IMG/VR virus record: IMGVR_UViG_3300021062_000021
Coordinates: 1 to 51,678 of that record
DNA from: a virus
DNA length: 51,678 nucleotides
Reading direction: 5' to 3' (one strand)
Part shown: piece after piece, positions 1 through 51,678 of the stretch
Position numbering within the stretch: position 1 is the stretch's first letter
Layout: each line of letters begins with the position of its first letter
Translations under genes and position numbers: made by a program
The notes under the pieces: generated by a model
Told to the model about the DNA's origin: nothing
Databases searched by the model: none
The model's input: the letters and a program-made list of their open reading frames with translations, nothing else

Positions 1-14
1 GGATCGTCTTCATG
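1..14. other. Variant 14-bp contig end
   Basis: These 14 bases precede the copy of the 126-bp end repeat and differ from the sequence preceding the same repeat at 51540-51552. Read on the minus strand they give an ATG at 11-13 followed by AAG ACG ATC, at exactly the place where the other end has the ATG of the 80-residue gene at 51309-51551. I infer a population variant in which a different gene follows the same intergenic sequence. An assembly artefact is the alternative. Confidence 0.6.
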
Positions 15-140
15 GTTTGCCTATAGAGAATTAGTCGATTCGACGTCCAGGGGCCTCGTTCGCTGGCGGCAGACTCATCTTGTGGGGTGCCGCCATGAGC
101 AACTCGAACCAGCCCCATAGGACGCTTATGGGAACAGCCA
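15..140. repeat. 126-bp end repeat, left copy
   Basis: Identical to 51553-51678. It shows that the contig closes on itself. The repeat lies inside a coding gene (31-327), not at a recognisable packaging end, so it is better read as assembly overlap of a circular or permuted genome than as a physical terminal repeat. Confidence 0.95.
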
Positions 141-327
141 CCGGCCAGAGGGCAAAGTGCACGAACACAAGCTCCTTGTGCATCAACTCACAGGCCCAGT
201 GATAGCAGTGGTAGCCCTCCCGGCCGCCGTGCTGTTCTTTCCGGTGGACACCGATTCTCCATGCCCGAAACGAGGCGGCGAGTAACCCGACGAACAGATA
301 GCCAATAATCGCCAGCGTCACAATCAT
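31..327 (-). CDS. Small protein with two membrane segments
   Basis: A 98-residue protein of unknown function. The chosen ATG at 327 has GGAGAG four bases upstream. A longer reading from 375 would overlap the upstream gene by 26 bp and has no better ribosome site. A hydrophobic helix occupies roughly residues 2-18, and a second lies at about 50-75 after a His/Cys-containing loop, so it should sit in the inner membrane with both ends on one side. The C-terminus is basic and proline-containing. It belongs to the leftward early operon, directly downstream of the Clp-N-like gene. Confidence 0.7.
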   Translation of the reverse strand: MIVTLAIIGYLFVGLLAASFRAWRIGVHRKEQHGGREGYHCYHWACELMHKELVFVHFALWPVAVPISVLWGWFELLMAAPHKMSLPPANEAPGRRID

Positions 328-349
328 TCGTCTCTCCTCATTCGTCAGG

Positions 350-610
350 TCAGACCTTCTCTTTTCCGGTGCCACCGCAGGCCACGCAAGCCTTCGGGGC
401 TGGCGGGGACAGCTTGTTCACGACGCCCATCAGCTTCTCCGCATCTACTCCGCACATCAGAAGGGCCTCATGGGCCACACCCCCAGTCTCGAACATCAGC
501 GCAATGAGGACATGCTCCGTCCCAAGCATCTCCGATCCGCGCTCTCTGGCGATCCTGTAGGCGTCCCGCATCACCTTGTCCATCCTTGGGGACTGACTCA
601 TCTGACTCAT
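350..610 (-). CDS. Stand-alone Clp N-domain-like protein with zinc knuckle
   Basis: An 86-residue protein. Residues ~10-65 match the Clp N-terminal repeat pattern (A-x-x-R-G-S-E-x-L-G-T-E-H-V-L-I-A-L, then a hydrophobic helix and GVD), the domain that binds adaptors and substrates in ClpA/ClpB/ClpC. No AAA+ module follows. The chain ends instead with a CxxCGGTG zinc-knuckle sequence. The start at 610 (MSQMSQ) has GAGG six bases upstream, and the ATG at 622 lacks a site. A free Clp-N mimic could act as an adaptor or decoy for host Clp proteases. That role is inference; the family resemblance is fairly clear by eye. Confidence 0.7.
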   Translation of the reverse strand: MSQMSQSPRMDKVMRDAYRIARERGSEMLGTEHVLIALMFETGGVAHEALLMCGVDAEKLMGVVNKLSPPAPKACVACGGTGKEKV

Positions 611-623
611 TTCAATCCTCACA

Positions 624-773
624 TCAACGCATCAACACGAAACGGTCCTTGTGCCCGCAGCACTCAAGGCAATGGAGCGAGGCCCAGTCCCCGTTCCACT
701 CGTCGGCGCAGGTGCCGAGATTAACGTCGTCGTGGTCGCAATCACAGCACCCATGCGGGGCGGCGTAACCCAT
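624..773 (-). CDS. 49-residue Cys/His-rich protein
   Basis: The ORF starts MGYAAPHGCCDCDH and carries a second cluster, HCLECCGH, near residues 34-41, so it probably binds one or two zinc ions. Only a weak ribosome site (GGGA) is visible. It lies between the structured RNA/tRNA pair and the Clp-N-like gene, in the direction of the operon. Function unknown; one of many mini zinc proteins in this arm. Confidence 0.6.
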   Translation of the reverse strand: MGYAAPHGCCDCDHDDVNLGTCADEWNGDWASLHCLECCGHKDRFVLMR

Positions 774-794
774 GCGTCAATCCCTACTAGTTAC

Positions 795-1040
795 TAGCAC
801 ACTTTGTAGCCGTGGCGGGATTCCAACCCCGCTCCCTACGTCCGGACAGGATGCCGCCCGGCTTATTCGGGCGGTCTGAGCTAACACGATCCATTCCGGA
901 GCCTCCAAGCCCAGGTACAAACCTCGGCCTCAGTTTCCCCAACCACCGCGTAACCCCTCCTTGGGCTCTACCCGTGTCTCTGTCAGAGGGACGGAGTTGG
1001 CTTCTCCCTTGGCCGCTCCTCACGGCTACAAAGTGTGCTA
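795..1040 (-). ncRNA. Candidate 246-nt structured RNA with 20-bp terminal stem
   Basis: The ends 795-814 and 1021-1040 are a perfect 20-bp inverted repeat. On the minus strand it starts at the base right after the tRNA-Arg 3' end. Inside are several local hairpins: GGAG..CUCC around GGC..GCC, CCGU..ACGG around CUCU..AGAG, AGGU-UUGU-ACCU, a 7-bp CCGCCCG/CGGGCGG stem, and a T-arm-like GCGGG..CCCGC. A D-arm-like UAGCUCAG string is also present. No convincing protein is encoded. I do not recognise a known family; a tRNA-derived or novel phage RNA is possible. Confidence 0.55.
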
Positions 1041-1113
1041 TGCCCCCGGCAGGACTCGAACCTGCATTTGTCTCCTTAGAACGGAGCTGCCGTTCCAGTT
1101 CGGCCACGGGGGC
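1041..1113 (-). tRNA. tRNA-Arg (anticodon UCU)
   Basis: A 73-nt cloverleaf. The 7-bp acceptor GCCCCCG pairs with CGGGGGC, with discriminator A. A 3-bp D stem (GCC/GGC), an anticodon stem CTCC/GGAG with loop GTTCTAA (U33, anticodon UCU) and a T arm GCAGG-TTCGAGT-CCTGC complete it. CCA is not encoded. It would read AGA/AGG, codons expected to be rare in a GC-rich host. The only blemish is a G27-A43 mismatch at the top of the anticodon stem. Confidence 0.93.
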
Positions 1114-1147
1114 GTTCATTCGTCTATCCTCGTTCCGCTGATCTCTG

Positions 1148-1747
1148 TTAGACCAATGAACGTCGCAGGTCCGCGACCCACTTGTTTCGGGCGGCGGTCC
1201 GCTCGTTCTCCTTTCTGACCTCTTCGGTGTACCTCTCGATCCTGTCGTTCAATTCCTCAATCTGGTCCGCTCTCCACTGCTCGCCGGTTCTGATGCTGGC
1301 CTTGTCGAGGTAGTAGGTCCCCGGCTGAGCGTCGAAGCGCATCGTCTCGTCAAGCTGCTGGATCATGAAGTCCTTGAGTCCCTGATGGTCCGGCGTTGGA
1401 GGCTGCCAGTCGGCCACCTGCGAACGCATCGCCAGTAGACGGTCCCGGACGGCCCTGCACTCGTCTACGTGCTTCTGGTGGGCAGCCAGGAGCCTCGAAC
1501 GCTCCTCCCGCTCCTCCTCGTTGCAACGCTGCCATGTCAGCGACGTGACCCGGGCAAGCTCGGCCTTTGCCTTCACCAGTTCCTTCTCGTAGAAGTCGGA
1601 GGGCTTAAACTCTTCGGGGATCGGGGCGTCCAGGGCGTCGTCCCGCATCATGACTAGGGCGCCGAAGTTTCTGGCGCACCGAAGGGCGAAGGTCTTGAAG
1701 TCCGTCACCTTGCCATCGACCACGTCCGCCGTGTATCCCGTGGGCAT
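1148..1747 (-). CDS. Conserved phage coiled-coil protein
   Basis: A 199-residue protein beginning MPTGYTADVVDGKVTDF, preceded by GGAGGACAGG as ribosome site. The N-terminal ~50 residues (with CARNFGA and MMRDD) resemble an uncharacterised family common in environmental phages. Residues ~50-110 and ~155-195 are charged helices likely to form coiled coils. No catalytic motif is visible. The stop lies just upstream of the tRNA-Arg, so the same transcript probably contains the tRNA and the structured RNA. Function unknown. Confidence 0.8.
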   Translation of the reverse strand: MPTGYTADVVDGKVTDFKTFALRCARNFGALVMMRDDALDAPIPEEFKPSDFYEKELVKAKAELARVTSLTWQRCNEEEREERSRLLAAHQKHVDECRAVRDRLLAMRSQVADWQPPTPDHQGLKDFMIQQLDETMRFDAQPGTYYLDKASIRTGEQWRADQIEELNDRIERYTEEVRKENERTAARNKWVADLRRSLV

Positions 1748-1786
1748 CCTGTCCTCCGAAAAAGTGTCTAAGTCGAGCCGGTTGTT

Positions 1787-2125
1787 CTACGAGAGATACT
1801 TTTCCAACTCAGCCCGCCGCTCGGGCGTCAGCCCCAGCTTCAGGAACTCCTCCTTGCTGTCGAAGACTTCGACAGCCCCGCCACACTGTCAGCCGTGGCC
1901 GCTGGAATCCGACCATTCGGAGGCGTGGACGTACTTGCCGTTCTTGAGGCGGAAGATCACCTCCGACGAGGTGTCGTCGTAATTTGACCGATCGCCAGTC
2001 TCGTCGGAGTAAAGCACCACCTCGATGTCGGCCTCAGTGAAGTCGTACTCGATCCTGTGATCGCTGCAATCGGCGGCGGCACCAACAACGGCCATGGCGC
2101 CAGCCGGGGTCAGTTCTTCGCTCAC
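1787..2125 (-). CDS. Small protein interrupted by in-frame UGA; candidate readthrough or selenoprotein
   Basis: The first 78 codons (2125-1892) encode an acidic protein ending ..EWSDSSGHG before TGA at 1889-1891. The same frame then stays open for 33 codons that look coding (QCGGAVEVFDSKEEFLKLGL..) up to TAG at 1787. If the UGA is read through, the protein is 112 residues with a GHG-X-QCGG motif, X most naturally Cys or Sec. The mRNA 12 nt after the UGA folds into a perfect hairpin, GCTGTCGA..TCGACAGC with loop AGTCT. The distance (20 nt to the loop) and a G among the first two loop bases fit the published bacterial SECIS model. No start codon or ribosome site begins the 33-codon part on its own. 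A plain nonsense mutation or sequencing error is the alternative. Its start overlaps the upstream stop as ATGA. Confidence 0.6.
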
Positions 2126-2412
2126 TTGGCCCCCTTAGACGAATCGCTGGAATTGTCGCTGTCGGTATCGACGCCGGGAAGGCGCGGCGGGATCGCGTTG
2201 AGGATCTCCTCGAGAGCCCGCATCCCGTTAACCCTGACCTTCCAGGCCGCCGAGCCAGCCTCATACCCGCCGAACGTGTGGGTGCAGGCGTACCGCTTGC
2301 AGCCCTTGTCGCACGTCGAGCCCATGAACTCGTGATCTTCCCTGAGATCCTCGAGCAACTCCCGCAGGTGGTGCGCCAGTACATCCCGGATTTCGACCTT
2401 TGCGTTTGTCAT
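2122..2412 (-). CDS. Hypothetical 96-residue protein
   Basis: Begins MTNAKVEIRDVLAHHLRELL, a helical N-terminus. A C-x3-C-x4-C-x-H cluster at about residues 34-45 could bind a metal. The tail is Ser/Asp-rich and low complexity. It overlaps both neighbours by the four bases ATGA, so translation is coupled to the genes before and after. Not recognised. Confidence 0.75.
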   Translation of the reverse strand: MTNAKVEIRDVLAHHLRELLEDLREDHEFMGSTCDKGCKRYACTHTFGGYEAGSAAWKVRVNGMRALEEILNAIPPRLPGVDTDSDNSSDSSKGAK

Positions 2413-2678
2413 GAATCACGCTTCGGATACCACGCGCCCGTATAGGGCGTGGTGCTCCGCTCAAGTGCCTTGGTCAAATCATTCACCAGCCGAACCCGAT
2501 CCTCGGAGAGCGACAGCGCCACGGCGGTAATCGCGTACTCCCAGGGCACCTTGCCCATCAGGTGCATCTGGAGGGCGTGGAACAGGTACGGGCACTTCTT
2601 AGCCCGCTCCTTGATCTCATCCATGTTGGACTTATGGAGCAGCTCCCAGTCCGGTCCGTCTTCATTCGTTTTTGTCAC
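2409..2678 (-). CDS. Hypothetical 89-residue helical protein
   Basis: Mostly alpha-helical sequence (MTKTNEDGPDWELLHKSNMDE..) with no motif I can name. It is translationally coupled by ATGA overlap to the downstream gene. Part of the leftward early operon. Function unknown. Confidence 0.75.
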   Translation of the reverse strand: MTKTNEDGPDWELLHKSNMDEIKERAKKCPYLFHALQMHLMGKVPWEYAITAVALSLSEDRVRLVNDLTKALERSTTPYTGAWYPKRDS

Positions 2679-2685
2679 GGTTCAT

Positions 2686-2940
2686 CTACTCCCGGTCGTC
2701 TCCGACTTCGGGCATCTCGAACTCGATGGGGGCCACCGATGATTTGTCCTTGTCGAACTGTCTGGCCCACTCGTCAGCCGCTCGCGGAAGCCGGAAGGCC
2801 CGCTCCCCGATGTAGACCATGGGCATCTCAACGATGACCTCGACGTGCCCCATATCGTGAAGGGCGCAGGCAATCGCGCAACTCTCGTCACGCTCGGGCT
2901 CCCCCTCGTCGATATGCTTCTGCTCGACCTTGACCTTCAT
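2686..2940 (-). CDS. 84-residue protein, paralogue of the middle of the 4531-5016 product
   Basis: The start at 2940 (MKVKVEQKHIDEG) is chosen because GGAGAG lies seven bases upstream; the longer frame from 3033 overlaps a real gene. The sequence shares a pattern with the protein encoded at 4531-5016: K-x-x-V at the start, then DSCA[IM]A-x-A, then Arg/Pro motifs and a final P-x-E-[FY]. So the phage carries one short and one long version of the same small domain. No enzymatic motif is visible. Function unknown. Confidence 0.75.
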   Translation of the reverse strand: MKVKVEQKHIDEGEPERDESCAIACALHDMGHVEVIVEMPMVYIGERAFRLPRAADEWARQFDKDKSSVAPIEFEMPEVGDDRE

Positions 2941-2963
2941 AGTGACTCTCTCCGAATAGCTCA

Positions 2964-3332
2964 TCACTCTGCCATGTAACAATCGCGGCAAGTCTCGAAC
3001 GTGTCCTGCTTGATTAGTCCGCACACGTCGCACTTGTGGCCGGGGCCGTCGTCGGCCAACATTCCATGCACGTCCTTTGTCTTGGGCTCATGGAACCGCT
3101 TTAAGGCGGTAGGCCGAAGAGCCTTGTACGAGATATTGATCGCCCGGAACCGGATCTCCACCAACTCCTCAACGTTCGCCCCGGCAGGAAGCGCATTGAT
3201 CTCCTCCAGAGCCTTCCGATATTCATCGTTCTGAAGAAGGGCAGCGGACAGTTTGGCGTTGACCTCTTGCCACTCCGTCCAGCAAGCCGCGTCGGGGGAG
3301 CAGTCGCCGCCGTGCTTCACACAGTAACTCAT
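2964..3332 (-). CDS. Zinc-ribbon protein, 122 residues
   Basis: N-terminal CVKHGGDC plus AACW and a C-terminal CDVCG..CRDC pair suggest two metal sites flanking a helical middle (residues ~30-70). It is typical of phage accessory zinc proteins; partner and role unknown. The stop overlaps the region of the next gene's ribosome site. Confidence 0.75.
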   Translation of the reverse strand: MSYCVKHGGDCSPDAACWTEWQEVNAKLSAALLQNDEYRKALEEINALPAGANVEELVEIRFRAINISYKALRPTALKRFHEPKTKDVHGMLADDGPGHKCDVCGLIKQDTFETCRDCYMAE

Positions 3333-3333
3333 G

Positions 3334-3570
3334 CTATTGCCCGTCCTTGTACCCGTTGTATTCCTTCACCTTGATCTTCCGCAGTTCAGCGATGATCTTT
3401 CGTTCTGCCGCGTCCATCCATTCGCGCAGTTGCTTGTTCGTCGGCGTCTTGCCGGGCGTGACGCCCTGGATCTCATCCTCCCATGCGCGGGAGAACAGCC
3501 CGGCGAGGGTATCCCGCTCGATCCAGTCCAACCGGCGCATGGCTTTCTCGGCTCTCGTCATTTTCGCCAT
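3334..3570 (-). CDS. Hypothetical 78-residue basic protein
   Basis: Begins MAKMTRAEKAMRRLDWIERD. Predominantly charged helices with a Lys-rich C-terminus, possibly nucleic-acid binding by composition only. It sits three bases from its neighbours in the early operon. Not recognised. Confidence 0.72.
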   Translation of the reverse strand: MAKMTRAEKAMRRLDWIERDTLAGLFSRAWEDEIQGVTPGKTPTNKQLREWMDAAERKIIAELRKIKVKEYNGYKDGQ

Positions 3571-3572
3571 AG

Positions 3573-3839
3573 CTAAGAACTCTGTACTTCCTCTTTGGCC
3601 GTGAAGACCGGGTGGGACTCAACGAACACGGTGTACTTCCGCGTCTTCCCATCCAGGTCGATCACGAAGACTTCGCAGTCGGAGCAGTAGTCGAAGTTGC
3701 CGTGATTCCGCTCGACGAACTTCTCCGCCGCATCGCCAGCGTCGTAAGCCTCGACAGTCGTGGGATCGTCCCTCCCGTTCCACCCTTCCGTCCAGACCTT
3801 GAATGCCGCGCTCATACTGTGGCCTTTCTTATTGGTCAT
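3573..3839 (-). CDS. Hypothetical 88-residue protein
   Basis: Starts MTNKKGHSMSAAF; either this ATG (overlapping the upstream stop as ATGA) or the internal ATG at MSAAF could be used. It contains a CSDC pair and beta-rich segments (VFVIDLDGKTRKYTVFVE), like several small phage proteins of alternating beta strands. Directly downstream of the adenine methyltransferase. Function unknown. Confidence 0.72.
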   Translation of the reverse strand: MTNKKGHSMSAAFKVWTEGWNGRDDPTTVEAYDAGDAAEKFVERNHGNFDYCSDCEVFVIDLDGKTRKYTVFVESHPVFTAKEEVQSS

Positions 3840-4288
3840 CCGACCTTCGCTTTACTCTCGGCGGGTGGCCGATACACGACCACCGCAGAGGGGAAGGGGG
3901 CCGAGTTCGTCGCGTCCCCGAACTTCAGCCGCCCCCTTACGAACCTGATTTCCGCGCCTACCCCGATGCACAGGTCTTGGAACCAGGCCGTATCGACGCG
4001 GGCCGGGACCAAGCACACCACGGTTGCCCCTTTCTGGCTCTCCTCGTAGGCTTTCGCCATCCACTTAGGCAGGTCTCCCCCATAAGGCGGGTTCATCCAG
4101 CAAACCGCTGGCGCCCACCGCTGCATGAGCCCGTTCGAGTTCATGTCAAAGAACCGATCGCACTTGTGGTTCTTCTCGTCGGCGCAGACGTCAAGCTGGA
4201 AGCCGAACTCCTTATCGAGTTCCTTGAAGAACCCGAGTGGAGTAGGCCAGTCGCAGGACTGGCTCTTGAACATGGCTTCCTTACTCAT
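3836..4288 (-). CDS. Phage DNA N6-adenine methyltransferase (Dam family)
   Basis: A 150-residue protein matching the phage Dam/DNA_N6_MTase family throughout: WPTP near residue 15, FGFQLDVCAD at 28-37, the catalytic NPPYG motif at about 66-70, then LVPARVDTAWF and the closing GRLKFG segment. It would methylate adenine in DNA using S-adenosylmethionine, probably shielding phage DNA from host restriction or tagging it. No cognate endonuclease is seen nearby, so it is a solitary methylase. The specificity cannot be read from sequence. Confidence 0.9.
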   Translation of the reverse strand: MSKEAMFKSQSCDWPTPLGFFKELDKEFGFQLDVCADEKNHKCDRFFDMNSNGLMQRWAPAVCWMNPPYGGDLPKWMAKAYEESQKGATVVCLVPARVDTAWFQDLCIGVGAEIRFVRGRLKFGDATNSAPFPSAVVVYRPPAESKAKVG

Positions 4289-4310
4289 CCGTCAAAGCCC
4301 TTTCAGTCGA

Positions 4311-4517
4311 TCAGCGAACCAATAACCCAAGGTGCTTACACTTCTCGTAAGCTTGTTCTCTCTGGGAGTCCCTGTTCCCGTCGAAGTCCCCAAGGCCAAC
4401 CTTGTCGTAGAGGCTGACCGTACACCAACCCGTTTCATGTGGGCGAAGGTGCTGGAGACAGTAGACCCACGTTCCAAGTTCGTGGTCATCGGTCGCCTTT
4501 GTTTGGTTCACGATCAA
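4311..4517 (-). CDS. Hypothetical 68-residue phage protein
   Basis: Begins MIVNQTKATDDHELG and contains YCLQHLRPHETGWCTV, an arrangement (Y-C..H-x-x-x-H-x-T-G-W-C) seen in small actinophage and environmental phage proteins and probably zinc-binding. The competing frame at 4292-4489 is Ser/Thr-rich shadow sequence and was not used. Confidence 0.65.
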   Translation of the reverse strand: MIVNQTKATDDHELGTWVYCLQHLRPHETGWCTVSLYDKVGLGDFDGNRDSQREQAYEKCKHLGLLVR

Positions 4518-4530
4518 ACCTCGCTTTCGT

Positions 4531-5016
4531 CTACTCGTCTTTCCCGACGTAGACCGTCTGGCTCCTAAGGCCGTCCGTCAGGTGGTACAGGACCGGCTTC
4601 CGGTACTTCTTCAGACCGCGAGGCTTCGTGTGATTGCCACCCGTCTTGTTCTTGCGATCCAGGCGCTCCCTATCGCTCACGGGGGAAAGCTGATACTCGC
4701 CTGGGCGGAAGTCTCCGGTACGGTCGAAGCACACGATTTCCCGAGTGATACTCTCGGGGACGCGGTAGCGGACGGCGAGGTTTCCCTTCACCAGAAAGGC
4801 CATGCGGGGGAAGACGAGGGCGGAATCGCACACTCCCTCGCGTTCACAGGCCCGTGCCATCGCGCAAGAATCGTGGGTCTTCACTTTGGCCTTTTCCACG
4901 TCGGACTTCTTGACCGTGATCTTGATGGGCTTGTTTGCGTCAGCCACCCGGTCAACCTCGGGGAAGTAGTGCTGGACGCGCCGCACGATCAGGGGAAGCC
5001 TCTGAGTGTCGCTCAT
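4531..5016 (-). CDS. 161-residue protein containing the domain of the 2686-2940 product
   Basis: The ribosome site GGAGAG sits before ATG 5016 (MSDTQRLPLIVRRVQHYFP). Residues ~30-110 carry the DSCAMARA motif and following pattern shared with the 84-residue protein at 2686-2940. An N-terminal ~30-residue extension and a basic C-terminal ~50 residues (RKNKTGGNHTKPRG..) are unique to this copy. The basic tail could contact nucleic acid. Function unknown. Confidence 0.78.
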   Translation of the reverse strand: MSDTQRLPLIVRRVQHYFPEVDRVADANKPIKITVKKSDVEKAKVKTHDSCAMARACEREGVCDSALVFPRMAFLVKGNLAVRYRVPESITREIVCFDRTGDFRPGEYQLSPVSDRERLDRKNKTGGNHTKPRGLKKYRKPVLYHLTDGLRSQTVYVGKDE

Positions 5017-5053
5017 GTCTCTCTCCTATAAAAAGTGTGTTAGAAAATTCGGT

Positions 5054-5443
5054 TCATCCGACCTGTTCTTTATTCAGAACCTTGAGGCGCGCTTCCGCGA
5101 CATCAAGTAGCCTCACGGCCTCTATCAACTGGGCGTTGTCGGCGTGGGAGAGATTCTTGTTGGCCTCTAGGTGCTTCGCAGACGCGACGTACGCCTCTGC
5201 CGCCAGCACAACGGCGTTCCTAGCCCGATTGACCGCGTATTGGGCGTTTCTGAACTCTTCCTCGCTCTTCCAGCGGGCGCTACGCGCTTCGTCCCTCGCC
5301 TTCACGGAGGAGGGGGCGTGTTGCTTGCACCAGCCCTTGCCCTCCTCGGTGACGCTTGCCTTCCGTGTGCATTGCGATAGGTGGTAGGTGCCGAACATCC
5401 CGGTGTGCGAACACCTAGCCGGGTCACGCTTCGTCACGTTCAT
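5054..5443 (-). CDS. Hypothetical phage protein with N-terminal zinc site and coiled coil
   Basis: 129 residues. CSHTG, QCTRKA and WCKQH in the first 42 residues form a probable Cys/His metal site of a type common in phage proteins (T-R-K-A..G-x-G-W-C-K-Q-H). Residues ~50-125 are a long Ala/Glu/Arg-rich helix. Role unknown. Confidence 0.75.
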   Translation of the reverse strand: MNVTKRDPARCSHTGMFGTYHLSQCTRKASVTEEGKGWCKQHAPSSVKARDEARSARWKSEEEFRNAQYAVNRARNAVVLAAEAYVASAKHLEANKNLSHADNAQLIEAVRLLDVAEARLKVLNKEQVG

Positions 5444-5446
5444 AAA

Positions 5447-5770
5447 TCATCCCTTCGACGCTTCGCTCTTTACGGGCGCGGACCCCAAGACCCGCTCAGC
5501 CATGCAACCGGCGCAGCCCTCTAGGCGCGGCTCGTCTCCCTTGGGGTGGACAAGTTGGCGGATCTCCTCAAGGGCCTTGCGGTAACGCTCTGCTGCCCAG
5601 CCAGCCAACGCACGGCCCAAGGAAGGTCCAGAACGTCGGATCTCGTCCACCTTCGCGAGAGCGGCCGATTCTGCGCGTTGGCAGCGGCGGTTAAGCTCCG
5701 ACACCTTCTCCTTCAGCCGCGCATTCTCGGCTAGAAGCTCCATCGTTTCTTGCTCAGTGAGAGGCGTCAT
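5447..5770 (-). CDS. Coiled-coil protein with C-terminal CxxC
   Basis: 107 residues. Residues 5-45 form a heptad-rich helix (ELLAENARLKEKVSELNRR), followed by a second helix and a CAGC pair near residue 88. It resembles small phage scaffold or adaptor proteins, but nothing specific is recognised. Confidence 0.72.
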   Translation of the reverse strand: MTPLTEQETMELLAENARLKEKVSELNRRCQRAESAALAKVDEIRRSGPSLGRALAGWAAERYRKALEEIRQLVHPKGDEPRLEGCAGCMAERVLGSAPVKSEASKG

Positions 5771-5785
5771 AGATCTCCACGTCGA

Positions 5786-5923
5786 TCAAAGACACTTCCC
5801 GCACCGCTCGCATGTAAACCGGTACATCGACTGCCAGCCGTTGAGCCCAGGGTAGCCCCCGACCCACTCCTCGAAACCGATGTGGCCCCGGAACCAGCAG
5901 ACGACTCTTTTGATGAGGTTCAT
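5786..5923 (-). CDS. 45-residue zinc-finger-like protein
   Basis: Short ORF from ATG 5923 (MNLIKRVVCWFRGH..) to TGA 5786. It has a Cys/His pair near residues 9-14 and CERCGKC at the C-terminus, the layout of small DUF1660-type phage proteins. It fills an otherwise empty gap in the operon. No strong ribosome site, but the spacing to both neighbours is tight. Confidence 0.65.
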   Translation of the reverse strand: MNLIKRVVCWFRGHIGFEEWVGGYPGLNGWQSMYRFTCERCGKCL

Positions 5924-5926
5924 AGG

Positions 5927-6124
5927 TTACTTAAACGAAAGCTCTTTCCCGTGGTGCATCACGCGCATCTTCACGCGGTCTATCCCGGCCTCTTCGTGCT
6001 GGTAACTCATGGTGTAGAGGGCGAACGCCTTCGCGTCCTTCTGATACCTGAAGGCTGCGACCGGCGCCCACTCTGTCCAGTTTCCGAGGCCATCAGTTGA
6101 TTGGCTCTCGACGATGTATTCCAT
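5927..6124 (-). CDS. Hypothetical 65-residue beta-rich protein
   Basis: Starts MEYIVESQSTDG; a GTG three codons earlier is possible because GGAGG falls just upstream of both. Pattern of short strands and a helix (FRYQKDAKAFALYTM), similar to small phage proteins predicted to bind other proteins. Function unknown. Confidence 0.7.
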   Translation of the reverse strand: MEYIVESQSTDGLGNWTEWAPVAAFRYQKDAKAFALYTMSYQHEEAGIDRVKMRVMHHGKELSFK

Positions 6125-6212
6125 GGCTCTCACTATCCTCCTTCGGCGTAATCCGCCGCCAACGGTTCCTCCGCAGTCGAGTTAATAACCTTTGGTCGTT
6201 ATTTTCTTGGGC

Positions 6213-6440
6213 CTATCCGCGCTTCTTGAGCATCTCGTTCTGCTGTTCAACGATAGCCAGTGCTTCCTCAGCTCTGCGCATCCAATCTGCCAACTTCTGA
6301 ACGACTGTGGAGAACAGCAACTCTAGGCACTTGTCGCACCCAGCCGCCATGTTGATAGCCGTCTCGTTCTTGGCAAACTTCAACTGAGCGCGGCAAGCGT
6401 CACAGGCTGGTATGCTTCTGGCCTGTTTTAGATCGTCCAC
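6213..6440 (-). CDS. 75-residue helical protein with Cys pairs
   Basis: A GTG start at 6440 follows the upstream stop by two bases. A longer frame exists, but its N-terminal half is shadow of the 6443-6625 gene. CDACR and CDKC pairs flank a short helix, and the C-terminal 45 residues are a coiled-coil-like helix ending KKRG. Metal binding likely; role unknown. Confidence 0.6.
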   Translation of the reverse strand: MDDLKQARSIPACDACRAQLKFAKNETAINMAAGCDKCLELLFSTVVQKLADWMRRAEEALAIVEQQNEMLKKRG

Positions 6441-6442
6441 GG

Positions 6443-6625
6443 CTACGCCCACTCCACTTCGACAACCTCTTCCAACGTCCCATCGTCCACAACCGAGGCG
6501 AGCGCCAGCTTCAGTTCGATGGCCTCTTCCTCGGTCATCTTGGCGACCAGCTCCCCGTTGGCGAAGAGGTTGATGAAGAACTTCCCTTCCGGGCCCTTCT
6601 TCGAACGCACAACCAGAATCTTCAT
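6443..6625 (-). CDS. Hypothetical 60-residue acidic protein
   Basis: MKILVVRSKKGPEGKFF start with GGAGG four bases upstream. Small alpha/beta protein with an acidic helical C-terminal part. Not recognised. Confidence 0.65.
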   Translation of the reverse strand: MKILVVRSKKGPEGKFFINLFANGELVAKMTEEEAIELKLALASVVDDGTLEEVVEVEWA

Positions 6626-6667
6626 AGTTCCTCCGTTCATTTGATGTGGCTCCTTCTTGCCAATCGT

Positions 6668-6745
6668 CTAATTCTGGGACATCCAGAAAATCCACTTGCC
6701 GCTGCCGACGTAGAACCAACTGCACCATTTACCCTTTGGCCACAT
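6668..6745 (-). CDS. Possible Trp-rich 25-residue peptide
   Basis: MWPKGKWCSWFYVGSGKWIFW.. has five Trp in 25 residues and AGGGG five bases before the ATG. It occupies the only gap between two early genes. Too short for strong support; may be a real mini-protein or chance. Confidence 0.4.
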   Translation of the reverse strand: MWPKGKWCSWFYVGSGKWIFWMSQN

Positions 6746-6753
6746 AGGTACCC

Positions 6754-6975
6754 CTACTTGTCTTCGCCGATGATTTCGTTCGCAACGTTCTGGGCATTGA
6801 ACACGCGCTGGACTTTGACCTTGCACTCCTCGGCATCTGTGAAGATGTCGGCGGCGCAAGCATCCGACAGTTCCCGGAGGGCGGCGTGGGCGCACTCGAG
6901 ACATTTGGATTGATGCCGCTGAAGCTCCCCCTGGCTCTGCCTCTTGATCCCACACAGCGCGTTATAGGTCGTCAT
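6754..6975 (-). CDS. Hypothetical 73-residue helical protein with CxxC
   Basis: The ATG at 6975 (MTTYNALCGIKRQ) has AGGA six bases upstream; the longer frame to 7191 is shadow of the next gene. A CLEC pair at ~residue 23 and Cys near 35 and 47 on helices suggest a metal site. Function unknown. Confidence 0.68.
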   Translation of the reverse strand: MTTYNALCGIKRQSQGELQRHQSKCLECAHAALRELSDACAADIFTDAEECKVKVQRVFNAQNVANEIIGEDK

Positions 6976-6998
6976 AGTGTCCTTGTCCTTCCTGCTCT

Positions 6999-7256
6999 TC
7001 AGACCTTCGCCGTTTTCTTGTCGCGCAACACGTTCAGGAGCCGCTCTGCGAGGCTGGCGAAATGCTCGGCGCTCGCCTTCCGGTCGGCGGCGTTTGACAT
7101 CCGGCAGGTCCCGTAGGAGGCGACTTCCTCCAGAATCGAGGCAAGTTCTTCGGCCGCGCCTCCGCGACCAGCCATGAGCGTGAAGTAGCAATCCATGTGA
7201 CCGTTCACGGCATCGTCACCACACACCCGGCATTCGTACTCGTTCTTCGCGCTCAT
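6999..7256 (-). CDS. 85-residue protein with zinc ribbon and helical tail
   Basis: First gene left of the divergent control region, with a strong ribosome site (GGAGG, five bases before ATG). CRVCG..C near the N-terminus and a C-terminal helix (residues ~35-80) with ERLLNVLRDKK. As promoter-proximal gene it may be strongly expressed. Role unknown. Confidence 0.72.
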   Translation of the reverse strand: MSAKNEYECRVCGDDAVNGHMDCYFTLMAGRGGAAEELASILEEVASYGTCRMSNAADRKASAEHFASLAERLLNVLRDKKTAKV

Positions 7257-7401
7257 CTCGTCCTCCGTTCTTTCGTCCTTGTCTTTATCTCAATCGCTAC
7301 CTACACAGACTATACGCCATCCGTATGAAAAAGTTTCAGAAAATCGCATACGGATTGCGAATATTTGTCAAAAAGTCTGGTTTTGAGCGTATAACTAGTG
7401 C
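7257..7401. promoter_or_regulatory. Divergent control region with operators
   Basis: Separates the leftward operon from the rightward RHH gene. A 9-bp perfect inverted repeat, ATCCGTATG (7319-7327) and CATACGGAT (7347-7355), overlaps the spacer of a leftward -10 TATAGT (7311-7316). Nested with it are TCGCA (7344-7348) and TGCGA (7356-7360), and a leftward TTGACA at 7371-7366. Rightward, TATAAC at 7390-7395 lies six bases before the RHH ATG, so that mRNA would be leaderless or nearly so. This layout suits repression of both directions by the RHH protein. Confidence 0.6.
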
Positions 7402-7572
7402 ATGAGCAAAAAGGATCAGAAGATGGAAGACTCCCGCGAGAAGTGGTCCACGGTGGCGCTCCCCAGGGACATGGTGGAGCGGCTCCGGTCGGAGGCGAAG
7501 GCCCAAGACAGGAGCTTGTCCTGGTGGCTGCGCCATATCGTTGAGCAGCACTTCGTCAGCAGGGGCAAATAG
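7402..7572 (+). CDS. Ribbon-helix-helix DNA-binding regulator
   Basis: A 56-residue protein. Residues ~15-22 (WSTVALPR) form the beta strand that contacts DNA in Arc/CopG folds, followed by helix 1 (DMVERLRSEAKAQ), a turn (DRSLS) and helix 2 (WWLRHIVEQHF). This is the full RHH layout. It is the only rightward gene inside the leftward arm, ends at a strong bidirectional hairpin, and faces an operator-rich region, as expected of an autoregulated phage repressor or Cro-like switch. No ribosome site is visible, consistent with leaderless translation. Confidence 0.78.
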   Translation: MSKKDQKMEDSREKWSTVALPRDMVERLRSEAKAQDRSLSWWLRHIVEQHFVSRGK

Positions 7573-7575
7573 AAA

Positions 7576-7618
7576 GCGGGAACCGGAGGGCGAGGGAAAA
7601 TTAACCCTCCGGTCCCGC
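7576..7618. terminator. Strong bidirectional hairpin terminator
   Basis: GCGGG-A-ACCGGAGGG pairs with CCCTCCGGT-CCCGC: 14 bp with a single bulged A and an A/T-rich loop. It follows the RHH stop by three bases and also follows the leftward 43-residue gene, so it can end transcription from both sides. The U tract is weak. Confidence 0.7.
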
Positions 7619-7637
7619 ACATGAGGAGACTTGGTAT

Positions 7638-7769
7638 TCACTGGATCGCCCACACCAGGAAGACCACCAGGGCGACCATGAGCCCGAGCGCCAGCAGGAT
7701 CATCGGGACCCGCTCGGGATCGCGGTATCCCGGGCCGTAGTACGTGCGGTTAGGATCGAACTTCCTCAC
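7638..7769 (-). CDS. 43-residue single-pass membrane protein (GTG start)
   Basis: GTG at 7769 has GGAGG five bases upstream. Residues ~1-22 are polar (YYGPGYRDPERVP) and ~23-42 form one hydrophobic helix. The start overlaps the upstream stop as GTGA. Last gene before the terminator. It could be a small membrane effector or holin-like peptide. Confidence 0.6.
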   Translation of the reverse strand: MRKFDPNRTYYGPGYRDPERVPMILLALGLMVALVVFLVWAIQ

Positions 7770-7864
7770 TGCTTCCTCCGTCTCTCCACAAGGCACAAAA
7801 TCGCCCACGTCAGGATTCCGCCAAGGATGCCTATGACGATGGGAAGCAGCCTTTCGACGCTCAC
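7766..7864 (-). CDS. 32-residue membrane peptide (GTG start)
   Basis: GTG at 7864 overlaps the upstream TGA and its own TGA overlaps the next GTG. One hydrophobic helix (LLPIVIGILGGILTWAILCLV) is followed by a basic tail RRRKQ. Both overlaps and composition argue that it is real despite its size. Confidence 0.58.
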   Translation of the reverse strand: MSVERLLPIVIGILGGILTWAILCLVERRRKQ

Positions 7865-8079
7865 GCTTCCACCCATTCGTCAGGCTTTGAAGATGGCTCC
7901 GCGCTACCCTCGCCAGCTTGCGCCGGCTGCTCTCGCGGTGGAACCATCAATATTTGCGCCGACCTCGCCCAGCCTCGCCCCTCGCATTCACGGCAGGTAA
8001 ACAGGAAGTTCGGGAAGTTCTTCCAGTTGAGCAGGAGCCCAACCCCGTCACAGATCCTGCAGACAACGGGAATAGGCAT
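7861..8079 (-). CDS. 72-residue DnaJ-type zinc-knuckle protein
   Basis: CRICDGVG and CRECEGRG pairs, ~17 residues apart, form one classic C-x-x-C-x-G-x-G zinc site. The C-terminal half is Pro/Ser/Glu-rich and disordered. Such proteins usually act as adaptors or nucleic-acid binders; target unknown. Confidence 0.72.
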   Translation of the reverse strand: MPIPVVCRICDGVGLLLNWKNFPNFLFTCRECEGRGWARSAQILMVPPREQPAQAGEGSAEPSSKPDEWVEA

Positions 8080-8312
8080 CAGGCCACCAGCCAGTACCGA
8101 TAGACCTTGGATCCCGTCTCCGTGGTCTCCTGGTACTCGCAGGAGATCGACACGCCGTTGTGGCGTAGGGCGCTGACCTCAGTAGCCGGATTGAGAGCTC
8201 CCGAAGCGTCCGAAATCTCCTTCGTAGTCGCTCCCCTCGGGCCTCGCTCCCGGAGGAGGGCAAGGATCGCCTGGAGTCTCCTGGACTTTTCCAGCTTCGC
8301 AACGTGCATCAT
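8079..8312 (-). CDS. Winged helix-turn-helix DNA-binding protein
   Basis: 77 residues: helix (LEKSRRLQAILALLRERG), GATTKEISDASG as the turn and first half of the HTH, NPATEVSALRHNG as recognition helix, then a wing (CEYQETTETGSKVYRYWL). This matches the small HTH domain proteins of temperate phages. Probably a transcription or replication regulator. Overlaps the 8179-8454 gene by 134 bp. Confidence 0.78.
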   Translation of the reverse strand: MMHVAKLEKSRRLQAILALLRERGPRGATTKEISDASGALNPATEVSALRHNGVSISCEYQETTETGSKVYRYWLVA

Positions 8313-8454
8313 GGCCTCTCGTCTCCTTGCAGTTCAGGTGTCGGATTTCGTGATACGACCCGATCCCCTTTTCCGACAGGATCAGGTCCCCCTTGCGAAT
8401 AGGCCGCGAACACTCAAGACACGTCCCTGACCAAATTGCTTTTCGTAACCGCAT
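8179..8454 (-). CDS. 91-residue zinc-ribbon protein
   Basis: ATG 8454 follows GAGGGGA. CLECSRPIRKGD..YHEIRHLNC is a single zinc ribbon of a type frequent in phages. The C-terminal 40 residues lie entirely inside the HTH gene in another frame and look like non-selected sequence, so the functional part is probably the first ~52 residues. Confidence 0.6.
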   Translation of the reverse strand: MRLRKAIWSGTCLECSRPIRKGDLILSEKGIGSYHEIRHLNCKETRGHDARCEAGKVQETPGDPCPPPGARPEGSDYEGDFGRFGSSQSGY

Positions 8455-8809
8455 CTGTTCCCCTCTCAATCCCCACACTGACGGAAGCTCTCTCCGCTTC
8501 CGCGCCCTCGAACGACATGTAATGCAGCTCCATGACCCTGCGATCCTGGCTCCAGAGAGAATCAAGGATGCCTTTCAGGAAGTTGTCCCCGTCGAGCCGG
8601 GCCTTCCGTTTCCACGTAACGGCGATGCTGAGAACGGCTCTGGAATCAGCCGGGAGACTCTCCGGGATGCCGGCGAGATTGGCGAAAAGACGGACGGCCC
8701 GCTTCCAGTCGACGTAGCGCTTGTAGCGAGGATCGACCCATTTCTGGCGTTGGGTAGTCCTGACGTACCCCTGGAGGGGCCCGTCTACCTGAAACGTGTA
8801 GGTCTGCAT
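8414..8809 (-). CDS. RusA-like Holliday junction resolvase
   Basis: 131 residues from ATG 8809 (GGAGAG upstream). An N-terminal strand-rich part with GPLQGYVRTT and the active-site segment RLDGDNFLKGILDSLW..DRRV at ~75-95 fit RusA (D-x-D-N..K..D..D). RusA enzymes cut four-way DNA junctions as dimers and in phages resolve replication or recombination intermediates before packaging. The gene overlaps the next one by 41 bp. Confidence 0.82.
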   Translation of the reverse strand: MQTYTFQVDGPLQGYVRTTQRQKWVDPRYKRYVDWKRAVRLFANLAGIPESLPADSRAVLSIAVTWKRKARLDGDNFLKGILDSLWSQDRRVMELHYMSFEGAEAERASVSVGIERGTDAVTKSNLVRDVS

Positions 8810-8931
8810 TTCTCGCTCTCTCCTATCTCGGGGCTTGCGGCTCACCCTCCGCGAAGCCCCACGCCATCCCCGGTCTCACGGCCCTGACTGCTACCCCTCT
8901 CCAGATCCCCCGGGCCGGCTCCTGTTTGCGG

Positions 8932-9306
8932 CTACCCTAGCCGCTTCACGTCCATCCGAGTCGACTCCTCCCCGGTCTTCGTGTACTTCTCCCGGTCGGC
9001 GTCCGAAGGCTTTCCGCAAAGGCCGGTAGCCCACGCCTTCCAGTCGAAGGTTTCGCGTCCCTTGACCTTGGTGAAGAAGACCGCAAACTTGCCGGCCTTC
9101 GCCTGGTCCATGCCCCGGCAGACCTTGAGAATGTGCTTCCGCTTTTCCTCCAGCAGCCCCTCTAGCGCCTCGATCTCGGCCTTCATCTCGTGATAGGCCC
9201 GAAGATCCTCTTCCTTGAGCTCGGAGGACATGAAGAAGTCCAAAACCTGCTTGGCGCCTGGAGCATCGACTTCATCCTCGCTCATCTCTTCCCATTCGTC
9301 CTGCAT
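8932..9306 (-). CDS. 124-residue early protein near SSB-like gene
   Basis: The start at 9306 (MQDEWEEMSEDE) has GGAGG upstream; the longer frame is shadow. An acidic N-terminus, a coiled-coil helix at ~40-75, then a compact region KAGKFAVFFTKVKGRETFDWKAW that recalls the C-terminal segment of phage recombination-associated proteins (Gp157/YqaJ companions). Position between RusA and an SSB-like gene supports a DNA metabolism role, but the assignment is weak. Confidence 0.68.
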   Translation of the reverse strand: MQDEWEEMSEDEVDAPGAKQVLDFFMSSELKEEDLRAYHEMKAEIEALEGLLEEKRKHILKVCRGMDQAKAGKFAVFFTKVKGRETFDWKAWATGLCGKPSDADREKYTKTGEESTRMDVKRLG

Positions 9307-9317
9307 GGCTGACCTCC

Positions 9318-9827
9318 TTACTCCTCCATCCCGTCGATGCCTTCCAGGGTGTACTGGTTCTGGCCTTGGTACTCGCTGACCGAATAGGTGATGGGAACCT
9401 GCTGATTCTTGCGCTCCTGGAGGTATGCGGCCTTCTTGGGGTTCCAGACGACGAGCCAGTTGTCGGCTCTGAGGGTGGGGAAGTGGCACTTGACCCCCAG
9501 CTTCCACCACTGCTTCTTGCCGTTCGTCCCGGTCTTCGGCTCCTTCGCCCAGGCCTTGACCGTCACAACATCGGCCTTGAGATCGGGACCGCTGCCTTCG
9601 GCCTGCTGAGGCTCGGGCTGAGGAGCGGGCTTCGGAGGAGGCGTGTAGGGTCCAGCCCCCTGGATCTTCTCCACGGGAGCGGCGGCTGGCACATGGCCGA
9701 AGCCCTTGATCAGATTTTCAACGATGGCGACTGCGGTAGCGGGATCCTCCGCGACCTTGGCGACCAGGAGATCCTTCGCGTAAGCCACCTTCATGGACAG
9801 GGGGAAGCCGTTGCCGTTCGTTTCCAT
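9318..9827 (-). CDS. Putative single-stranded DNA-binding (OB-fold-like) protein
   Basis: 169 residues: helical N-terminus (1-45), a Pro/Gln linker (55-80), and a C-terminal beta-rich domain (ADVVTVKAWAKEP.., WWKLGVKCHFPTLR, ADNWLVVWNP, VPITYSVSEYQGQNQYTLEGI) with the spacing of an OB fold. The last residues GMEE are acidic, as in SSB tails. It would protect ssDNA during recombination. The fold assignment is by pattern only. Confidence 0.6.
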   Translation of the reverse strand: METNGNGFPLSMKVAYAKDLLVAKVAEDPATAVAIVENLIKGFGHVPAAAPVEKIQGAGPYTPPPKPAPQPEPQQAEGSGPDLKADVVTVKAWAKEPKTGTNGKKQWWKLGVKCHFPTLRADNWLVVWNPKKAAYLQERKNQQVPITYSVSEYQGQNQYTLEGIDGMEE

Positions 9828-9830
9828 GGG

Positions 9831-9974
9831 CTATCTCCAAAGAATAAAGTTGGGGATCAGAAGGACAACCAAGAGGGGGAGGACCCCCGCCATGCGACGG
9901 AGGCCCTCCCGGTGAGGGTGGAACAAAGAATAAATCAGGCCGGTAGCGCGAGCAGAGGTAGCCACCGCTCCCAC
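9831..9974 (-). CDS. Possible small membrane protein
   Basis: The C-terminal ~20 residues (MAGVLPLLVVLLIPNFILW) form a membrane helix; start uncertain (GTG 9974 or the ATG giving only 20 residues). It fills the gap between two early genes. No clear ribosome site. Confidence 0.35.
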   Translation of the reverse strand: MGAVATSARATGLIYSLFHPHREGLRRMAGVLPLLVVLLIPNFILWR

Positions 9975-10008
9975 CGAAGCCGTGACTTCTACGGGCCTGA
10001 CAAAGTTC

Positions 10009-10275
10009 CTAGCAGACACAGCGACCTCCGCAACGGCAGGGGGCGAAGTCTTCCGAGTCAACCTCGCCGGTTCCGTTGCACATCTCGCAGACGGTGTTGA
10101 TGTCCCCACACTGGCAGGGAGCGAAGGTGCAGTCCTCGCAGTAGCAGTCAGGGCAGCGACATCCCTTTCCGCAATCCGGCGCTCCGCAGACTCGACCCGT
10201 GTTCTCACAGGTCTTGCAGACGGGCTGCTTGGTCACGCGGATCCCGTCTTCGCAGGCGCGGCAAGCCTCACGCAT
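10009..10275 (-). CDS. Very Cys-rich zinc protein (19 Cys in 88)
   Basis: Begins MREACRACEDG and contains repeated C-x-x-C and C-x-C pairs (CKTCENTG, CRCPDCYCEDC, CEMCNGTG, CRCGGRC), some of DnaJ type. It could fold around four or five zinc ions. Metallothionein-like metal buffering or a multi-finger adaptor are both possible. Overlaps the upstream gene by 8 bp. Confidence 0.72.
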   Translation of the reverse strand: MREACRACEDGIRVTKQPVCKTCENTGRVCGAPDCGKGCRCPDCYCEDCTFAPCQCGDINTVCEMCNGTGEVDSEDFAPCRCGGRCVC

Positions 10276-10450
10276 GGCTCACCTCCTGCGAGGCGAAGTA
10301 ATCGGCCTCCTGCTTGCAGATGTCGCAGTAGTCGATGTGCTCGACGTTGCCGCGACCGTACTTCACCATGAAGCCACACCAGCGGCAGATGACCATCGGA
10401 GGCTCGATCCAGGTCTCGAGCGGGGGGGTAGCGGGGGTGAGGTTATCCAC
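10268..10450 (-). CDS. 60-residue zinc-finger protein (GTG start)
   Basis: GTG at 10450 (GGGG upstream) lies inside the end of the previous gene. CRWCGF..HIDYCDIC forms one zinc site. The longer ATG frame from 10519 would overlap the neighbour by 77 bp and is not needed. Confidence 0.65.
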   Translation of the reverse strand: MDNLTPATPPLETWIEPPMVICRWCGFMVKYGRGNVEHIDYCDICKQEADYFASQEVSHA

Positions 10451-10637
10451 GGAGCACCCCCTGGATTTCCTGAATGATGCGGGTGATCCGAGGATCAGCC
10501 GGTAGGTGAAGGAGATCATTCTTGACCTCCCAGAGAGCCTTCCGATACCTCGCCAGCTCCGAGATCAAAATGGAATTCGCGACATCGCTTGCGGGGATCT
10601 CCTTCCCGCAGGCCTCGCACTTCGCCAGCGCCGACAT
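10443..10637 (-). CDS. First gene of the leftward operon, 64-residue zinc protein
   Basis: A strong ribosome site (GGAGGG) precedes the ATG. An N-terminal CEACGKEIPAS zinc knuckle is followed by a helix (ARYRKALWEVKNDLLHL). It lies just after the structured leader RNA, so its expression depends on readthrough of that leader. Function unknown. Confidence 0.7.
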   Translation of the reverse strand: MSALAKCEACGKEIPASDVANSILISELARYRKALWEVKNDLLHLPADPRITRIIQEIQGVLRG

Positions 10638-10694
10638 CCACCCTCCTGCGGCGCGTCAGGCCCTTTAAAACCGATTAAGGGGCGTGACGAGCCT

Positions 10695-10805
10695 AAAATA
10701 AAAGCCCGCTGTTGCCTACAGACACCGCGCCCTGTGGCATGTGATGAGCAGCCGAAGACACGGCGGCTGCAGGCACCATCGGGCTTCCAAATCGGCTGCT
10801 CATCT
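10695..10805 (-). ncRNA. Pseudoknot-like leader RNA / attenuator of the leftward operon
   Basis: From the predicted +1 (A at 10805) the RNA begins with GATGAGCAGCCGA, which pairs perfectly (13 bp) with 10743-10755. Within that loop, AAGCCCG and TGCCTGCAG pair downstream with CGGGCTT (7 bp) and CTGTAGGCA (9 bp, one G-U), continued by CCGC/GCGG. The second helix ends in TTTTATTTT, an intrinsic terminator. The two helices cross, so they form a pseudoknot or are alternative states of a switch. No protein is encoded. Confidence 0.68.
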
Positions 10806-10811
10806 AACCGG

Positions 10812-10839
10812 AGTATACGACGCTCAAATCCAAATGCAA
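10812..10839 (-). promoter_or_regulatory. Leftward early promoter
   Basis: TTGCAT at 10839-10834, 16-bp spacer, TATACT at 10817-10812, oriented left. The predicted start coincides with the first base pairs of the leader RNA. An ATTCGC-TTGTGAAC element lies just upstream at 10851-10864. Confidence 0.72.
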
Positions 10840-10933
10840 GGGAAAATCGTATTCGCTTGTGAACATTACACTTCTGAAATATTTGGACAAGCGTACTAAA
10901 AAAGATAAAACGCTGTTCAACGAAGTTGCGCGA

Positions 10934-10961
10934 GTACCCATACGTGTTTGATTATGGGTAC
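10934..10961. promoter_or_regulatory. Inverted repeat, candidate attachment core or operator
   Basis: GTACCCATA (10934-10942) and TATGGGTAC (10953-10961) are perfect 9-bp arms around a 10-bp centre, 28 bp in all. The size and symmetric CATA..TATG inner arms recall tyrosine-recombinase core sites (dif is 28 bp). The location ~180 bp before the integrase start suits attP. An operator is the alternative. Nothing else coding is seen between 10840 and 11118. Confidence 0.45.
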
Positions 10962-11118
10962 GAATCCGCTTGACGCCCGGGGACAGCGTGGGGTAAGAGA
11001 AGCGTTGCAGAGGTAGTATTCAAGTCACGCCGCTCCCTCCCGCTACGTGGGGAGGGTATATGACCCGACATGTCATCCCTCTCCTGTTCAATTCTACGTA
11101 GACCGGAGAGGGGTGGGG

Positions 11119-11142
11119 GACAGGGGAGGTAGGGCCCCTGTC
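11119..11142 (+). promoter_or_regulatory. Hairpin masking the integrase ribosome site and start
   Basis: GACAGGGG (11119-11126) pairs perfectly with CCCCTGTC (11135-11142), loop AGGTAGGG. Part of the ribosome site GGGGAGGT and the probable CTG start (11138) are inside the structure, so translation should need its opening. Confidence 0.55.
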
Positions 11143-12052
11143 GTCCCTGGTCGAGCTCCGCAAAGTTGCGGAAGAGTTTCTGGGAAGTCTGCTCGTCCAG
11201 GGATATTCTCGCGTCACCGTCTGGAATTACCGAAAGTACATTGAGAATTTCACGCTGCATCTCAGCACCGAAGGCCGAGATCTCAACCAGGTCGATCATG
11301 GCTGTCTGCTTCGCTGGATGCAGGCGATTCGGTTAAAAGGAGTCGGGGAGACATCGCTTCAGGGAAACAAGTCCGCAGTCTCGAGTTGGTACGAATGGCT
11401 TGTTAGGATTGGTCGCGTCGACCGCAATCCCATCAAGATGCTTGCCCCCATTAAGCTCAAGAAGACCATCCCGAAGCCGATCCCCGAAGAAGAGACCGCA
11501 AGCCTCCTGTCGAAGGCCGGCGAAGTGGAGTCGAAAGAGACGCTGAGAAACGTCGCCATCATGGAGCTTCTCTACTCGACGGGGCTCCGACGTGCAGAAC
11601 TGTGCGCTCTCGATCTATCCGATTTGAAGCTCGAAAGCGAGACACCTCATATCCTGGTCCGGTTGGCAAAGGGGAACCGCGAGGCTATCGCTCTCGTCAC
11701 CGAGAAGGCAAAGGCCGCGATTAAAGCTTATCTCCCGTGGCGGGATAGGGTCTGCCGTCGCACGGAGCGCCCGATGACCTTCCAGGCGTTATTCGTGACG
11801 AAGAAAGGCGCCCGAATGACCGGGGGCGACGTCTACCGCATGGTTCGAAAGCTGGCCGAAAAACTCCTGGGCCACAAAGTCACCCCTCACCAGTTCAGGC
11901 ACAGCTTCGGTACGGATCTCCTTAATCATGGCGTGGACCTCATGAGCATCAAGGAGCTCATGCGCCATGCGACACTCTCGAGCACGGAGAAGTATTTAGC
12001 CGTATCAAAAGAGCGCCTCAAGGCTCAGTTCATGCGTCATCCCAGAGCTTGA
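11138..12052 (+). CDS. int: Tyrosine recombinase / integrase (Xer-like)
   Basis: The open frame begins after TAG at 11099-11101 and has no ATG until 11318, yet the SAM-like core-binding domain clearly starts earlier (VELRKVAEEFLGSLLVQG..). CTG at 11138, eight bases after GGAGG, gives 304 residues, the usual Xer/integrase length. Catalytic residues on this numbering: Arg151 (TGLRRAEL), His251 and Arg254 (HQFRH), His277 (MRHATL) and nucleophile Tyr286 (EKYLAV). It would catalyse phage integration and excision, or multimer resolution. Tail-to-tail with the HNH gene. Confidence 0.88.
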   Translation: MSSLVELRKVAEEFLGSLLVQGYSRVTVWNYRKYIENFTLHLSTEGRDLNQVDHGCLLRWMQAIRLKGVGETSLQGNKSAVSSWYEWLVRIGRVDRNPIKMLAPIKLKKTIPKPIPEEETASLLSKAGEVESKETLRNVAIMELLYSTGLRRAELCALDLSDLKLESETPHILVRLAKGNREAIALVTEKAKAAIKAYLPWRDRVCRRTERPMTFQALFVTKKGARMTGGDVYRMVRKLAEKLLGHKVTPHQFRHSFGTDLLNHGVDLMSIKELMRHATLSSTEKYLAVSKERLKAQFMRHPRA

Positions 12053-12345
12053 GTACCAGAGATATGCCAACGAACCTTATTGACAGCCCTTGTTACCTGT
12101 TCAAGATGGTCAGGATTTACGCACCCCTTGTTGCAACAGATATGGTCGATCATCATGTGCGGCATAATTGGCCCAATGAATGCCAAGTAACTGAACCTAT
12201 GGGCAGTCGTAGAGATCCCACGGTAGTGGGCGGATCCATAGCCGTTTCGCTGAATGGTCTTCCAGACCCAGCATCCATCAGGCTGTGGAGTAGAGCTCTC
12301 TCTCACAAAGTCCCTCATCCCGTCTTGTAGACATCTCTGAATCAT
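12037..12345 (-). CDS. HNH endonuclease
   Basis: 102 residues with the typical small phage HNH layout: DGCWVWKTIQRNGYG, AHRFSYLAFIGPI, then the nuclease core DHICCNKGCVNPDHLEQVT, where the first His is the general base and the Cys pairs bind zinc. Such free-standing enzymes are mobile nickases or homing nucleases. Its 3' end overlaps the integrase 3' end by 16 bp. No intron is evident around it. Confidence 0.87.
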   Translation of the reverse strand: MIQRCLQDGMRDFVRESSTPQPDGCWVWKTIQRNGYGSAHYRGISTTAHRFSYLAFIGPIMPHMMIDHICCNKGCVNPDHLEQVTRAVNKVRWHISGTQALG

Positions 12346-12371
12346 ATGTTCTTTCTGTAATGTGATTCCCT

Positions 12372-12517
12372 AGACTCCGCTTCAGGTATGAGAGATGTTC
12401 TTCTTGCGTCTCTGAATCGCTATCGGGTGTGAGAGACACTCTCTTTGAGCCTAGGGCGGGGGTTAGGCGTCAGCCGTCCTTGCTCTCGGAGAGTGCCTTT
12501 CATACCCGAAGCGAGTC
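12372..12517. repeat. Competing long inverted repeats (RNA hairpins)
   Basis: 12423-12450 pairs with 12482-12509: 28 positions, three mismatches and three G-U pairs (as read on the plus-strand RNA), around a 31-base loop. The right arm can instead pair with 12372-12390 (GACTCCGCTTC..) over about 18 bp. The gap 12346-12555 has no convincing gene. It lies upstream of the HNH gene and could be its leader, a separate RNA or an origin element. Confidence 0.5.
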
Positions 12518-12555
12518 CGTACGGTGAAGGGTCTGGGGCAGGCACATAGGCCCGT

Positions 12556-12678
12556 CTAATTGGGCTCCCAGGTCTCCAGAGACGTCTTCCCGAGATCCTC
12601 GTAAGCTGGCTGCTTCTTGAGGGGCTTTGCGTGGGTGGCGGCTTCGCCGGCCTGACGCTCGGGCTTTGGGTAGAGCAT
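12556..12678 (-). CDS. Possible 40-residue protein
   Basis: MLYPKPERQAGEAATHAKPLKK.. is open with good composition, but no ribosome site is visible and the frame extends upstream without a start, so it may be the remnant C-terminus of a larger gene. Confidence 0.3.
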   Translation of the reverse strand: MLYPKPERQAGEAATHAKPLKKQPAYEDLGKTSLETWEPN

Positions 12679-12849
12679 CTCCGGTGGGCCGGTGGCTATC
12701 TCTGCTGAAGGGTATTCTATCCTGAACTCTCAGCGTGTCAAGGCTTTCTGAACGCCAGACATCACGCCAAGCTCAAGAGCCCAAAAGCGACACGGCAAAA
12801 AAGAGTAGCAATTTCGGAATTATCGCTGATTGTTTCAACCCTCTCTCCA

Positions 12850-12875
12850 GATCCCCCAGGGCAATCCGGGGGATC
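12850..12875 (-). terminator. Hairpin downstream of the isolated glycosyltransferase
   Basis: GATCCCCC pairs with GGGGGATC (8 bp, loop 10). It lies seven bases past the leftward glycosyltransferase stop. There is no U tract, so termination strength is uncertain. Confidence 0.5.
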
Positions 12876-12881
12876 CCCTGC

Positions 12882-13430
12882 CTACATCTCAGGGTAGTCG
12901 TGTGCTCCAACGTAGCTATGCGTAATGACAGGATTCACGGTTGGGAATACACATCTCATGCTTTTTTCGTTCCAGCAGTAGGATGGGGGAAGGTGATAGA
13001 TATGCGCATTCCGCATCGAAGAAAGCGCTTGCCGGAAATTTATTGAATCGTCTTCTCTGGTAGGGTTGTCAGCTACGATCTTCGCCCACGTCTCTGCGTA
13101 GCGCCGACCACGCTTCCCATTGAACCAGAGCGTACCGCCGATCGGGACTTGCGGACTATGGAAGAACGCGGCCATGTCAGCGTCAATGGACTCAAAGAGA
13201 GATGGATATTCCAGGTATCGTGTGTCAGCATCCTGCCACAGTATCGGCTCGTTGTACTTGTCGATACACTCAAGCACAAAGGCAGATTTTTGATTACAGT
13301 TTCGCCACCAGCTTCCTAGGTCTGGACGGGGTGAGATTGCGCATCTTAACCCTACTCTTTCAGCAGACGCTTTTAGCGCCTCTGCATTGTCTTGGTATTT
13401 CTTGCTCGTATAGAAGCTGACAACGATCAC
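12882..13430 (-). CDS. GT-A-like glycosyltransferase, stand-alone gene
   Basis: 182 residues from GTG 13430, chosen because the conserved fold begins at IVVSFYTSKKYQDNA; a TTG at 13466 would add 12 residues. Residues around LWQDADTRY contain the D-x-D metal/nucleotide-sugar site, and VPIGGTLWFNG is the usual acceptor-side strand. The arrangement is the same as in the protein at 19176-19865, so the two are probably paralogues. It is an isolated leftward unit between integrase and late genes with a hairpin behind it, the hallmarks of a moron. It could alter host surface glycans in the lysogen. Confidence 0.75.
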   Translation of the reverse strand: MIVVSFYTSKKYQDNAEALKASAERVGLRCAISPRPDLGSWWRNCNQKSAFVLECIDKYNEPILWQDADTRYLEYPSLFESIDADMAAFFHSPQVPIGGTLWFNGKRGRRYAETWAKIVADNPTREDDSINFRQALSSMRNAHIYHLPPSYCWNEKSMRCVFPTVNPVITHSYVGAHDYPEM

Positions 13431-13459
13431 ATTCGAATTGTATTCCTTTCGGCATTGAC

Positions 13460-13488
13460 TTGACAACCGTATTTGGGTGCGGTACCGT
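13460..13488 (+). promoter_or_regulatory. Probable promoter of the 13528-13881 gene
   Basis: TTGACA (13460-13465), 17-bp spacer, TACCGT (13483-13488). Perfect -35, weak -10. Confidence 0.45.
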
Positions 13489-13527
13489 TCTCATTACCTG
13501 GAGCCCGGGGGACAGAAGGAGGGCTCT

Positions 13528-13881
13528 ATGCGTCAACAAAAAACCCCACACCAACAGATGGCGGCCGGCTTCTGGGTCACTTGCGGCGTGCTAGTCGCTC
13601 TAAGTATAGCCTTCGCGTTATACCAGACGAGCAGTGGGAATGCAACGCCTCATACTGTTTACTACCCAAGTGTGAGCAAAGCAAACGCAGAGGCCAAGCG
13701 AGAATTCAAGGCATGGAGTGGTATCGGATTTCTTCATTACCACTTTGACAAGAGATGCACTGTTCTTGAGAAAATAGGACCGGATTTCGTCAGCAAGGGA
13801 GTGGCATTTGGGAAACCAAAAAGACAGCAATTCGACGGGATGGATATGGAGCCATGCGAAATATGCGTCGGTAGAAAATAA
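13528..13881 (+). CDS. Single-pass membrane protein with C-terminal Cys motif
   Basis: 117 residues; ATG 13528 has GGAGG five bases upstream. Residues ~11-35 form a membrane helix (FWVTCGVLVALSIAFALY), and the remaining ~80 residues, probably periplasmic, include RCTVLEK and a terminal MEPCEICVG. It has its own promoter and terminator, so it is expressed apart from the late operon, perhaps in lysogeny. Function unknown; superinfection exclusion is one guess. Confidence 0.7.
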   Translation: MRQQKTPHQQMAAGFWVTCGVLVALSIAFALYQTSSGNATPHTVYYPSVSKANAEAKREFKAWSGIGFLHYHFDKRCTVLEKIGPDFVSKGVAFGKPKRQQFDGMDMEPCEICVGRK

Positions 13882-13906
13882 CCCCACAGTCTGGAGATTG
13901 TGGGGT
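13881..13906 (+). terminator. Hairpin terminator
   Basis: ACCCCACA pairs with TGTGGGGT (8 bp) directly at the stop of the membrane-protein gene. No U tract follows. Confidence 0.55.
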
Positions 13907-13930
13907 AAGGCTTGGGATGGGAACAGTAGC

Positions 13931-13959
13931 TTGACAGCATCATACACTTCGACTACTCT
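13931..13959 (+). promoter_or_regulatory. Promoter of the late (packaging) operon
   Basis: TTGACA (13931-13936), 17-bp spacer, TACTCT (13954-13959), 25 bp before the first gene of the terminase operon. Confidence 0.6.
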
Positions 13960-13983
13960 TTAATCAAGGCTTGGGAGGATACA

Positions 13984-14145
13984 ATGGCAGGACAGAAGCG
14001 GTCTTATTCTCTGGATCCCGTGATTCTTAGAATGCGGAATGCGAAGAAGATCGTAAGGGCTTTGGAGAAACTCGTAAAGCTGGAAACTTGGATTCGTAAA
14101 GAAGTAACCCGATTGGGGATCATGAAGCATGGGAGAAGCGGCTAG
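13984..14145 (+). CDS. 53-residue basic protein at the head of the terminase operon
   Basis: The ATG is preceded by GGGAGG. MAGQKRSYSLDPVILRMRNAK.. is a strongly basic helical protein with predicted DNA-binding character. It overlaps the small terminase gene by 17 bp. It may aid packaging site recognition; not recognised. Confidence 0.65.
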   Translation: MAGQKRSYSLDPVILRMRNAKKIVRALEKLVKLETWIRKEVTRLGIMKHGRSG

Positions 14146-14560
14146 GCAGATTCCTGAGAACACGCCAAAAAACACGCCTCCACAGCTTCTCGCCACTGTC
14201 TGGAAAAAGGGTGATCCTTCACCAAATCCAGGCGGCAGACCAAAGGGATTGGCCTCCTACATCCGGGATCAAACCCTTGATGGCCGTGAGCTCGCCGACT
14301 TCCTGATCAAAGTAGTTCGAGGCGAAGAGCGGGTCTTTTGCAAGATGACCGATCGTCTCAAAGCCGTTGAAATGCTCATGGACCGTGCTTTCGGCCGCGT
14401 TCAGGGCCCTCCTGCTGATGCAGACCCCAAACTCAAGCCTGTCCTGGACTTGGACAAGCTGAGCGAGCAGGAGCTCCAATTCCTAGAGAATGTTCGACTT
14501 GGACTCATTGCCATCAGCGACCGCGTTAGAAGCGCAGAGGCTCAAGCGGAACCTCAGTGA
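14129..14560 (+). CDS. terS: Terminase small subunit-like (DUF5681-type) protein
   Basis: 143 residues. The N-terminal WKKGDPSPNPGGRPKG motif and following helices (SYIRDQTLDGRELADFLIKVV..RLKAVEMLMDRAFGR) match the family that regularly precedes large terminases. It would recognise phage DNA and recruit TerL. Its end overlaps TerL by 71 bp. Confidence 0.78.
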   Translation: MGEAARQIPENTPKNTPPQLLATVWKKGDPSPNPGGRPKGLASYIRDQTLDGRELADFLIKVVRGEERVFCKMTDRLKAVEMLMDRAFGRVQGPPADADPKLKPVLDLDKLSEQELQFLENVRLGLIAISDRVRSAEAQAEPQ

Positions 14561-16097
14561 TTTCGTCCGCGCCGCGTGGCATCTCGTAGAGCCAGCAACG
14601 CCGCTGGTATGGAATTGGCACCTAGAGGCTATCTGCCTTCACCTTCAAGCAGTCACCGAAGGCAGGATTCGAAAGCTCATCATCAACGTCCCTCCGCGCA
14701 CAGGCAAGTCAACGGTCGTATCGGTGCTCTGGCCGGCGTGGGAGTGGGCTAGGAATCCATCGGTCCGCTTGATGTTCGCCAGCTATGCTCAGCAGCTCTC
14801 CCTTCGGGATAGCGTGCGGCGTCGTCTTGTCATCCAGTCCGAATGGTTTAAGGAAAGGTGGCCGCATGTCACGCTCTCCGGGGACCAGAACGTCAAGCAT
14901 GAGTTTCAGAATACAAGCCTTGGTTATATGGTGGCTACTTCAACTGGCGGAACCGTTACTGGGCGTGGCGGTGATCGACTTGTACTCGATGATCCAAACG
15001 ATGCCACACAGATGGAGTCGGAGGTTCAAAGGGAGTCTGCTCTTACATGGTTCGATCTGCAATGGTCAACTCGTGGTAACAATCCCCAGACCTACTGTGA
15101 GGTTATCATTCAGCAGCGCACCCATGAGCAGGACATTACAGGGCATGCGTTACGACAAGGGGGGTGGGTGCACCTCAAGCTCCCAATGGAGTACGAGGGT
15201 AACCCTTGTGAAACCTCTATCGGCTGGCGTGATCCTCGGTCCAAGGCCGGGGAGCTTCTAGACGAAAAGCGCTTTACCAAGCCCGTTGTCGAGAACCTCA
15301 AGAAGCGCCTTGGTCCATACGGGTCATCTGGGCAGCTTCAACAGAATCCATCGCCGGCCGAAGGCGGCATCATTAAAAGAGCGTGGCTAAAGCCGTATAC
15401 CCAGGATAAGGATGGCATTACGCTTCCCGGGAACGGCCCAGATGACGACGTTTACAAGGTGCGCCCCTTTGATTGCCTGCGCTTTGCCACAGTGGATCTG
15501 GCCGTCACCAAGAAGGACACAGAGAAGGCGGATCCTGACTACACGGTGATCGCGGCTTGGCTCGTATTCCTATCCCACCGCGGGCCGCTTCTGGTGCTGT
15601 TGGACCTCTTCAGGGATCGCGTGGAAGGCCCTGACATCGGCAAACAGATCAAAGCCATGCATGACCATTGGAAGTTCAAGTTCATTGCCGTGGAGCAGAT
15701 TGCGGGCTTCATCGCCCTTGGGCAGCAGTTCAAGCGGGATCGTCTCCCAATAAGAGATATTGGGACCAAGGAAGACAGCTTCCTCAAGCTCGAGAATGAC
15801 AAGATCTCTAGGGCCTATGGCGCTACCCCATTGATGGCTGATGGGCGCTTTTACGTTCCAACATATGCGCCGTGGCTTGGGGAGTACATCAAGGAGTTGA
15901 CGGTGTTCCCGAACTATGGTCACGATGACCAAGTTGACGTTACGTCGTCAGCGGCAGCGATAGCCGAGAAGGTGCGTCCAGGGGATCTAGCAATGGCAAA
16001 TGCTCCTTCTCAATCTCATCAGCAGCGTTATAATGCTAGTGACAATGTGCCTAGCAGCGGCAATCCGTACGATGTGATGCGCCTTAATGCGCCGTAG
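14490..16097 (+). CDS. terL: Terminase large subunit
   Basis: 535 residues with both engine parts. The N-terminal ATPase has Walker A PPRTGKST (~68-75) and Walker B LVLDD (~165-169). The C-terminal RNase H-like nuclease begins TVDLAV (Asp336), and HDDQVD near residue 490 supplies a further acidic cluster. It powers DNA translocation into the prohead and cuts the concatemer. The start within terS is accepted because the DFVRAAWHLVEP segment is conserved in these terminases. Confidence 0.95.
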   Translation: MFDLDSLPSATALEAQRLKRNLSDFVRAAWHLVEPATPLVWNWHLEAICLHLQAVTEGRIRKLIINVPPRTGKSTVVSVLWPAWEWARNPSVRLMFASYAQQLSLRDSVRRRLVIQSEWFKERWPHVTLSGDQNVKHEFQNTSLGYMVATSTGGTVTGRGGDRLVLDDPNDATQMESEVQRESALTWFDLQWSTRGNNPQTYCEVIIQQRTHEQDITGHALRQGGWVHLKLPMEYEGNPCETSIGWRDPRSKAGELLDEKRFTKPVVENLKKRLGPYGSSGQLQQNPSPAEGGIIKRAWLKPYTQDKDGITLPGNGPDDDVYKVRPFDCLRFATVDLAVTKKDTEKADPDYTVIAAWLVFLSHRGPLLVLLDLFRDRVEGPDIGKQIKAMHDHWKFKFIAVEQIAGFIALGQQFKRDRLPIRDIGTKEDSFLKLENDKISRAYGATPLMADGRFYVPTYAPWLGEYIKELTVFPNYGHDDQVDVTSSAAAIAEKVRPGDLAMANAPSQSHQQRYNASDNVPSSGNPYDVMRLNAP

Positions 16098-16105
16098 GGG
16101 GACAG

Positions 16106-17575
16106 ATGGGAACCCAGACAGCACAAAACCCTCTCCTCATCAGGAGCATTTCAGATTCGCTCTACGACTATGCGCTTTCATCTGCATACCGTAGCCCGTT
16201 CGTCTATGACCCCAGCTTTGCCCTCTACCGCACCCCGGATGTCTGGGAGATCGTGCGAAACGATGTGAGCTTTACCGCCAGCTTTGAGCGGTACTGCAAC
16301 AACGTGACAAAGCCTTGGCACGTCGAACCCCCAAAGAACAGCAAGGCAAAGACCAAGAACGGCAATACCTCCGACTACAAGAAGGATCAGCAGCTCTCGG
16401 GGATCGTGGAAGACGCCATCGGCCAGATCTTCGGCTTTGATGATTCCCGGTGGATTCTCAGCGAAGCGGCATTCATCGCCAGACGCTACGCATTCATCGA
16501 AAGCGATCGGCGTAGTATCAGCCTGGACGGCACCCAGGAAATGGATTGGATTATCCCGACCTTTATCAAAGACGTGGACCGCAGACGGTTCCGGTGGGTG
16601 CCGACGACTACGCAAAGCACGTCCGTTGCCGATCAGAAGCGGACCACGCATCTATCCTTCTTCAACAGCATTTCCAATCAGTGGGAGGACGTGTCCGCAC
16701 CCTTCCGAAATGCCCTGATCGAATACATCTGGTACAACACGGAAGACCGCGTGGGCTACGGGCGTGGGTGGCAAGAGCCCATCTACTTTGCCCATTACAT
16801 GAAGACCGGGACGATCCAGAAGGTGGCTGACGGCATTGACCGATGGTCCAAGGGGATCTGGTTGGTGAAGCTGGATGGCCTACGGAACTCCTCCACGGAC
16901 AAGACGAATGCGGACCTTCTCGCTGGCGCAAAGACCATGATTCAGACCATGCGAAGCGAGAATATCGGCGTCATGGAGAGCGTGGACGATATCCAAGTTG
17001 TGGAGTCCACCGGGACGGGTCACGAAATGGGCATGTCCTTCATCGACTACTGGGATAACGGGGTAGAGCGTCTCGTAAACGGTTCGACCAGGCCCGCTGG
17101 CCTTGGTGGTCAGAAGACTGGAGCTCGCGCCCAGAGCGAGACGGAAGAAGAAACCAGCGAGGCACACTATCAGCCGGCACGCGATAGGGTTGATGCTGTG
17201 CTCAACCGGGATCTGGTGGGGTGGTTCCTGTCTCAGCCGCTCAATCAGCAGAATATTAGGAAACTGGGGCTTGAGAAGGCCAAGCGGCCCGTTTACCATA
17301 CTAGGCAGGAGAAGAAGCAGACGATTGCGGATGTGGTGCAAAGCGCTGAGCTTTTCCTTGATCGTGGACTTCCACTCGAAGAACAAGAGCTTTACGAGCG
17401 TTGCGGCGGCTGGAGCGTGCCCAGCGAGGATAGCAAGACGGTAACCGGTCAGATGATGATGAAGCAGGGAGATATGATCGGGGACTTCGGGAACGCCGAA
17501 GAGATCAATACCAAGGCAGAGAAAGCCGCCGCTGCCGATCGCAAGGCGAAGCAGAAGCCTCCTGCGAAGAAATAG
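16106..17575 (+). CDS. Portal protein (DUF935 / Mu gp29-like)
   Basis: 489 residues. The C-terminal half carries the DUF935 signature (ARDRVDAVLNRDLVGWFL, LGLEKAKRPVYHTRQEK, LPLEEQELYERCG). The portal dodecamer forms the DNA entry vertex and binds TerL. The Lys/Ala-rich C-terminus is as in Mu-like portals. The stop abuts the next ATG. Confidence 0.9.
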   Translation: MGTQTAQNPLLIRSISDSLYDYALSSAYRSPFVYDPSFALYRTPDVWEIVRNDVSFTASFERYCNNVTKPWHVEPPKNSKAKTKNGNTSDYKKDQQLSGIVEDAIGQIFGFDDSRWILSEAAFIARRYAFIESDRRSISLDGTQEMDWIIPTFIKDVDRRRFRWVPTTTQSTSVADQKRTTHLSFFNSISNQWEDVSAPFRNALIEYIWYNTEDRVGYGRGWQEPIYFAHYMKTGTIQKVADGIDRWSKGIWLVKLDGLRNSSTDKTNADLLAGAKTMIQTMRSENIGVMESVDDIQVVESTGTGHEMGMSFIDYWDNGVERLVNGSTRPAGLGGQKTGARAQSETEEETSEAHYQPARDRVDAVLNRDLVGWFLSQPLNQQNIRKLGLEKAKRPVYHTRQEKKQTIADVVQSAELFLDRGLPLEEQELYERCGGWSVPSEDSKTVTGQMMMKQGDMIGDFGNAEEINTKAEKAAAADRKAKQKPPAKK

Positions 17576-17770
17576 ATGCCCGACACTTTCAAAATCGGCG
17601 GCATCGAGCATCGCAAGGGCGAGAAGTGCAAGTCCTGCTTCAATGGCTTCCCGTACAACTGCACTCGCTGTGATGGGTATATCCATGGCCATCAACTTCA
17701 ACATGGCGCTTCCATGGCCGTCGAAAGCGCTTGCGATATTTGTGGCGAGAAGTGGGCTCAAAAGGGTTGA
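17576..17770 (+). CDS. 64-residue zinc protein
   Basis: Starts right after the portal stop (TAGATG). CKSCFNGFPYNCTRC and CDICGEKW form two Cys-pair sites. The stop TGA lies inside the -35 box of the next promoter. Role unknown. Confidence 0.7.
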   Translation: MPDTFKIGGIEHRKGEKCKSCFNGFPYNCTRCDGYIHGHQLQHGASMAVESACDICGEKWAQKG

Positions 17771-17795
17771 CAATTCGCATTTGTGCGAATAGGAT
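17767..17795 (+). promoter_or_regulatory. Near-consensus promoter with palindromic operator in the spacer
   Basis: TTGACA (17767-17772), 17-bp spacer, TAGGAT (17790-17795). The spacer is a perfect palindrome, ATTCGCA-TTTG-TGCGAAT (17773-17790), an ideal dimer-repressor site. CGCA-N4-TGCG recurs at 30059-30070, and related half sites occur at 7344-7360 and 10851. Confidence 0.75.
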
Positions 17796-17801
17796 TCTTT
17801 A

Positions 17802-17915
17802 AGTAACTGAACGTTCTTTCACGACACTCGCCCCGGCTGATCCCCGGGTTGAGAATACTGACGCGCCAATAATAGCGGCATTCGGGTGCCCGACACATCC
17901 GAGTGCCGCTTTTTT
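17802..17915 (+). ncRNA. Candidate small RNA between portal gene and glycan cassette
   Basis: Runs from the predicted start of the 17767 promoter to a strong intrinsic terminator, about 114 nt, with no ORF having a ribosome site. The 5' half contains a CCCGG..CCGGG hairpin. Alternatively it is an attenuated leader controlling transcription into the downstream cassette. Confidence 0.55.
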
Positions 17916-17920
17916 ATTGG
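17866..17920 (+). terminator. Strong intrinsic terminator
   Basis: AGCGGCA-TTCGG pairs with CCGAG-TGCCGCT followed by six T. The outer CCAATAA/TTATTGG arms allow a bidirectional form. Confidence 0.85.
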
Positions 17921-17946
17921 TGCAGCGAGGACGGAGGACGAGCACC

Positions 17947-18033
17947 ATGGCCAGAGGCGCGGCACACGAAGCGTCAAGTAAGACTCGTCCTCGTATTTGC
18001 CGCCTCTGCCTCGCCTCTGTTCACGGTGCTTGA
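17947..18033 (+). CDS. Possible 28-residue peptide in a folded leader
   Basis: MARGAAHEASSKTRPRICRLC.. has GGAGG nine bases before the ATG. The stretch also folds extensively (AGCACC/GGTGCT, CAGAGG..CCTCTG, CGGCA/TGCCG), so it may instead be the structured leader of the next gene. Confidence 0.35.
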   Translation: MARGAAHEASSKTRPRICRLCLASVHGA

Positions 18034-18049
18034 GACTTCAGGAGGATAG

Positions 18050-18400
18050 ATGACCCACGAACATAAGGACAAGGAACCAGAGGATCTCGCCATTGAAGCC
18101 TACATGGACCAGCTCACGAAGAGCGTTGAAGCGCCCACCAACGACGAACGCAAAGCCCGATACTACCAGCGGTATGAGTTCATCAAGGGGGAGGCAAAGC
18201 GGTTGCAGATGGACCGCGAAGAGATCGAAGCGGGGAGCTCCAAGCAGAAGGAGCAGCTTCTTTCGAGCGTAAGAACCGCCTTTACGGAGAACTACAGGTC
18301 CAGGAAGAACATCGTCACGGAACTCCGCAAGCTGGGGGAGAAGATCACGGATCCTTTTATCCCAGAGAACTCCGTCTTCACACCGGAGCCGAAGGCGTGA
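18050..18400 (+). CDS. Hypothetical 116-residue helical protein
   Basis: AGGAGG ribosome site. Acidic N-terminus, then long charged helices (RYEFIKGEAKRLQMDREEIEAG..) and a Pro-rich tail. Opens the cassette operon; its stop overlaps the next start (TGATG). Not recognised. Confidence 0.75.
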   Translation: MTHEHKDKEPEDLAIEAYMDQLTKSVEAPTNDERKARYYQRYEFIKGEAKRLQMDREEIEAGSSKQKEQLLSSVRTAFTENYRSRKNIVTELRKLGEKITDPFIPENSVFTPEPKA

Positions 18401-19182
18401 TGCAGCTACGGGAGGGAGCCTGGGCCAGCGAGGCGTGCTACATCATCGGCGGTGGAGCATCTCTCAAGGGCTTTGACTTCTCTCGTCTCAAGAACAAGAA
18501 GAACAAGATCGCTATCAACCGTGCCTGGAAAGACGTCTACGACGCGGATATCTGGTTCTCAGAAGACCATAGGGTAATCACAGATCTCTGGGGAGCAGAT
18601 CCGATGTTTCAGGCATTCAAGGGTCTGAAAGTTCTGCACGCCCTATCACCTCAGTGTGCCGATGAGGCCCTCGCAGTGGATCCGACGCTGACCGTGATTC
18701 GTCGCAAGCGGGAGGACAAGTATTGGAGTCGCCACTTTCGAGATGGCCTTTCGATGTCCAGTTGTAGCGGAGTAGGGGCCATCAATATCGCCTATCTGCT
18801 GGGGGCCGAGCCGATCTACCTACTTGGCTTTGACTGCCGCACGGATGGCAACTACGTCCAGAATTACCACGATGACTACAAGCAAAAGGGATGGGACTGG
18901 ATGGTAGGTGGCAACAAAGCGGATGACTTCAAGAGCGATATGGAGCTCTGGGTGGCGATACACACTAGGGACCGCAAGATCATCAACCTCGTCAATCCGG
19001 CGCTTGAATCGGCCATCGAGTGTTGGCCCAAGGAGTTTCTGAATTGGGGGCTGTGCGACAAACACGAAGGCATGTATCGGGATATGTCGGGTGCCATTAT
19101 CTGTAAGCACTGCGGATACATGCCGACCGGTAATGTCCCGCCTCAAATGGTCATTGAGGCTGATAGGAATCTCGGATGCTGA
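18400..19182 (+). CDS. DUF115/MptE-like protein with C-terminal zinc ribbon
   Basis: 260 residues. The N-terminal CYIIGGGASLKGFDFSRL is the Rossmann-like opening of DUF115 proteins (relatives of motility-accessory glycosylation proteins and MptE). SMSSCSGVGAINIAYLLGAEPIYLLGFDC is the second conserved block. The C-terminus has CDKHEG..CKHCG. DUF115 members work in flagellin or surface glycan modification, which fits the neighbours. GTG 18397 is an alternative start. Confidence 0.75.
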   Translation: MQLREGAWASEACYIIGGGASLKGFDFSRLKNKKNKIAINRAWKDVYDADIWFSEDHRVITDLWGADPMFQAFKGLKVLHALSPQCADEALAVDPTLTVIRRKREDKYWSRHFRDGLSMSSCSGVGAINIAYLLGAEPIYLLGFDCRTDGNYVQNYHDDYKQKGWDWMVGGNKADDFKSDMELWVAIHTRDRKIINLVNPALESAIECWPKEFLNWGLCDKHEGMYRDMSGAIICKHCGYMPTGNVPPQMVIEADRNLGC

Positions 19183-19865
19183 AAGTCGTCGCCTTCTATA
19201 CGAACGACTTCTACTACGGCAAGTCCATCGACCTATCCCATTCACTGAATCGCTGTGGGGTCACTTATGAAATCAAGAAAGTCCAAGGCCCGCAAACATG
19301 GGCGGAAGCCGTCAGCTACAAGCCACGCTTCATCCTCGATCAAATGCTCTCGAGTTCCTGTGAGCGCATCCTTTACACCGACGTGGACAGCAAGCTGCTC
19401 CGAAACCTCCCGGCCAGTGACCTTAACGGTGACGTTTCGTTGGTCCGGTGGCAAAGGTCCCCGCATCACGAAGAAGAGGCGCTGACCGGAACGCTGTGCT
19501 TCAGGAACACCATGGAGGTCCGCGCCTTCATCCTTGAGTGGGCAGAGGCTACTGAGAAATACAGGCACTCCTTCACTCCAGAGCAGCACAGCCTTAAGGA
19601 AGTCATGGCCACCAGCAAGCTGAACTTTCAATTCCTCCCGCCTGAGTGGTGCTTCATCTTCGATGACATGAGGGAGATGTATCCAGATGCCCAGCCGATC
19701 TTTGAGCACTACCAAGCGAGCCGGGAATACCGGTCGCTTGAAGAAAGGAAGGCGAAGGGTAAGGCGGAAGTGCCCGACATGCAAGGGGAAGGGTTTTCTC
19801 CTAGATCAATGGGAAATCCGGCCGAATGGTCCAACTCGAGAGGGACCAGAGGGGCTTCTAGGTGA
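19176..19865 (+). CDS. GT-A-like glycosyltransferase
   Basis: 229 residues. VVAFYTNDFYYGKSIDLSHSL starts the nucleotide-binding fold, LYTDVDSKLLRNLP contains the D-x-D site, and LTGTLCFRNT is the acceptor-side strand. Same family as the 12882-13430 product. The last ~30 residues look unselected and are overlapped in another frame by a Zn-knuckle ORF, so the functional end may lie near residue 195. Coupled to the previous gene by a 7-bp overlap. Confidence 0.78.
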   Translation: MLKVVAFYTNDFYYGKSIDLSHSLNRCGVTYEIKKVQGPQTWAEAVSYKPRFILDQMLSSSCERILYTDVDSKLLRNLPASDLNGDVSLVRWQRSPHHEEEALTGTLCFRNTMEVRAFILEWAEATEKYRHSFTPEQHSLKEVMATSKLNFQFLPPEWCFIFDDMREMYPDAQPIFEHYQASREYRSLEERKAKGKAEVPDMQGEGFSPRSMGNPAEWSNSRGTRGASR

Positions 19866-19881
19866 GTACATCTTTTGGTAG
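19738..19881 (+). CDS. Possible overlapping 47-residue zinc-knuckle protein
   Basis: A second frame inside the end of the glycosyltransferase reads RRKCPTCKGKGFLLDQWEI.., a coherent DnaJ-type C-x-x-C-x-G-x-G sequence ending at TAG 19881. Start uncertain (TTG 19738, or ATG 19687). A frameshift that fuses it to the glycosyltransferase is also possible. Confidence 0.4.
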   Translation: MKKGRRRVRRKCPTCKGKGFLLDQWEIRPNGPTREGPEGLLGEYIFW

Positions 19882-20575
19882 CTACACCGCAAACAGCAGC
19901 CTCAATTGCTGGGTGGTTTTCCCAAGTGCCATTACGACCAGGGCAAACGCCGCTGTTGATGCATGGGCCGCTCAGGGCTATCACACGCTGGTTTATCAGG
20001 ACATGGGAGCCCAGCCCTGCGTTGCTGATGTTGTCCGCTTCGGGAACTTCCCCGGCTACTACAAGATCATCAACCACTTGGTTGAAGATGCTCTCTGCGA
20101 GGGTGCGGACGTCATTACTTGCGCTGGGGACGATATGCTCCCTGATCCGCAGGCCACCGCCCAAGACATCGGCCAGTACTACCTGAAAGTCTTTCCTAGA
20201 GGCGAAGGAGTTCTCCAGGCTTGCGGGGATAGACAAGGCATGGATAGCCGAGGCGTGCCGGCTGCGGAGCGTATCTGCGGAAGCCCCACGTTCGGGAGGG
20301 AATGGATTTTCCGCAGTTACGAGGGAAGGGGCCCGCTTTGGTCTGGATACCACAGCTTCTACGCTGATGAGGATCTGAAGGAAGTTGCCGAGAAGCTTGG
20401 CCTCCTCTGCATGGCTAGGCAATTCACGTTCCTTCATAAGCACTGGTCTTGGGGGCACATGTCCCGGCAGAGCTACCAGCAAAGAAACAGCGATAGCTAC
20501 TGGGACAAGGACGCTGCTCTCTTCTCAAGTCGCAAAGCAAGCGGCTTTCCCGACAGTGGATTGCTCTCGATATGA
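19862..20575 (+). CDS. Glycosyltransferase-like protein
   Basis: 237 residues from GTG 19862. WVVFPSAITTRANAAVDAW.. then DVITCAGDDMLPDPQATAQDI, with a D-D metal site typical of phage-encoded GT-A folds, and the His/Trp-rich segment FLHKHWSWG near the C-terminus that often closes the active site. Overlaps the next gene as ATGA. Confidence 0.75.
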   Translation: MSTSFGSYTANSSLNCWVVFPSAITTRANAAVDAWAAQGYHTLVYQDMGAQPCVADVVRFGNFPGYYKIINHLVEDALCEGADVITCAGDDMLPDPQATAQDIGQYYLKVFPRGEGVLQACGDRQGMDSRGVPAAERICGSPTFGREWIFRSYEGRGPLWSGYHSFYADEDLKEVAEKLGLLCMARQFTFLHKHWSWGHMSRQSYQQRNSDSYWDKDAALFSSRKASGFPDSGLLSI

Positions 20576-21327
20576 ACACGGCGCTTTCCGTCTTCTGGCC
20601 GATCTCCAACAACTTCGGGGATCTGATCGGCAAGTACATCGTTGAGAAGATGACTGGACGCAAGGTTGTCTACGCCGAGTCTCAGGCTGACTATGAGCAT
20701 TACATCTTTGGCGGGTCTGTTCTGAATCACGGGGGGCCTAAGTCCATTGTCTGGGGCGCTGGCCTTGGAACCCTTACTGATGGCGTCAACACTGCAATGA
20801 GGATCTGCGCTGTTCGTGGACCTTACAGCCGCGGACGGGCAATGGCGTGCGGTGCTTATGCACCGAAGGTCTACGGGGATCCAGGAATGCTCCTGCCCAG
20901 ATTCTACCAACCTACCTCTAAGCGCCAACATGCGATTGGCGTTGTGCCGCATTACGTTGATCAGTTCAGGGCCTACGACAGATACGACGGCCTAAAGATC
21001 ATCGACGTCTTCCAGCCTATTGAAGCCGTCATTGAAGAAATCAATTCCTGCGAACGCATTTTCTCGAGCTCGCTTCACGGCATTGTGGTTGCCCATGCCT
21101 ACGGGATTCCCGCTACATGGGTGAAGATCAGCGATAGCATCGGTGGTGACGGCACGAAGTTCAGGGATTACTTCGCCAGCGTTGGAATGGACGTGCCGCA
21201 ACCGATCGACATCCGCAATTCCATCAATATTCCCAGCATTTCAAGCGAAGTTCCCACGATCAATACAGACGCTTTCTGGGGAACTTGCCCGATTCCTGCT
21301 GAGTTCAGGAAGCCTGAATACAGATGA
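20572..21327 (+). CDS. Polysaccharide pyruvyl transferase family protein
   Basis: 251 residues with the CsaB/WcaK-type pattern: NNFGDLIGKYIVEKMTGR at the N-terminus, FGGSVLNHG..IVWGAGLGT in the first domain, VYGDPGMLLPRFY, then IFSSSLHGIVVAHAYGIPATWVK in the second. Family members transfer pyruvate from PEP as a ketal onto cell-surface sugars. In a phage this implies making or editing an acidic glycan. Both flanks overlap by ATGA. Confidence 0.88.
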   Translation: MNTALSVFWPISNNFGDLIGKYIVEKMTGRKVVYAESQADYEHYIFGGSVLNHGGPKSIVWGAGLGTLTDGVNTAMRICAVRGPYSRGRAMACGAYAPKVYGDPGMLLPRFYQPTSKRQHAIGVVPHYVDQFRAYDRYDGLKIIDVFQPIEAVIEEINSCERIFSSSLHGIVVAHAYGIPATWVKISDSIGGDGTKFRDYFASVGMDVPQPIDIRNSINIPSISSEVPTINTDAFWGTCPIPAEFRKPEYR

Positions 21328-21818
21328 GTATCAGCCGCGAAGTCTTGTCGAAGTACATCACGCCTGGATGTGTGTTCATTGAGACTGGGACGCGCTGGGG
21401 AGACACAGCCATCAAAGCGGCAGAACTGGGGGCCGGAACGGTTCACACATGTGAAATTGATCCAATGATGGCTGGTATAGCGAAGTCGCATATCGCTGAT
21501 GCTGTACCAGGTAAGAAGGTGTTCGTTTATGACATTCCCTCCACCAAACTTCTCTGCAACTCCTATCCAGGCTTCGAAAGTACCACGGTGATTTATCTGG
21601 ATGCCCATACCGATGCATCATCGGAGGTGCTTATGGAGCTTCACTGGATATTTACGTGGCAAGTGAAGCCAGCGGTCATCTTGATTGATGATATGCGGTG
21701 CATGCAAGGTTGGGGCATTGACGTGGATACCCTATGTGTAAAGCTCTGTGAGATGGGCTACACCTTGAAGAGAGAGAATGGCGTTGCCCCAGAAGACATT
21801 CTGGTGGCCCAGCGATGA
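21324..21818 (+). CDS. Class I methyltransferase-like protein
   Basis: 164 residues. FIETGTRWGDTAIKAAELGAGTVHTCEID fits SAM-binding motif I and the acidic end of strand 2, and VIYLDAHTD..VILIDDMR corresponds to motifs IV/VI. The D-A-H and I-D-D pattern is seen in sugar O-methyltransferase-like proteins. The substrate is unknown; glycan methylation is inferred from context. Confidence 0.72.
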   Translation: MSISREVLSKYITPGCVFIETGTRWGDTAIKAAELGAGTVHTCEIDPMMAGIAKSHIADAVPGKKVFVYDIPSTKLLCNSYPGFESTTVIYLDAHTDASSEVLMELHWIFTWQVKPAVILIDDMRCMQGWGIDVDTLCVKLCEMGYTLKRENGVAPEDILVAQR

Positions 21819-22696
21819 ACGTTGTTGCCTACTCCTACTTCCGCCACCAGAACTCTGCTTACGAGTCGGAGCGTGCCGGCGCGGGCCGTGGACGCTTCTT
21901 CGTGAACTACATCCGCGCTATCGTTCGTGGGCACCATGCGGTCTATCCAGACTGGGCGATGTGGATCTACCACGACGATCGCGTAACCGAATACGAGAAC
22001 TGGCCCATTCTCAAGAAGTGGGAGGAAGCGGGGCTGTTCAGGCTGATCTACATGGGGAAGGCAAACCGCCTATGCGAATCCATGCTATGGCGGATGCTGC
22101 CGATTTGGACTACTTCCGTGGAGCGGTTGATCTGCCGTGACGTGGACTCCCTCTCGACACCCAGGGAGCGCAAGGCCATTGACCGCTGGGTGCACTCTGG
22201 AAAGGCGGTTTCATCGCTCCACGATAGCGTTTCACACAGCGGTGACATCCTCATGGGCGGAATGGTGGCATTTCGGACCGAGTGGGTGAGTTATCGCATT
22301 CATTCATGGCAGGAGATGATTAAGAGGGCTGAAGGATTCGGCATCGATCTGGATCAGCACGGCTCCGACCAGCAGCTTCTAAACGCTTTGATCTACCCTG
22401 CCGCCGCTGCTGCTGGCGAGATCGTGAGTGAGGATAAGGCAAGTCTGGGCCCGCGGGATCACCCGATCGATCAGCTTACCGCGCACATCGGCGGGGCCTA
22501 TCACGTTGACCCTTGCGTGAAGTGGTTTAGCGAGAATAGGTCTTACTGCCCGAGATTGGATGACATCGAATCATGTGAGGCATGGCCAAAAGCCGTAGCC
22601 CTAGGAAAGCAGTGGCCATCCTTGGTGGACAGGATTAAGGAGCATATGGAACTTGGGAATAGTGGGGATATTCTTCCGCCAGTTAGTGGGGGCTAA
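21815..22696 (+). CDS. Glycosyltransferase-like protein
   Basis: 293 residues. The N-terminal VVAYSYFRHQNSAYESERAG.., middle SVERLICRDVDSLSTPRERKAID with the D-x-D site preceded by Arg, and HSGDILMGGMVAFRTEW as acceptor strand. A frequent type in phage and bacterial polysaccharide clusters. Overlaps the previous gene as ATGA. Confidence 0.75.
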   Translation: MNVVAYSYFRHQNSAYESERAGAGRGRFFVNYIRAIVRGHHAVYPDWAMWIYHDDRVTEYENWPILKKWEEAGLFRLIYMGKANRLCESMLWRMLPIWTTSVERLICRDVDSLSTPRERKAIDRWVHSGKAVSSLHDSVSHSGDILMGGMVAFRTEWVSYRIHSWQEMIKRAEGFGIDLDQHGSDQQLLNALIYPAAAAAGEIVSEDKASLGPRDHPIDQLTAHIGGAYHVDPCVKWFSENRSYCPRLDDIESCEAWPKAVALGKQWPSLVDRIKEHMELGNSGDILPPVSGG

Positions 22697-22698
22697 AC

Positions 22699-23538
22699 TT
22701 GAACTACGCCATCATCGCCACGAACCAGAGTCAGTCCTATGACTTCTTCGCACCAATCACTACGCTGTTCTGGAAGGAAGTCGTTGGCTTCGGAACGATC
22801 TGCTTCCTGACAGATACCGAGAAGGAATGGGCGAATCCTGCGGCATCGCTCGTCAAGGCCAAGACTGCGGAGGCGGGGGCTAAGGTGTTCCACATCGGTA
22901 CGCTAGAGGGCTACCAGAACGCTCAGGCCGCTCAGTCCTCCAGGCAGCACGCCGCTGCCCTAGACTTCCCGGAAGATGATGTCTTCGTTACCGGGGACAT
23001 CGACATGTGGAGCCTGGACCGAGAATGGTTCAGGCAGCACGACCCAGCTAAGTGGGACTTCACGAGCTGGTACGCCAATGCCTACGGGTGGCCCCATCCT
23101 CCCTTCCATCCAACACCGTACATCGCAGCAACGGTCAAGAAGTGGCGGGAGGTGGTTGGGCTTGAGGTCCGCGGCGAGATTCTGACTCAAATGCAGGCCA
23201 ACTTCGATCGCACTTTGACGCGGGACGCTTCGACGTGGCTTTCGTGGTGGCATGACGAACTCTTCTTCAATTCGAAGCTTAAGGCATGGGACGGCTATCC
23301 GGATCGGGTGCAGATGATTACCCGAGAAGGCCAGCCGCCCCATGACCGTATTGACCGATGCGCTTGGCCTACCAGTTTCGATTGGTCCAGGAAGTGGGTT
23401 GATACCCATCTGATTCGCCCTGCGGCAACTCAGGAAAACTGGCCTCGGGTTCGGCCGCTTGTGGAGCACTACATTCCGCAACATCTCGCGTGGGTTGATG
23501 AATACGTGTCGCTCTATCAGAGGGCTAAGTATGGCTAA
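22699..23538 (+). CDS. Glycosyltransferase-like protein (TTG start)
   Basis: 279 residues. TTG 22699 has GGGGG upstream and begins the first strand (NYAIIATNQSQSYDFF). DDVFVTGDIDMWSLDREWF contains the D-x-D. A SWWHDELFFN segment supplies the usual late His/Asp. The family resembles hypothetical GTs of surface-glycan clusters. Confidence 0.7.
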   Translation: MNYAIIATNQSQSYDFFAPITTLFWKEVVGFGTICFLTDTEKEWANPAASLVKAKTAEAGAKVFHIGTLEGYQNAQAAQSSRQHAAALDFPEDDVFVTGDIDMWSLDREWFRQHDPAKWDFTSWYANAYGWPHPPFHPTPYIAATVKKWREVVGLEVRGEILTQMQANFDRTLTRDASTWLSWWHDELFFNSKLKAWDGYPDRVQMITREGQPPHDRIDRCAWPTSFDWSRKWVDTHLIRPAATQENWPRVRPLVEHYIPQHLAWVDEYVSLYQRAKYG

Positions 23539-23770
23539 AGTCGGGGACATCGTTCTGTACAAGCCGCACAAGGAAGATCCGAAGTTCAAGAACGTCGGGC
23601 ATCGTCCGATCCTGCCGGCCGTGGTGGTTAAGGTCTGGGATGCCGTGGAGGATCTCCAGGTTCTTCCCACGATGGATGTGAACGTGCTTCAGGACGCGCA
23701 GACGCCTTTGACCTTCGTCCCGTTCGTGAAGCATGGGAACGAAGTTGGGCAGTGGAGTGAACGTGCCTAA
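23531..23770 (+). CDS. 79-residue SH3-like small barrel protein
   Basis: ATG 23531 overlaps the previous stop. MAKVGDIVLYKP..PAVVVKVWD..VLPTMDVNVLQD..LTFVPFVKHG is a pattern of five short strands typical of small phage barrels, some of which are structural. It is the only non-enzymatic protein in this stretch and could be a capsid decoration or adaptor. Confidence 0.65.
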   Translation: MAKVGDIVLYKPHKEDPKFKNVGHRPILPAVVVKVWDAVEDLQVLPTMDVNVLQDAQTPLTFVPFVKHGNEVGQWSERA

Positions 23771-24395
23771 CGTACAGAAAGAACCTGGGATCTGGGTCTT
23801 GGACATCATGGGCGGATGCCCCATGGTGGTCGATCCGCAGAAGCCGCACCTGGGCGGCAACATGGACGGCGGCGATAGTGCCACGGACTTCTCTGGCGAC
23901 TTGTTCCCGTGGCTTATAAAGACCTTTTCCATTACGAGTGTGCTGGATGTTGGGTGTGCCCAAGGACACGCCCTCCATGCATTCAAGTCGCTCGGCGTCA
24001 GCCAGCTCCTAGGGATCGAGGGGTTGGCCTACAACGCCAAGCACTGCAAGGTGCCGGTCATCGTCCATGACCTGACCACTGGACCTCTCACCGTAGAGGG
24101 CTATGACTTCGTGTGGTGCTCAGACGTTGCGGAGCACATCGAAGAAAAGTACGTCGGCAATCTCCTTCAGACTCTAGCCAGCGGCAAGATCGTGGCGATG
24201 GCTCAGGGTGGCCCTGAGATGGGTCATAGTGGCTGGCACCACGTCAACAATCAGCCGGAAGCCTATTGGATCGAGAAGATGAAGTCTGTTGGGCTGATCA
24301 CGGACGAGGCTCTTACCGCAGAAGCCCGCAAGCAATCCTCTCGTGGGATCTGGCCTGAATACGGTCGTATCTACAGAAATATCAGGAAGACATGA
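23763..24395 (+). CDS. SAM-dependent methyltransferase (class I)
   Basis: 210 residues from GTG 23763 (GGAG five bases upstream). VLDVGCAQGHALHAFKSLG is a textbook motif I, LLGIEG the end of strand 2, and FVWCSDVAEHIEEKYVGNLLQTL motif IV/post-motif as in Methyltransf_11/12/23 families. The substrate is unknown; location in the glycan operon suggests a sugar. Confidence 0.85.
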   Translation: MPNVQKEPGIWVLDIMGGCPMVVDPQKPHLGGNMDGGDSATDFSGDLFPWLIKTFSITSVLDVGCAQGHALHAFKSLGVSQLLGIEGLAYNAKHCKVPVIVHDLTTGPLTVEGYDFVWCSDVAEHIEEKYVGNLLQTLASGKIVAMAQGGPEMGHSGWHHVNNQPEAYWIEKMKSVGLITDEALTAEARKQSSRGIWPEYGRIYRNIRKT

Positions 24396-24886
24396 ACAGG
24401 CAAGACCTAGGCTATGGCAGCCACGTTCCAATCCTTGCCGCCGCCGTGGCACGTACGAGCGGCCCTGTTATTGAGCTCGGTACTGGGTGGTGGTCAACTC
24501 CCATGCTCCATATGCTCTGCAAGGGCCGGTATCTGCTGAGCTTGGAGACGGAGCCTGGGTGGCTGGCAAACTTTCAGTTCATGCAGTCTCCAAACCACAT
24601 CGTCAGGCAAGTTGATGACTGGTGGAAGGAAAAGGACATTGACGAAAAGGAATGGGCTGTTGCCTTCGTAGACAGCCACCCTGGGGAGATGCGCCCTGGT
24701 CTTGCACTTCGCCTGAAGGAGCGGACGCGGTTTATTGTGGCCCACGATACCGAAGCGGACATCCCGCCTTCAGGGGGGAATTACGGCTGGGCCAATCTCA
24801 AGGGACGCTTCAAGTACGAGGTCATCTACAAAGAGGTTCGGCCTTGGACCACGATCTACTCAGACCATGAGGAGTTCAAGCTCTAG
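24392..24886 (+). CDS. Methyltransferase-like Rossmann protein
   Basis: 164 residues. PVIELGTGWWSTPMLHMLCKGRYLLSLETE resembles motif I and II, AVAFVDSHPGEMRPGLALRL an Asp/His active-site loop, and FIVAHDTEADI the following strand. Similar proteins occur in phage and plant-pathogen glycan clusters with unknown substrates. ATGA-coupled upstream; its stop shares a G with the next GTG. Confidence 0.68.
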   Translation: MNRQDLGYGSHVPILAAAVARTSGPVIELGTGWWSTPMLHMLCKGRYLLSLETEPGWLANFQFMQSPNHIVRQVDDWWKEKDIDEKEWAVAFVDSHPGEMRPGLALRLKERTRFIVAHDTEADIPPSGGNYGWANLKGRFKYEVIYKEVRPWTTIYSDHEEFKL

Positions 24887-25587
24887 TGCGTGATCGGGCT
24901 ATCGTCTCCTGCTGCTACTCCCCGCAGAACTTCGGGTATTACAACTCCTACGCTGATCGCTTGGAGCGAAGCCTAGACGAGTTCGGGAAGGATGCCGATC
25001 GGATCATCTGGCGGAAAGAGTGGCCTCCCGGTTGTCCTCCCCATGAGGCGTTCCCATATGCCTTTAAGTTCTACGCCGTTAAGGACGCTTTCGAGAGGGG
25101 CTATCGATACGTGATGTGGCTGGATGCTGGAACGCAGGCCATTGCACCTATCGAATCCCTGTGGGAGCGCATTACGGACTACGGCTACGTGCTTCTCATG
25201 GGCACCGACCCTCTTGGCAGGTGGATCAGCGACTATGCACTACAGCACTTCGGATATACGAGGGAGAAAGCCAAGGAGATGAGGCTGGCTGGCGGTTGCC
25301 TTGTCGGGCTCGACTCCAAAAACCTCAAGGCGGGGGAGTTCTACGCCACTTGGGGAGAGATCGTTAGGGACAGGAAACTCCTGATGGGAGCGAATCGCAA
25401 GCCCATGCAGTGCGGGAATGTGATGCGTTCTCTGATGCTCTCGGATGCTGACGATTCTGTTATCTCCACCGATCCAACTGTTGAGGGGCATAGATCGGAT
25501 GAGTCCTGCTTCTCCCTTGTAATGGACAAGCTGCGAATGGAGCCGATTACATACGACCAGTGGAGCAGAGTTTGCAAGACCTACTGA
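24886..25587 (+). CDS. Glycosyltransferase-like protein (GTG start)
   Basis: 233 residues. AIVSCCYSPQNFGYYNSYADRLERSL.. then YRYVMWLDAGTQAIAPIESLW, where the W-L-D-A-G-T motif is the D-x-G variant of the metal site. LAGGCLVGL is the acceptor strand and SDESCFSLVMDKLRM the final helix. Substrates unknown. Confidence 0.75.
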   Translation: MRDRAIVSCCYSPQNFGYYNSYADRLERSLDEFGKDADRIIWRKEWPPGCPPHEAFPYAFKFYAVKDAFERGYRYVMWLDAGTQAIAPIESLWERITDYGYVLLMGTDPLGRWISDYALQHFGYTREKAKEMRLAGGCLVGLDSKNLKAGEFYATWGEIVRDRKLLMGANRKPMQCGNVMRSLMLSDADDSVISTDPTVEGHRSDESCFSLVMDKLRMEPITYDQWSRVCKTY

Positions 25588-25588
25588 C

Positions 25589-26170
25589 ATGAACATTCAG
25601 ATTATCGACAACCACAGCGTAGCGGTGGATCTCCTCAAGGGTGGTCCAGTGCTAGATGCCGGGGCCAGAGGATTCAGGTTCGCTAGGTGGTTCGCGGAAC
25701 GTGGGCATAGAGTCGTTGCATTAGACCCAGCTCCAGACATGTCCGACCCAAAGATAGATAGAGTGCATTTCTATAACGTTGGGTTAGTTGCAACGGAAGA
25801 GCGGGATGGGACTTGGTATCACGTCGAATGCGATGACAAAGAGGCCAGCTACATAACAAGGGCCAGAACCAACTGCCTTGCTGGCGTTGTGGACATTCGA
25901 TCCTTCCAGCTTGGACAATGGGACTTGGTTAAGCTCAACATCGAAGGCTCAGAATACGACATCCTAGACAACTGGCCCGGTCCGATCGCCAACCAAATCG
26001 TCTTCAGCTTCCACGAGCACACGGACCGCAAGCGGGGCCGTGAAGAGTGCGACCGCATCATCGATAAGCTGCGCCAGTGGTACGACATTCACAATCAAGT
26101 CTGGGAACCTAGGTACTGCACCTACGCGAACTACTGGGACGTCCTTGCCATCAAGAAGGGGTTAGCATGA
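25589..26170 (+). CDS. FkbM-family methyltransferase
   Basis: 193 residues. VLDAGARGFRFARWFAERGHRVVALDPAP is motif I with the strand-2 acid, and WDLVKLNIEGSEYDIL is the FkbM hallmark (K-x-D/N-I-E-G-x-E). FkbM enzymes are O-methyltransferases, often capping sugars in polysaccharides or acting on polyketides. ATGA-coupled to the next gene. Confidence 0.85.
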   Translation: MNIQIIDNHSVAVDLLKGGPVLDAGARGFRFARWFAERGHRVVALDPAPDMSDPKIDRVHFYNVGLVATEERDGTWYHVECDDKEASYITRARTNCLAGVVDIRSFQLGQWDLVKLNIEGSEYDILDNWPGPIANQIVFSFHEHTDRKRGREECDRIIDKLRQWYDIHNQVWEPRYCTYANYWDVLAIKKGLA

Positions 26171-27099
26171 GGGCATTCGTAACTGGAGTAACCGGGTTCT
26201 TGGGGTCGCACCTTGCGGCCACTCTCGAATGCCCAACGATAGGCTTGGTGCGCGACAGGTTCAGCTACATCTCTGCGGGGATGATGGGAGAGCCAACCAC
26301 ATCAAACGCTACCTTGTGCTTTGGGGATCTCTCGGATATCGCTGCCTTGGAGCGGATTCTAGCGGAGCATCGCATCGATACCGTCTTCCATCTTGCTGCA
26401 CAGACAGAAATTGGTGTCGGAGCTGCCGATCCAATCGGCACATTTGATGCGAATATCCGTGGGACGTGGAACATTCTCGAGGCGTGCCGACGGCAGAAAG
26501 TGGCTCGCATTGTTATTGCGTCCTCGGACAAAGCGTACGGGCGAAGCCTCCCGCCATACCGGGAAGATATGCCGCTCCTTCCTGATCGCCCTTACGAGAC
26601 GTCCAAGGCGTGCGTAGACCTTCTGGCCAAGACCTACGCTGATACCTACCAGATGAGCGTTGCCACTACGAGGTGTGTGAATCTTTACGGCCCTGGTTGC
26701 ATGACGCTCTCCACGCTGATCCCAAACACCATTCGCAGGGTCCTGAAGGGCCAGCGTCCCATCATGCGCAACGGTGGGGTTATGAGGAGGGATTGGCTCT
26801 ATGTAGGTGATGCAGTGGACGCCTACATCAAGCTTGCAGAAAGCAAGTACGTCGGGCCAATGAACTTCGGTAGCGGCGTAGGCGTGTCCGTCAAGGACAT
26901 CATTGCCAATATCCTTGAGTTGATGGGCTCTGACCTTAAGCCGATCGATGAAGTAGACAAGCACGGCGAGATTGTTGACCAGTGGGCTGATTCCAGCCTC
27001 GCCAAGAAAGTCTTGGAGTGGACGCCTTCTCACACGCTGGCTCAAGGTCTCAGGAAAACGGTGGATTGGTACACGGCTTATTTTGTAGGTGCGAAGTGA
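26167..27099 (+). CDS. NAD(P)-dependent sugar-nucleotide epimerase/dehydratase (extended SDR)
   Basis: 310 residues. GVTGFLGSH (Gly7, 10, 13) binds NAD(P). HLAAQTEIG, IASSDKAYGRSLPP and Tyr143-x3-Lys147 (YETSK) form the catalytic triad region. CVNLYGPGC, MRNGGVMRRDWLYVGDAVDAYIKL and DSSLAKKVLEWTP close the domain as in CDP-glucose or GDP-mannose 4,6-dehydratases. It would supply a deoxy or epimerised sugar donor to the neighbouring glycosyltransferases. Confidence 0.9.
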   Translation: MRAFVTGVTGFLGSHLAATLECPTIGLVRDRFSYISAGMMGEPTTSNATLCFGDLSDIAALERILAEHRIDTVFHLAAQTEIGVGAADPIGTFDANIRGTWNILEACRRQKVARIVIASSDKAYGRSLPPYREDMPLLPDRPYETSKACVDLLAKTYADTYQMSVATTRCVNLYGPGCMTLSTLIPNTIRRVLKGQRPIMRNGGVMRRDWLYVGDAVDAYIKLAESKYVGPMNFGSGVGVSVKDIIANILELMGSDLKPIDEVDKHGEIVDQWADSSLAKKVLEWTPSHTLAQGLRKTVDWYTAYFVGAK

Positions 27100-27953
27100 A
27101 GTTAATCGGTTTGATGCTCGCCCGGAATGAAGAGTGGGTTATCGGCTGTTCTCTCCGTGCCGCCCTCAAGTGGTGCGATAAGGTCGTGGTAATCGATCAC
27201 GCAAGTACGGACGGTACCAGCAAGATCATTCTGGATGCTGCCTTTGAGTATGACGGCAGGGTCATTCTGCACAAGTGGCCAGAGACAGAACACTGGGACG
27301 AAATGTTTGTGCGCCAGATGAGTTTGGAGCTTGGCCGTGCTGCCGGCGGAACGCATTTTGCCATTGTCGATTGTGACGAGGTTCTGACGGCCAACGTTAT
27401 CCCGAATATCCGCGAAGAGTTCGAATGGCTTTACGATGGGCAGTGTCTAGAGGTCCCGATGCTGGCGATGCGGGATCTGGATCACTATCAAGACGATTCA
27501 TCCGTCTGGTCCCGTGCTTGGTTGACTCTGGGGTTCAAGGATCGAGCTAACCTCTCATGGAGGCCGCAGGAGGATGGGTACCACTTCCATTCTAGACCGC
27601 CGCACGGAGCCTTGGAGTCTCGCCGTCGACACCTTGCCGATAAGAGCCAAGGTGGGGCAATGCATCTCCAGTGGTGCAACCAGCGCCGCATCAAGGCAAA
27701 ACACGCCCACTACGCCGCAACGGAATGGATCCGTTGGCCTAGCCATCGTGGAATGGACGGCATCAATAGCACGTATTCCATGGCCCTAGAGCAGCCAGAG
27801 CACGTTACTGAGGCCCCAGCGTTCTGGTGGGTTGGCCTAAATCGTGATCTCATTAAAACTGATGGGGTGCCTTGGCATGAGGAAGACCTGAAGCGCCTGA
27901 TCGATAAACATGGCCGTGCGTTCTTCGATGGGATCGATCTGAAGGGGTACTAG
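27096..27953 (+). CDS. Family 2-like glycosyltransferase
   Basis: 285 residues from GTG 27096, which overlaps the upstream stop (GTGA); the longer ATG frame would run 78 bp into the dehydratase. GLMLARNEEWVIGCSLRAALKWCDKVVVIDHASTDGT is a typical GT2 opening with the S-x-D-G-T phosphate loop, and HFAIVDCDEVL holds the D-x-D. It lacks transmembrane segments, so it is cytosolic. Confidence 0.85.
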   Translation: MKLIGLMLARNEEWVIGCSLRAALKWCDKVVVIDHASTDGTSKIILDAAFEYDGRVILHKWPETEHWDEMFVRQMSLELGRAAGGTHFAIVDCDEVLTANVIPNIREEFEWLYDGQCLEVPMLAMRDLDHYQDDSSVWSRAWLTLGFKDRANLSWRPQEDGYHFHSRPPHGALESRRRHLADKSQGGAMHLQWCNQRRIKAKHAHYAATEWIRWPSHRGMDGINSTYSMALEQPEHVTEAPAFWWVGLNRDLIKTDGVPWHEEDLKRLIDKHGRAFFDGIDLKGY

Positions 27954-28739
27954 ATGGGCGGAACTATAGTCACGGATCTGGTCGGAAAGCTGGATGTATC
28001 GAAGATCAAGCCATTGCGGGATTACATTCTCTTTGAGGTCATGGATCGCAATCGCTCCGCTGGTGGTCTAATCATTCCAGGCAAGGAGAAGACGGAGTGT
28101 CTCTACGGCAGGGTGATCGCTACCGGCCCTGGAGAGGAGAGTCCGCGGACTGGCGAAGTGTTTCCGATGGACATCAAGCCCGGTGACATTATTGTTTCCG
28201 TGCAGTACATGGGCGAGAAGATCCAGACAATCGGAAAGAAATACCGCCTTCTTCGTGAACACGGGGTCTGGGCAAAGATCAAGATCGACTACCGTAAGGA
28301 AGGCGATTGGGACATCACAGACATTGAGCCGTACCGAAATCACATTCTCGTCAGAATGGACTCCGACGAAAAGAATCTGAAAGGGAACGTCTATCTACCG
28401 GCCAACCCTCAAGTGATGTTCCGGATGGCGACTCTTGTTAAGTCTGGTCCTGGGCTTAGGGATCCCAAGACTGGCGTTGTGTCCAGCATGGGGGTGAATG
28501 CGGGTGACAGGGTAGTCATCCTGCGCTTTGCAGGGTGCATAATTCGCGTGAAAGGCATTGAGCATCGTCTCGCCAGCGGAGAAGATGTTGAGGGTGTCAT
28601 GGATGCTGGGAGCGTTGTAGATGTCTTCGCGGATCCAACCGCGCATCCTAAACCAGTAGATGACTACGAGGTCGTTCCTGAGTCTCATCTTGACGACCTT
28701 ACCGAGAAGATCCTTAAGGATTCAGGGGGAATGAAATGA
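27954..28739 (+). CDS. Tandem GroES-like co-chaperonin (two domains)
   Basis: 261 residues. Residues ~8-105 read as a Cpn10 domain: KIKPLRDYILFEV, mobile-loop-like NRSAGGLIIPGKE, GRVIATGPGE, DIKPGDIIVSVQYMGEKI. Residues ~120-215 repeat it: DIEPYRNHILVRMD, LKGNVYLPAN, ATLVKSGPG, GVNAGDRVVILRFAG. The second mobile loop is less canonical. Phage co-chaperonins (T4 gp31, RB49 CocO) replace GroES to fold the capsid protein, and the position just before the head genes supports this. A fused double domain in a phage is unusual. Confidence 0.85.
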   Translation: MGGTIVTDLVGKLDVSKIKPLRDYILFEVMDRNRSAGGLIIPGKEKTECLYGRVIATGPGEESPRTGEVFPMDIKPGDIIVSVQYMGEKIQTIGKKYRLLREHGVWAKIKIDYRKEGDWDITDIEPYRNHILVRMDSDEKNLKGNVYLPANPQVMFRMATLVKSGPGLRDPKTGVVSSMGVNAGDRVVILRFAGCIIRVKGIEHRLASGEDVEGVMDAGSVVDVFADPTAHPKPVDDYEVVPESHLDDLTEKILKDSGGMK

Positions 28740-29014
28740 AATGGTACTTCACGCCCAGCTTGGGGCACTATGGCGCGGCGATCGAGATTGACGACGATGG
28801 GCACGCTGGACGCATGGCGTTCGCGTCCATCAGCCCACAAGGGCTGTCGTTCGTCAAGTGGGCACCCCTGGAAGACAAGATGTGTGGGCCAAAGGGCTTT
28901 ATCAACATGAACAGCCTCATTTTGTACGAGGCGCTACCTGACCAGGTGGCCAAACTTAACAGCATGTTCAGTGTCATTATCCCCGTCAATGGCAAGCCGA
29001 GGCTACTCCCATGA
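28736..29014 (+). CDS. Hypothetical 92-residue protein
   Basis: ATGA overlap with the co-chaperonin and overlap with the head gene behind. Alternating strands (MKWYFTPSLGHYGAAIEIDDDG..) suggest a small beta protein. A role with the co-chaperonin or head is plausible from position only. Confidence 0.7.
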   Translation: MKWYFTPSLGHYGAAIEIDDDGHAGRMAFASISPQGLSFVKWAPLEDKMCGPKGFINMNSLILYEALPDQVAKLNSMFSVIIPVNGKPRLLP

Positions 29015-29877
29015 TGGCTGCTCACAAGGAATTGGATCGCTTTCTAGATAAGAAGGCGACTCTGTTTTCAGATGCACTGCTGAATATCGTTCGAGCGTAC
29101 TACGGGGTTGGGAAGAGTATTCCAGAGGCCAGAAAGGATCTTGCCGAACTCATCAGCGACACCATGATCCTAGCCGACCTCAACGGACGGAAGCGCCTCT
29201 GGATGGAGTACGACTATGTAAAGGACCACATTGCTAGGTTTGGAGAGCTGCCAGACAGCACCCCTTTGGCCCCCAACCTAACGTTTAGGGAGGCTGTTCA
29301 GGATCTAGTTACAAGGGAGCCTCGCCTCATCAAGAGCGCCAGCGCGGTAGCTGAGAAGTACTCCGTAGAGCACATCTTCGCAATGGCCCGTAGCGCAGAG
29401 CTTCATATTACAGAGCGTGCACAGAAGGCCATTGAGACGTTCTTGGTCAACAACACGTCCGCAGAGGCGCTGTCCAAGACCATTCAGGAGATTGGCCCCT
29501 TTAGCCAAGCTTACGCTGATACGGTTTACCGCACCAACGTGGCCACGGCTTATAACGATGGGCGCATGGACCAAGCGTCCGATCCAGAACTGGAAGACAT
29601 CATCGTTGGCTTCCGGTACGAAGGCATTGCCGATGCCCGCACCAGGCACAATCACAGGATTGGATTTGGAACGATCGCACCGAAAGACGATCCTATTTGG
29701 GCCAAGTACAAGCCGCCCAATGGCTACAACTGTCGTTGTGGGCTTGAGTTCGTAAGTCGCTTTGAGGCTGAACGACTTGGGCTTATGGACAATGGGAAGA
29801 TGAAGCCCCGATACTCTGCGCCCCCCAGCCAGCTTAACCCTGATCCTGGGTTCAAGTCGGAGAGTGTGTTTTCGTGA
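29011..29877 (+). CDS. Head morphogenesis protein (SPP1 gp7 / Mu gpF-like)
   Basis: 288 residues. The helical N-terminus is followed by the family block AYADTVYRTNVATAYNDGRM, then RYEGIADARTRHNH and PPNGYNCRCGLEFVSRFEAERLGL, with the conserved R-x-x-H and C-x-C. These minor capsid proteins bind near the portal and assist head assembly or DNA ejection. Its separation from the portal gene by the cassette shows the insertion point. Confidence 0.88.
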   Translation: MMAAHKELDRFLDKKATLFSDALLNIVRAYYGVGKSIPEARKDLAELISDTMILADLNGRKRLWMEYDYVKDHIARFGELPDSTPLAPNLTFREAVQDLVTREPRLIKSASAVAEKYSVEHIFAMARSAELHITERAQKAIETFLVNNTSAEALSKTIQEIGPFSQAYADTVYRTNVATAYNDGRMDQASDPELEDIIVGFRYEGIADARTRHNHRIGFGTIAPKDDPIWAKYKPPNGYNCRCGLEFVSRFEAERLGLMDNGKMKPRYSAPPSQLNPDPGFKSESVFS

Positions 29878-30053
29878 GTAGCAAGAGCGCAAAGATTAGG
29901 ATGACAATCGTTCTTGAGAACACTCTTTACTTTGCCTTCCATGAGAAGACGCAAGAAGCTGGGGCGACTCACAACGGCATCGTGAGAAAGCTCATCAAGG
30001 CGTGGGTTGCCCCGGTCGATCCAACAATACCACCTCCACCTAAGCGAAAATAG
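29874..30053 (+). CDS. Small ribbon-helix-helix-like protein
   Basis: 59 residues from GTG 29874 (GTGA overlap). KIRMTIVLENTLYFAFHEKTQ.. then THNGIVRKLIKAWV fits strand-helix-turn-helix of CopG/Arc proteins. It sits in the head operon directly before a promoter with a CGCA-N4-TGCG palindrome, which it might control. Confidence 0.6.
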   Translation: MSSKSAKIRMTIVLENTLYFAFHEKTQEAGATHNGIVRKLIKAWVAPVDPTIPPPPKRK

Positions 30054-30104
30054 CGTTGCGCACTTTTGCGCGGAAGTCCATATCACGCTTTCGACATATT
30101 CCAA

Positions 30105-30132
30105 TTGACCTAATCCGCCCCTACTCTATAGG
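30105..30132 (+). promoter_or_regulatory. Probable internal late promoter
   Basis: TTGACC (30105-30110), 16-bp spacer, TATAGG (30127-30132). The predicted start is just past ATG 30135, so this promoter would serve the in-frame ATG at 30159 or downstream genes. A GCGCA-CTTT-TGCGC palindrome lies at 30058-30071. Confidence 0.45.
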
Positions 30133-30134
30133 GG

Positions 30135-31382
30135 ATGACAACGGTTACCAAACCTCCGATGCAGGGTGGCGGATATAAGGCTATCGACTGCTGCGACGGT
30201 TGGGTAATCGTGCGGGACGTGCCTGTCATGTCAACCGTCCCCAAGGGCGTTAAGAATGCGCCTGAGCCGATCGGGGAAGAGTGGATGTCCGATGCGGTAA
30301 AGTTCGGGCAGGAACTCTACACCAAAGGAAAGACGGCATATCCAATCCACATCGGCCACAATGACGACCTCGGATTGACGCAGCCGGAATTCGCTGGCTT
30401 CTTCAAGCCGTCCAGAGTTGGGACCGCGCTTGTCGAAGGTAAAGAGCAGCCCGCGGTGTTCGCTGATTGGAAGATCAAGAAGGACGTGTTTGAGAGGTTC
30501 TCCAAAGGAGAGCTTCCTTACGTGTCACCGGAGGTTCGAAACTGGAACAAGCGTAGGATCTCCAGCCTTGCGCTTCTGAGCAGCCAGCCTCCCCATTTCA
30601 GCTTTCCGCTTCAGACGGTCTCGGAGGTTGCTGAGGACCCCTACGCCGTCTTTTCTGCGGATCTTCCAAAAGAGTTCAAGGTGGCGAAGTTCGATGGCAT
30701 GGACCGGGTGACGTTCGATCCCACCGTCGAGGATGCCCCTGAAATTGAAAACAAGGAGACCACAATGGCCGACAAGCCCAAGGAAGACCTTCAGGCCGGC
30801 AAGCCGAACAACGCCCCGGTTGAACAGGATGCGGCTGGCAAGCCCGCCGCTCCCGCTGCCGCCCCTCTTGGCACCAAGATGAGTGAAGACCCGGTCCTTG
30901 CCGCCAAGTTCGCGGCCATGGCTGACGAGTCGGCTGCTCTCAAGCGCCGCCTTGACGAACGAGATGCGGCTGACAAGGCCAAGGAACTTACGGCGAAGGC
31001 CCTGGAGGATCTGAGGGGGTACCAGATTGGCGAGACGACCAAGGCCCAGATCGCCAAGTTTGCGGCTCAGGGTGAAGACAAGCTGAAGGATTTCGTCGCC
31101 ACGATCAAGGAAGTGGCCGCAAAGGACTCGCCCCGCACCTTTAGCGATGCGGAGCGTATGAACGTTTCTGCCAGCGATCCAGCGGTTGCCAAGTTCGCAC
31201 AGATGGGACCGGACAAGCTCGAGGCGGCTACTCGCTTCGCGGCCGACTACCGTACCCTCAAGAGCCATCCCGCAGGCCGCGGAATGCAGATCACCGAAGA
31301 GCAGTATGTGAAGTTCCAGATGGACGCGCTTGAGAACCCTGAAGGCAATCACTGGGGCATCAACATCGGAACCAAGAACTAG
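30135..31382 (+). CDS. Prohead protease fused to scaffold (Mu gpI-like)
   Basis: 415 residues. The N-terminal ~210 residues resemble Mu-like prohead proteases (AIDCCDGWVIVRDVPV.., YPIHIGHNDDLG with candidate catalytic His, LPYVSPEVRNW, ISSLALLSSQPPHF). The C-terminal half is Ala/Lys/Glu-rich helix, as in scaffolds, ending in a folded tail. The protease would degrade the scaffold and itself during maturation. An internal start at 30765 yields the scaffold alone. Confidence 0.8.
   Translation: MTTVTKPPMQGGGYKAIDCCDGWVIVRDVPVMSTVPKGVKNAPEPIGEEWMSDAVKFGQELYTKGKTAYPIHIGHNDDLGLTQPEFAGFFKPSRVGTALVEGKEQPAVFADWKIKKDVFERFSKGELPYVSPEVRNWNKRRISSLALLSSQPPHFSFPLQTVSEVAEDPYAVFSADLPKEFKVAKFDGMDRVTFDPTVEDAPEIENKETTMADKPKEDLQAGKPNNAPVEQDAAGKPAAPAAAPLGTKMSEDPVLAAKFAAMADESAALKRRLDERDAADKAKELTAKALEDLRGYQIGETTKAQIAKFAAQGEDKLKDFVATIKEVAAKDSPRTFSDAERMNVSASDPAVAKFAQMGPDKLEAATRFAADYRTLKSHPAGRGMQITEEQYVKFQMDALENPEGNHWGINIGTKN
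30765..31382 (+). CDS. Internal-start scaffold protein
   Basis: In-frame ATG (MADKPKEDLQAGKPNN) with AAGGAG six bases upstream inside the protease gene. It gives a 205-residue scaffold, as in the lambda C/Nu3 and Mu I/Z pairs. The AAGGAG and the change from protease-like to low-complexity sequence at this point support it. Confidence 0.65.
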   Translation: MADKPKEDLQAGKPNNAPVEQDAAGKPAAPAAAPLGTKMSEDPVLAAKFAAMADESAALKRRLDERDAADKAKELTAKALEDLRGYQIGETTKAQIAKFAAQGEDKLKDFVATIKEVAAKDSPRTFSDAERMNVSASDPAVAKFAQMGPDKLEAATRFAADYRTLKSHPAGRGMQITEEQYVKFQMDALENPEGNHWGINIGTKN

Positions 31383-31395
31383 GAGGTAGATCACA

Positions 31396-31881
31396 ATGGC
31401 CGCACTTACTCAGGCCGTCTCGAATAGGAATTGGGCTTCCATTCATAGCTGGGTCCAGAACTATCGAGTTCTGAACGGCTCGACCATCTACGTTGGCGCG
31501 TTTGTTGGCTTGCTGAACGGCACATCGACGGCCCAGCGTGGTTATGCGAAGCCTTACGCGGACCAGAACAGCATCAAGTATCTTGGTCTTGCGATCGGCT
31601 CTCCGTTCAACCTTTCAATGTCGCTTACGATCGTTGGCGACACGAGCGCAACCCTCCCGCCTGCGGTGACGGTTGAGGCCGGCCCTGGAATCCTGAAGTC
31701 CTACACCGTGACTGGCGCGTCGGCGTTCACGGACGTCGGCCGTCAGGTCTACCTCCGCAACGACAACGACATGAACCTGACCCAGATCCTTTCGCCGCGC
31801 ATCGGTCGCGTGGAGTACTGGTACACCAGCACCACGGTTGACGTCTTCGTGTACGGCAATCTGGCGGCTGAGGTTATCTAG
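31396..31881 (+). CDS. Capsid decoration-like protein
   Basis: 161 residues, AGGAGG ribosome site. The beta-rich sequence with VGAFVGLLNGT..GYAKPYAD and RVEYWYTSTTVDVFVYGN, between scaffold and capsid genes, fits head decoration or fibre-cap proteins of Mu-like heads. Assignment rests mainly on position. Confidence 0.6.
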   Translation: MAALTQAVSNRNWASIHSWVQNYRVLNGSTIYVGAFVGLLNGTSTAQRGYAKPYADQNSIKYLGLAIGSPFNLSMSLTIVGDTSATLPPAVTVEAGPGILKSYTVTGASAFTDVGRQVYLRNDNDMNLTQILSPRIGRVEYWYTSTTVDVFVYGNLAAEVI

Positions 31882-31904
31882 GAACCTAAGAAGGAGAATA
31901 GACC

Positions 31905-32897
31905 ATGCCCTCTCCCGTCAATATCGGAGCGCTGCTTACCGCAGGACTCCGCGCCGACTACTCGCAGGCGTTCACCCCGCGATATCAGGGCGTCATGGCC
32001 CGTATCGGTTCGGTCGTCGGTGAAGTTACCTCCGACAAGCTGACTGAGATCTACGGGGCGTTGAAGTCGCCCATCTACCCGGTCCGTTGGGATGCGGGCA
32101 CCGAGATGCCGTCCAAGGATGTCCTCTCGGTCCAGATCTCCGTCACGAACCGGGACTGGGGCCGGCGAGTCTACCTCCCCCGCAACTGGGAGGATGATCA
32201 GACGAAGACGGCGTGGCAGGTGGCCCGCGGCCTTGGTGCGAACTGGGCCACGCTTCCTGAGCGCCTCTTCTATCAGTTCATCCAGGCTGGCACGGATGCG
32301 GATCTGCTGCCGGTCATTACCACCTCCTATGACGGTTCGGCGCTGTATGTCTCGACGGCCCGCGAAGGTGCGTCGAGCGGTAACATCGTGACGCAGACGG
32401 GATCGGCCACCGTCCAGCAGATCATCACCGACTTCTTCTCGATGGATACTCGGTACAACGACATCCAGAATTCGGAGTCGCAGCCGTTCTGGGATCCTTC
32501 GGACCTCAACCACTACACACTCTTCTACGGCACGAGCATCAACCTGGTCATGATGCAGGCTGCGAAGCAGATGGTGGTGATGAACAAGATTGACGGGACC
32601 TCCACCACGAACATCTCGACTGCGGCCGGCGTCAACAACACGCTGCTCGCTTCGGGCAAGACCGTTAGCTGGCAGATGTCCCAGCGCATTACGAACACCG
32701 CCATCTACTCGTTCCTGACGGGCATCCCGAACGAGTACCGCGCTGTGGCTCGCCAACTCCGCAAGGGTCTGAACGAGGCTGTTGGCAATTGGGAGACCAG
32801 CGACCATACCCGCTCGACGGGTCAGCCTTACGTCCAGTACGACAACCGCGAAACGGTGTTCTCGTTCCTCTGGCAGTCCACGGTCAAGATTGTCTAG
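31905..32897 (+). CDS. Major capsid protein (Mu gpT-like)
   Basis: 330 residues with GAGAATAG upstream. The N-terminal helix (GALLTAGLRADYSQAFTP) is followed by VTNRDWGRRVYLPRNWEDDQTK, LLPVITTSYDG and the C-terminal region VQYDNRETVFSFLWQSTVKIV, matching HK97-fold gpT relatives. Hundreds of copies form the head and are the likely client of the tandem co-chaperonin. Confidence 0.82.
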   Translation: MPSPVNIGALLTAGLRADYSQAFTPRYQGVMARIGSVVGEVTSDKLTEIYGALKSPIYPVRWDAGTEMPSKDVLSVQISVTNRDWGRRVYLPRNWEDDQTKTAWQVARGLGANWATLPERLFYQFIQAGTDADLLPVITTSYDGSALYVSTAREGASSGNIVTQTGSATVQQIITDFFSMDTRYNDIQNSESQPFWDPSDLNHYTLFYGTSINLVMMQAAKQMVVMNKIDGTSTTNISTAAGVNNTLLASGKTVSWQMSQRITNTAIYSFLTGIPNEYRAVARQLRKGLNEAVGNWETSDHTRSTGQPYVQYDNRETVFSFLWQSTVKIV

Positions 32898-32936
32898 TTC
32901 GGTTTCCGTTTCAGCCATTCAGAAAGGAGAAGGGCA

Positions 32937-33659
32937 ATGGGTCGGACAAAGAGATTGACCACAGAGCAGCGTCATCCGGACGCGACAGCGGTGGAGGAAG
33001 TTGTCCCCGTGTCGCTTTATTGGTTTGGCATGCTTCCGGCCCAGGGCACCTTCAAGCTGAAGAAACCGACTCGGGAAAAGGACCCGCAGACCAACGACTA
33101 CTTCACCTATGTCAACGTTACCACCCAAGAGCTTTGGGAAGGTGATGTTAACCAGTGGGTTGGCCGCTGTCCTTGGAAGCAGTCGCTTTCGGTGAATGGC
33201 CTTTCCTTCGACGCTTTCACCGAAACGCTTATGCGGCAGGTGGGGGCTTCTGCTGGAGCTGACGGCCTCAACAAGATCTCATGGCCTGGTGCCGTTGCGG
33301 AGCTCGATGAAGAGCGCTTCAGGCACGTCATCAGTGAGTGCTACCGGAACGTGATCCGGATCAAGGATGGGGTTGGGAAGGAGATCCACGTCAGCCAGCC
33401 CAAGTCCTATCAGATGCTTCCCAATGGCGAAGAGAGGTACGTTCCGGAGGGCTTCAACCCTAGGACGGACACGTTCTTTGCCCATTACGTCTATATCGTG
33501 AAGCTCGAAGCCGATCCTACCGAGTACGACTCCAGCACCTACTACCGCCTTGCCGCGGCGTGGAATGAGTTCTTCAACCAGCCGCCCAAGTCGGTTGCAG
33601 AAATGTACCCGCTCAAGGACGGCAAGATTCAGTTCTCCAAAGGGTCCGAGGAGGCTTAA
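32937..33659 (+). CDS. Unknown virion-module protein, 240 residues
   Basis: AAAGGAGAAG ribosome site. Mixed alpha/beta with no family signature (VPVSLYWFGMLPAQGTF.., QPKSYQMLPNGEERYVPEG). It lies between capsid and connector-type genes, so it is probably structural or assembly-related. Confidence 0.7.
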   Translation: MGRTKRLTTEQRHPDATAVEEVVPVSLYWFGMLPAQGTFKLKKPTREKDPQTNDYFTYVNVTTQELWEGDVNQWVGRCPWKQSLSVNGLSFDAFTETLMRQVGASAGADGLNKISWPGAVAELDEERFRHVISECYRNVIRIKDGVGKEIHVSQPKSYQMLPNGEERYVPEGFNPRTDTFFAHYVYIVKLEADPTEYDSSTYYRLAAAWNEFFNQPPKSVAEMYPLKDGKIQFSKGSEEA

Positions 33660-33690
33660 TCTCCCCGGCCCTATAAAGGGGGGTTAGCCT

Positions 33691-35028
33691 TTGGCGACTC
33701 CAAGTAGAGCGGCCATCTACTCTCAGATCCAGGCTGTTGTGGATCTACTGGAGGAGTGGCGGAAGTTCGGTCGGGTTAACGCTAAGAACCTGATCGCCAT
33801 GTTCAACTCCATCCAGACCATCTCTGCCGGCGACTATGTGCCTAACATCGAGGCGGCTCTTGCGGCCTATCGTCAGAATGCGGCGGTCAACATCTCCCCT
33901 GCGTTTGTGGCGGCGCTCCTTCGCCCGCTGCTTCAGACGCTCTGCAAAAGCGTCATTGGTCGTGGAGACCCCAATAACGACGCTTCGATGAACTTTGAAA
34001 TCTACAAGTATTTTCAGGCAAATGGCCAGCGGGTCCAGAGTCGCAATCTGACTTACGGAACGCCTGTAGCTGCCGCTGCTAACGTTGGCAACAACCAGAT
34101 TATCCGTATCGCTCGGGATCAGTACAACTTCCCGATCGAGAATACCTTCTTGGATGCGAAGCGGATTCTCTGCGTTGCAGACGCCCAGACGGGAACGCAG
34201 CGCGGGAATGAAATCTTCACGGTGCAGGGGCAGACTCCTGCGATTGATGACCTTGAGCGGTCCGGGTCCGGCTTCTCCGGATTCCTCCAGGCGAAGACCA
34301 CGGATGACTCCCTCCTTTTCAACGCAAGCTGGACCTATTTCAGTGGGACGGCGGCGGCTCCTACCGCAGTGACCAACTGGACGTCTACGGACTTGAACGG
34401 CGTGTCCATTACGCCCTCGAGCTCGTATATGACGTTCGACTCCACCAACTACTTCCGGTCCGCTCCTAGCGATGCATCGGCCACGTCTTACGCAATCAAG
34501 CTGGTTGCTTCGCAGAGGCTTTCCCAAGCTCTTTCTGTGCGTGGCACGAAGTTACGTGTAGACCGCCCTTATCTGCTGGCGGTGGCATGGAATTCCGCGG
34601 TCTACAGCGGGCAGGGAGCGCTAACGTTCCGCATGGGGAACACCAACCGCACCGTAACGATCACTGGCGCTGCTGGCTGGAATATGACCCTGGTGCCGGT
34701 TCCGGTGGGTCAGTTCGCCCAGCAGTCCTGCTGGCCGCGGCTGTTCGAGACGGACAACATGAGTATCAGCATCGACTTCAACCGCACTAGCGGAAGCGTG
34801 CTGATTGATGATGTGCTGTTCCTGGAAGGCCAGTTCACGGATGGCACTTTCGCTTGGTGCATCCCGTCCAGCACAACGACTGGCTGGGTGCCGAACAAGA
34901 TCAACGATGTCTACAACTACGCCGACTTCGCGGCCAGTGACTCCAAGATCCAGAAATGGCTCTGGTGGGGCTTTGGAACGTATTGGCCTCACAGCTTTGG
35001 AAGCTCGATTACGTTGGCAGATCCTTAG
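33691..35028 (+). CDS. Virion protein with jelly-roll-like C-terminus (TTG start)
   Basis: 445 residues. TTG follows GGGGGG. The N-terminal helical region (~1-90) could anchor to the virion. Residues ~200-400 read like a carbohydrate-binding jelly roll (TSTDLNGVSITPSSSYMTFDS.., LLIDDVLFLEGQFTDGT). Likely a head or neck fibre binding host glycans. No close family recalled. Confidence 0.6.
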   Translation: MATPSRAAIYSQIQAVVDLLEEWRKFGRVNAKNLIAMFNSIQTISAGDYVPNIEAALAAYRQNAAVNISPAFVAALLRPLLQTLCKSVIGRGDPNNDASMNFEIYKYFQANGQRVQSRNLTYGTPVAAAANVGNNQIIRIARDQYNFPIENTFLDAKRILCVADAQTGTQRGNEIFTVQGQTPAIDDLERSGSGFSGFLQAKTTDDSLLFNASWTYFSGTAAAPTAVTNWTSTDLNGVSITPSSSYMTFDSTNYFRSAPSDASATSYAIKLVASQRLSQALSVRGTKLRVDRPYLLAVAWNSAVYSGQGALTFRMGNTNRTVTITGAAGWNMTLVPVPVGQFAQQSCWPRLFETDNMSISIDFNRTSGSVLIDDVLFLEGQFTDGTFAWCIPSSTTTGWVPNKINDVYNYADFAASDSKIQKWLWWGFGTYWPHSFGSSITLADP

Positions 35029-35037
35029 AGGGGAACT

Positions 35038-35373
35038 ATGTCTGTAGATGGCCTGCTGATCCAGAGTGCAACCTTCAATGGCTCTGCCCCTGGAGCTAAC
35101 ACCAACATTCTTTCGACGTCGCTGACGCCGAAGATGGGCGGCGCATTCAGGGTTACGGTGGCCCTCGCTACCGCCAGCGTGTTCAACGTTATCATTACAC
35201 AAAGTGGAACGTCTCTGACGCTTGGCCTCAATGCCAGCGTTGCCCTGAATGCAGGTGATCTGTACACCTTCGTCTTTGGGGTCACGCCCTCGAGCACCTA
35301 CAACTTTCAGGTTGAGACGAACTCGGTCATTCGGATTCTCCAGATTGATGAAGTCTCTGGAGGTACGACCTAA
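35038..35373 (+). CDS. Small virion accessory protein
   Basis: 111 residues, beta-rich with alternating hydrophobics (FNVIITQSGTSLTLGLNASVALNAGD). It abuts the fibre-like gene (TAATG) and may be its partner or chaperone. Not recognised. Confidence 0.6.
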   Translation: MSVDGLLIQSATFNGSAPGANTNILSTSLTPKMGGAFRVTVALATASVFNVIITQSGTSLTLGLNASVALNAGDLYTFVFGVTPSSTYNFQVETNSVIRILQIDEVSGGTT

Positions 35374-36449
35374 TGGGATTCTCTCCAGCTCAGGGTGATA
35401 GTGGCGCACTAAGCAAAAGCATTGTAGACCAGAAAGGTGACCTCATCGTCGCCACGGCGGCCGATACGGTGACCCGCCTTGCAGTGGGGTCCAATGATCA
35501 GGTACTCACGGCGGATAGCGCCCAGGCCGCTGGAGTGAAGTGGGCGTCGGCGTCCTCCGGTGGCGTGGATGACGTGTACTTCGGCAGTGGGCGCGACGGT
35601 GCCGTGACCATCAGCAGCAACACGACGCTTTCGCGGACAATGTTCTACAGTTCACTCACCATCGATAACGGGTTCACTCTTACCCCGGGTGGTTTTCGCA
35701 TCTTTGTATCTGGAACCCTAACGAATAACGGCACCATCGCGGAGGTTGGCAACAACGGCAATAACGCGACCTCTTCATCTGGGGCGTCGGGCGGGAACTC
35801 CATCACTGCCGTCGAAACGGGATCCTCAAACGGCGCATCGAACGGTGGCTCTGGCGGCACCGGCGCAGGCAACGCTTCAGCGACCCTGACGCTAGGCAAT
35901 AGACTTGGCGGGGGATTCGCTGCTGGTGGAGCGGGCGGAACCGGCTCGGGTGGCGCTGGTGGGGCAGGAAGCGCTACCACGGGGACGGACGCCCTGTTGG
36001 GGATGGACTACCTCTCGATCATCACCCCTATTTCAGCCCTAAACGCCGTCCACACCCCCGGTTCCTCCGGTGGTGGTGGAGGTGGTGGCGATGGGACCGC
36101 TGGCGGTGGCGGTGGCGGTGGCGGGTCAGCTAGTCGGGGCATCATGATCTTCGCCAGCACATTGACCAACAATGGCACGATCTCCTCGACCGGCGGCAAC
36201 GGCGGAAACGGCTTTGCTGCCGCAGCCGGGAATCGCGGCGGTGGCGGTGGTGGTGGAGGCGGTCCTGGCGCCATGATCTACCTCGTCTACAAAAACATCA
36301 CGCTTGGGACGGTGACATCGACAGGGGGGAGCGGTGGGACTGGTGGCGCTGGTTCCGGCTCCGGCACAGCTGGAGCGAACGGTTCCGCAGGCAACGCTGG
36401 TCGCATCATACGTGTGAACCTGACAACCGATACTGTGACGGTGAGCTAA
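35373..36449 (+). CDS. Glycine-rich fibre / appendage protein
   Basis: 358 residues, GGAGG ribosome site. DQKGDLIVATAADTVTRLAVGSNDQVLTAD is a widespread phage appendage motif. The rest is Gly/Ser/Asn repeats with GGGGGGG tracts and a LTNNGTI repeat (twice), typical of beta-helical shafts. It lies in the head-connector region, so it may be a whisker or head fibre. Confidence 0.72.
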   Translation: MGFSPAQGDSGALSKSIVDQKGDLIVATAADTVTRLAVGSNDQVLTADSAQAAGVKWASASSGGVDDVYFGSGRDGAVTISSNTTLSRTMFYSSLTIDNGFTLTPGGFRIFVSGTLTNNGTIAEVGNNGNNATSSSGASGGNSITAVETGSSNGASNGGSGGTGAGNASATLTLGNRLGGGFAAGGAGGTGSGGAGGAGSATTGTDALLGMDYLSIITPISALNAVHTPGSSGGGGGGGDGTAGGGGGGGGSASRGIMIFASTLTNNGTISSTGGNGGNGFAAAAGNRGGGGGGGGGPGAMIYLVYKNITLGTVTSTGGSGGTGGAGSGSGTAGANGSAGNAGRIIRVNLTTDTVTVS

Positions 36450-36703
36450 TGGCTATTCACAACATCAAGTGTATCGGCGGCTGCGGAAAGACGTGCGGCT
36501 CCGTGGAAACGTCGTCCACGGGCGGGAAGTATCGCGGGGATGCCTACTACGGCTTTCGCTGTCCCGCCTGCGCCGCAGTGGCGGAAGCGGAAGCTGAATC
36601 CAAGCGCCAGATGATTGAGAACACCAAGGCGAAGTTCATTGCTGGCGACGTGTTGTCGAAAGAGGAGCGGGAACAGCTTGCGGAAAAGTTGTTCGGGAAT
36701 TAG
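36449..36703 (+). CDS. 84-residue zinc-ribbon protein
   Basis: CIGGCGKTC and CPACA pairs flank a YYGFR core; the C-terminal half is a charged helix. Starts in the previous stop (TAATG). Function unknown. Confidence 0.7.
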   Translation: MAIHNIKCIGGCGKTCGSVETSSTGGKYRGDAYYGFRCPACAAVAEAEAESKRQMIENTKAKFIAGDVLSKEEREQLAEKLFGN

Positions 36704-36716
36704 CAGGGCGTAGGTT

Positions 36717-37160
36717 ATGGCAACCTTTCTTTCTGCGTACCAGGCGAGGTTCAGCACGCAACTGCGGACGAACTGGAGCAATCCGCAGAACAGCTCTGCT
36801 ACTTCGCCTAATACGACTCTGGAAGGCTTGTCCGACACCGATGTTGTTGGCGAGTTCAAGAAGCGTGGCATTACCCCCGATAGTACAGACGATCGGCATG
36901 TTACCACGGCCATGAGCGGCATGATTGCGCGTCTCATGTTCTACACCCAATGCCCTGGTTGGGGAGAGGCGTGGGGGTCTTTCAAGGATGACCTTGAACT
37001 GCTGGCGCAGTCCACTAGCCGGGATCGGATCATGCCGACGACAGATTCCGTGCTTGTGCCAAGCGAAGATACGCCGGGGTCTCTCCCGACCTTTGATAAA
37101 GAGAATTTCCAGAACTATCAGACGAATCCACCAGATGGCCCTAACCCTCTGTTCCAGTAA
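36717..37160 (+). CDS. Putative head-tail connector
   Basis: 147 residues, helical N-terminus (MATFLSAYQARFSTQLRTNWS) and a short strand/helix middle. Its place immediately before the gpG-like gene is where head completion or adaptor proteins are encoded. Assignment by position. Confidence 0.5.
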   Translation: MATFLSAYQARFSTQLRTNWSNPQNSSATSPNTTLEGLSDTDVVGEFKKRGITPDSTDDRHVTTAMSGMIARLMFYTQCPGWGEAWGSFKDDLELLAQSTSRDRIMPTTDSVLVPSEDTPGSLPTFDKENFQNYQTNPPDGPNPLFQ

Positions 37161-37172
37161 CATGGAGGATTC

Positions 37173-37880
37173 GTGCCCATTGATCCTAGGTTCTCAGACA
37201 TCCTAGCCCAGATCAATCTCCTGCGGGCGCAGCTTCAAGACCCGAATAAGCCACTTCTTTCTGGGAAGACTCTCATGAAGTGGATTGGGGCTTTGGGTGT
37301 CGCCTCCTCTCAGAAGGCATTCCGAGAGCAGGCGCTTGGGGACATTCAATGGGAGCCGCGGTACCCGGGACAGGAGTCGCCTAAGCTGAACATTGCCGGC
37401 GCTTTGATGGACTGGAAGGCTGGGAGAAAGGCTCCGAAGCCGAATCGCTTTCAGGATCGTCCAGCCCTCATTGACGAGGGTATGCGTGGCGGTATTCAAG
37501 GAAGTCTGACCTTTACGGTAACGGGGCCTCTAAGTGTCACTTGGGGGTCTGGGAAGCCCTACGCAGAGAGGCAGCATAAGGGTGGCGTGACCGTCATTGC
37601 CTATGACGATGCGACCAGGAAGCGCATCAGCGAATGGCTCTATACGAGACCGCCACAAAAAAGAAAGGCCACCAAGGGGAAGCTGAGGACTAACAAGGTC
37701 CAAGCTGGATTTGGAAATACCTATCAGCGTGGCGACTATGAGAAGCATGTAGCTCCCCTGATCTACAGCTCGGAATGGAAGCAGCGCATCATTGCCCGTC
37801 CGTTCGTTGGCATCACCGATGAGTTGGCGGGAGATATCCAAAGCGCAATCAAGCTCTACTTCAAGAAGGTGCAAGCATAA
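37173..37880 (+). CDS. Virion morphogenesis protein (Mu gpG / tail-completion-like)
   Basis: 235 residues from GTG 37173 (GGAGG upstream). The closing RPFVGITDELAGDIQSAIKLYFKK and central WGSGKPYAERQHKGG fit the Phage_tail_S/gpG family, which shapes the head-tail joining. Longer than Mu gpG because of an N-terminal ~60-residue helical part. Confidence 0.75.
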   Translation: MPIDPRFSDILAQINLLRAQLQDPNKPLLSGKTLMKWIGALGVASSQKAFREQALGDIQWEPRYPGQESPKLNIAGALMDWKAGRKAPKPNRFQDRPALIDEGMRGGIQGSLTFTVTGPLSVTWGSGKPYAERQHKGGVTVIAYDDATRKRISEWLYTRPPQKRKATKGKLRTNKVQAGFGNTYQRGDYEKHVAPLIYSSEWKQRIIARPFVGITDELAGDIQSAIKLYFKKVQA

Positions 37881-38363
37881 ATGGCCGCTCCGAATAGCAG
37901 CCTGATTATCAGGGTACCCTCCACGATCGTCTTCAACGGGACGACGCTCGGGGAATGTATGCAGATTGAGTTCACCCCTGAGGTTCAGATTCGGCCCGTC
38001 TGGGCCGAAGAGATGGCCTCCTACGTGGACGCCTTCTACTGCGGAGAGAAGGTCACTGCGCGGTTCGTCTTGCGGTATCCTGATGCAGACGCTTTCTCGG
38101 CTATCTGCCCGAATGCCAGCGGCACCACGTTCTCCTTCAATGCCACTGGCGCAAGTCGCGGCGGAAAGTCCCTATATACGAGCTCCGGTACGTTGGTCAT
38201 CACCCCGCGTTACTCCAGCCATCCAGATGTGACGATCAACCAGGCCATGCTCTGCATCAGTGAAAACGCACGGCTCCTCTATTCGTGGAGCAAGGAATGG
38301 GGCCTTGCGTGTGTAGTCTACGGCTCGATTAACGGCTCTGGTGCTGTCTACACGGTGGGGTAA
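37881..38363 (+). CDS. Putative tail tube protein
   Basis: 160 residues of alternating strands (LIIRVPSTIVFNGTTLGEC.., GTTFSFNATG, ACVVYGSINGSG), the size and composition of tail tube proteins. Located between gpG-like and terminator-like genes. Moderate certainty. Confidence 0.55.
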   Translation: MAAPNSSLIIRVPSTIVFNGTTLGECMQIEFTPEVQIRPVWAEEMASYVDAFYCGEKVTARFVLRYPDADAFSAICPNASGTTFSFNATGASRGGKSLYTSSGTLVITPRYSSHPDVTINQAMLCISENARLLYSWSKEWGLACVVYGSINGSGAVYTVG

Positions 38364-38599
38364 TGGAAGAGAAGCGGAAAGTGCGGATCGATTGGTTCTT
38401 AGCCGACGTCGCCAATGTAGAGATCGAGGTTACTGAAGAACTATTAACGGCACTCGTTGGCAATGCCATTGAATACATCATGGTCAACGGGACAATGCCT
38501 TGGGACAAGTGGAGTCTGCTGAGCAAGTGTTCAAGAGACGCTTTCGTTGCTGCTGCAAAGCAGTTGAAGCTACGTGATACACTGGACATATCTGAATGA
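38363..38599 (+). CDS. 78-residue tail-module protein
   Basis: MEEKRKVRIDWFLADVANVEIEV then amphipathic helices. TAATG coupling at the start and ATGA at the end. Possibly a tail assembly chaperone given its position after the tube gene. Confidence 0.6.
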   Translation: MEEKRKVRIDWFLADVANVEIEVTEELLTALVGNAIEYIMVNGTMPWDKWSLLSKCSRDAFVAAAKQLKLRDTLDISE

Positions 38600-39102
38600 C
38601 CGAAAGCCAGTTGCTAACAGCCATCAAGGCGGAACTCGTCGCCCAGACGTGGACGGGGGGTGCCAATGTCGTATTCCCTACGGGTTGCGTGGCGATTACG
38701 GCGAATGTTGATCTGGCGATGGAAGCGGCACTCCAGACGATGAGGACGCCATTTGGTCTGCTCCAGCCGATGTCTACGACCTCGGATCCGGAGTTCGATG
38801 AAGACCCCAACTTCGTTGCCTTTAATCTCCTGTGCCGCCTTATCGTCATGGTGCCTGGAGATGCCGTTGGCGAAAACGCTCTCATGGGGGCGAACAAGAC
38901 CGGAGGCTCCACCGTCAGTCAGGGCCGTGGCATCTTTGAGGTTGAGCAGGAAGTATTCAATGCCATGGGCAGGCTGAATGGGCTTGAGAACGTAACCCTT
39001 CAGTGTCGCCAAAAGGGTGGCGTCCAAGCCCAGATCATTGGGCAGAACGTCTACGTTGCTTACCGGGATCTCCAGTTTGAAGCCTTGGGGACGATGGTAT
39101 GA
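38596..39102 (+). CDS. Putative tail terminator
   Basis: 168 residues. Begins ESQLLTAIKAELVAQTW (helix) and continues with alternating strands (FVAFNLLCRLIVMVPGD..QNVYVAYRDLQFEALG), as in tail-terminator folds that also start with a helix annotated I-x-x-x-L. Coupled to both neighbours by ATGA. Confidence 0.5.
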   Translation: MTESQLLTAIKAELVAQTWTGGANVVFPTGCVAITANVDLAMEAALQTMRTPFGLLQPMSTTSDPEFDEDPNFVAFNLLCRLIVMVPGDAVGENALMGANKTGGSTVSQGRGIFEVEQEVFNAMGRLNGLENVTLQCRQKGGVQAQIIGQNVYVAYRDLQFEALGTMV

Positions 39103-39842
39103 GCACCCGCCTTGAAGGCGTCCAGATCCCGGTAGAACTCGATACGAGCAAAGCAGAACGCCAGCTAGATCAACTCGAGGCAAAGCTCGGGAAGGACAGC
39201 AAGAAGGCCGTTGACCTTAATCGCACTCTGGCCCAGAACACCGTCTTGCAGAAGGGAAGCGGAGCCGGCGGCAAGTCTGATACGACTGGCGTTAGCGGTA
39301 CCCCTAGATCGCAGCAATCCAAAGATGCGGTTGGCCAGATCCCAGCCTTTCTCCAAGGTAGTACTCCTGTTTCTGGGGTGGTTGGGAAGCTACGCGGCCT
39401 TGCAGCGGGTTCCGCAACGCTCGCGCCGTTGGCGAGGGGTGCGGCAGGAGCCGCCGCCCTATATGCCGGGACAAGGGCAGTTGCGATGGGCGCGCCATTG
39501 GCTCTAGAGGCCGGCCGTGCATTTGCCGGCCTCTCTCCTGATGACCCTCTTTTTAAGGCTGTCCAGGCCCAACTCGACAACCTGAAGAATTCATTCAACT
39601 ACATTGAGTCCTACGTAAAGTCGGCAATCACTGGAGTCGGCAAGACCTACGACATGGCTACGGCCATGGCTCGCGTCAACGGCAAGGTGCCCAATATCCA
39701 AATCGGATACGGGATCTACAAAGATGCCGACATGCAGGAGGATATGCTTCGCAAGAAGTTTGAGCATTTCAAGTCAATGGAGGTTGCCACGGCAGTTGGT
39801 AACTCCATGGCCGAAATGTTCAAGGGAGGACTTAACCGCTAA
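39099..39842 (+). CDS. Very short tape-measure-like protein
   Basis: 247 residues: N-terminal coiled coil (LDTSKAERQLDQLEAKLG), hydrophobic Ala/Gly-rich centre at ~95-135 (LAAGSATLAPLARGAAGAAALYAG) and a helical C-terminus. It lies where the tape measure should be, after terminator and chaperone-like genes. No other gene can fill that role. At about 1.5 A per residue it would set a tail near 37 nm. Confidence 0.5.
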   Translation: MSTRLEGVQIPVELDTSKAERQLDQLEAKLGKDSKKAVDLNRTLAQNTVLQKGSGAGGKSDTTGVSGTPRSQQSKDAVGQIPAFLQGSTPVSGVVGKLRGLAAGSATLAPLARGAAGAAALYAGTRAVAMGAPLALEAGRAFAGLSPDDPLFKAVQAQLDNLKNSFNYIESYVKSAITGVGKTYDMATAMARVNGKVPNIQIGYGIYKDADMQEDMLRKKFEHFKSMEVATAVGNSMAEMFKGGLNR

Positions 39843-41341
39843 TGCCTGTTACTAGAGAGCTCCAAGTTGTCTATGGCGGTGTTACGTTCGGCGGCTCCAC
39901 GGCCCGTCAGATCGACGGATGGACCGTCGTTGAGAAAGACTACACTACTGCCGTTTTCGAGTTCTCCTTTATCACGAGCGCCACTTCCGCCGCAGCATTC
40001 GCTACGGAGTGCACGACCGTTGAGGACGCTCTACGGAAGCCAAGGCAGGATCTTACCGTCACGTTGGGTGCATCTACGCTCCTGTCTCTCAAACAGAGCG
40101 ACAACACCGGCTTAGATGCAAACCCGTCGATCATCAAGCAAGGCGACATTGGGGATACTGGGCGTAGCAGGTTCTACCGAGCTCGTATCGAATTCGGTCT
40201 GCCCGCGAACAACCTGAATCTCGGCTTCAGGCGCTTTTCCACAGTGAACGTGGACTACAGCCCTGAGCGCCAGAGGACGGTAACGATTACTGGGACCTAC
40301 ACTGCCAATAGCACCGATGGGACAACTGGCAGCTTCGCTACCTATTTGGCCAACTCTCCAACGTACTTCTCCTCTGTTCTGACTGGCATCGACAATGCCG
40401 CCTCTTGGGAGAGGATCGGAGAGCCACAGGTTGAGCGCAACGAAACGGACAAGGTAACCAACTTTACCGTCGTCTACAAAGAGATCATCTTTGCTCAGTC
40501 TCTTGCTGGCACCGATGACAGTGCTCTGGTGGATCCCACGTTCACGATTACAAGAAACCGCATTGCTCCTGGGGATAGCGATGCATCTTCCATCAGCTTT
40601 GGCTCTGGAAGCATCACGAGCGGCATTGCGGACTTCTCCGGTGGACCTAACCATGCGACGGTCGTAGGAGCTCCCCCGACCATCACCACTGGGAGCGGCA
40701 CTCTTCGGCCTACGGTTATCACGGTGAATTACACTACCGGCATCGACAAGACCGTTATCGTCGGCCTACAGAACATGATCGACAAGTGGACGAATACGAT
40801 TCGCCCCTTCATTATCGCTCAGGTCAGCATCGCGGCGGCTGGTGGCGTTGTCCTGGTCGAAGAGGCTCCAAACTTCGGCGATCTGTACAGGAACCGTTTT
40901 AGCGCATCGATGACGTTCCACAACTACACCGGATCCATTCTAAGCCAGCGAGTGACGGTTGCCGACCAGACTGTAGAGGGGAAGTCCCTGCGGTATGTGT
41001 GGTCTGGTGATCCGTTCAACTACTACGAATACACTGCTGGTAAGGTCCGCATCAAGACCATTACGGAAGAGCGGGAAGAGATTACGGGTATCTCGGACAC
41101 GAACCAGTATGTAGACACCTTGGTCCGGAGCAACCCTGTTCCTGTCGGGATCTCCAACCCAGACAAATGGACTGTTCTTGATCGTACTCCGAAGGCCGCT
41201 GTCTTAAGAAAAGGGCTCACTGGTGGAGATCAGCCGTACGTTGCTGAAACCGTCATCGTCACGGTAATGCAGTTCCGGAACAAAAAAGCCCCTTCTACCG
41301 CCAATGCTGGTGGAGTTACAGGAGGGGTGGCTACGCTATGA
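39842..41341 (+). CDS. Baseplate / distal tail protein
   Basis: 499 residues, starts in the previous stop (TAATG). Two similar halves of strand-rich sequence: LQVVYGGVTFGGSTARQIDGW.. VVEKDYTTAVFEFSFI, and TVITVNYTTGIDKTVIVGLQNMIDKW. This suits distal tail or hub proteins. Confidence 0.6.
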   Translation: MPVTRELQVVYGGVTFGGSTARQIDGWTVVEKDYTTAVFEFSFITSATSAAAFATECTTVEDALRKPRQDLTVTLGASTLLSLKQSDNTGLDANPSIIKQGDIGDTGRSRFYRARIEFGLPANNLNLGFRRFSTVNVDYSPERQRTVTITGTYTANSTDGTTGSFATYLANSPTYFSSVLTGIDNAASWERIGEPQVERNETDKVTNFTVVYKEIIFAQSLAGTDDSALVDPTFTITRNRIAPGDSDASSISFGSGSITSGIADFSGGPNHATVVGAPPTITTGSGTLRPTVITVNYTTGIDKTVIVGLQNMIDKWTNTIRPFIIAQVSIAAAGGVVLVEEAPNFGDLYRNRFSASMTFHNYTGSILSQRVTVADQTVEGKSLRYVWSGDPFNYYEYTAGKVRIKTITEEREEITGISDTNQYVDTLVRSNPVPVGISNPDKWTVLDRTPKAAVLRKGLTGGDQPYVAETVIVTVMQFRNKKAPSTANAGGVTGGVATL

Positions 41342-43539
41342 CGAGGGCGCTTCTCGGCGGAATCCCGCTCCTGAATGCCTCTGACGTGACCTGGCCCTTG
41401 AGAGAGGGGGTTAAGCCAGTCATACAGGCATTCACCATGGCCCCAGATGATGCCCTAGCCATCTCATCCAAGTCTGGGCCGATTGATCTACTAATCGAAC
41501 CTGACGAGGGAAATCCTGTTCAGGTTAACAACCTATGGATTCTGAACATTCTGCCTGGAGAGGATAAGTTTCTATCCCAGGTGGTAGTGGCCGATCGTCG
41601 TTGGATGTGGTCCTACACGCATATCCTTCGGCGCTTCAACATGCGCCGGAACGTTGGCACCAAGAGACTGATTGCCAATGATCAGATTGCGGCGGTAAAC
41701 CCCACTGCGTTTCAAATCTCCTACTGGCCATGGAGTCTCAATGACGGCCAGATCTGGGTAACCAGCTCCATGGTTCGGGAGGTTCTCTACGCCGTCAGTG
41801 AGGCCGAATTCAGCAAGACTGGATCCCGATTCAGCTACAAGATTGACGAACGCATTGGAGACCAGATCAAGGCTTTGCCGATCGAGGATCTTACCCTAGA
41901 TGATCCAGGTGACCAGGCCGTCATGCGAGCTCTATCCTATCTCCCCGAAGGGATGCTCTACGTCGATTATGACGGCACGGTCGTAATCACGTCGAAGGCA
42001 ACTGGAGACGAGAAGGGAGTCATTCAGGCCCTTCTCCCAGAGATCGCTGGGGAAGGTCACACCGATCTTGTGCAGAACAAGTTCATCCGGCCCCGGGCGG
42101 TTGAGGTTCTATATACCAGGGAAATCGAAACGCTCTGGGACTTCGTAGAGAATACGTCCGAAGTTAACACCACCATTACCGCAGCCGGCGATGCCCGTGT
42201 TATGGATAACGTACTTCCATCTGCCGACTACAAGTTGACCACTGCTGATGGAGTACCAGAGAGCAGAAGCCCGATCGTCCAGGGAACCTACATCACCTAC
42301 GGAGAGGCTTTTAACTGGTGGGGCAACATGCCCAGCATCTCCCTCAACGGTGGTGGTGCCAAGCTGGACCACAGCATCATGCAGAGGGCTCTTGTCCCTG
42401 GGATGGACCTTGCCGCCGCTCTGCTCAAGGCTGGGAGCCAGCCTGACAACAACGGAACGATTAAGCCATGGGTTGGGCGTATTACGGCAGCACTGTCTTG
42501 CTACCGGACCCTGTTCCGTCTGTCCCCTCTCTACATGAACAGGATCTTTTCTATCCGGGCCTACAGAGTTACTACAATTGATCCGCAGGCTGGCACTAGG
42601 GCCCCTGCGCCAGCTTACGGTGATTATTGCTGGCTCTACACACAGCAAACGCTTCTTAAGCAAGTAAGAACCGCTAACACATCGGATGGGTCACCGGATT
42701 GGATCATCAACAAAACCGCATATCCATCTAACGGTAGGCTTGATAGCACAGCAGAAGTAAGCCCGTGCGAGGTGACCGTTGTTGACCAAGACCAGGGAAT
42801 CATCCGCCTGACGTACATGCCGAATCCGATCTACGGCATGAACGAGACTATGCTTCCATCGCAGGTACAGCTTGGGACTCTTCCGACTGCGGACATTACT
42901 AACCGTACACGTCCGATATCCTTCGATAGCGTGACGTCCAGCAGACAATCCCCGCGACTCTCCCCTGCATTTAAACTGAAGGTTCTCCTTACCGCCATCC
43001 CAGCAGCCCCTAATTCGTCGCAGCAGCTACATAAGATCACTGTTCAGCCTAACGACGTGGCCCAGTTGATGCCGAACTCTCAGACCGCTGGACTCAATGA
43101 AGCTGAGGGCCCTGTGATGCAGATTAGGGTTGGGCCTGGAATCGAGGTAGCCCGTGTAGCATGGAATGACGATGCGGCGGCGGAAATTGACAAATGTTTC
43201 GGGATCGGAGAAGGGGAGCCGAATCTGTCTGGTCTCGTCATTAACGAGGGCGCTCCATCTGACCTCCAAAATGGCGCATCGCTTAACGCCATCGCCAAAG
43301 CGGAAGCCGCTAGATTGTACGCATCGCTTTCTGATCACTTCCAAGGTAGAATGGCTGGCTATATGAACGGTGGTATCCGTCCTGCTGGCTGGATTCCAGA
43401 GGTGCGGCACAATCTCGCACCTGACGGCGTAGCCACTACCGCGGTCATGCTTCCTGAGCAGCTTCCGCAATGGAACATCTTTAGTTTCCTCGATAGCGCG
43501 TCGAGACAGGCCATCATGCGCCTGGTCCAGCCGCAATGA
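41338..43539 (+). CDS. Baseplate hub / tail-associated protein
   Basis: 733 residues, ATGA overlap at both ends. Mixed alpha/beta with LPEGMLYVDYDGTVVI and a region PIVQGTYITYGEAF. Such large proteins before the fibre gene usually form the hub that touches the membrane. No lytic motif seen. Confidence 0.62.
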   Translation: MTRALLGGIPLLNASDVTWPLREGVKPVIQAFTMAPDDALAISSKSGPIDLLIEPDEGNPVQVNNLWILNILPGEDKFLSQVVVADRRWMWSYTHILRRFNMRRNVGTKRLIANDQIAAVNPTAFQISYWPWSLNDGQIWVTSSMVREVLYAVSEAEFSKTGSRFSYKIDERIGDQIKALPIEDLTLDDPGDQAVMRALSYLPEGMLYVDYDGTVVITSKATGDEKGVIQALLPEIAGEGHTDLVQNKFIRPRAVEVLYTREIETLWDFVENTSEVNTTITAAGDARVMDNVLPSADYKLTTADGVPESRSPIVQGTYITYGEAFNWWGNMPSISLNGGGAKLDHSIMQRALVPGMDLAAALLKAGSQPDNNGTIKPWVGRITAALSCYRTLFRLSPLYMNRIFSIRAYRVTTIDPQAGTRAPAPAYGDYCWLYTQQTLLKQVRTANTSDGSPDWIINKTAYPSNGRLDSTAEVSPCEVTVVDQDQGIIRLTYMPNPIYGMNETMLPSQVQLGTLPTADITNRTRPISFDSVTSSRQSPRLSPAFKLKVLLTAIPAAPNSSQQLHKITVQPNDVAQLMPNSQTAGLNEAEGPVMQIRVGPGIEVARVAWNDDAAAEIDKCFGIGEGEPNLSGLVINEGAPSDLQNGASLNAIAKAEAARLYASLSDHFQGRMAGYMNGGIRPAGWIPEVRHNLAPDGVATTAVMLPEQLPQWNIFSFLDSASRQAIMRLVQPQ

Positions 43540-46500
43540 GCTTTACCGAGACGTGGGGCCGCCCAGGTGTCGGAATCCTGCCGCTCCAGCATCAAGATTA
43601 CGATGCTCAAGGCTGGGATCTGGCAATGCGGGCATCCAAGCACGCTGTTCGCATTAAAGGACGGCTTGACACCGGCGAAGGGCTTGGGGAGTGGGACTAC
43701 GACCTTCCTACTGCTGGGGACCTTACTCAGTGGCTTTGCTGGCCTAATGCTCAAGGAGGCCGGCAGATCCCTGGTTGGGCTCAGGTATGGCCTGCCACGA
43801 CTGTGGGAGGCGGCTCTGGCGGCGTCCAGACACCCGGAGGCGGCGGGAATAGGCCACCCGTTCCTACTGGAGATGGCAGTCGGCCTAGTGTGCCCACCGG
43901 CGACACTAGCGGGAGCATCCAGCCTCCAGCAGATCCTTCGCAACCTTATGAGCCTATGCCCACTGGCCTTAATGGCTCTTCTGCCTCCCAGTCTGTTTCT
44001 CAGAGCAGTTACTACGCCAATCGTGCAGGCGGTGGAGGTGGAGGGGGTGGTGGCGGCTTCATCCCTCCTGCCCCGAACGTCGGTGGAGCTCCACCCGGGA
44101 ACGTGGCGGCAGGCCCCCGCGGATCGGCCAACCCAAACGGCAACTATAACGGACGGCTGAATGTTGGCTTTGGAAGCAATCCAGCCACCATCAATGGTCA
44201 GTCCATCTTCAATAGCGGATTTGCTGGCTTCTCCTTCAATGGGAGCAGCAGTCTTTCTTCCCTCTCTGGGCTTCAAGGTGTTGGCACTGGAAGCGCCTTC
44301 GCACGGTTTACGTTCGGAGGAAGTTCTAGCCTCTCCTCTCTGACAGGTATCCAAGGCGTCGGCTTCAATAGCGGCTTTGCAAGGTTCGTAGACCCTCAGC
44401 CTCGGGGATTGACGACCGCACCTTACCAGAATCCGAACTTCGCTCCATGGCAGAACCCGAACAACGATCCACGCGGACCGAACCCTCCTGGGCCTGGTCC
44501 TGGAGGTGCGGGAGGAGGGGGCGGTGCTGCTGGTGCAGGCGGTGATCCTGGGCTTCCTGGGGATCCCGGCTCGCCTACTCCTCACGCCTGCGGAGTGTTC
44601 AACGGAAGTCATCAGATCCTTCCGCTCATTGGGGAGGATATGGCTCCGGACTCTCGATATGCCGCCCTGTCCCCGAAGTCTCCGCAGGGGGATGGTATTC
44701 CCGCCTTTGCGAAGGGAATCTTTGGGTTGGTGGTCAGTGCCACCAATGAAGAGAAGCAAATTGAATACTTCTTCCCGTCTTGGACAGGCCAGCTCATCTC
44801 AGTCAACCAGGCTGGTGATCCAAGGATGGGAACATTGGTGTGCGACCTCACCTCGGGCTTCTCCGTAGACGCATCTCGGACGTCTCCGCTCCAGAGCATG
44901 ATTAGGGTCATTAAGAAGCCTCTGGGCGCTGAAAACGCTTTGGCTTGGAACATCGACAAGACAGGATGCGGCGACACCAGAGGCGGATTTGTTGGCGAAC
45001 GCCCAGAGGGGGGTGGGGAAGAGGACTACGCTTTCGGCCTTGCCAGCTATTCGGACGGTGGCCCGCTCTGCGTTGGCAGCAAGACGGACAAGCATCGCAA
45101 GGGCCTTGACGACGACAAGCATGTCATCAACTCCCTGCACATCAAGACTGCGGCACTCTTTAGACTAAACGACGTTGAAGACGGACCGCTACGTTTTGAG
45201 AGGCCATACAAGATTGGCACGGAGTTTGAACAGCCCGTAGCTGTCCACCTTGCGTGGACTGGAGAAGATTGGGCTTGGTACACGACAAGCCCGCTCAGAT
45301 ACGTAACCGTAACCCACACCATTACTCCTCAGCTTCCATCGCTGAGCGAGCCTACGGGTTACCCAAAAGTCAACCTAACTCCAGTTTCACCAACTTCGCA
45401 CCCATCTGTACCAAGCATTGATCCTCGGACGCTATCCCCAGGCGAGATTACTAGCGGATCTGTCGGGGCTGCGCCCATCCAGTCTGCGGTCTCGAATATG
45501 CCGTTGACGGCTCCTGCGATGGTCGCGCAAGCACAGAATTACAGACCTGGACAACTAAATACTGGCATGTTCGCTGGGAACTCCGAGGCTGGAAGCGCGA
45601 AAGGTGCGGCAAGCAATCCCGTGTCTGCGGTAATGAGCGCCTTCGGTGCTCAGGGCGGCACGCCGGCGGCTGGGGGGAGCGCTCCGGTTGCTGGCACTGG
45701 AGCTCAGGGCGATCCGTGGGTTTATACCAACCCGCCCGTTGGCCAATCCTTTGGATCGAATGCCCCGTCAAACTTTCCGTCTGGCACTTCTAGTGGCGGC
45801 TGGGTAATCCACCCTCCGGAGACAGATCTGCGCGATGCAGCCCCACACGGAATGGTTCCGCCGAACAAGACGCTGTCCACGACCTATCTAATCACGGCTC
45901 CAAATGCGTGGTTCGGTGCTGGTACTCCAGAGCTTGTCACTGGCTCTATCCGAAGTGGCTACTCTTGGGGGATGGACTCTTCGACGGGAGACCTGTTATT
46001 CCGGTCTCATAGCTTTTCTGAGCCAGCCGTCAACGCCGTCCGCTTTACCAACACTGCGCAGACCATCCAGTGGTATGCAACGAAGTCCTTCTATGGAGAA
46101 CTAAGCCACTCTAATACCGGCAACAGAACATATACGTTCCCCGATCGTACTGGGCCTGTTGGCCTCATGCTTACCGGCACTGGAAGTCCGGATGGATCTG
46201 TCTCTGCACCAGAGTCCACGATGTACTGGGACACGTCCGGGAACGCGCTTTACGTGAACAATGACGGCGCTACGGCTTGGACGGCAATCGCGGGTGGAGG
46301 CGGCGGCACGGTCACAGGCAGCGGCGCTGCTGGACGTGTCGCATACTGGACGAGTGCCTCAAACATCTCCAGCGATGCTGGCTTGACGTATGACGCAGCG
46401 AACGACTCGCTGACAATCACGAGTGCATCTGCTCCATTGCAGATCAACGTCTCCGGGGCTACTGGCGTAGTGGGATATGCGTCAACTGCGGCGGCGAGTG

Positions 46501-47972
46501 CCAGTAATGTGCTCGATATTAGTACGTCATTTGTCAGCAGTCTGGGTGGGTCCACCACCACTGCTGTTATGGAGTGGGGGGTTACGGCGAACACCGCGCA
46601 GACGGGCATCTGGACGATGAACGTTATCAGCGCTGGGGCAATTGCGGCGCGACTCAAGATTCAGGGCGCACAAGTTCTTGTCAACAGCGGAAGTGTTACC
46701 GCTCCAGGTCTTGGATGGATCTCCGACGGCGAGAGCGGATGGTATCTCATCGGCACCGACAACATTGGGGCGTCGATCAACCAAACGCTGGTGTACGACT
46801 GGAACGCCACGCGACTCAAGTTCGCGGAGAGTTATTACGTCGGGATCGGCACGGACACTCGCAGCTTCACCACCGATCTGTTGGTGATGAAGCACACGAC
46901 GGCGTCCGTCACCACCGGGATGTTGACCGACCTCAACACCGGATACGCCGCATACACCGCGAAGTCGAACGACGGAAACCACATGCAGTTCGGCATCGTG
47001 AACAACGCCTACGTCTCTCCAAGCACTCCCATTACAGCCGGATCAGCAATCTGCGGCCTATCGAACGCCACGCTTCCAGGCGTTGCCCGAGACTTATGGA
47101 TCTACAATGACCTGGCGGGCCCCATCGTCTTCGCCACCAACCAAGTGCCCAGGGCGAGAATCCTGTCCACCGGCTTGTTCGGCATCAACACCGCTAACCC
47201 CAGACGATTCCTCGACGTCCTCGACACGGGCGGCCCGCAGATGCGCTTGACGTACACCGACAACTCTGTCTACTCAGATCATCAAGTCAATAGCAACGGA
47301 AACTACACGATCACACCGACTGGAACCACGGTCTTTATTAACAAGGACGGCGGCTCAACGGTCGGCGGGTTGACTGAGGGCCAGCTTCACCTTCTCGCAA
47401 GCACCACGACAGATGATCTGATCGAAGCCATCACGTTCTCGGCGCACTCCTCAACTGGCGCTGCCAACTACACCCGAGCTCAAGCTGGCATCTATGTCCA
47501 AGGTGGGAACTCATACGGCACGAGGATGTACTTCGGGACATCCAACCTTTTTGCTAACGGCGCGGTAACGCGACTCCAGATCGACCAAAACGGTGGACTC
47601 ATTACCACCCCCGCTGCAAGCGGACATTCGGTATTCAACGAAGATGGCGTAGACGCCGATCTCCGCGTGGAAGGGGACACTAATACCAGCCTTCTTCACG
47701 TCGATGCCTCTGCCGATACGGTGCAGATCAACTCTGCTACAACAGCCGACAGCGCCAAGTTCTACGTCAACGGCAAAATCAGCACGTCTGGAGAGCTTGA
47801 GGTCAATGGAGACTTCAACCATGACGGCTCTAACTTTGCAGTCTTTAACACCGCTGGAGCTGGGCAGGGGGCCCATATCGTAGACGCCGATGGGACGTTG
47901 GCCGACATTACCACCAAATTCAACACCCTCTTGGCCCGGATCGAAGGGTGGGGTTTTAACGCGAACGCATAA
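43536..47972 (+). CDS. Long tail fibre / receptor-binding protein
   Basis: 1478 residues. A short globular N-terminus is followed by a Pro/Gly-rich stretch (~80-200), two ~33-residue repeats (FNGSSSLSSLSGLQGVG / FGGSSSLSSLTGIQGVG, ~215-290), and a collagen-like GPGPGG..GDPGLPGDPG segment (~315-350). A domain at ~350-600 and a C-terminal half with fibre motifs (TMYWDTSGNALYV, GAAGRVAYWTSASNI, RFLDVLDTGGPQMRL) complete it. It would bind the host surface. No intramolecular chaperone domain is obvious at the end. Confidence 0.82.
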   Translation: MSFTETWGRPGVGILPLQHQDYDAQGWDLAMRASKHAVRIKGRLDTGEGLGEWDYDLPTAGDLTQWLCWPNAQGGRQIPGWAQVWPATTVGGGSGGVQTPGGGGNRPPVPTGDGSRPSVPTGDTSGSIQPPADPSQPYEPMPTGLNGSSASQSVSQSSYYANRAGGGGGGGGGGFIPPAPNVGGAPPGNVAAGPRGSANPNGNYNGRLNVGFGSNPATINGQSIFNSGFAGFSFNGSSSLSSLSGLQGVGTGSAFARFTFGGSSSLSSLTGIQGVGFNSGFARFVDPQPRGLTTAPYQNPNFAPWQNPNNDPRGPNPPGPGPGGAGGGGGAAGAGGDPGLPGDPGSPTPHACGVFNGSHQILPLIGEDMAPDSRYAALSPKSPQGDGIPAFAKGIFGLVVSATNEEKQIEYFFPSWTGQLISVNQAGDPRMGTLVCDLTSGFSVDASRTSPLQSMIRVIKKPLGAENALAWNIDKTGCGDTRGGFVGERPEGGGEEDYAFGLASYSDGGPLCVGSKTDKHRKGLDDDKHVINSLHIKTAALFRLNDVEDGPLRFERPYKIGTEFEQPVAVHLAWTGEDWAWYTTSPLRYVTVTHTITPQLPSLSEPTGYPKVNLTPVSPTSHPSVPSIDPRTLSPGEITSGSVGAAPIQSAVSNMPLTAPAMVAQAQNYRPGQLNTGMFAGNSEAGSAKGAASNPVSAVMSAFGAQGGTPAAGGSAPVAGTGAQGDPWVYTNPPVGQSFGSNAPSNFPSGTSSGGWVIHPPETDLRDAAPHGMVPPNKTLSTTYLITAPNAWFGAGTPELVTGSIRSGYSWGMDSSTGDLLFRSHSFSEPAVNAVRFTNTAQTIQWYATKSFYGELSHSNTGNRTYTFPDRTGPVGLMLTGTGSPDGSVSAPESTMYWDTSGNALYVNNDGATAWTAIAGGGGGTVTGSGAAGRVAYWTSASNISSDAGLTYDAANDSLTITSASAPLQINVSGATGVVGYASTAAASASNVLDISTSFVSSLGGSTTTAVMEWGVTANTAQTGIWTMNVISAGAIAARLKIQGAQVLVNSGSVTAPGLGWISDGESGWYLIGTDNIGASINQTLVYDWNATRLKFAESYYVGIGTDTRSFTTDLLVMKHTTASVTTGMLTDLNTGYAAYTAKSNDGNHMQFGIVNNAYVSPSTPITAGSAICGLSNATLPGVARDLWIYNDLAGPIVFATNQVPRARILSTGLFGINTANPRRFLDVLDTGGPQMRLTYTDNSVYSDHQVNSNGNYTITPTGTTVFINKDGGSTVGGLTEGQLHLLASTTTDDLIEAITFSAHSSTGAANYTRAQAGIYVQGGNSYGTRMYFGTSNLFANGAVTRLQIDQNGGLITTPAASGHSVFNEDGVDADLRVEGDTNTSLLHVDASADTVQINSATTADSAKFYVNGKISTSGELEVNGDFNHDGSNFAVFNTAGAGQGAHIVDADGTLADITTKFNTLLARIEGWGFNANA

Positions 47973-48013
47973 TTGCTCATGTGGAATGTGGATAGTTAAG
48001 GGGGGATGCAGAA

Positions 48014-48244
48014 ATGGGCGAGTCTGACGACAAGCTTACCAAAGTGTCAAACGGGAAGGGAGATATGTTCGATCGCGTAATCAAGGCGATCAAAGAGGTT
48101 GGTGTTCCTACGGTTGCCCTAGCTGCATTCATCGCCTACTTCTGGTTTGTGGGCGTCAAGACGAACGAGCACCTCTCCCAAGGAACAAAGGTCATTGAGC
48201 GGGCTGTTTCGGTACTTGAGCGGCTCGAAAAAAAATTACCGTAG
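48014..48244 (+). CDS. Holin-like single-pass membrane protein
   Basis: 76 residues; GGGGG ribosome site. A charged N-terminus, one membrane helix (~28-48, GVPTVALAAFIAYFWFVGV) and a coiled-coil C-terminal tail ending in KKLP. Position at the start of the lysis block supports a holin role. Confidence 0.65.
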   Translation: MGESDDKLTKVSNGKGDMFDRVIKAIKEVGVPTVALAAFIAYFWFVGVKTNEHLSQGTKVIERAVSVLERLEKKLP

Positions 48245-48284
48245 TGGTTCAAATTATAAACACTTTTGAGTGAGGGGGGCTCCT

Positions 48285-48479
48285 ATGCGCTGGCTCTGCA
48301 TCGGTTCGCTAGTCTTCATCCTGTGTGGATGCTCTTGGTTTGAGAAGCAGAACATTGACATCTGCGTGGACTACAAGGGCCGACATGTTTGCGTAGGCCG
48401 CAAGGATGGGGTGTGGGTGTTCTCGGCGGATCTCAATAAGAGCGAACAAGATGAGATCATTGCGAGTCTGGGCCAGTAG
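48285..48479 (+). CDS. Small lipoprotein, lysis block
   Basis: 64 residues from ATG 48285 (GGGGGG upstream). A signal peptide ending in lipobox LCGC (Cys near residue 16) gives a ~48-residue lipoprotein (NIDICVDYKGRHVCVG..). A spanin partner or outer-membrane exclusion factor are possible. It overlaps the next lipoprotein. Confidence 0.65.
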   Translation: MRWLCIGSLVFILCGCSWFEKQNIDICVDYKGRHVCVGRKDGVWVFSADLNKSEQDEIIASLGQ

Positions 48480-48654
48480 CTTCCTGATCTTCCTATTTGG
48501 GTGTACTCTTGCACCATCTGAAGAGGACCGCCGGCGGCTGGACGACCTTAACCTACAGCTACGGCAGATGAATGTGAAGCTGGAGGAGTACAAGGACCGT
48601 ATCGACCGGCTGAACCGGGCGCTGGAGGCGTTGACGAAGATTCAATCACGTTAA
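48451..48654 (+). CDS. Coiled-coil lipoprotein, spanin-like
   Basis: 67 residues; ATG lies inside the previous gene in another frame. Signal peptide with lipobox LFGC (Cys near 17), then a continuous coiled coil (SEEDRRRLDDLNLQLRQMNVKLEEYK). This looks like an outer-membrane spanin. The long helix is more typical of the inner-membrane partner, so a one-component spanin is possible. Confidence 0.65.
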   Translation: MRSLRVWASSFLIFLFGCTLAPSEEDRRRLDDLNLQLRQMNVKLEEYKDRIDRLNRALEALTKIQSR

Positions 48655-48676
48655 CCTGTATGAACGCCCCTCATTG

Positions 48677-48703
48677 ACGGCCCCCTGTCGGGGCCGTTTT
48701 GTT
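48677..48703 (+). terminator. Late operon terminator
   Basis: ACGGCCCC pairs with GGGGCCGT (8 bp, loop CTGTC) followed by TTTTGTT. Lies between the converging late and leftward units. Confidence 0.88.
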
Positions 48704-48723
48704 ATTGGCGCTGTCAGCTTGCG

Positions 48724-49329
48724 CTACCGAATTGGATTTATCATTGGTTCGCCAGAGCCGTGGAATTCGCCAGTAGATCCAGGTGTCCAGTAGTCAGCGA
48801 GTTCCCCTCCATACATAAGAGCGTAATTGAAGTGTAGATGTGGTCGCTTTTGTCCTCCGCTATTCCCCATGCGGCCTATCACCGTGTTCGGGGTCACCAA
48901 CTGTCCTTGCGAAACCTCAAAAGAGTCCAAATGGCAATAGATTGTATGGATCTTCATATCCTTGGCGCGGATGACGATCACATTACCCGACGAAATGTTT
49001 GGGTAGAGAAATGCCTGCCCACTGTGGGCAGCAAATACCCGCGTGCCCTTTGCGTTTTCAATGTCAAGGCCGCGGTGAAAGTTGGAGCCTCCTGGGTGGT
49101 ACTTCAGCGTTCCATCTTCGTCATACCAATGGCCGGCGTGGTCCACCGATTTGGTCCCATAGAAGTCCTGAGTAATCTTGCCAGTAGTCGGCCAGTAGAA
49201 TCCATCTAGGTCCGAGACTTCTACGTGTGTGTCTCCGTAATTGGTGGGTTTGTCTTCGCACCCAGAGCAACCGGCCAATAGGATCAGTAGTGGTGCCAAT
49301 CGAATCATTGATCTAGCTGAGAATGTCAT
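48724..49329 (-). CDS. Lipoprotein M23-family peptidase
   Basis: 201 residues. A signal peptide with lipobox LAGC (Cys21) is followed by an M23 domain: zinc ligands His85 and Asp89 (HRGLD) and HLH at 164-166, GNVIVIRAKD and YCHLDSF between. M23 enzymes cut peptide cross-links in murein. As a lipoprotein it would be tethered in the envelope, unlike a usual endolysin. Leftward and outside the late operon; it belongs to the unit started at 49844. Confidence 0.88.
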   Translation of the reverse strand: MTFSARSMIRLAPLLILLAGCSGCEDKPTNYGDTHVEVSDLDGFYWPTTGKITQDFYGTKSVDHAGHWYDEDGTLKYHPGGSNFHRGLDIENAKGTRVFAAHSGQAFLYPNISSGNVIVIRAKDMKIHTIYCHLDSFEVSQGQLVTPNTVIGRMGNSGGQKRPHLHFNYALMYGGELADYWTPGSTGEFHGSGEPMINPIR

Positions 49330-49371
49330 AGGAACCCCAGATCCACAAGGGCGATCGCTGTTCTGCGTTTG

Positions 49372-49569
49372 CTATCGTGGGAATCTACTGTCACACCAGA
49401 GGCATTTCTTGCCAAGGACCCCTTCGTGGGGATCACCCGGAATGTTGGAGTTCACTTCAAAGACTACCAGAGCGAACTTTGAGCACTTAGGGCACTGTTC
49501 GCTTGAAGAAAACCTGATATCCAATTCCCGACGTGGATTCTTGGTCGGGTCTAGTTCATCGTTTATCAT
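49372..49569 (-). CDS. 65-residue zinc-ribbon protein
   Basis: CPKCSKFALVVF and CLWCDSRF form a single zinc ribbon of the kind that labels small phage nucleic-acid or protein binders. Three bases from the upstream gene. Function unknown. Confidence 0.7.
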   Translation of the reverse strand: MINDELDPTKNPRRELDIRFSSSEQCPKCSKFALVVFEVNSNIPGDPHEGVLGKKCLWCDSRFPR

Positions 49570-49572
49570 TGT

Positions 49573-49797
49573 TCACTTGCTCGTGTTCTGTTTAATATAT
49601 CTCAGCTCCCGAAGTAGTATATTCCCTATCCTACAAATTGCTGCCAGCGGCGAAGTACCATCAGGAACATCCCAGCAGATTGCGCATCGATACGGCATAT
49701 CCGTATCCACGGGTCTAGAGATATTGCCCTCAAAGCCGCATCTATAACACGGCCCGACAGTCATTTGCTTGTCACCGGCAACCCATTCTTTGGCCAT
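49573..49797 (-). CDS. 74-residue zinc-ribbon protein
   Basis: GGAGG ribosome site. CYRCGFEG and CAICWD pairs make one zinc ribbon, followed by a helix (RIGNILLRELRYIKQ). First gene behind the promoter at 49844. Confidence 0.72.
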   Translation of the reverse strand: MAKEWVAGDKQMTVGPCYRCGFEGNISRPVDTDMPYRCAICWDVPDGTSPLAAICRIGNILLRELRYIKQNTSK

Positions 49798-49816
49798 TTT
49801 CTACCTCCGGTTTAAC

Positions 49817-49844
49817 CCTATAACCACAGGCAGGCGATTGTCAA
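49817..49844 (-). promoter_or_regulatory. Leftward promoter for the M23 unit
   Basis: TTGACA (49844-49839), 16-bp spacer, TATAGG (49822-49817), with the same TTGAC-N16-TATAGGG layout as 30105-30132. Confidence 0.68.
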
Positions 49845-49916
49845 AGCAATCTTCTGACTCGTTTCCTGTTGTTTACAGAGCCGTGATGGGCCTCGCATTC
49901 GTCCACCGCCGACTCG

Positions 49917-50066
49917 TTATTCAGCGAACCTCTCTTCGCACTTCCAGCAGAAACCCAGCTTGGCCTCCATCGGCTCATGGCATCCAGGGCAATGCCGCCG
50001 CGCCAACTCGCCGCACAGGACGCAGATCGGCTGCCAAGAGTCTTGAATAAACTGGTGCTTACACAT
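49917..50066 (-). CDS. 49-residue zinc-finger protein
   Basis: ATG 50066 (AGGA upstream) gives MCKHQFIQDSWQPICVLCGE..CPGCHE..CWKCE. Six Cys and two His can hold two zincs. The longer frame upstream is shadow. Confidence 0.65.
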   Translation of the reverse strand: MCKHQFIQDSWQPICVLCGELARRHCPGCHEPMEAKLGFCWKCEERFAE

Positions 50067-50241
50067 TCGGCTTGTCCTTAATCTCGGTTTCCTGAATACC
50101 GGCGCCGTTCGTAGCGCCATGAACGATGACCGTACCCCGCCGGAAGTGGCCCTCGCCGTGACATGTAGGGCACGGATCGAAGTGGCACGGACAGCAGCAT
50201 TCTTTTTCGCCAACACACTTGCCCTCACAGTAGCCGCACAT
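50059..50241 (-). CDS. 60-residue Cys-rich protein
   Basis: MCGYCEGKCVGEKECCCPCHFDPCPTCHGEG.. has nine Cys in the first 27 residues, then a short strand tail. Probable multi-zinc mini-protein; overlaps the next gene by 8 bp. Confidence 0.65.
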   Translation of the reverse strand: MCGYCEGKCVGEKECCCPCHFDPCPTCHGEGHFRRGTVIVHGATNGAGIQETEIKDKPNV

Positions 50242-50258
50242 ACACGTTCCTCGGATAG

Positions 50259-50429
50259 TTACCTGTACTCTTTCCCCGGCTCCATCTCAAAGCCGTCGAC
50301 CATCTTCCAGTCGCGGTAGAGGTCTAGGCCAAGGGCGTGGCCGTCGTCGTCGAAGTAGAACACAAGCGTCCCGCCGCTGACGATCTCTCCCTTGTCGTTC
50401 CGCTCAACGTGGCCGCGCATCACGATCAT
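50259..50429 (-). CDS. Hypothetical 56-residue beta-rich protein
   Basis: AAGGGA upstream of ATG 50429. MIVMRGHVERNDKGEIVSGG then LVFYFDDDGHALGLDLYRDW: a compact strand-turn-strand protein without motif. Lies between tRNA-Leu and the Cys-rich gene. Confidence 0.65.
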   Translation of the reverse strand: MIVMRGHVERNDKGEIVSGGTLVFYFDDDGHALGLDLYRDWKMVDGFEMEPGKEYR

Positions 50430-50460
50430 CGCGATTCCCTTGAAGTATGGCTGTCAAAAG

Positions 50461-50566
50461 GACTACCGGAGGGATTCGAACCCTCAAGGCCCTTGGGGTG
50501 TGCCAGCGGCATAACCTCAGGCCCAGGACACGCTGACCCTGCGTTTGCCAATTCCGCCACGGTAGT
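50461..50566 (-). tRNA. Long-variable-arm tRNA, Leu-like, irregular anticodon arm
   Basis: Acceptor ACTACCG/CGGTAGT (an eighth G-C pair possible) and T arm GAGGG-TTCGAAT-CCCTC are perfect. D arm TGGCGGAATTGGCAAACGC is of tRNA-Leu type. The anticodon arm can pair only as CAGGG/TCCTG with an 8-nt loop TCAGCGTG, suggesting CAG. The variable region is ~38 nt with nested stems (GGCC..GGCC, TGCC-GCT-GGCA), much longer than usual. It could be functional, degenerate or specialised. Confidence 0.75.
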
Positions 50567-50567
50567 C

Positions 50568-50684
50568 TTACTTTCTCCCGCGTCTACGGTCGCAGCATCG
50601 CCCGTAGACGTTCTTCTTGCTGCTCGACCGCCGGAGCCTCCGGCCACACCACCCACACTTGGAATACTTCATCGTTGTTCTCAT
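50568..50684 (-). CDS. 38-residue basic zinc-knuckle protein
   Basis: ATG follows the methyltransferase stop directly (TAGATG). CGWCGRRLRRSSSKK.. and RCCDRRRG: one Cys2-Cys2 site in a strongly basic peptide, probably nucleic-acid binding. It ends two bases before the tRNA. Confidence 0.65.
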   Translation of the reverse strand: MRTTMKYSKCGWCGRRLRRSSSKKNVYGRCCDRRRGRK

Positions 50685-51185
50685 CTACGCTAGACGTAAC
50701 TGCGAACGCCACTCGTTCCAGGCGTTCGTGATGGCCCCCGTCCCCGGGAACATATCCACCAGTTCGTCATCCGGCTGAGCTCCAACCATCTCGAACGCCC
50801 ACCGCGCCACAGCCCACGGCTTCGCCCCGGTCAGTCCCTTCTTGAGCGTGATCGACTCCGCGATCCAGTCCCGCATGACGCAGCGATGGGTAACGACGGG
50901 CTTCCGGCAAGCCTTGACGATGACCGGCTCCCAGGCGTAGGCCACGCTCACGTTGCGCTTGAAGGCTGCAAACGGCTTCACCCACGCCATGACCCGTACA
51001 CCCTTCGGAAAGAGCGGCAGAACGGCAGCTAGGGCCGTACTCGACGTATGGAGGACGTACCCGTCATACTCCCTCTCAAGCCGCTCTGCCATCTGGCGGT
51101 GATCGACCTCCCCGCCGTAGTCGGGATGGTCCTTGTACAGCTTCGCGCAGCCGGGGTAGGGCGGGTCAGCGTAGGCGATTTTCAT
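50685..51185 (-). CDS. DNA methyltransferase with DPPY motif
   Basis: 166 residues from ATG 51185 (MKIAYADPPYPGCAKLY). The catalytic DPPY lies at residues 7-10. GEVDHRQMAERLEREYDGYVLHTSS, RVMAWVKPFAAFKRNVSVAYAWEP and LVDMFPGTGAITNAWNEW (SAM-binding F-x-G-x-G) are features of a family common in phages. It probably methylates adenine in phage DNA, complementing the Dam-type enzyme at 3836-4288. Confidence 0.88.
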   Translation of the reverse strand: MKIAYADPPYPGCAKLYKDHPDYGGEVDHRQMAERLEREYDGYVLHTSSTALAAVLPLFPKGVRVMAWVKPFAAFKRNVSVAYAWEPVIVKACRKPVVTHRCVMRDWIAESITLKKGLTGAKPWAVARWAFEMVGAQPDDELVDMFPGTGAITNAWNEWRSQLRLA

Positions 51186-51307
51186 TAGTCGAACTCCATC
51201 GCCACGAGCCACGACCAGAAGAACTCCCGGCGCTCCCCCCTGGCTCGCTTGTAGAGCGGGAGAATGTCGGTCCACCACTCCAGCATTTCGCGCTTGTTCA
51301 TGGTCAC
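51185..51307 (-). CDS. 40-residue protein (GTG start)
   Basis: GTG 51307 has GGGAGG five bases upstream; the ATG at 51301 is an alternative. MNKREMLEWWTDILPLYKRARG.. is an amphipathic, Trp-rich helical peptide. Stop overlaps the methyltransferase start. Function unknown. Confidence 0.55.
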   Translation of the reverse strand: MTMNKREMLEWWTDILPLYKRARGERREFFWSWLVAMEFD

Positions 51308-51308
51308 G

Positions 51309-51551
51309 TTAACCTCCCCTGTAAAAGCAGCAACAATGGTGGGAACAGCAGTGCCGGATTGCATGGCAGCACTTACACTCAGTTCCCCGGTGCAGATCGT
51401 CCATACACTTCTCGGTGTTTTGGTAGGCTTCAATGGCATCTGCCAACCCAAGAGAGACAGACGCCGGGTTCTTCCTAAGCTGATAGGCCGCACGGTGGAA
51501 GACGTCTAGAAGTAACTCCACCTGCTGCCTCGTGTAAGTTTCGTCGCTCAT
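51309..51551 (-). CDS. 80-residue protein with Cys/His-rich tail
   Basis: The helical N-terminal 50 residues (MSDETYTRQQVELLLDVFHRAAYQL..) are followed by CKCCHAIRHCCSHHCCCF, an extreme Cys/His tail with 9 Cys and 4 His in about 20 residues. Metal binding is very likely. Its ATG is the point where the contig ends diverge. Confidence 0.7.
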   Translation of the reverse strand: MSDETYTRQQVELLLDVFHRAAYQLRKNPASVSLGLADAIEAYQNTEKCMDDLHRGTECKCCHAIRHCCSHHCCCFYRGG

Positions 51552-51552
51552 C

Positions 51553-51678
51553 GTTTGCCTATAGAGAATTAGTCGATTCGACGTCCAGGGGCCTCGTTCG
51601 CTGGCGGCAGACTCATCTTGTGGGGTGCCGCCATGAGCAACTCGAACCAGCCCCATAGGACGCTTATGGGAACAGCCA
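51553..51678. repeat. 126-bp end repeat, right copy
   Basis: Identical to 15-140; see the left copy. It shows circular closure of the assembly. Confidence 0.95.

Follow-up and report, generated by a model that had tools for sequence, protein, structure and literature searches.

Why does a tailed phage carry genes for sugar chemistry beside its head genes, and what would their products decorate? The window analysed here is the whole stretch of 51,678 nt, a 51.7-kb tailed phage genome in which a block of ~9.5 kb (18397-27953) is flanked by the genes for portal (16106-17575) and gpF (29011-29877). The block comprises fourteen tightly packed genes on the plus strand, encoding one DUF115/GT42-like protein, six glycosyltransferase (GT)-like proteins, one pyruvyl transferase, one SDR enzyme, four methyltransferase-like proteins and one 79-aa protein (Table 1). 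The genes, their order, strand and coordinates are as given in an earlier note on this DNA, which overlooked the 79-aa gene; its placement of the block between the portal and gpF genes is right as to position, but four further genes also intervene (17576-17770, 18050-18400, the GroES gene and 28736-29014). The coupling of most genes by ATGA/GTGA overlaps is borne out, with 4-nt overlaps at seven of the 13 internal junctions and an eighth (GTGA) leading from the preceding gene into 18397 at the block start; the other junctions measure -38, -8, -7, -1, +1 and +2 nt, so that the full range is -38 to +2 nt. Judged from sequence, our results suggest that the block builds the phage's own decorated sugar chain, most likely coating its particles.

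Table 1. Features of the block and its surroundings, with the main evidence for each (percentages are amino acid identities to the homologue in the relative L003 unless stated otherwise).
Feature	Position	Strand	Evidence
Second GT-like gene, outside the block	12882..13466	-	paralogue of 19176 (blastp 4e-10; hhalign 97.9%)
Promoter-like site, TTGACA-17-TAGGAT	17767..17795	+	10/12 match; same site in L002 (3914-3942)
Strong intrinsic terminator	17874..17910	+	15-pair stem then T6; 100% identical in L002
Conserved noncoding leader	17925..18030	+	crossing inverted repeats A-B-A'-B'; conservation against L002
116-aa protein, no assigned function	18050..18400	+	first gene past the noncoding gap; homologue in L002; sole profile match phrog_1061 at 0.028
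DUF115/MptE-like, GT42-sialyltransferase-like	18397..19182	+	phrog_4603 ('alpha-2,3-sialyltransferase') 6e-17; MptE/DUF115 0.012; weak profile match to CstII GT42, E about 0.009; conserved in L002, L003, L005
GT-like (nucleotide-diphospho-sugar transferase-like)	19176..19865	+	Nucleotid_trans (PF03407) weak, 0.09 (L003 homologue 0.014); invariant DxD
GT-like, without informative family match	19862..20575	+	only profile match SelA, 0.14; DDM motif invariant; 59%
Polysaccharide pyruvyl transferase (predicted)	20572..21327	+	PF04230 4e-11 (43.8 bits, cut-off 25.3); 60%
Methyltransferase-like (weak)	21324..21818	+	PF13649 0.13
GT-like, without Pfam family	21815..22696	+	matches a phrog of no known function; invariant DxD; 56%
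GT-like, without family	22699..23538	+	invariant DxD; 65%
79-aa protein, no assigned function	23531..23770	+	open frame; L003 homologue at 10839-11078
SAM methyltransferase (class I)	23733..24395	+	PF08241 1e-5, above cut-off; 75%
Methyltransferase-like by motif only	24392..24886	+	without family match; 58%
GT-like (GT8-like, weak)	24886..25587	+	canonical DxD absent; 66%
FkbM-family methyltransferase	25589..26170	+	PF05050 6e-5 (23.7 bits, cut-off 22.7); TIGR01444 8e-6; 55%
SDR nucleotide-sugar 4,6-dehydratase/epimerase-like	26167..27099	+	Epimerase (PF01370) 3e-53 (181 bits, cut-off 20.9); 70%
GT2 glycosyltransferase	27096..27953	+	PF13704 2e-6 (28.5 bits, cut-off 27.5); DxDE invariant; 39%
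Double-domain GroES	27954-28739		between block and gpF

The HMM search of the products that the earlier note had proposed placed five of them in well-supported sugar or methyl-transfer families (the SDR enzyme, the pyruvyl transferase, the GT2 protein and the methyltransferases 23733 and 25589), with good support for the DUF115 protein, whereas the others gave weak or no matches; the remaining glycosyltransferases and methyltransferases are named from weak matches, conserved D-x-D motifs and context. The pyruvyl transferase and SDR enzyme both score above their family cut-offs. The best structure matches of the SDR protein are dTDP-glucose 4,6-dehydratase structures, and it scores 167.5 bits (4e-49) against the dTDP-glucose 4,6-dehydratase RmlB model TIGR01181, below the equivalog cut-off of 365.1. 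It is the single enzyme predicted to modify NDP-sugars, and NTP_transferase (PF00483) was absent in a profile search that detected all positive controls, so that the host must supply most of the activated sugars and the term "sugar-activation pathway" does not hold. The four methyltransferase-like proteins of the earlier note divide into 23733, the most conserved block product, and 25589, both above cut-off, and 21324 and 24392, which have little or no profile support; 21324 shows no recognisable homology to the FkbM-like gene that occupies its position in L003. Transfer of a pyruvate ketal to sugar by 20572 is plausible as a prediction from its family, and an acidic, methylated product, as formerly proposed, is likewise plausible from PF04230 and FkbM, although profile support for 21324 and 24392 is slight or absent. 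Against a virion role stands the fact that bacterial clusters for capsule and LPS likewise contain pyruvyl transferase, FkbM and DUF115 proteins.

The same families bear on whether the GTs and methyltransferases could instead hypermodify the bases of phage DNA. Virus-encoded GTs do so elsewhere (Pyle 2024, as cited in PMC12619734) and the phage encodes a Dam methylase, but a pyruvyl transferase and a 4,6-dehydratase-like SDR would be unusual in DNA modification, and a thymidylate-synthase-type hydroxymethylase (PF00303) was absent from a search whose control worked, making DNA glycosylation very improbable. Tet_JBP (PF12851) gave no match in a search in which its control was also silent.

Among the six GT-like proteins of the earlier note, 27096 exceeds its family cut-off and the D-x-D (or DDM) motif is unchanged between relatives in 19176, 19862, 21815, 22699 and 27096; set against this, 19862, 21815 and 22699 lack an informative family and the matches of 19176 and 24886 are weak. 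A GT-A test of 19176, 19862, 21815, 22699 and 24886 gave only sub-threshold profile matches, to families for 19176 and 24886 alone, with DxD/DDM in four of the five. Protein 24886 carries D-A-G where DxD is expected, and its L003 homologue matches Glyco_transf_8 (PF01501) at 0.029, below threshold. Profile searches of solved structures with 19176, 21815, 24886 and the pyruvyl transferase returned nothing useful. Folds predicted for 22699 and 19862 from two-sequence alignments reached pLDDT 43 and 41, too poor to use, and their Foldseek matches were therefore discarded. Among 50,697 phage records, the orphans 19862, 22699 and 24886 had no match, and 21815 had distant matches only, in cyanophage S-SRM01 and an Acinetobacter phage; that no homology to annotated phage GTs emerged speaks against the virion reading. 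Pairwise profile comparison of the GT-like proteins gave a sole link, between 19176 and the gene at 12882-13466, indicating that no orphan can be recognised as a duplicate of another; a homologue of 12882-13466 is also present in G001, outside that genome's block.

The arrangement is not peculiar to one genome. A second phage, represented by the 48-kb contig L003, carries the block in the same place between portal and GroES-gpF and in nearly the same order, at mostly 52-75% amino acid identity, which by sequence places order and position beyond chance; in a third phage the block begins in the same way. Block products are 39-75% identical to their L003 counterparts, the portal protein 64% and gpF 52%, a similar divergence from which it follows that the block was inherited together with the head genes. 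Codon usage of block and structural genes correlates at RSCU r = 0.93 (0.90 between two halves of the structural genes), and dN/dS against L002 is 0.08 and 0.26 (the latter for 19176) for the two testable block genes, consistent with purifying selection. By these sequence measures the block is an old, vertically inherited component of the lineage, and on codon usage and divergence we reject a recently acquired cassette. Comparison for gain or loss, as suggested earlier, thus finds the block kept in L003, with the same start in the third phage, but missing from remote TerL relatives whose portal/head regions are annotated (Paracoccus phage Pkon1, Aeromonas phage 56, ctfzr933 and others). None of the isolated phages tested has it. 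IMG/VR scans with five block queries found only one relative contig, to which portal queries added L002, L005 and L006, and no relative turned up when 84,980 bacterial and archaeal genomes were scanned for the portal protein and the pyruvyl transferase.

The L003 comparison also bears on whether these genes make one glycan at all, or instead yield a secondary metabolite or a soluble saccharide, or encode several transferases that are unrelated and act on separate targets. Several block products lack a family assignment, and at one position the methyltransferase of L003 is a different one, with additional small genes also present there; however, the tight coupling and the order of most genes kept in two phages render this quite improbable.

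Towards the portal gene lie 279 nt of noncoding sequence that contain a strong terminator as well as a promoter-like site, and the claim that the block lies inside the head operon is not supported as worded. Across 17767-18045 the sequence is 91% identical to L002, compared with 73% for adjoining coding sequence, although synonymous sites are saturated. The equivalent gap in L003 contains a sigma-70-like TTGACA-18-TATACT (11/12); taken as a whole, the promoter scan found no more sites than in shuffled sequences. The leader, which may form a pseudoknot or alternative hairpins, possesses one compensatory change relative to L002 (A-U to G-C), and this evidence is weak on its own, since several other stretches of the genome score as well. 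The block is probably not simply part of the head operon and may be its own transcription unit running into GroES-gpF, so it may or may not be expressed when heads are made, and its promoter-like site makes a coupling to head assembly less than certain.

The reading that we favour over host-surface recoding or DNA glycosylation is stepwise cytoplasmic glycosylation with a virion protein as the probable acceptor, to which we assign a probability of roughly 0.45. On this reading the block would be a long-standing part of the lineage whose soluble enzymes assemble and decorate a glycan. NDP-sugars would be mostly host-supplied, one being altered by the phage SDR, and six or seven glycosyltransferases would add sugars singly in the cytoplasm; the pyruvyl transferase would then contribute an acidic pyruvate ketal, while FkbM-type and other methyltransferases would cap hydroxyls. 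The most likely acceptor would be a virion protein from the neighbouring genes, and head or tail subunits would then carry a coat that is capped and negatively charged. Gene content, order, conservation and the absence of membrane components are direct observations; we infer sugar transfer, pyruvylation and methylation from the families, and likewise only infer that all products work on a single glycan with a virion protein acceptor. As virion glycosylation would have it, the phage carries GT genes and inherits them with its structural genes; no annotated phage GT proved to be related in sequence to 19862, 22699 or 24886. Hydropathy predicts all block products to be soluble, with no transmembrane segment, and recognised no polytopic membrane protein genome-wide; no flippase or polymerase was seen, and PF02397, the one initiating phosphoglycosyltransferase (PGT) family covered, was absent in a profile search that detected 9 of 14 controls. 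Together these observations lean, without proof, towards soluble stepwise protein glycosylation. The earlier glycan-chemistry reading accordingly stands insofar as SDR, pyruvyl transferase, GTs and methyltransferases share one cotranscribable block conserved with head genes, and falls short on activation and operon membership. A broader proposal has the virion coated with an oligosaccharide of the phage's own making, acidic through pyruvylation and also O-methylated, which six or seven soluble GTs from within the head-gene region would assemble; the block would be governed by a leader RNA of conserved structure (promoter, terminator and crossing stems), its shape recurring without sequence similarity in related phages. 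This proposal seems to us unlikely.

The same observations bear on host-surface recoding, whereby the enzymes would act in the cytoplasm of the infected or lysogenic host on its LPS, capsule or exopolysaccharide precursors, relying on the host flippase and polymerase, and so block superinfection or mask lysogens. An integrase makes temperate life possible, the promoter-like site lies just upstream of the block, surface-polysaccharide clusters typically combine pyruvyl transferase, FkbM and SDR genes, a comparable mixed cluster exists in cyanophage S-SRM01, and multi-GT phage clusters have been interpreted as host-surface remodelling (PMC7824862). Yet there is no membrane protein, flippase, polymerase or PGT, the block is embedded in the morphogenesis module and not beside the integrase, L003 has the same block and no recognised integrase, and codon usage and divergence follow the head genes, unlike a swapped cassette. 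We therefore consider host-surface recoding somewhat unlikely; if the host surface is the target, the block would show surface recoding in a new arrangement, one that does without membrane proteins.

To our knowledge, virion glycosylation is proven in few phages. If virion glycosylation is correct here, complex virion glycans would be an inherited part of some phages, with the pathway diverging alongside the head genes; the block supplies clear protein targets for mass spectrometry and GTs without a known family. Serotype-converting modules (gtrABC, oac) share phage-borne glycan change as a possible outcome but rely on polytopic membrane proteins, and no such flippase or transferase was recognised here by hydropathy. 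In the literature searched we found no precedent for phage structural regions that hold clusters with pyruvyl transferase or FkbM genes. In mycobacteriophages, phage GTs are established to glycosylate capsid and tail-tube proteins (PMC12363180). Che8, Corndog and Myrna, like this phage, encode their own GTs, with capsid and tail-tube proteins as the proven targets (PMC12363180); they are reported with one or few GTs, compared with six or seven here plus the pyruvyl transferase, SDR and methyltransferases. Jumbo Cobetia phage Carin-5 and Lak phages encode a PF04230-type protein 30-38% identical to 20572, although its neighbours in Carin-5 and Tunturi_5 are not a GT/methyltransferase block. The cyanophage/jumbo genomes P-SSM2 and S-SRM01 resemble the present case in uniting several GTs, SDR enzymes and an FkbM methyltransferase in one cluster; their clusters include sugar-activating enzymes, in contrast to the missing NTP_transferase here, and lie in very large genomes rather than in 51.7 kb between portal and gpF, that of S-SRM01 adjoining photosynthesis genes.

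Fourteen genes lie on a single strand at 18397-27953, between portal and gpF; adjacent genes are spaced by -38 to +2 nt, and 7 of the 13 junctions inside the block are ATGA/GTGA overlaps. Inspection confirmed the genes and order described in the earlier note and added a 79-aa gene (Table). The proposed glycan chemistry is supported by five products that reach the Pfam cut-off for a sugar or methyl-transfer family, while several of the glycosyltransferases (GTs) and methyltransferases named with them were recognized below threshold or by motif and context. The first product, the DUF115-like 18397 (genes are named by start coordinate), matches phrog_4603 "alpha-2,3-sialyltransferase" at 6e-17 and, weakly, the GT42 sialyltransferase CstII. 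Among 19176, 19862, 21815, 22699 and 24886, two match GT families sub-threshold and four carry an invariant D-x-D or DDM motif; together with context, this suggests less firmly that the five are GTs. Sub-threshold matches or a motif mark 21324 and 24392 as putative methyltransferases. A further GT-like gene, a paralogue of 19176, lies on the opposite strand between integrase and terS (12882-13466, minus), and its homologue in the related 48-kb phage contig L003 (G001) is likewise outside the block.

Table. Features of the block and its surroundings
Feature	Position	Remark
Promoter-like site	17767-17795	between portal side and block
Terminator	17874-17910	15-pair stem + T6
Pyruvyl transferase	20572 (start)	above Pfam cut-off
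79-aa gene	23531-23770	in block; overlooked in earlier note
Methyltransferase	23733 (start)	above Pfam cut-off
FkbM	25589 (start)	above Pfam cut-off
SDR	26167 (start)	above Pfam cut-off
GT2	27096 (start)	above Pfam cut-off
GroES-like protein	27954-28739	single chain with two Cpn10 domains; immediately follows block, before gpF; also in L003
Crossing repeats, window leader	17925-18030
Crossing repeats, window	10690-10830 (-)
Crossing repeats, L003	4455-4554
Crossing repeats, L005	13734-13828

All block products lack transmembrane segments, a six-frame hydropathy scan revealed no credible polytopic membrane protein, and searches with ringing controls found neither the initiating transferase PF02397 nor an NTP_transferase. 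The full sugar-activation pathway once envisaged was thus not borne out; rather, these absences indicate that the host supplies activated sugars and that the pathway enzymes are soluble. Such a pathway fits stepwise protein glycosylation, and is possibly also compatible with modification of host precursors. Mycobacteriophages use GTs of their own to glycosylate proteins of the capsid and tail tube (PMC12363180), and we tentatively favor glycosylation of the virion by the block (probability roughly 0.45). Recoding of the host surface, the interpretation given to cyanophage clusters of SDRs and GTs (PMC7824862), is rather unlikely, and other explanations are improbable, with a remainder of the probability left unassigned. 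DNA as the target is the least probable, as a thymidylate-synthase-type hydroxymethylase was missing from a search with ringing controls; Tet_JBP gave no match, but its control was silent. Among known systems, S-SRM01 carries a similar mixture, FkbM included, and jumbo phages encode distant relatives of the pyruvyl transferase; isolated phages yielded nothing resembling the complete block, and for three orphan GTs there were 0 matches in 50,697 phage records.

Comparison with related phages, as the earlier note had suggested, placed the block in the same position in L003, where its gene order and products are mostly kept, and its start in L002, a 5.9-kb contig. Identities to L003 are 45% (DUF115), 52% (19176), 59% (19862), 60% (pyruvyl transferase), 56% (21815), 65% (22699), 75% (23733), 58% (24392), 66% (24886), 55% (FkbM), 70% (SDR) and 39% (GT2), compared with 64% for portal and 52% for gpF. 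An FkbM-type gene takes the position of 21324 in L003, which also has a second SDR, resembling GDP-fucose synthase, and extra small genes. Two of these (L003 11412-11765 and 12887-13213), absent from the window's block, carry a C-x5-R motif (VCNGGNVRS, VCEGGNSRS) like that of low-molecular-weight phosphatases; a family search with both gave no match. Codon usage correlates between block and structural genes at r = 0.93 (0.90 when halves of the structural set are compared with each other), and DUF115 and 19176 have dN/dS of 0.08 and 0.26, respectively, against L002, values that are rough because synonymous sites are near saturation. Conservation, codon usage and dN/dS therefore describe a settled, selected part of the lineage. 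In the relative L005, several other genes, some structural-looking, separate portal from DUF115 (10263-14042), so the portal-side junction takes up inserted genes.

The window is the entire record of 51,678 bases and encodes terminase subunits, a weakly recognized portal, a Mu-F-like head protein, a major head protein, tail genes and an integrase, with small minus-strand genes in its left part. An exact terminal repeat in an assembly is the usual sign of closure on itself; because an exact 126-nt repeat occurs near the start (15-140) and at the end (51553-51678), the genome is probably complete and circularly closing, although IMG/VR classes it as linear.

On one side, the block continues gaplessly into GroES, 28736 and gpF; on the portal side, the promoter-like site and terminator make simple membership in the head operon doubtful, and portal and block may belong to separate transcripts. 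The noncoding 17767-18045 is 91% identical to L002, including 100% across 60 nt; neighboring coding sequence is 73% identical, with synonymous sites saturated. This comparison argues strongly for a predicted regulatory element under constraint, comprising both signals. The promoter claim rests on conservation, since a scan of the whole region was no richer than shuffles. The L003 gap is unrelated in sequence, yet has a promoter-like TTGACA-18-TATACT (11/12).

A further structured stretch lies within 17770-18050. Crossing inverted repeats (A-B-A'-B'), noticed after the fact, occur in the leader of the window and L002, in the L003 gap and upstream of DUF115 in L005. In three lineages they precede the block, and most of these elements are unrelated to one another in sequence. 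Stems measure 15 and 16 bp in L003, and 13 and 13 in L005. On a home-made stacking score compared with 200 shuffles, L003 reached -61 (shuffles -26.6, sd 3.0), L005 -58 (-27.1, sd 3.4), L002 -40 (-26.8, sd 3.3) and the window leader -39 (-28.1, sd 3.4), with 0/200 shuffles as low in any case. The window leader is weak alone because several other places in a whole-window scan score as low; the L003 and L005 scores, with compensatory change against L002, carry the case, which we regard as a lead. Rfam gave no credible match for these elements, which are possibly pseudoknot RNA or alternative hairpins. Lastly, the additional minus-strand element in the window scores -48 and shares CCGG[CT]TAGATGAGC with L005.
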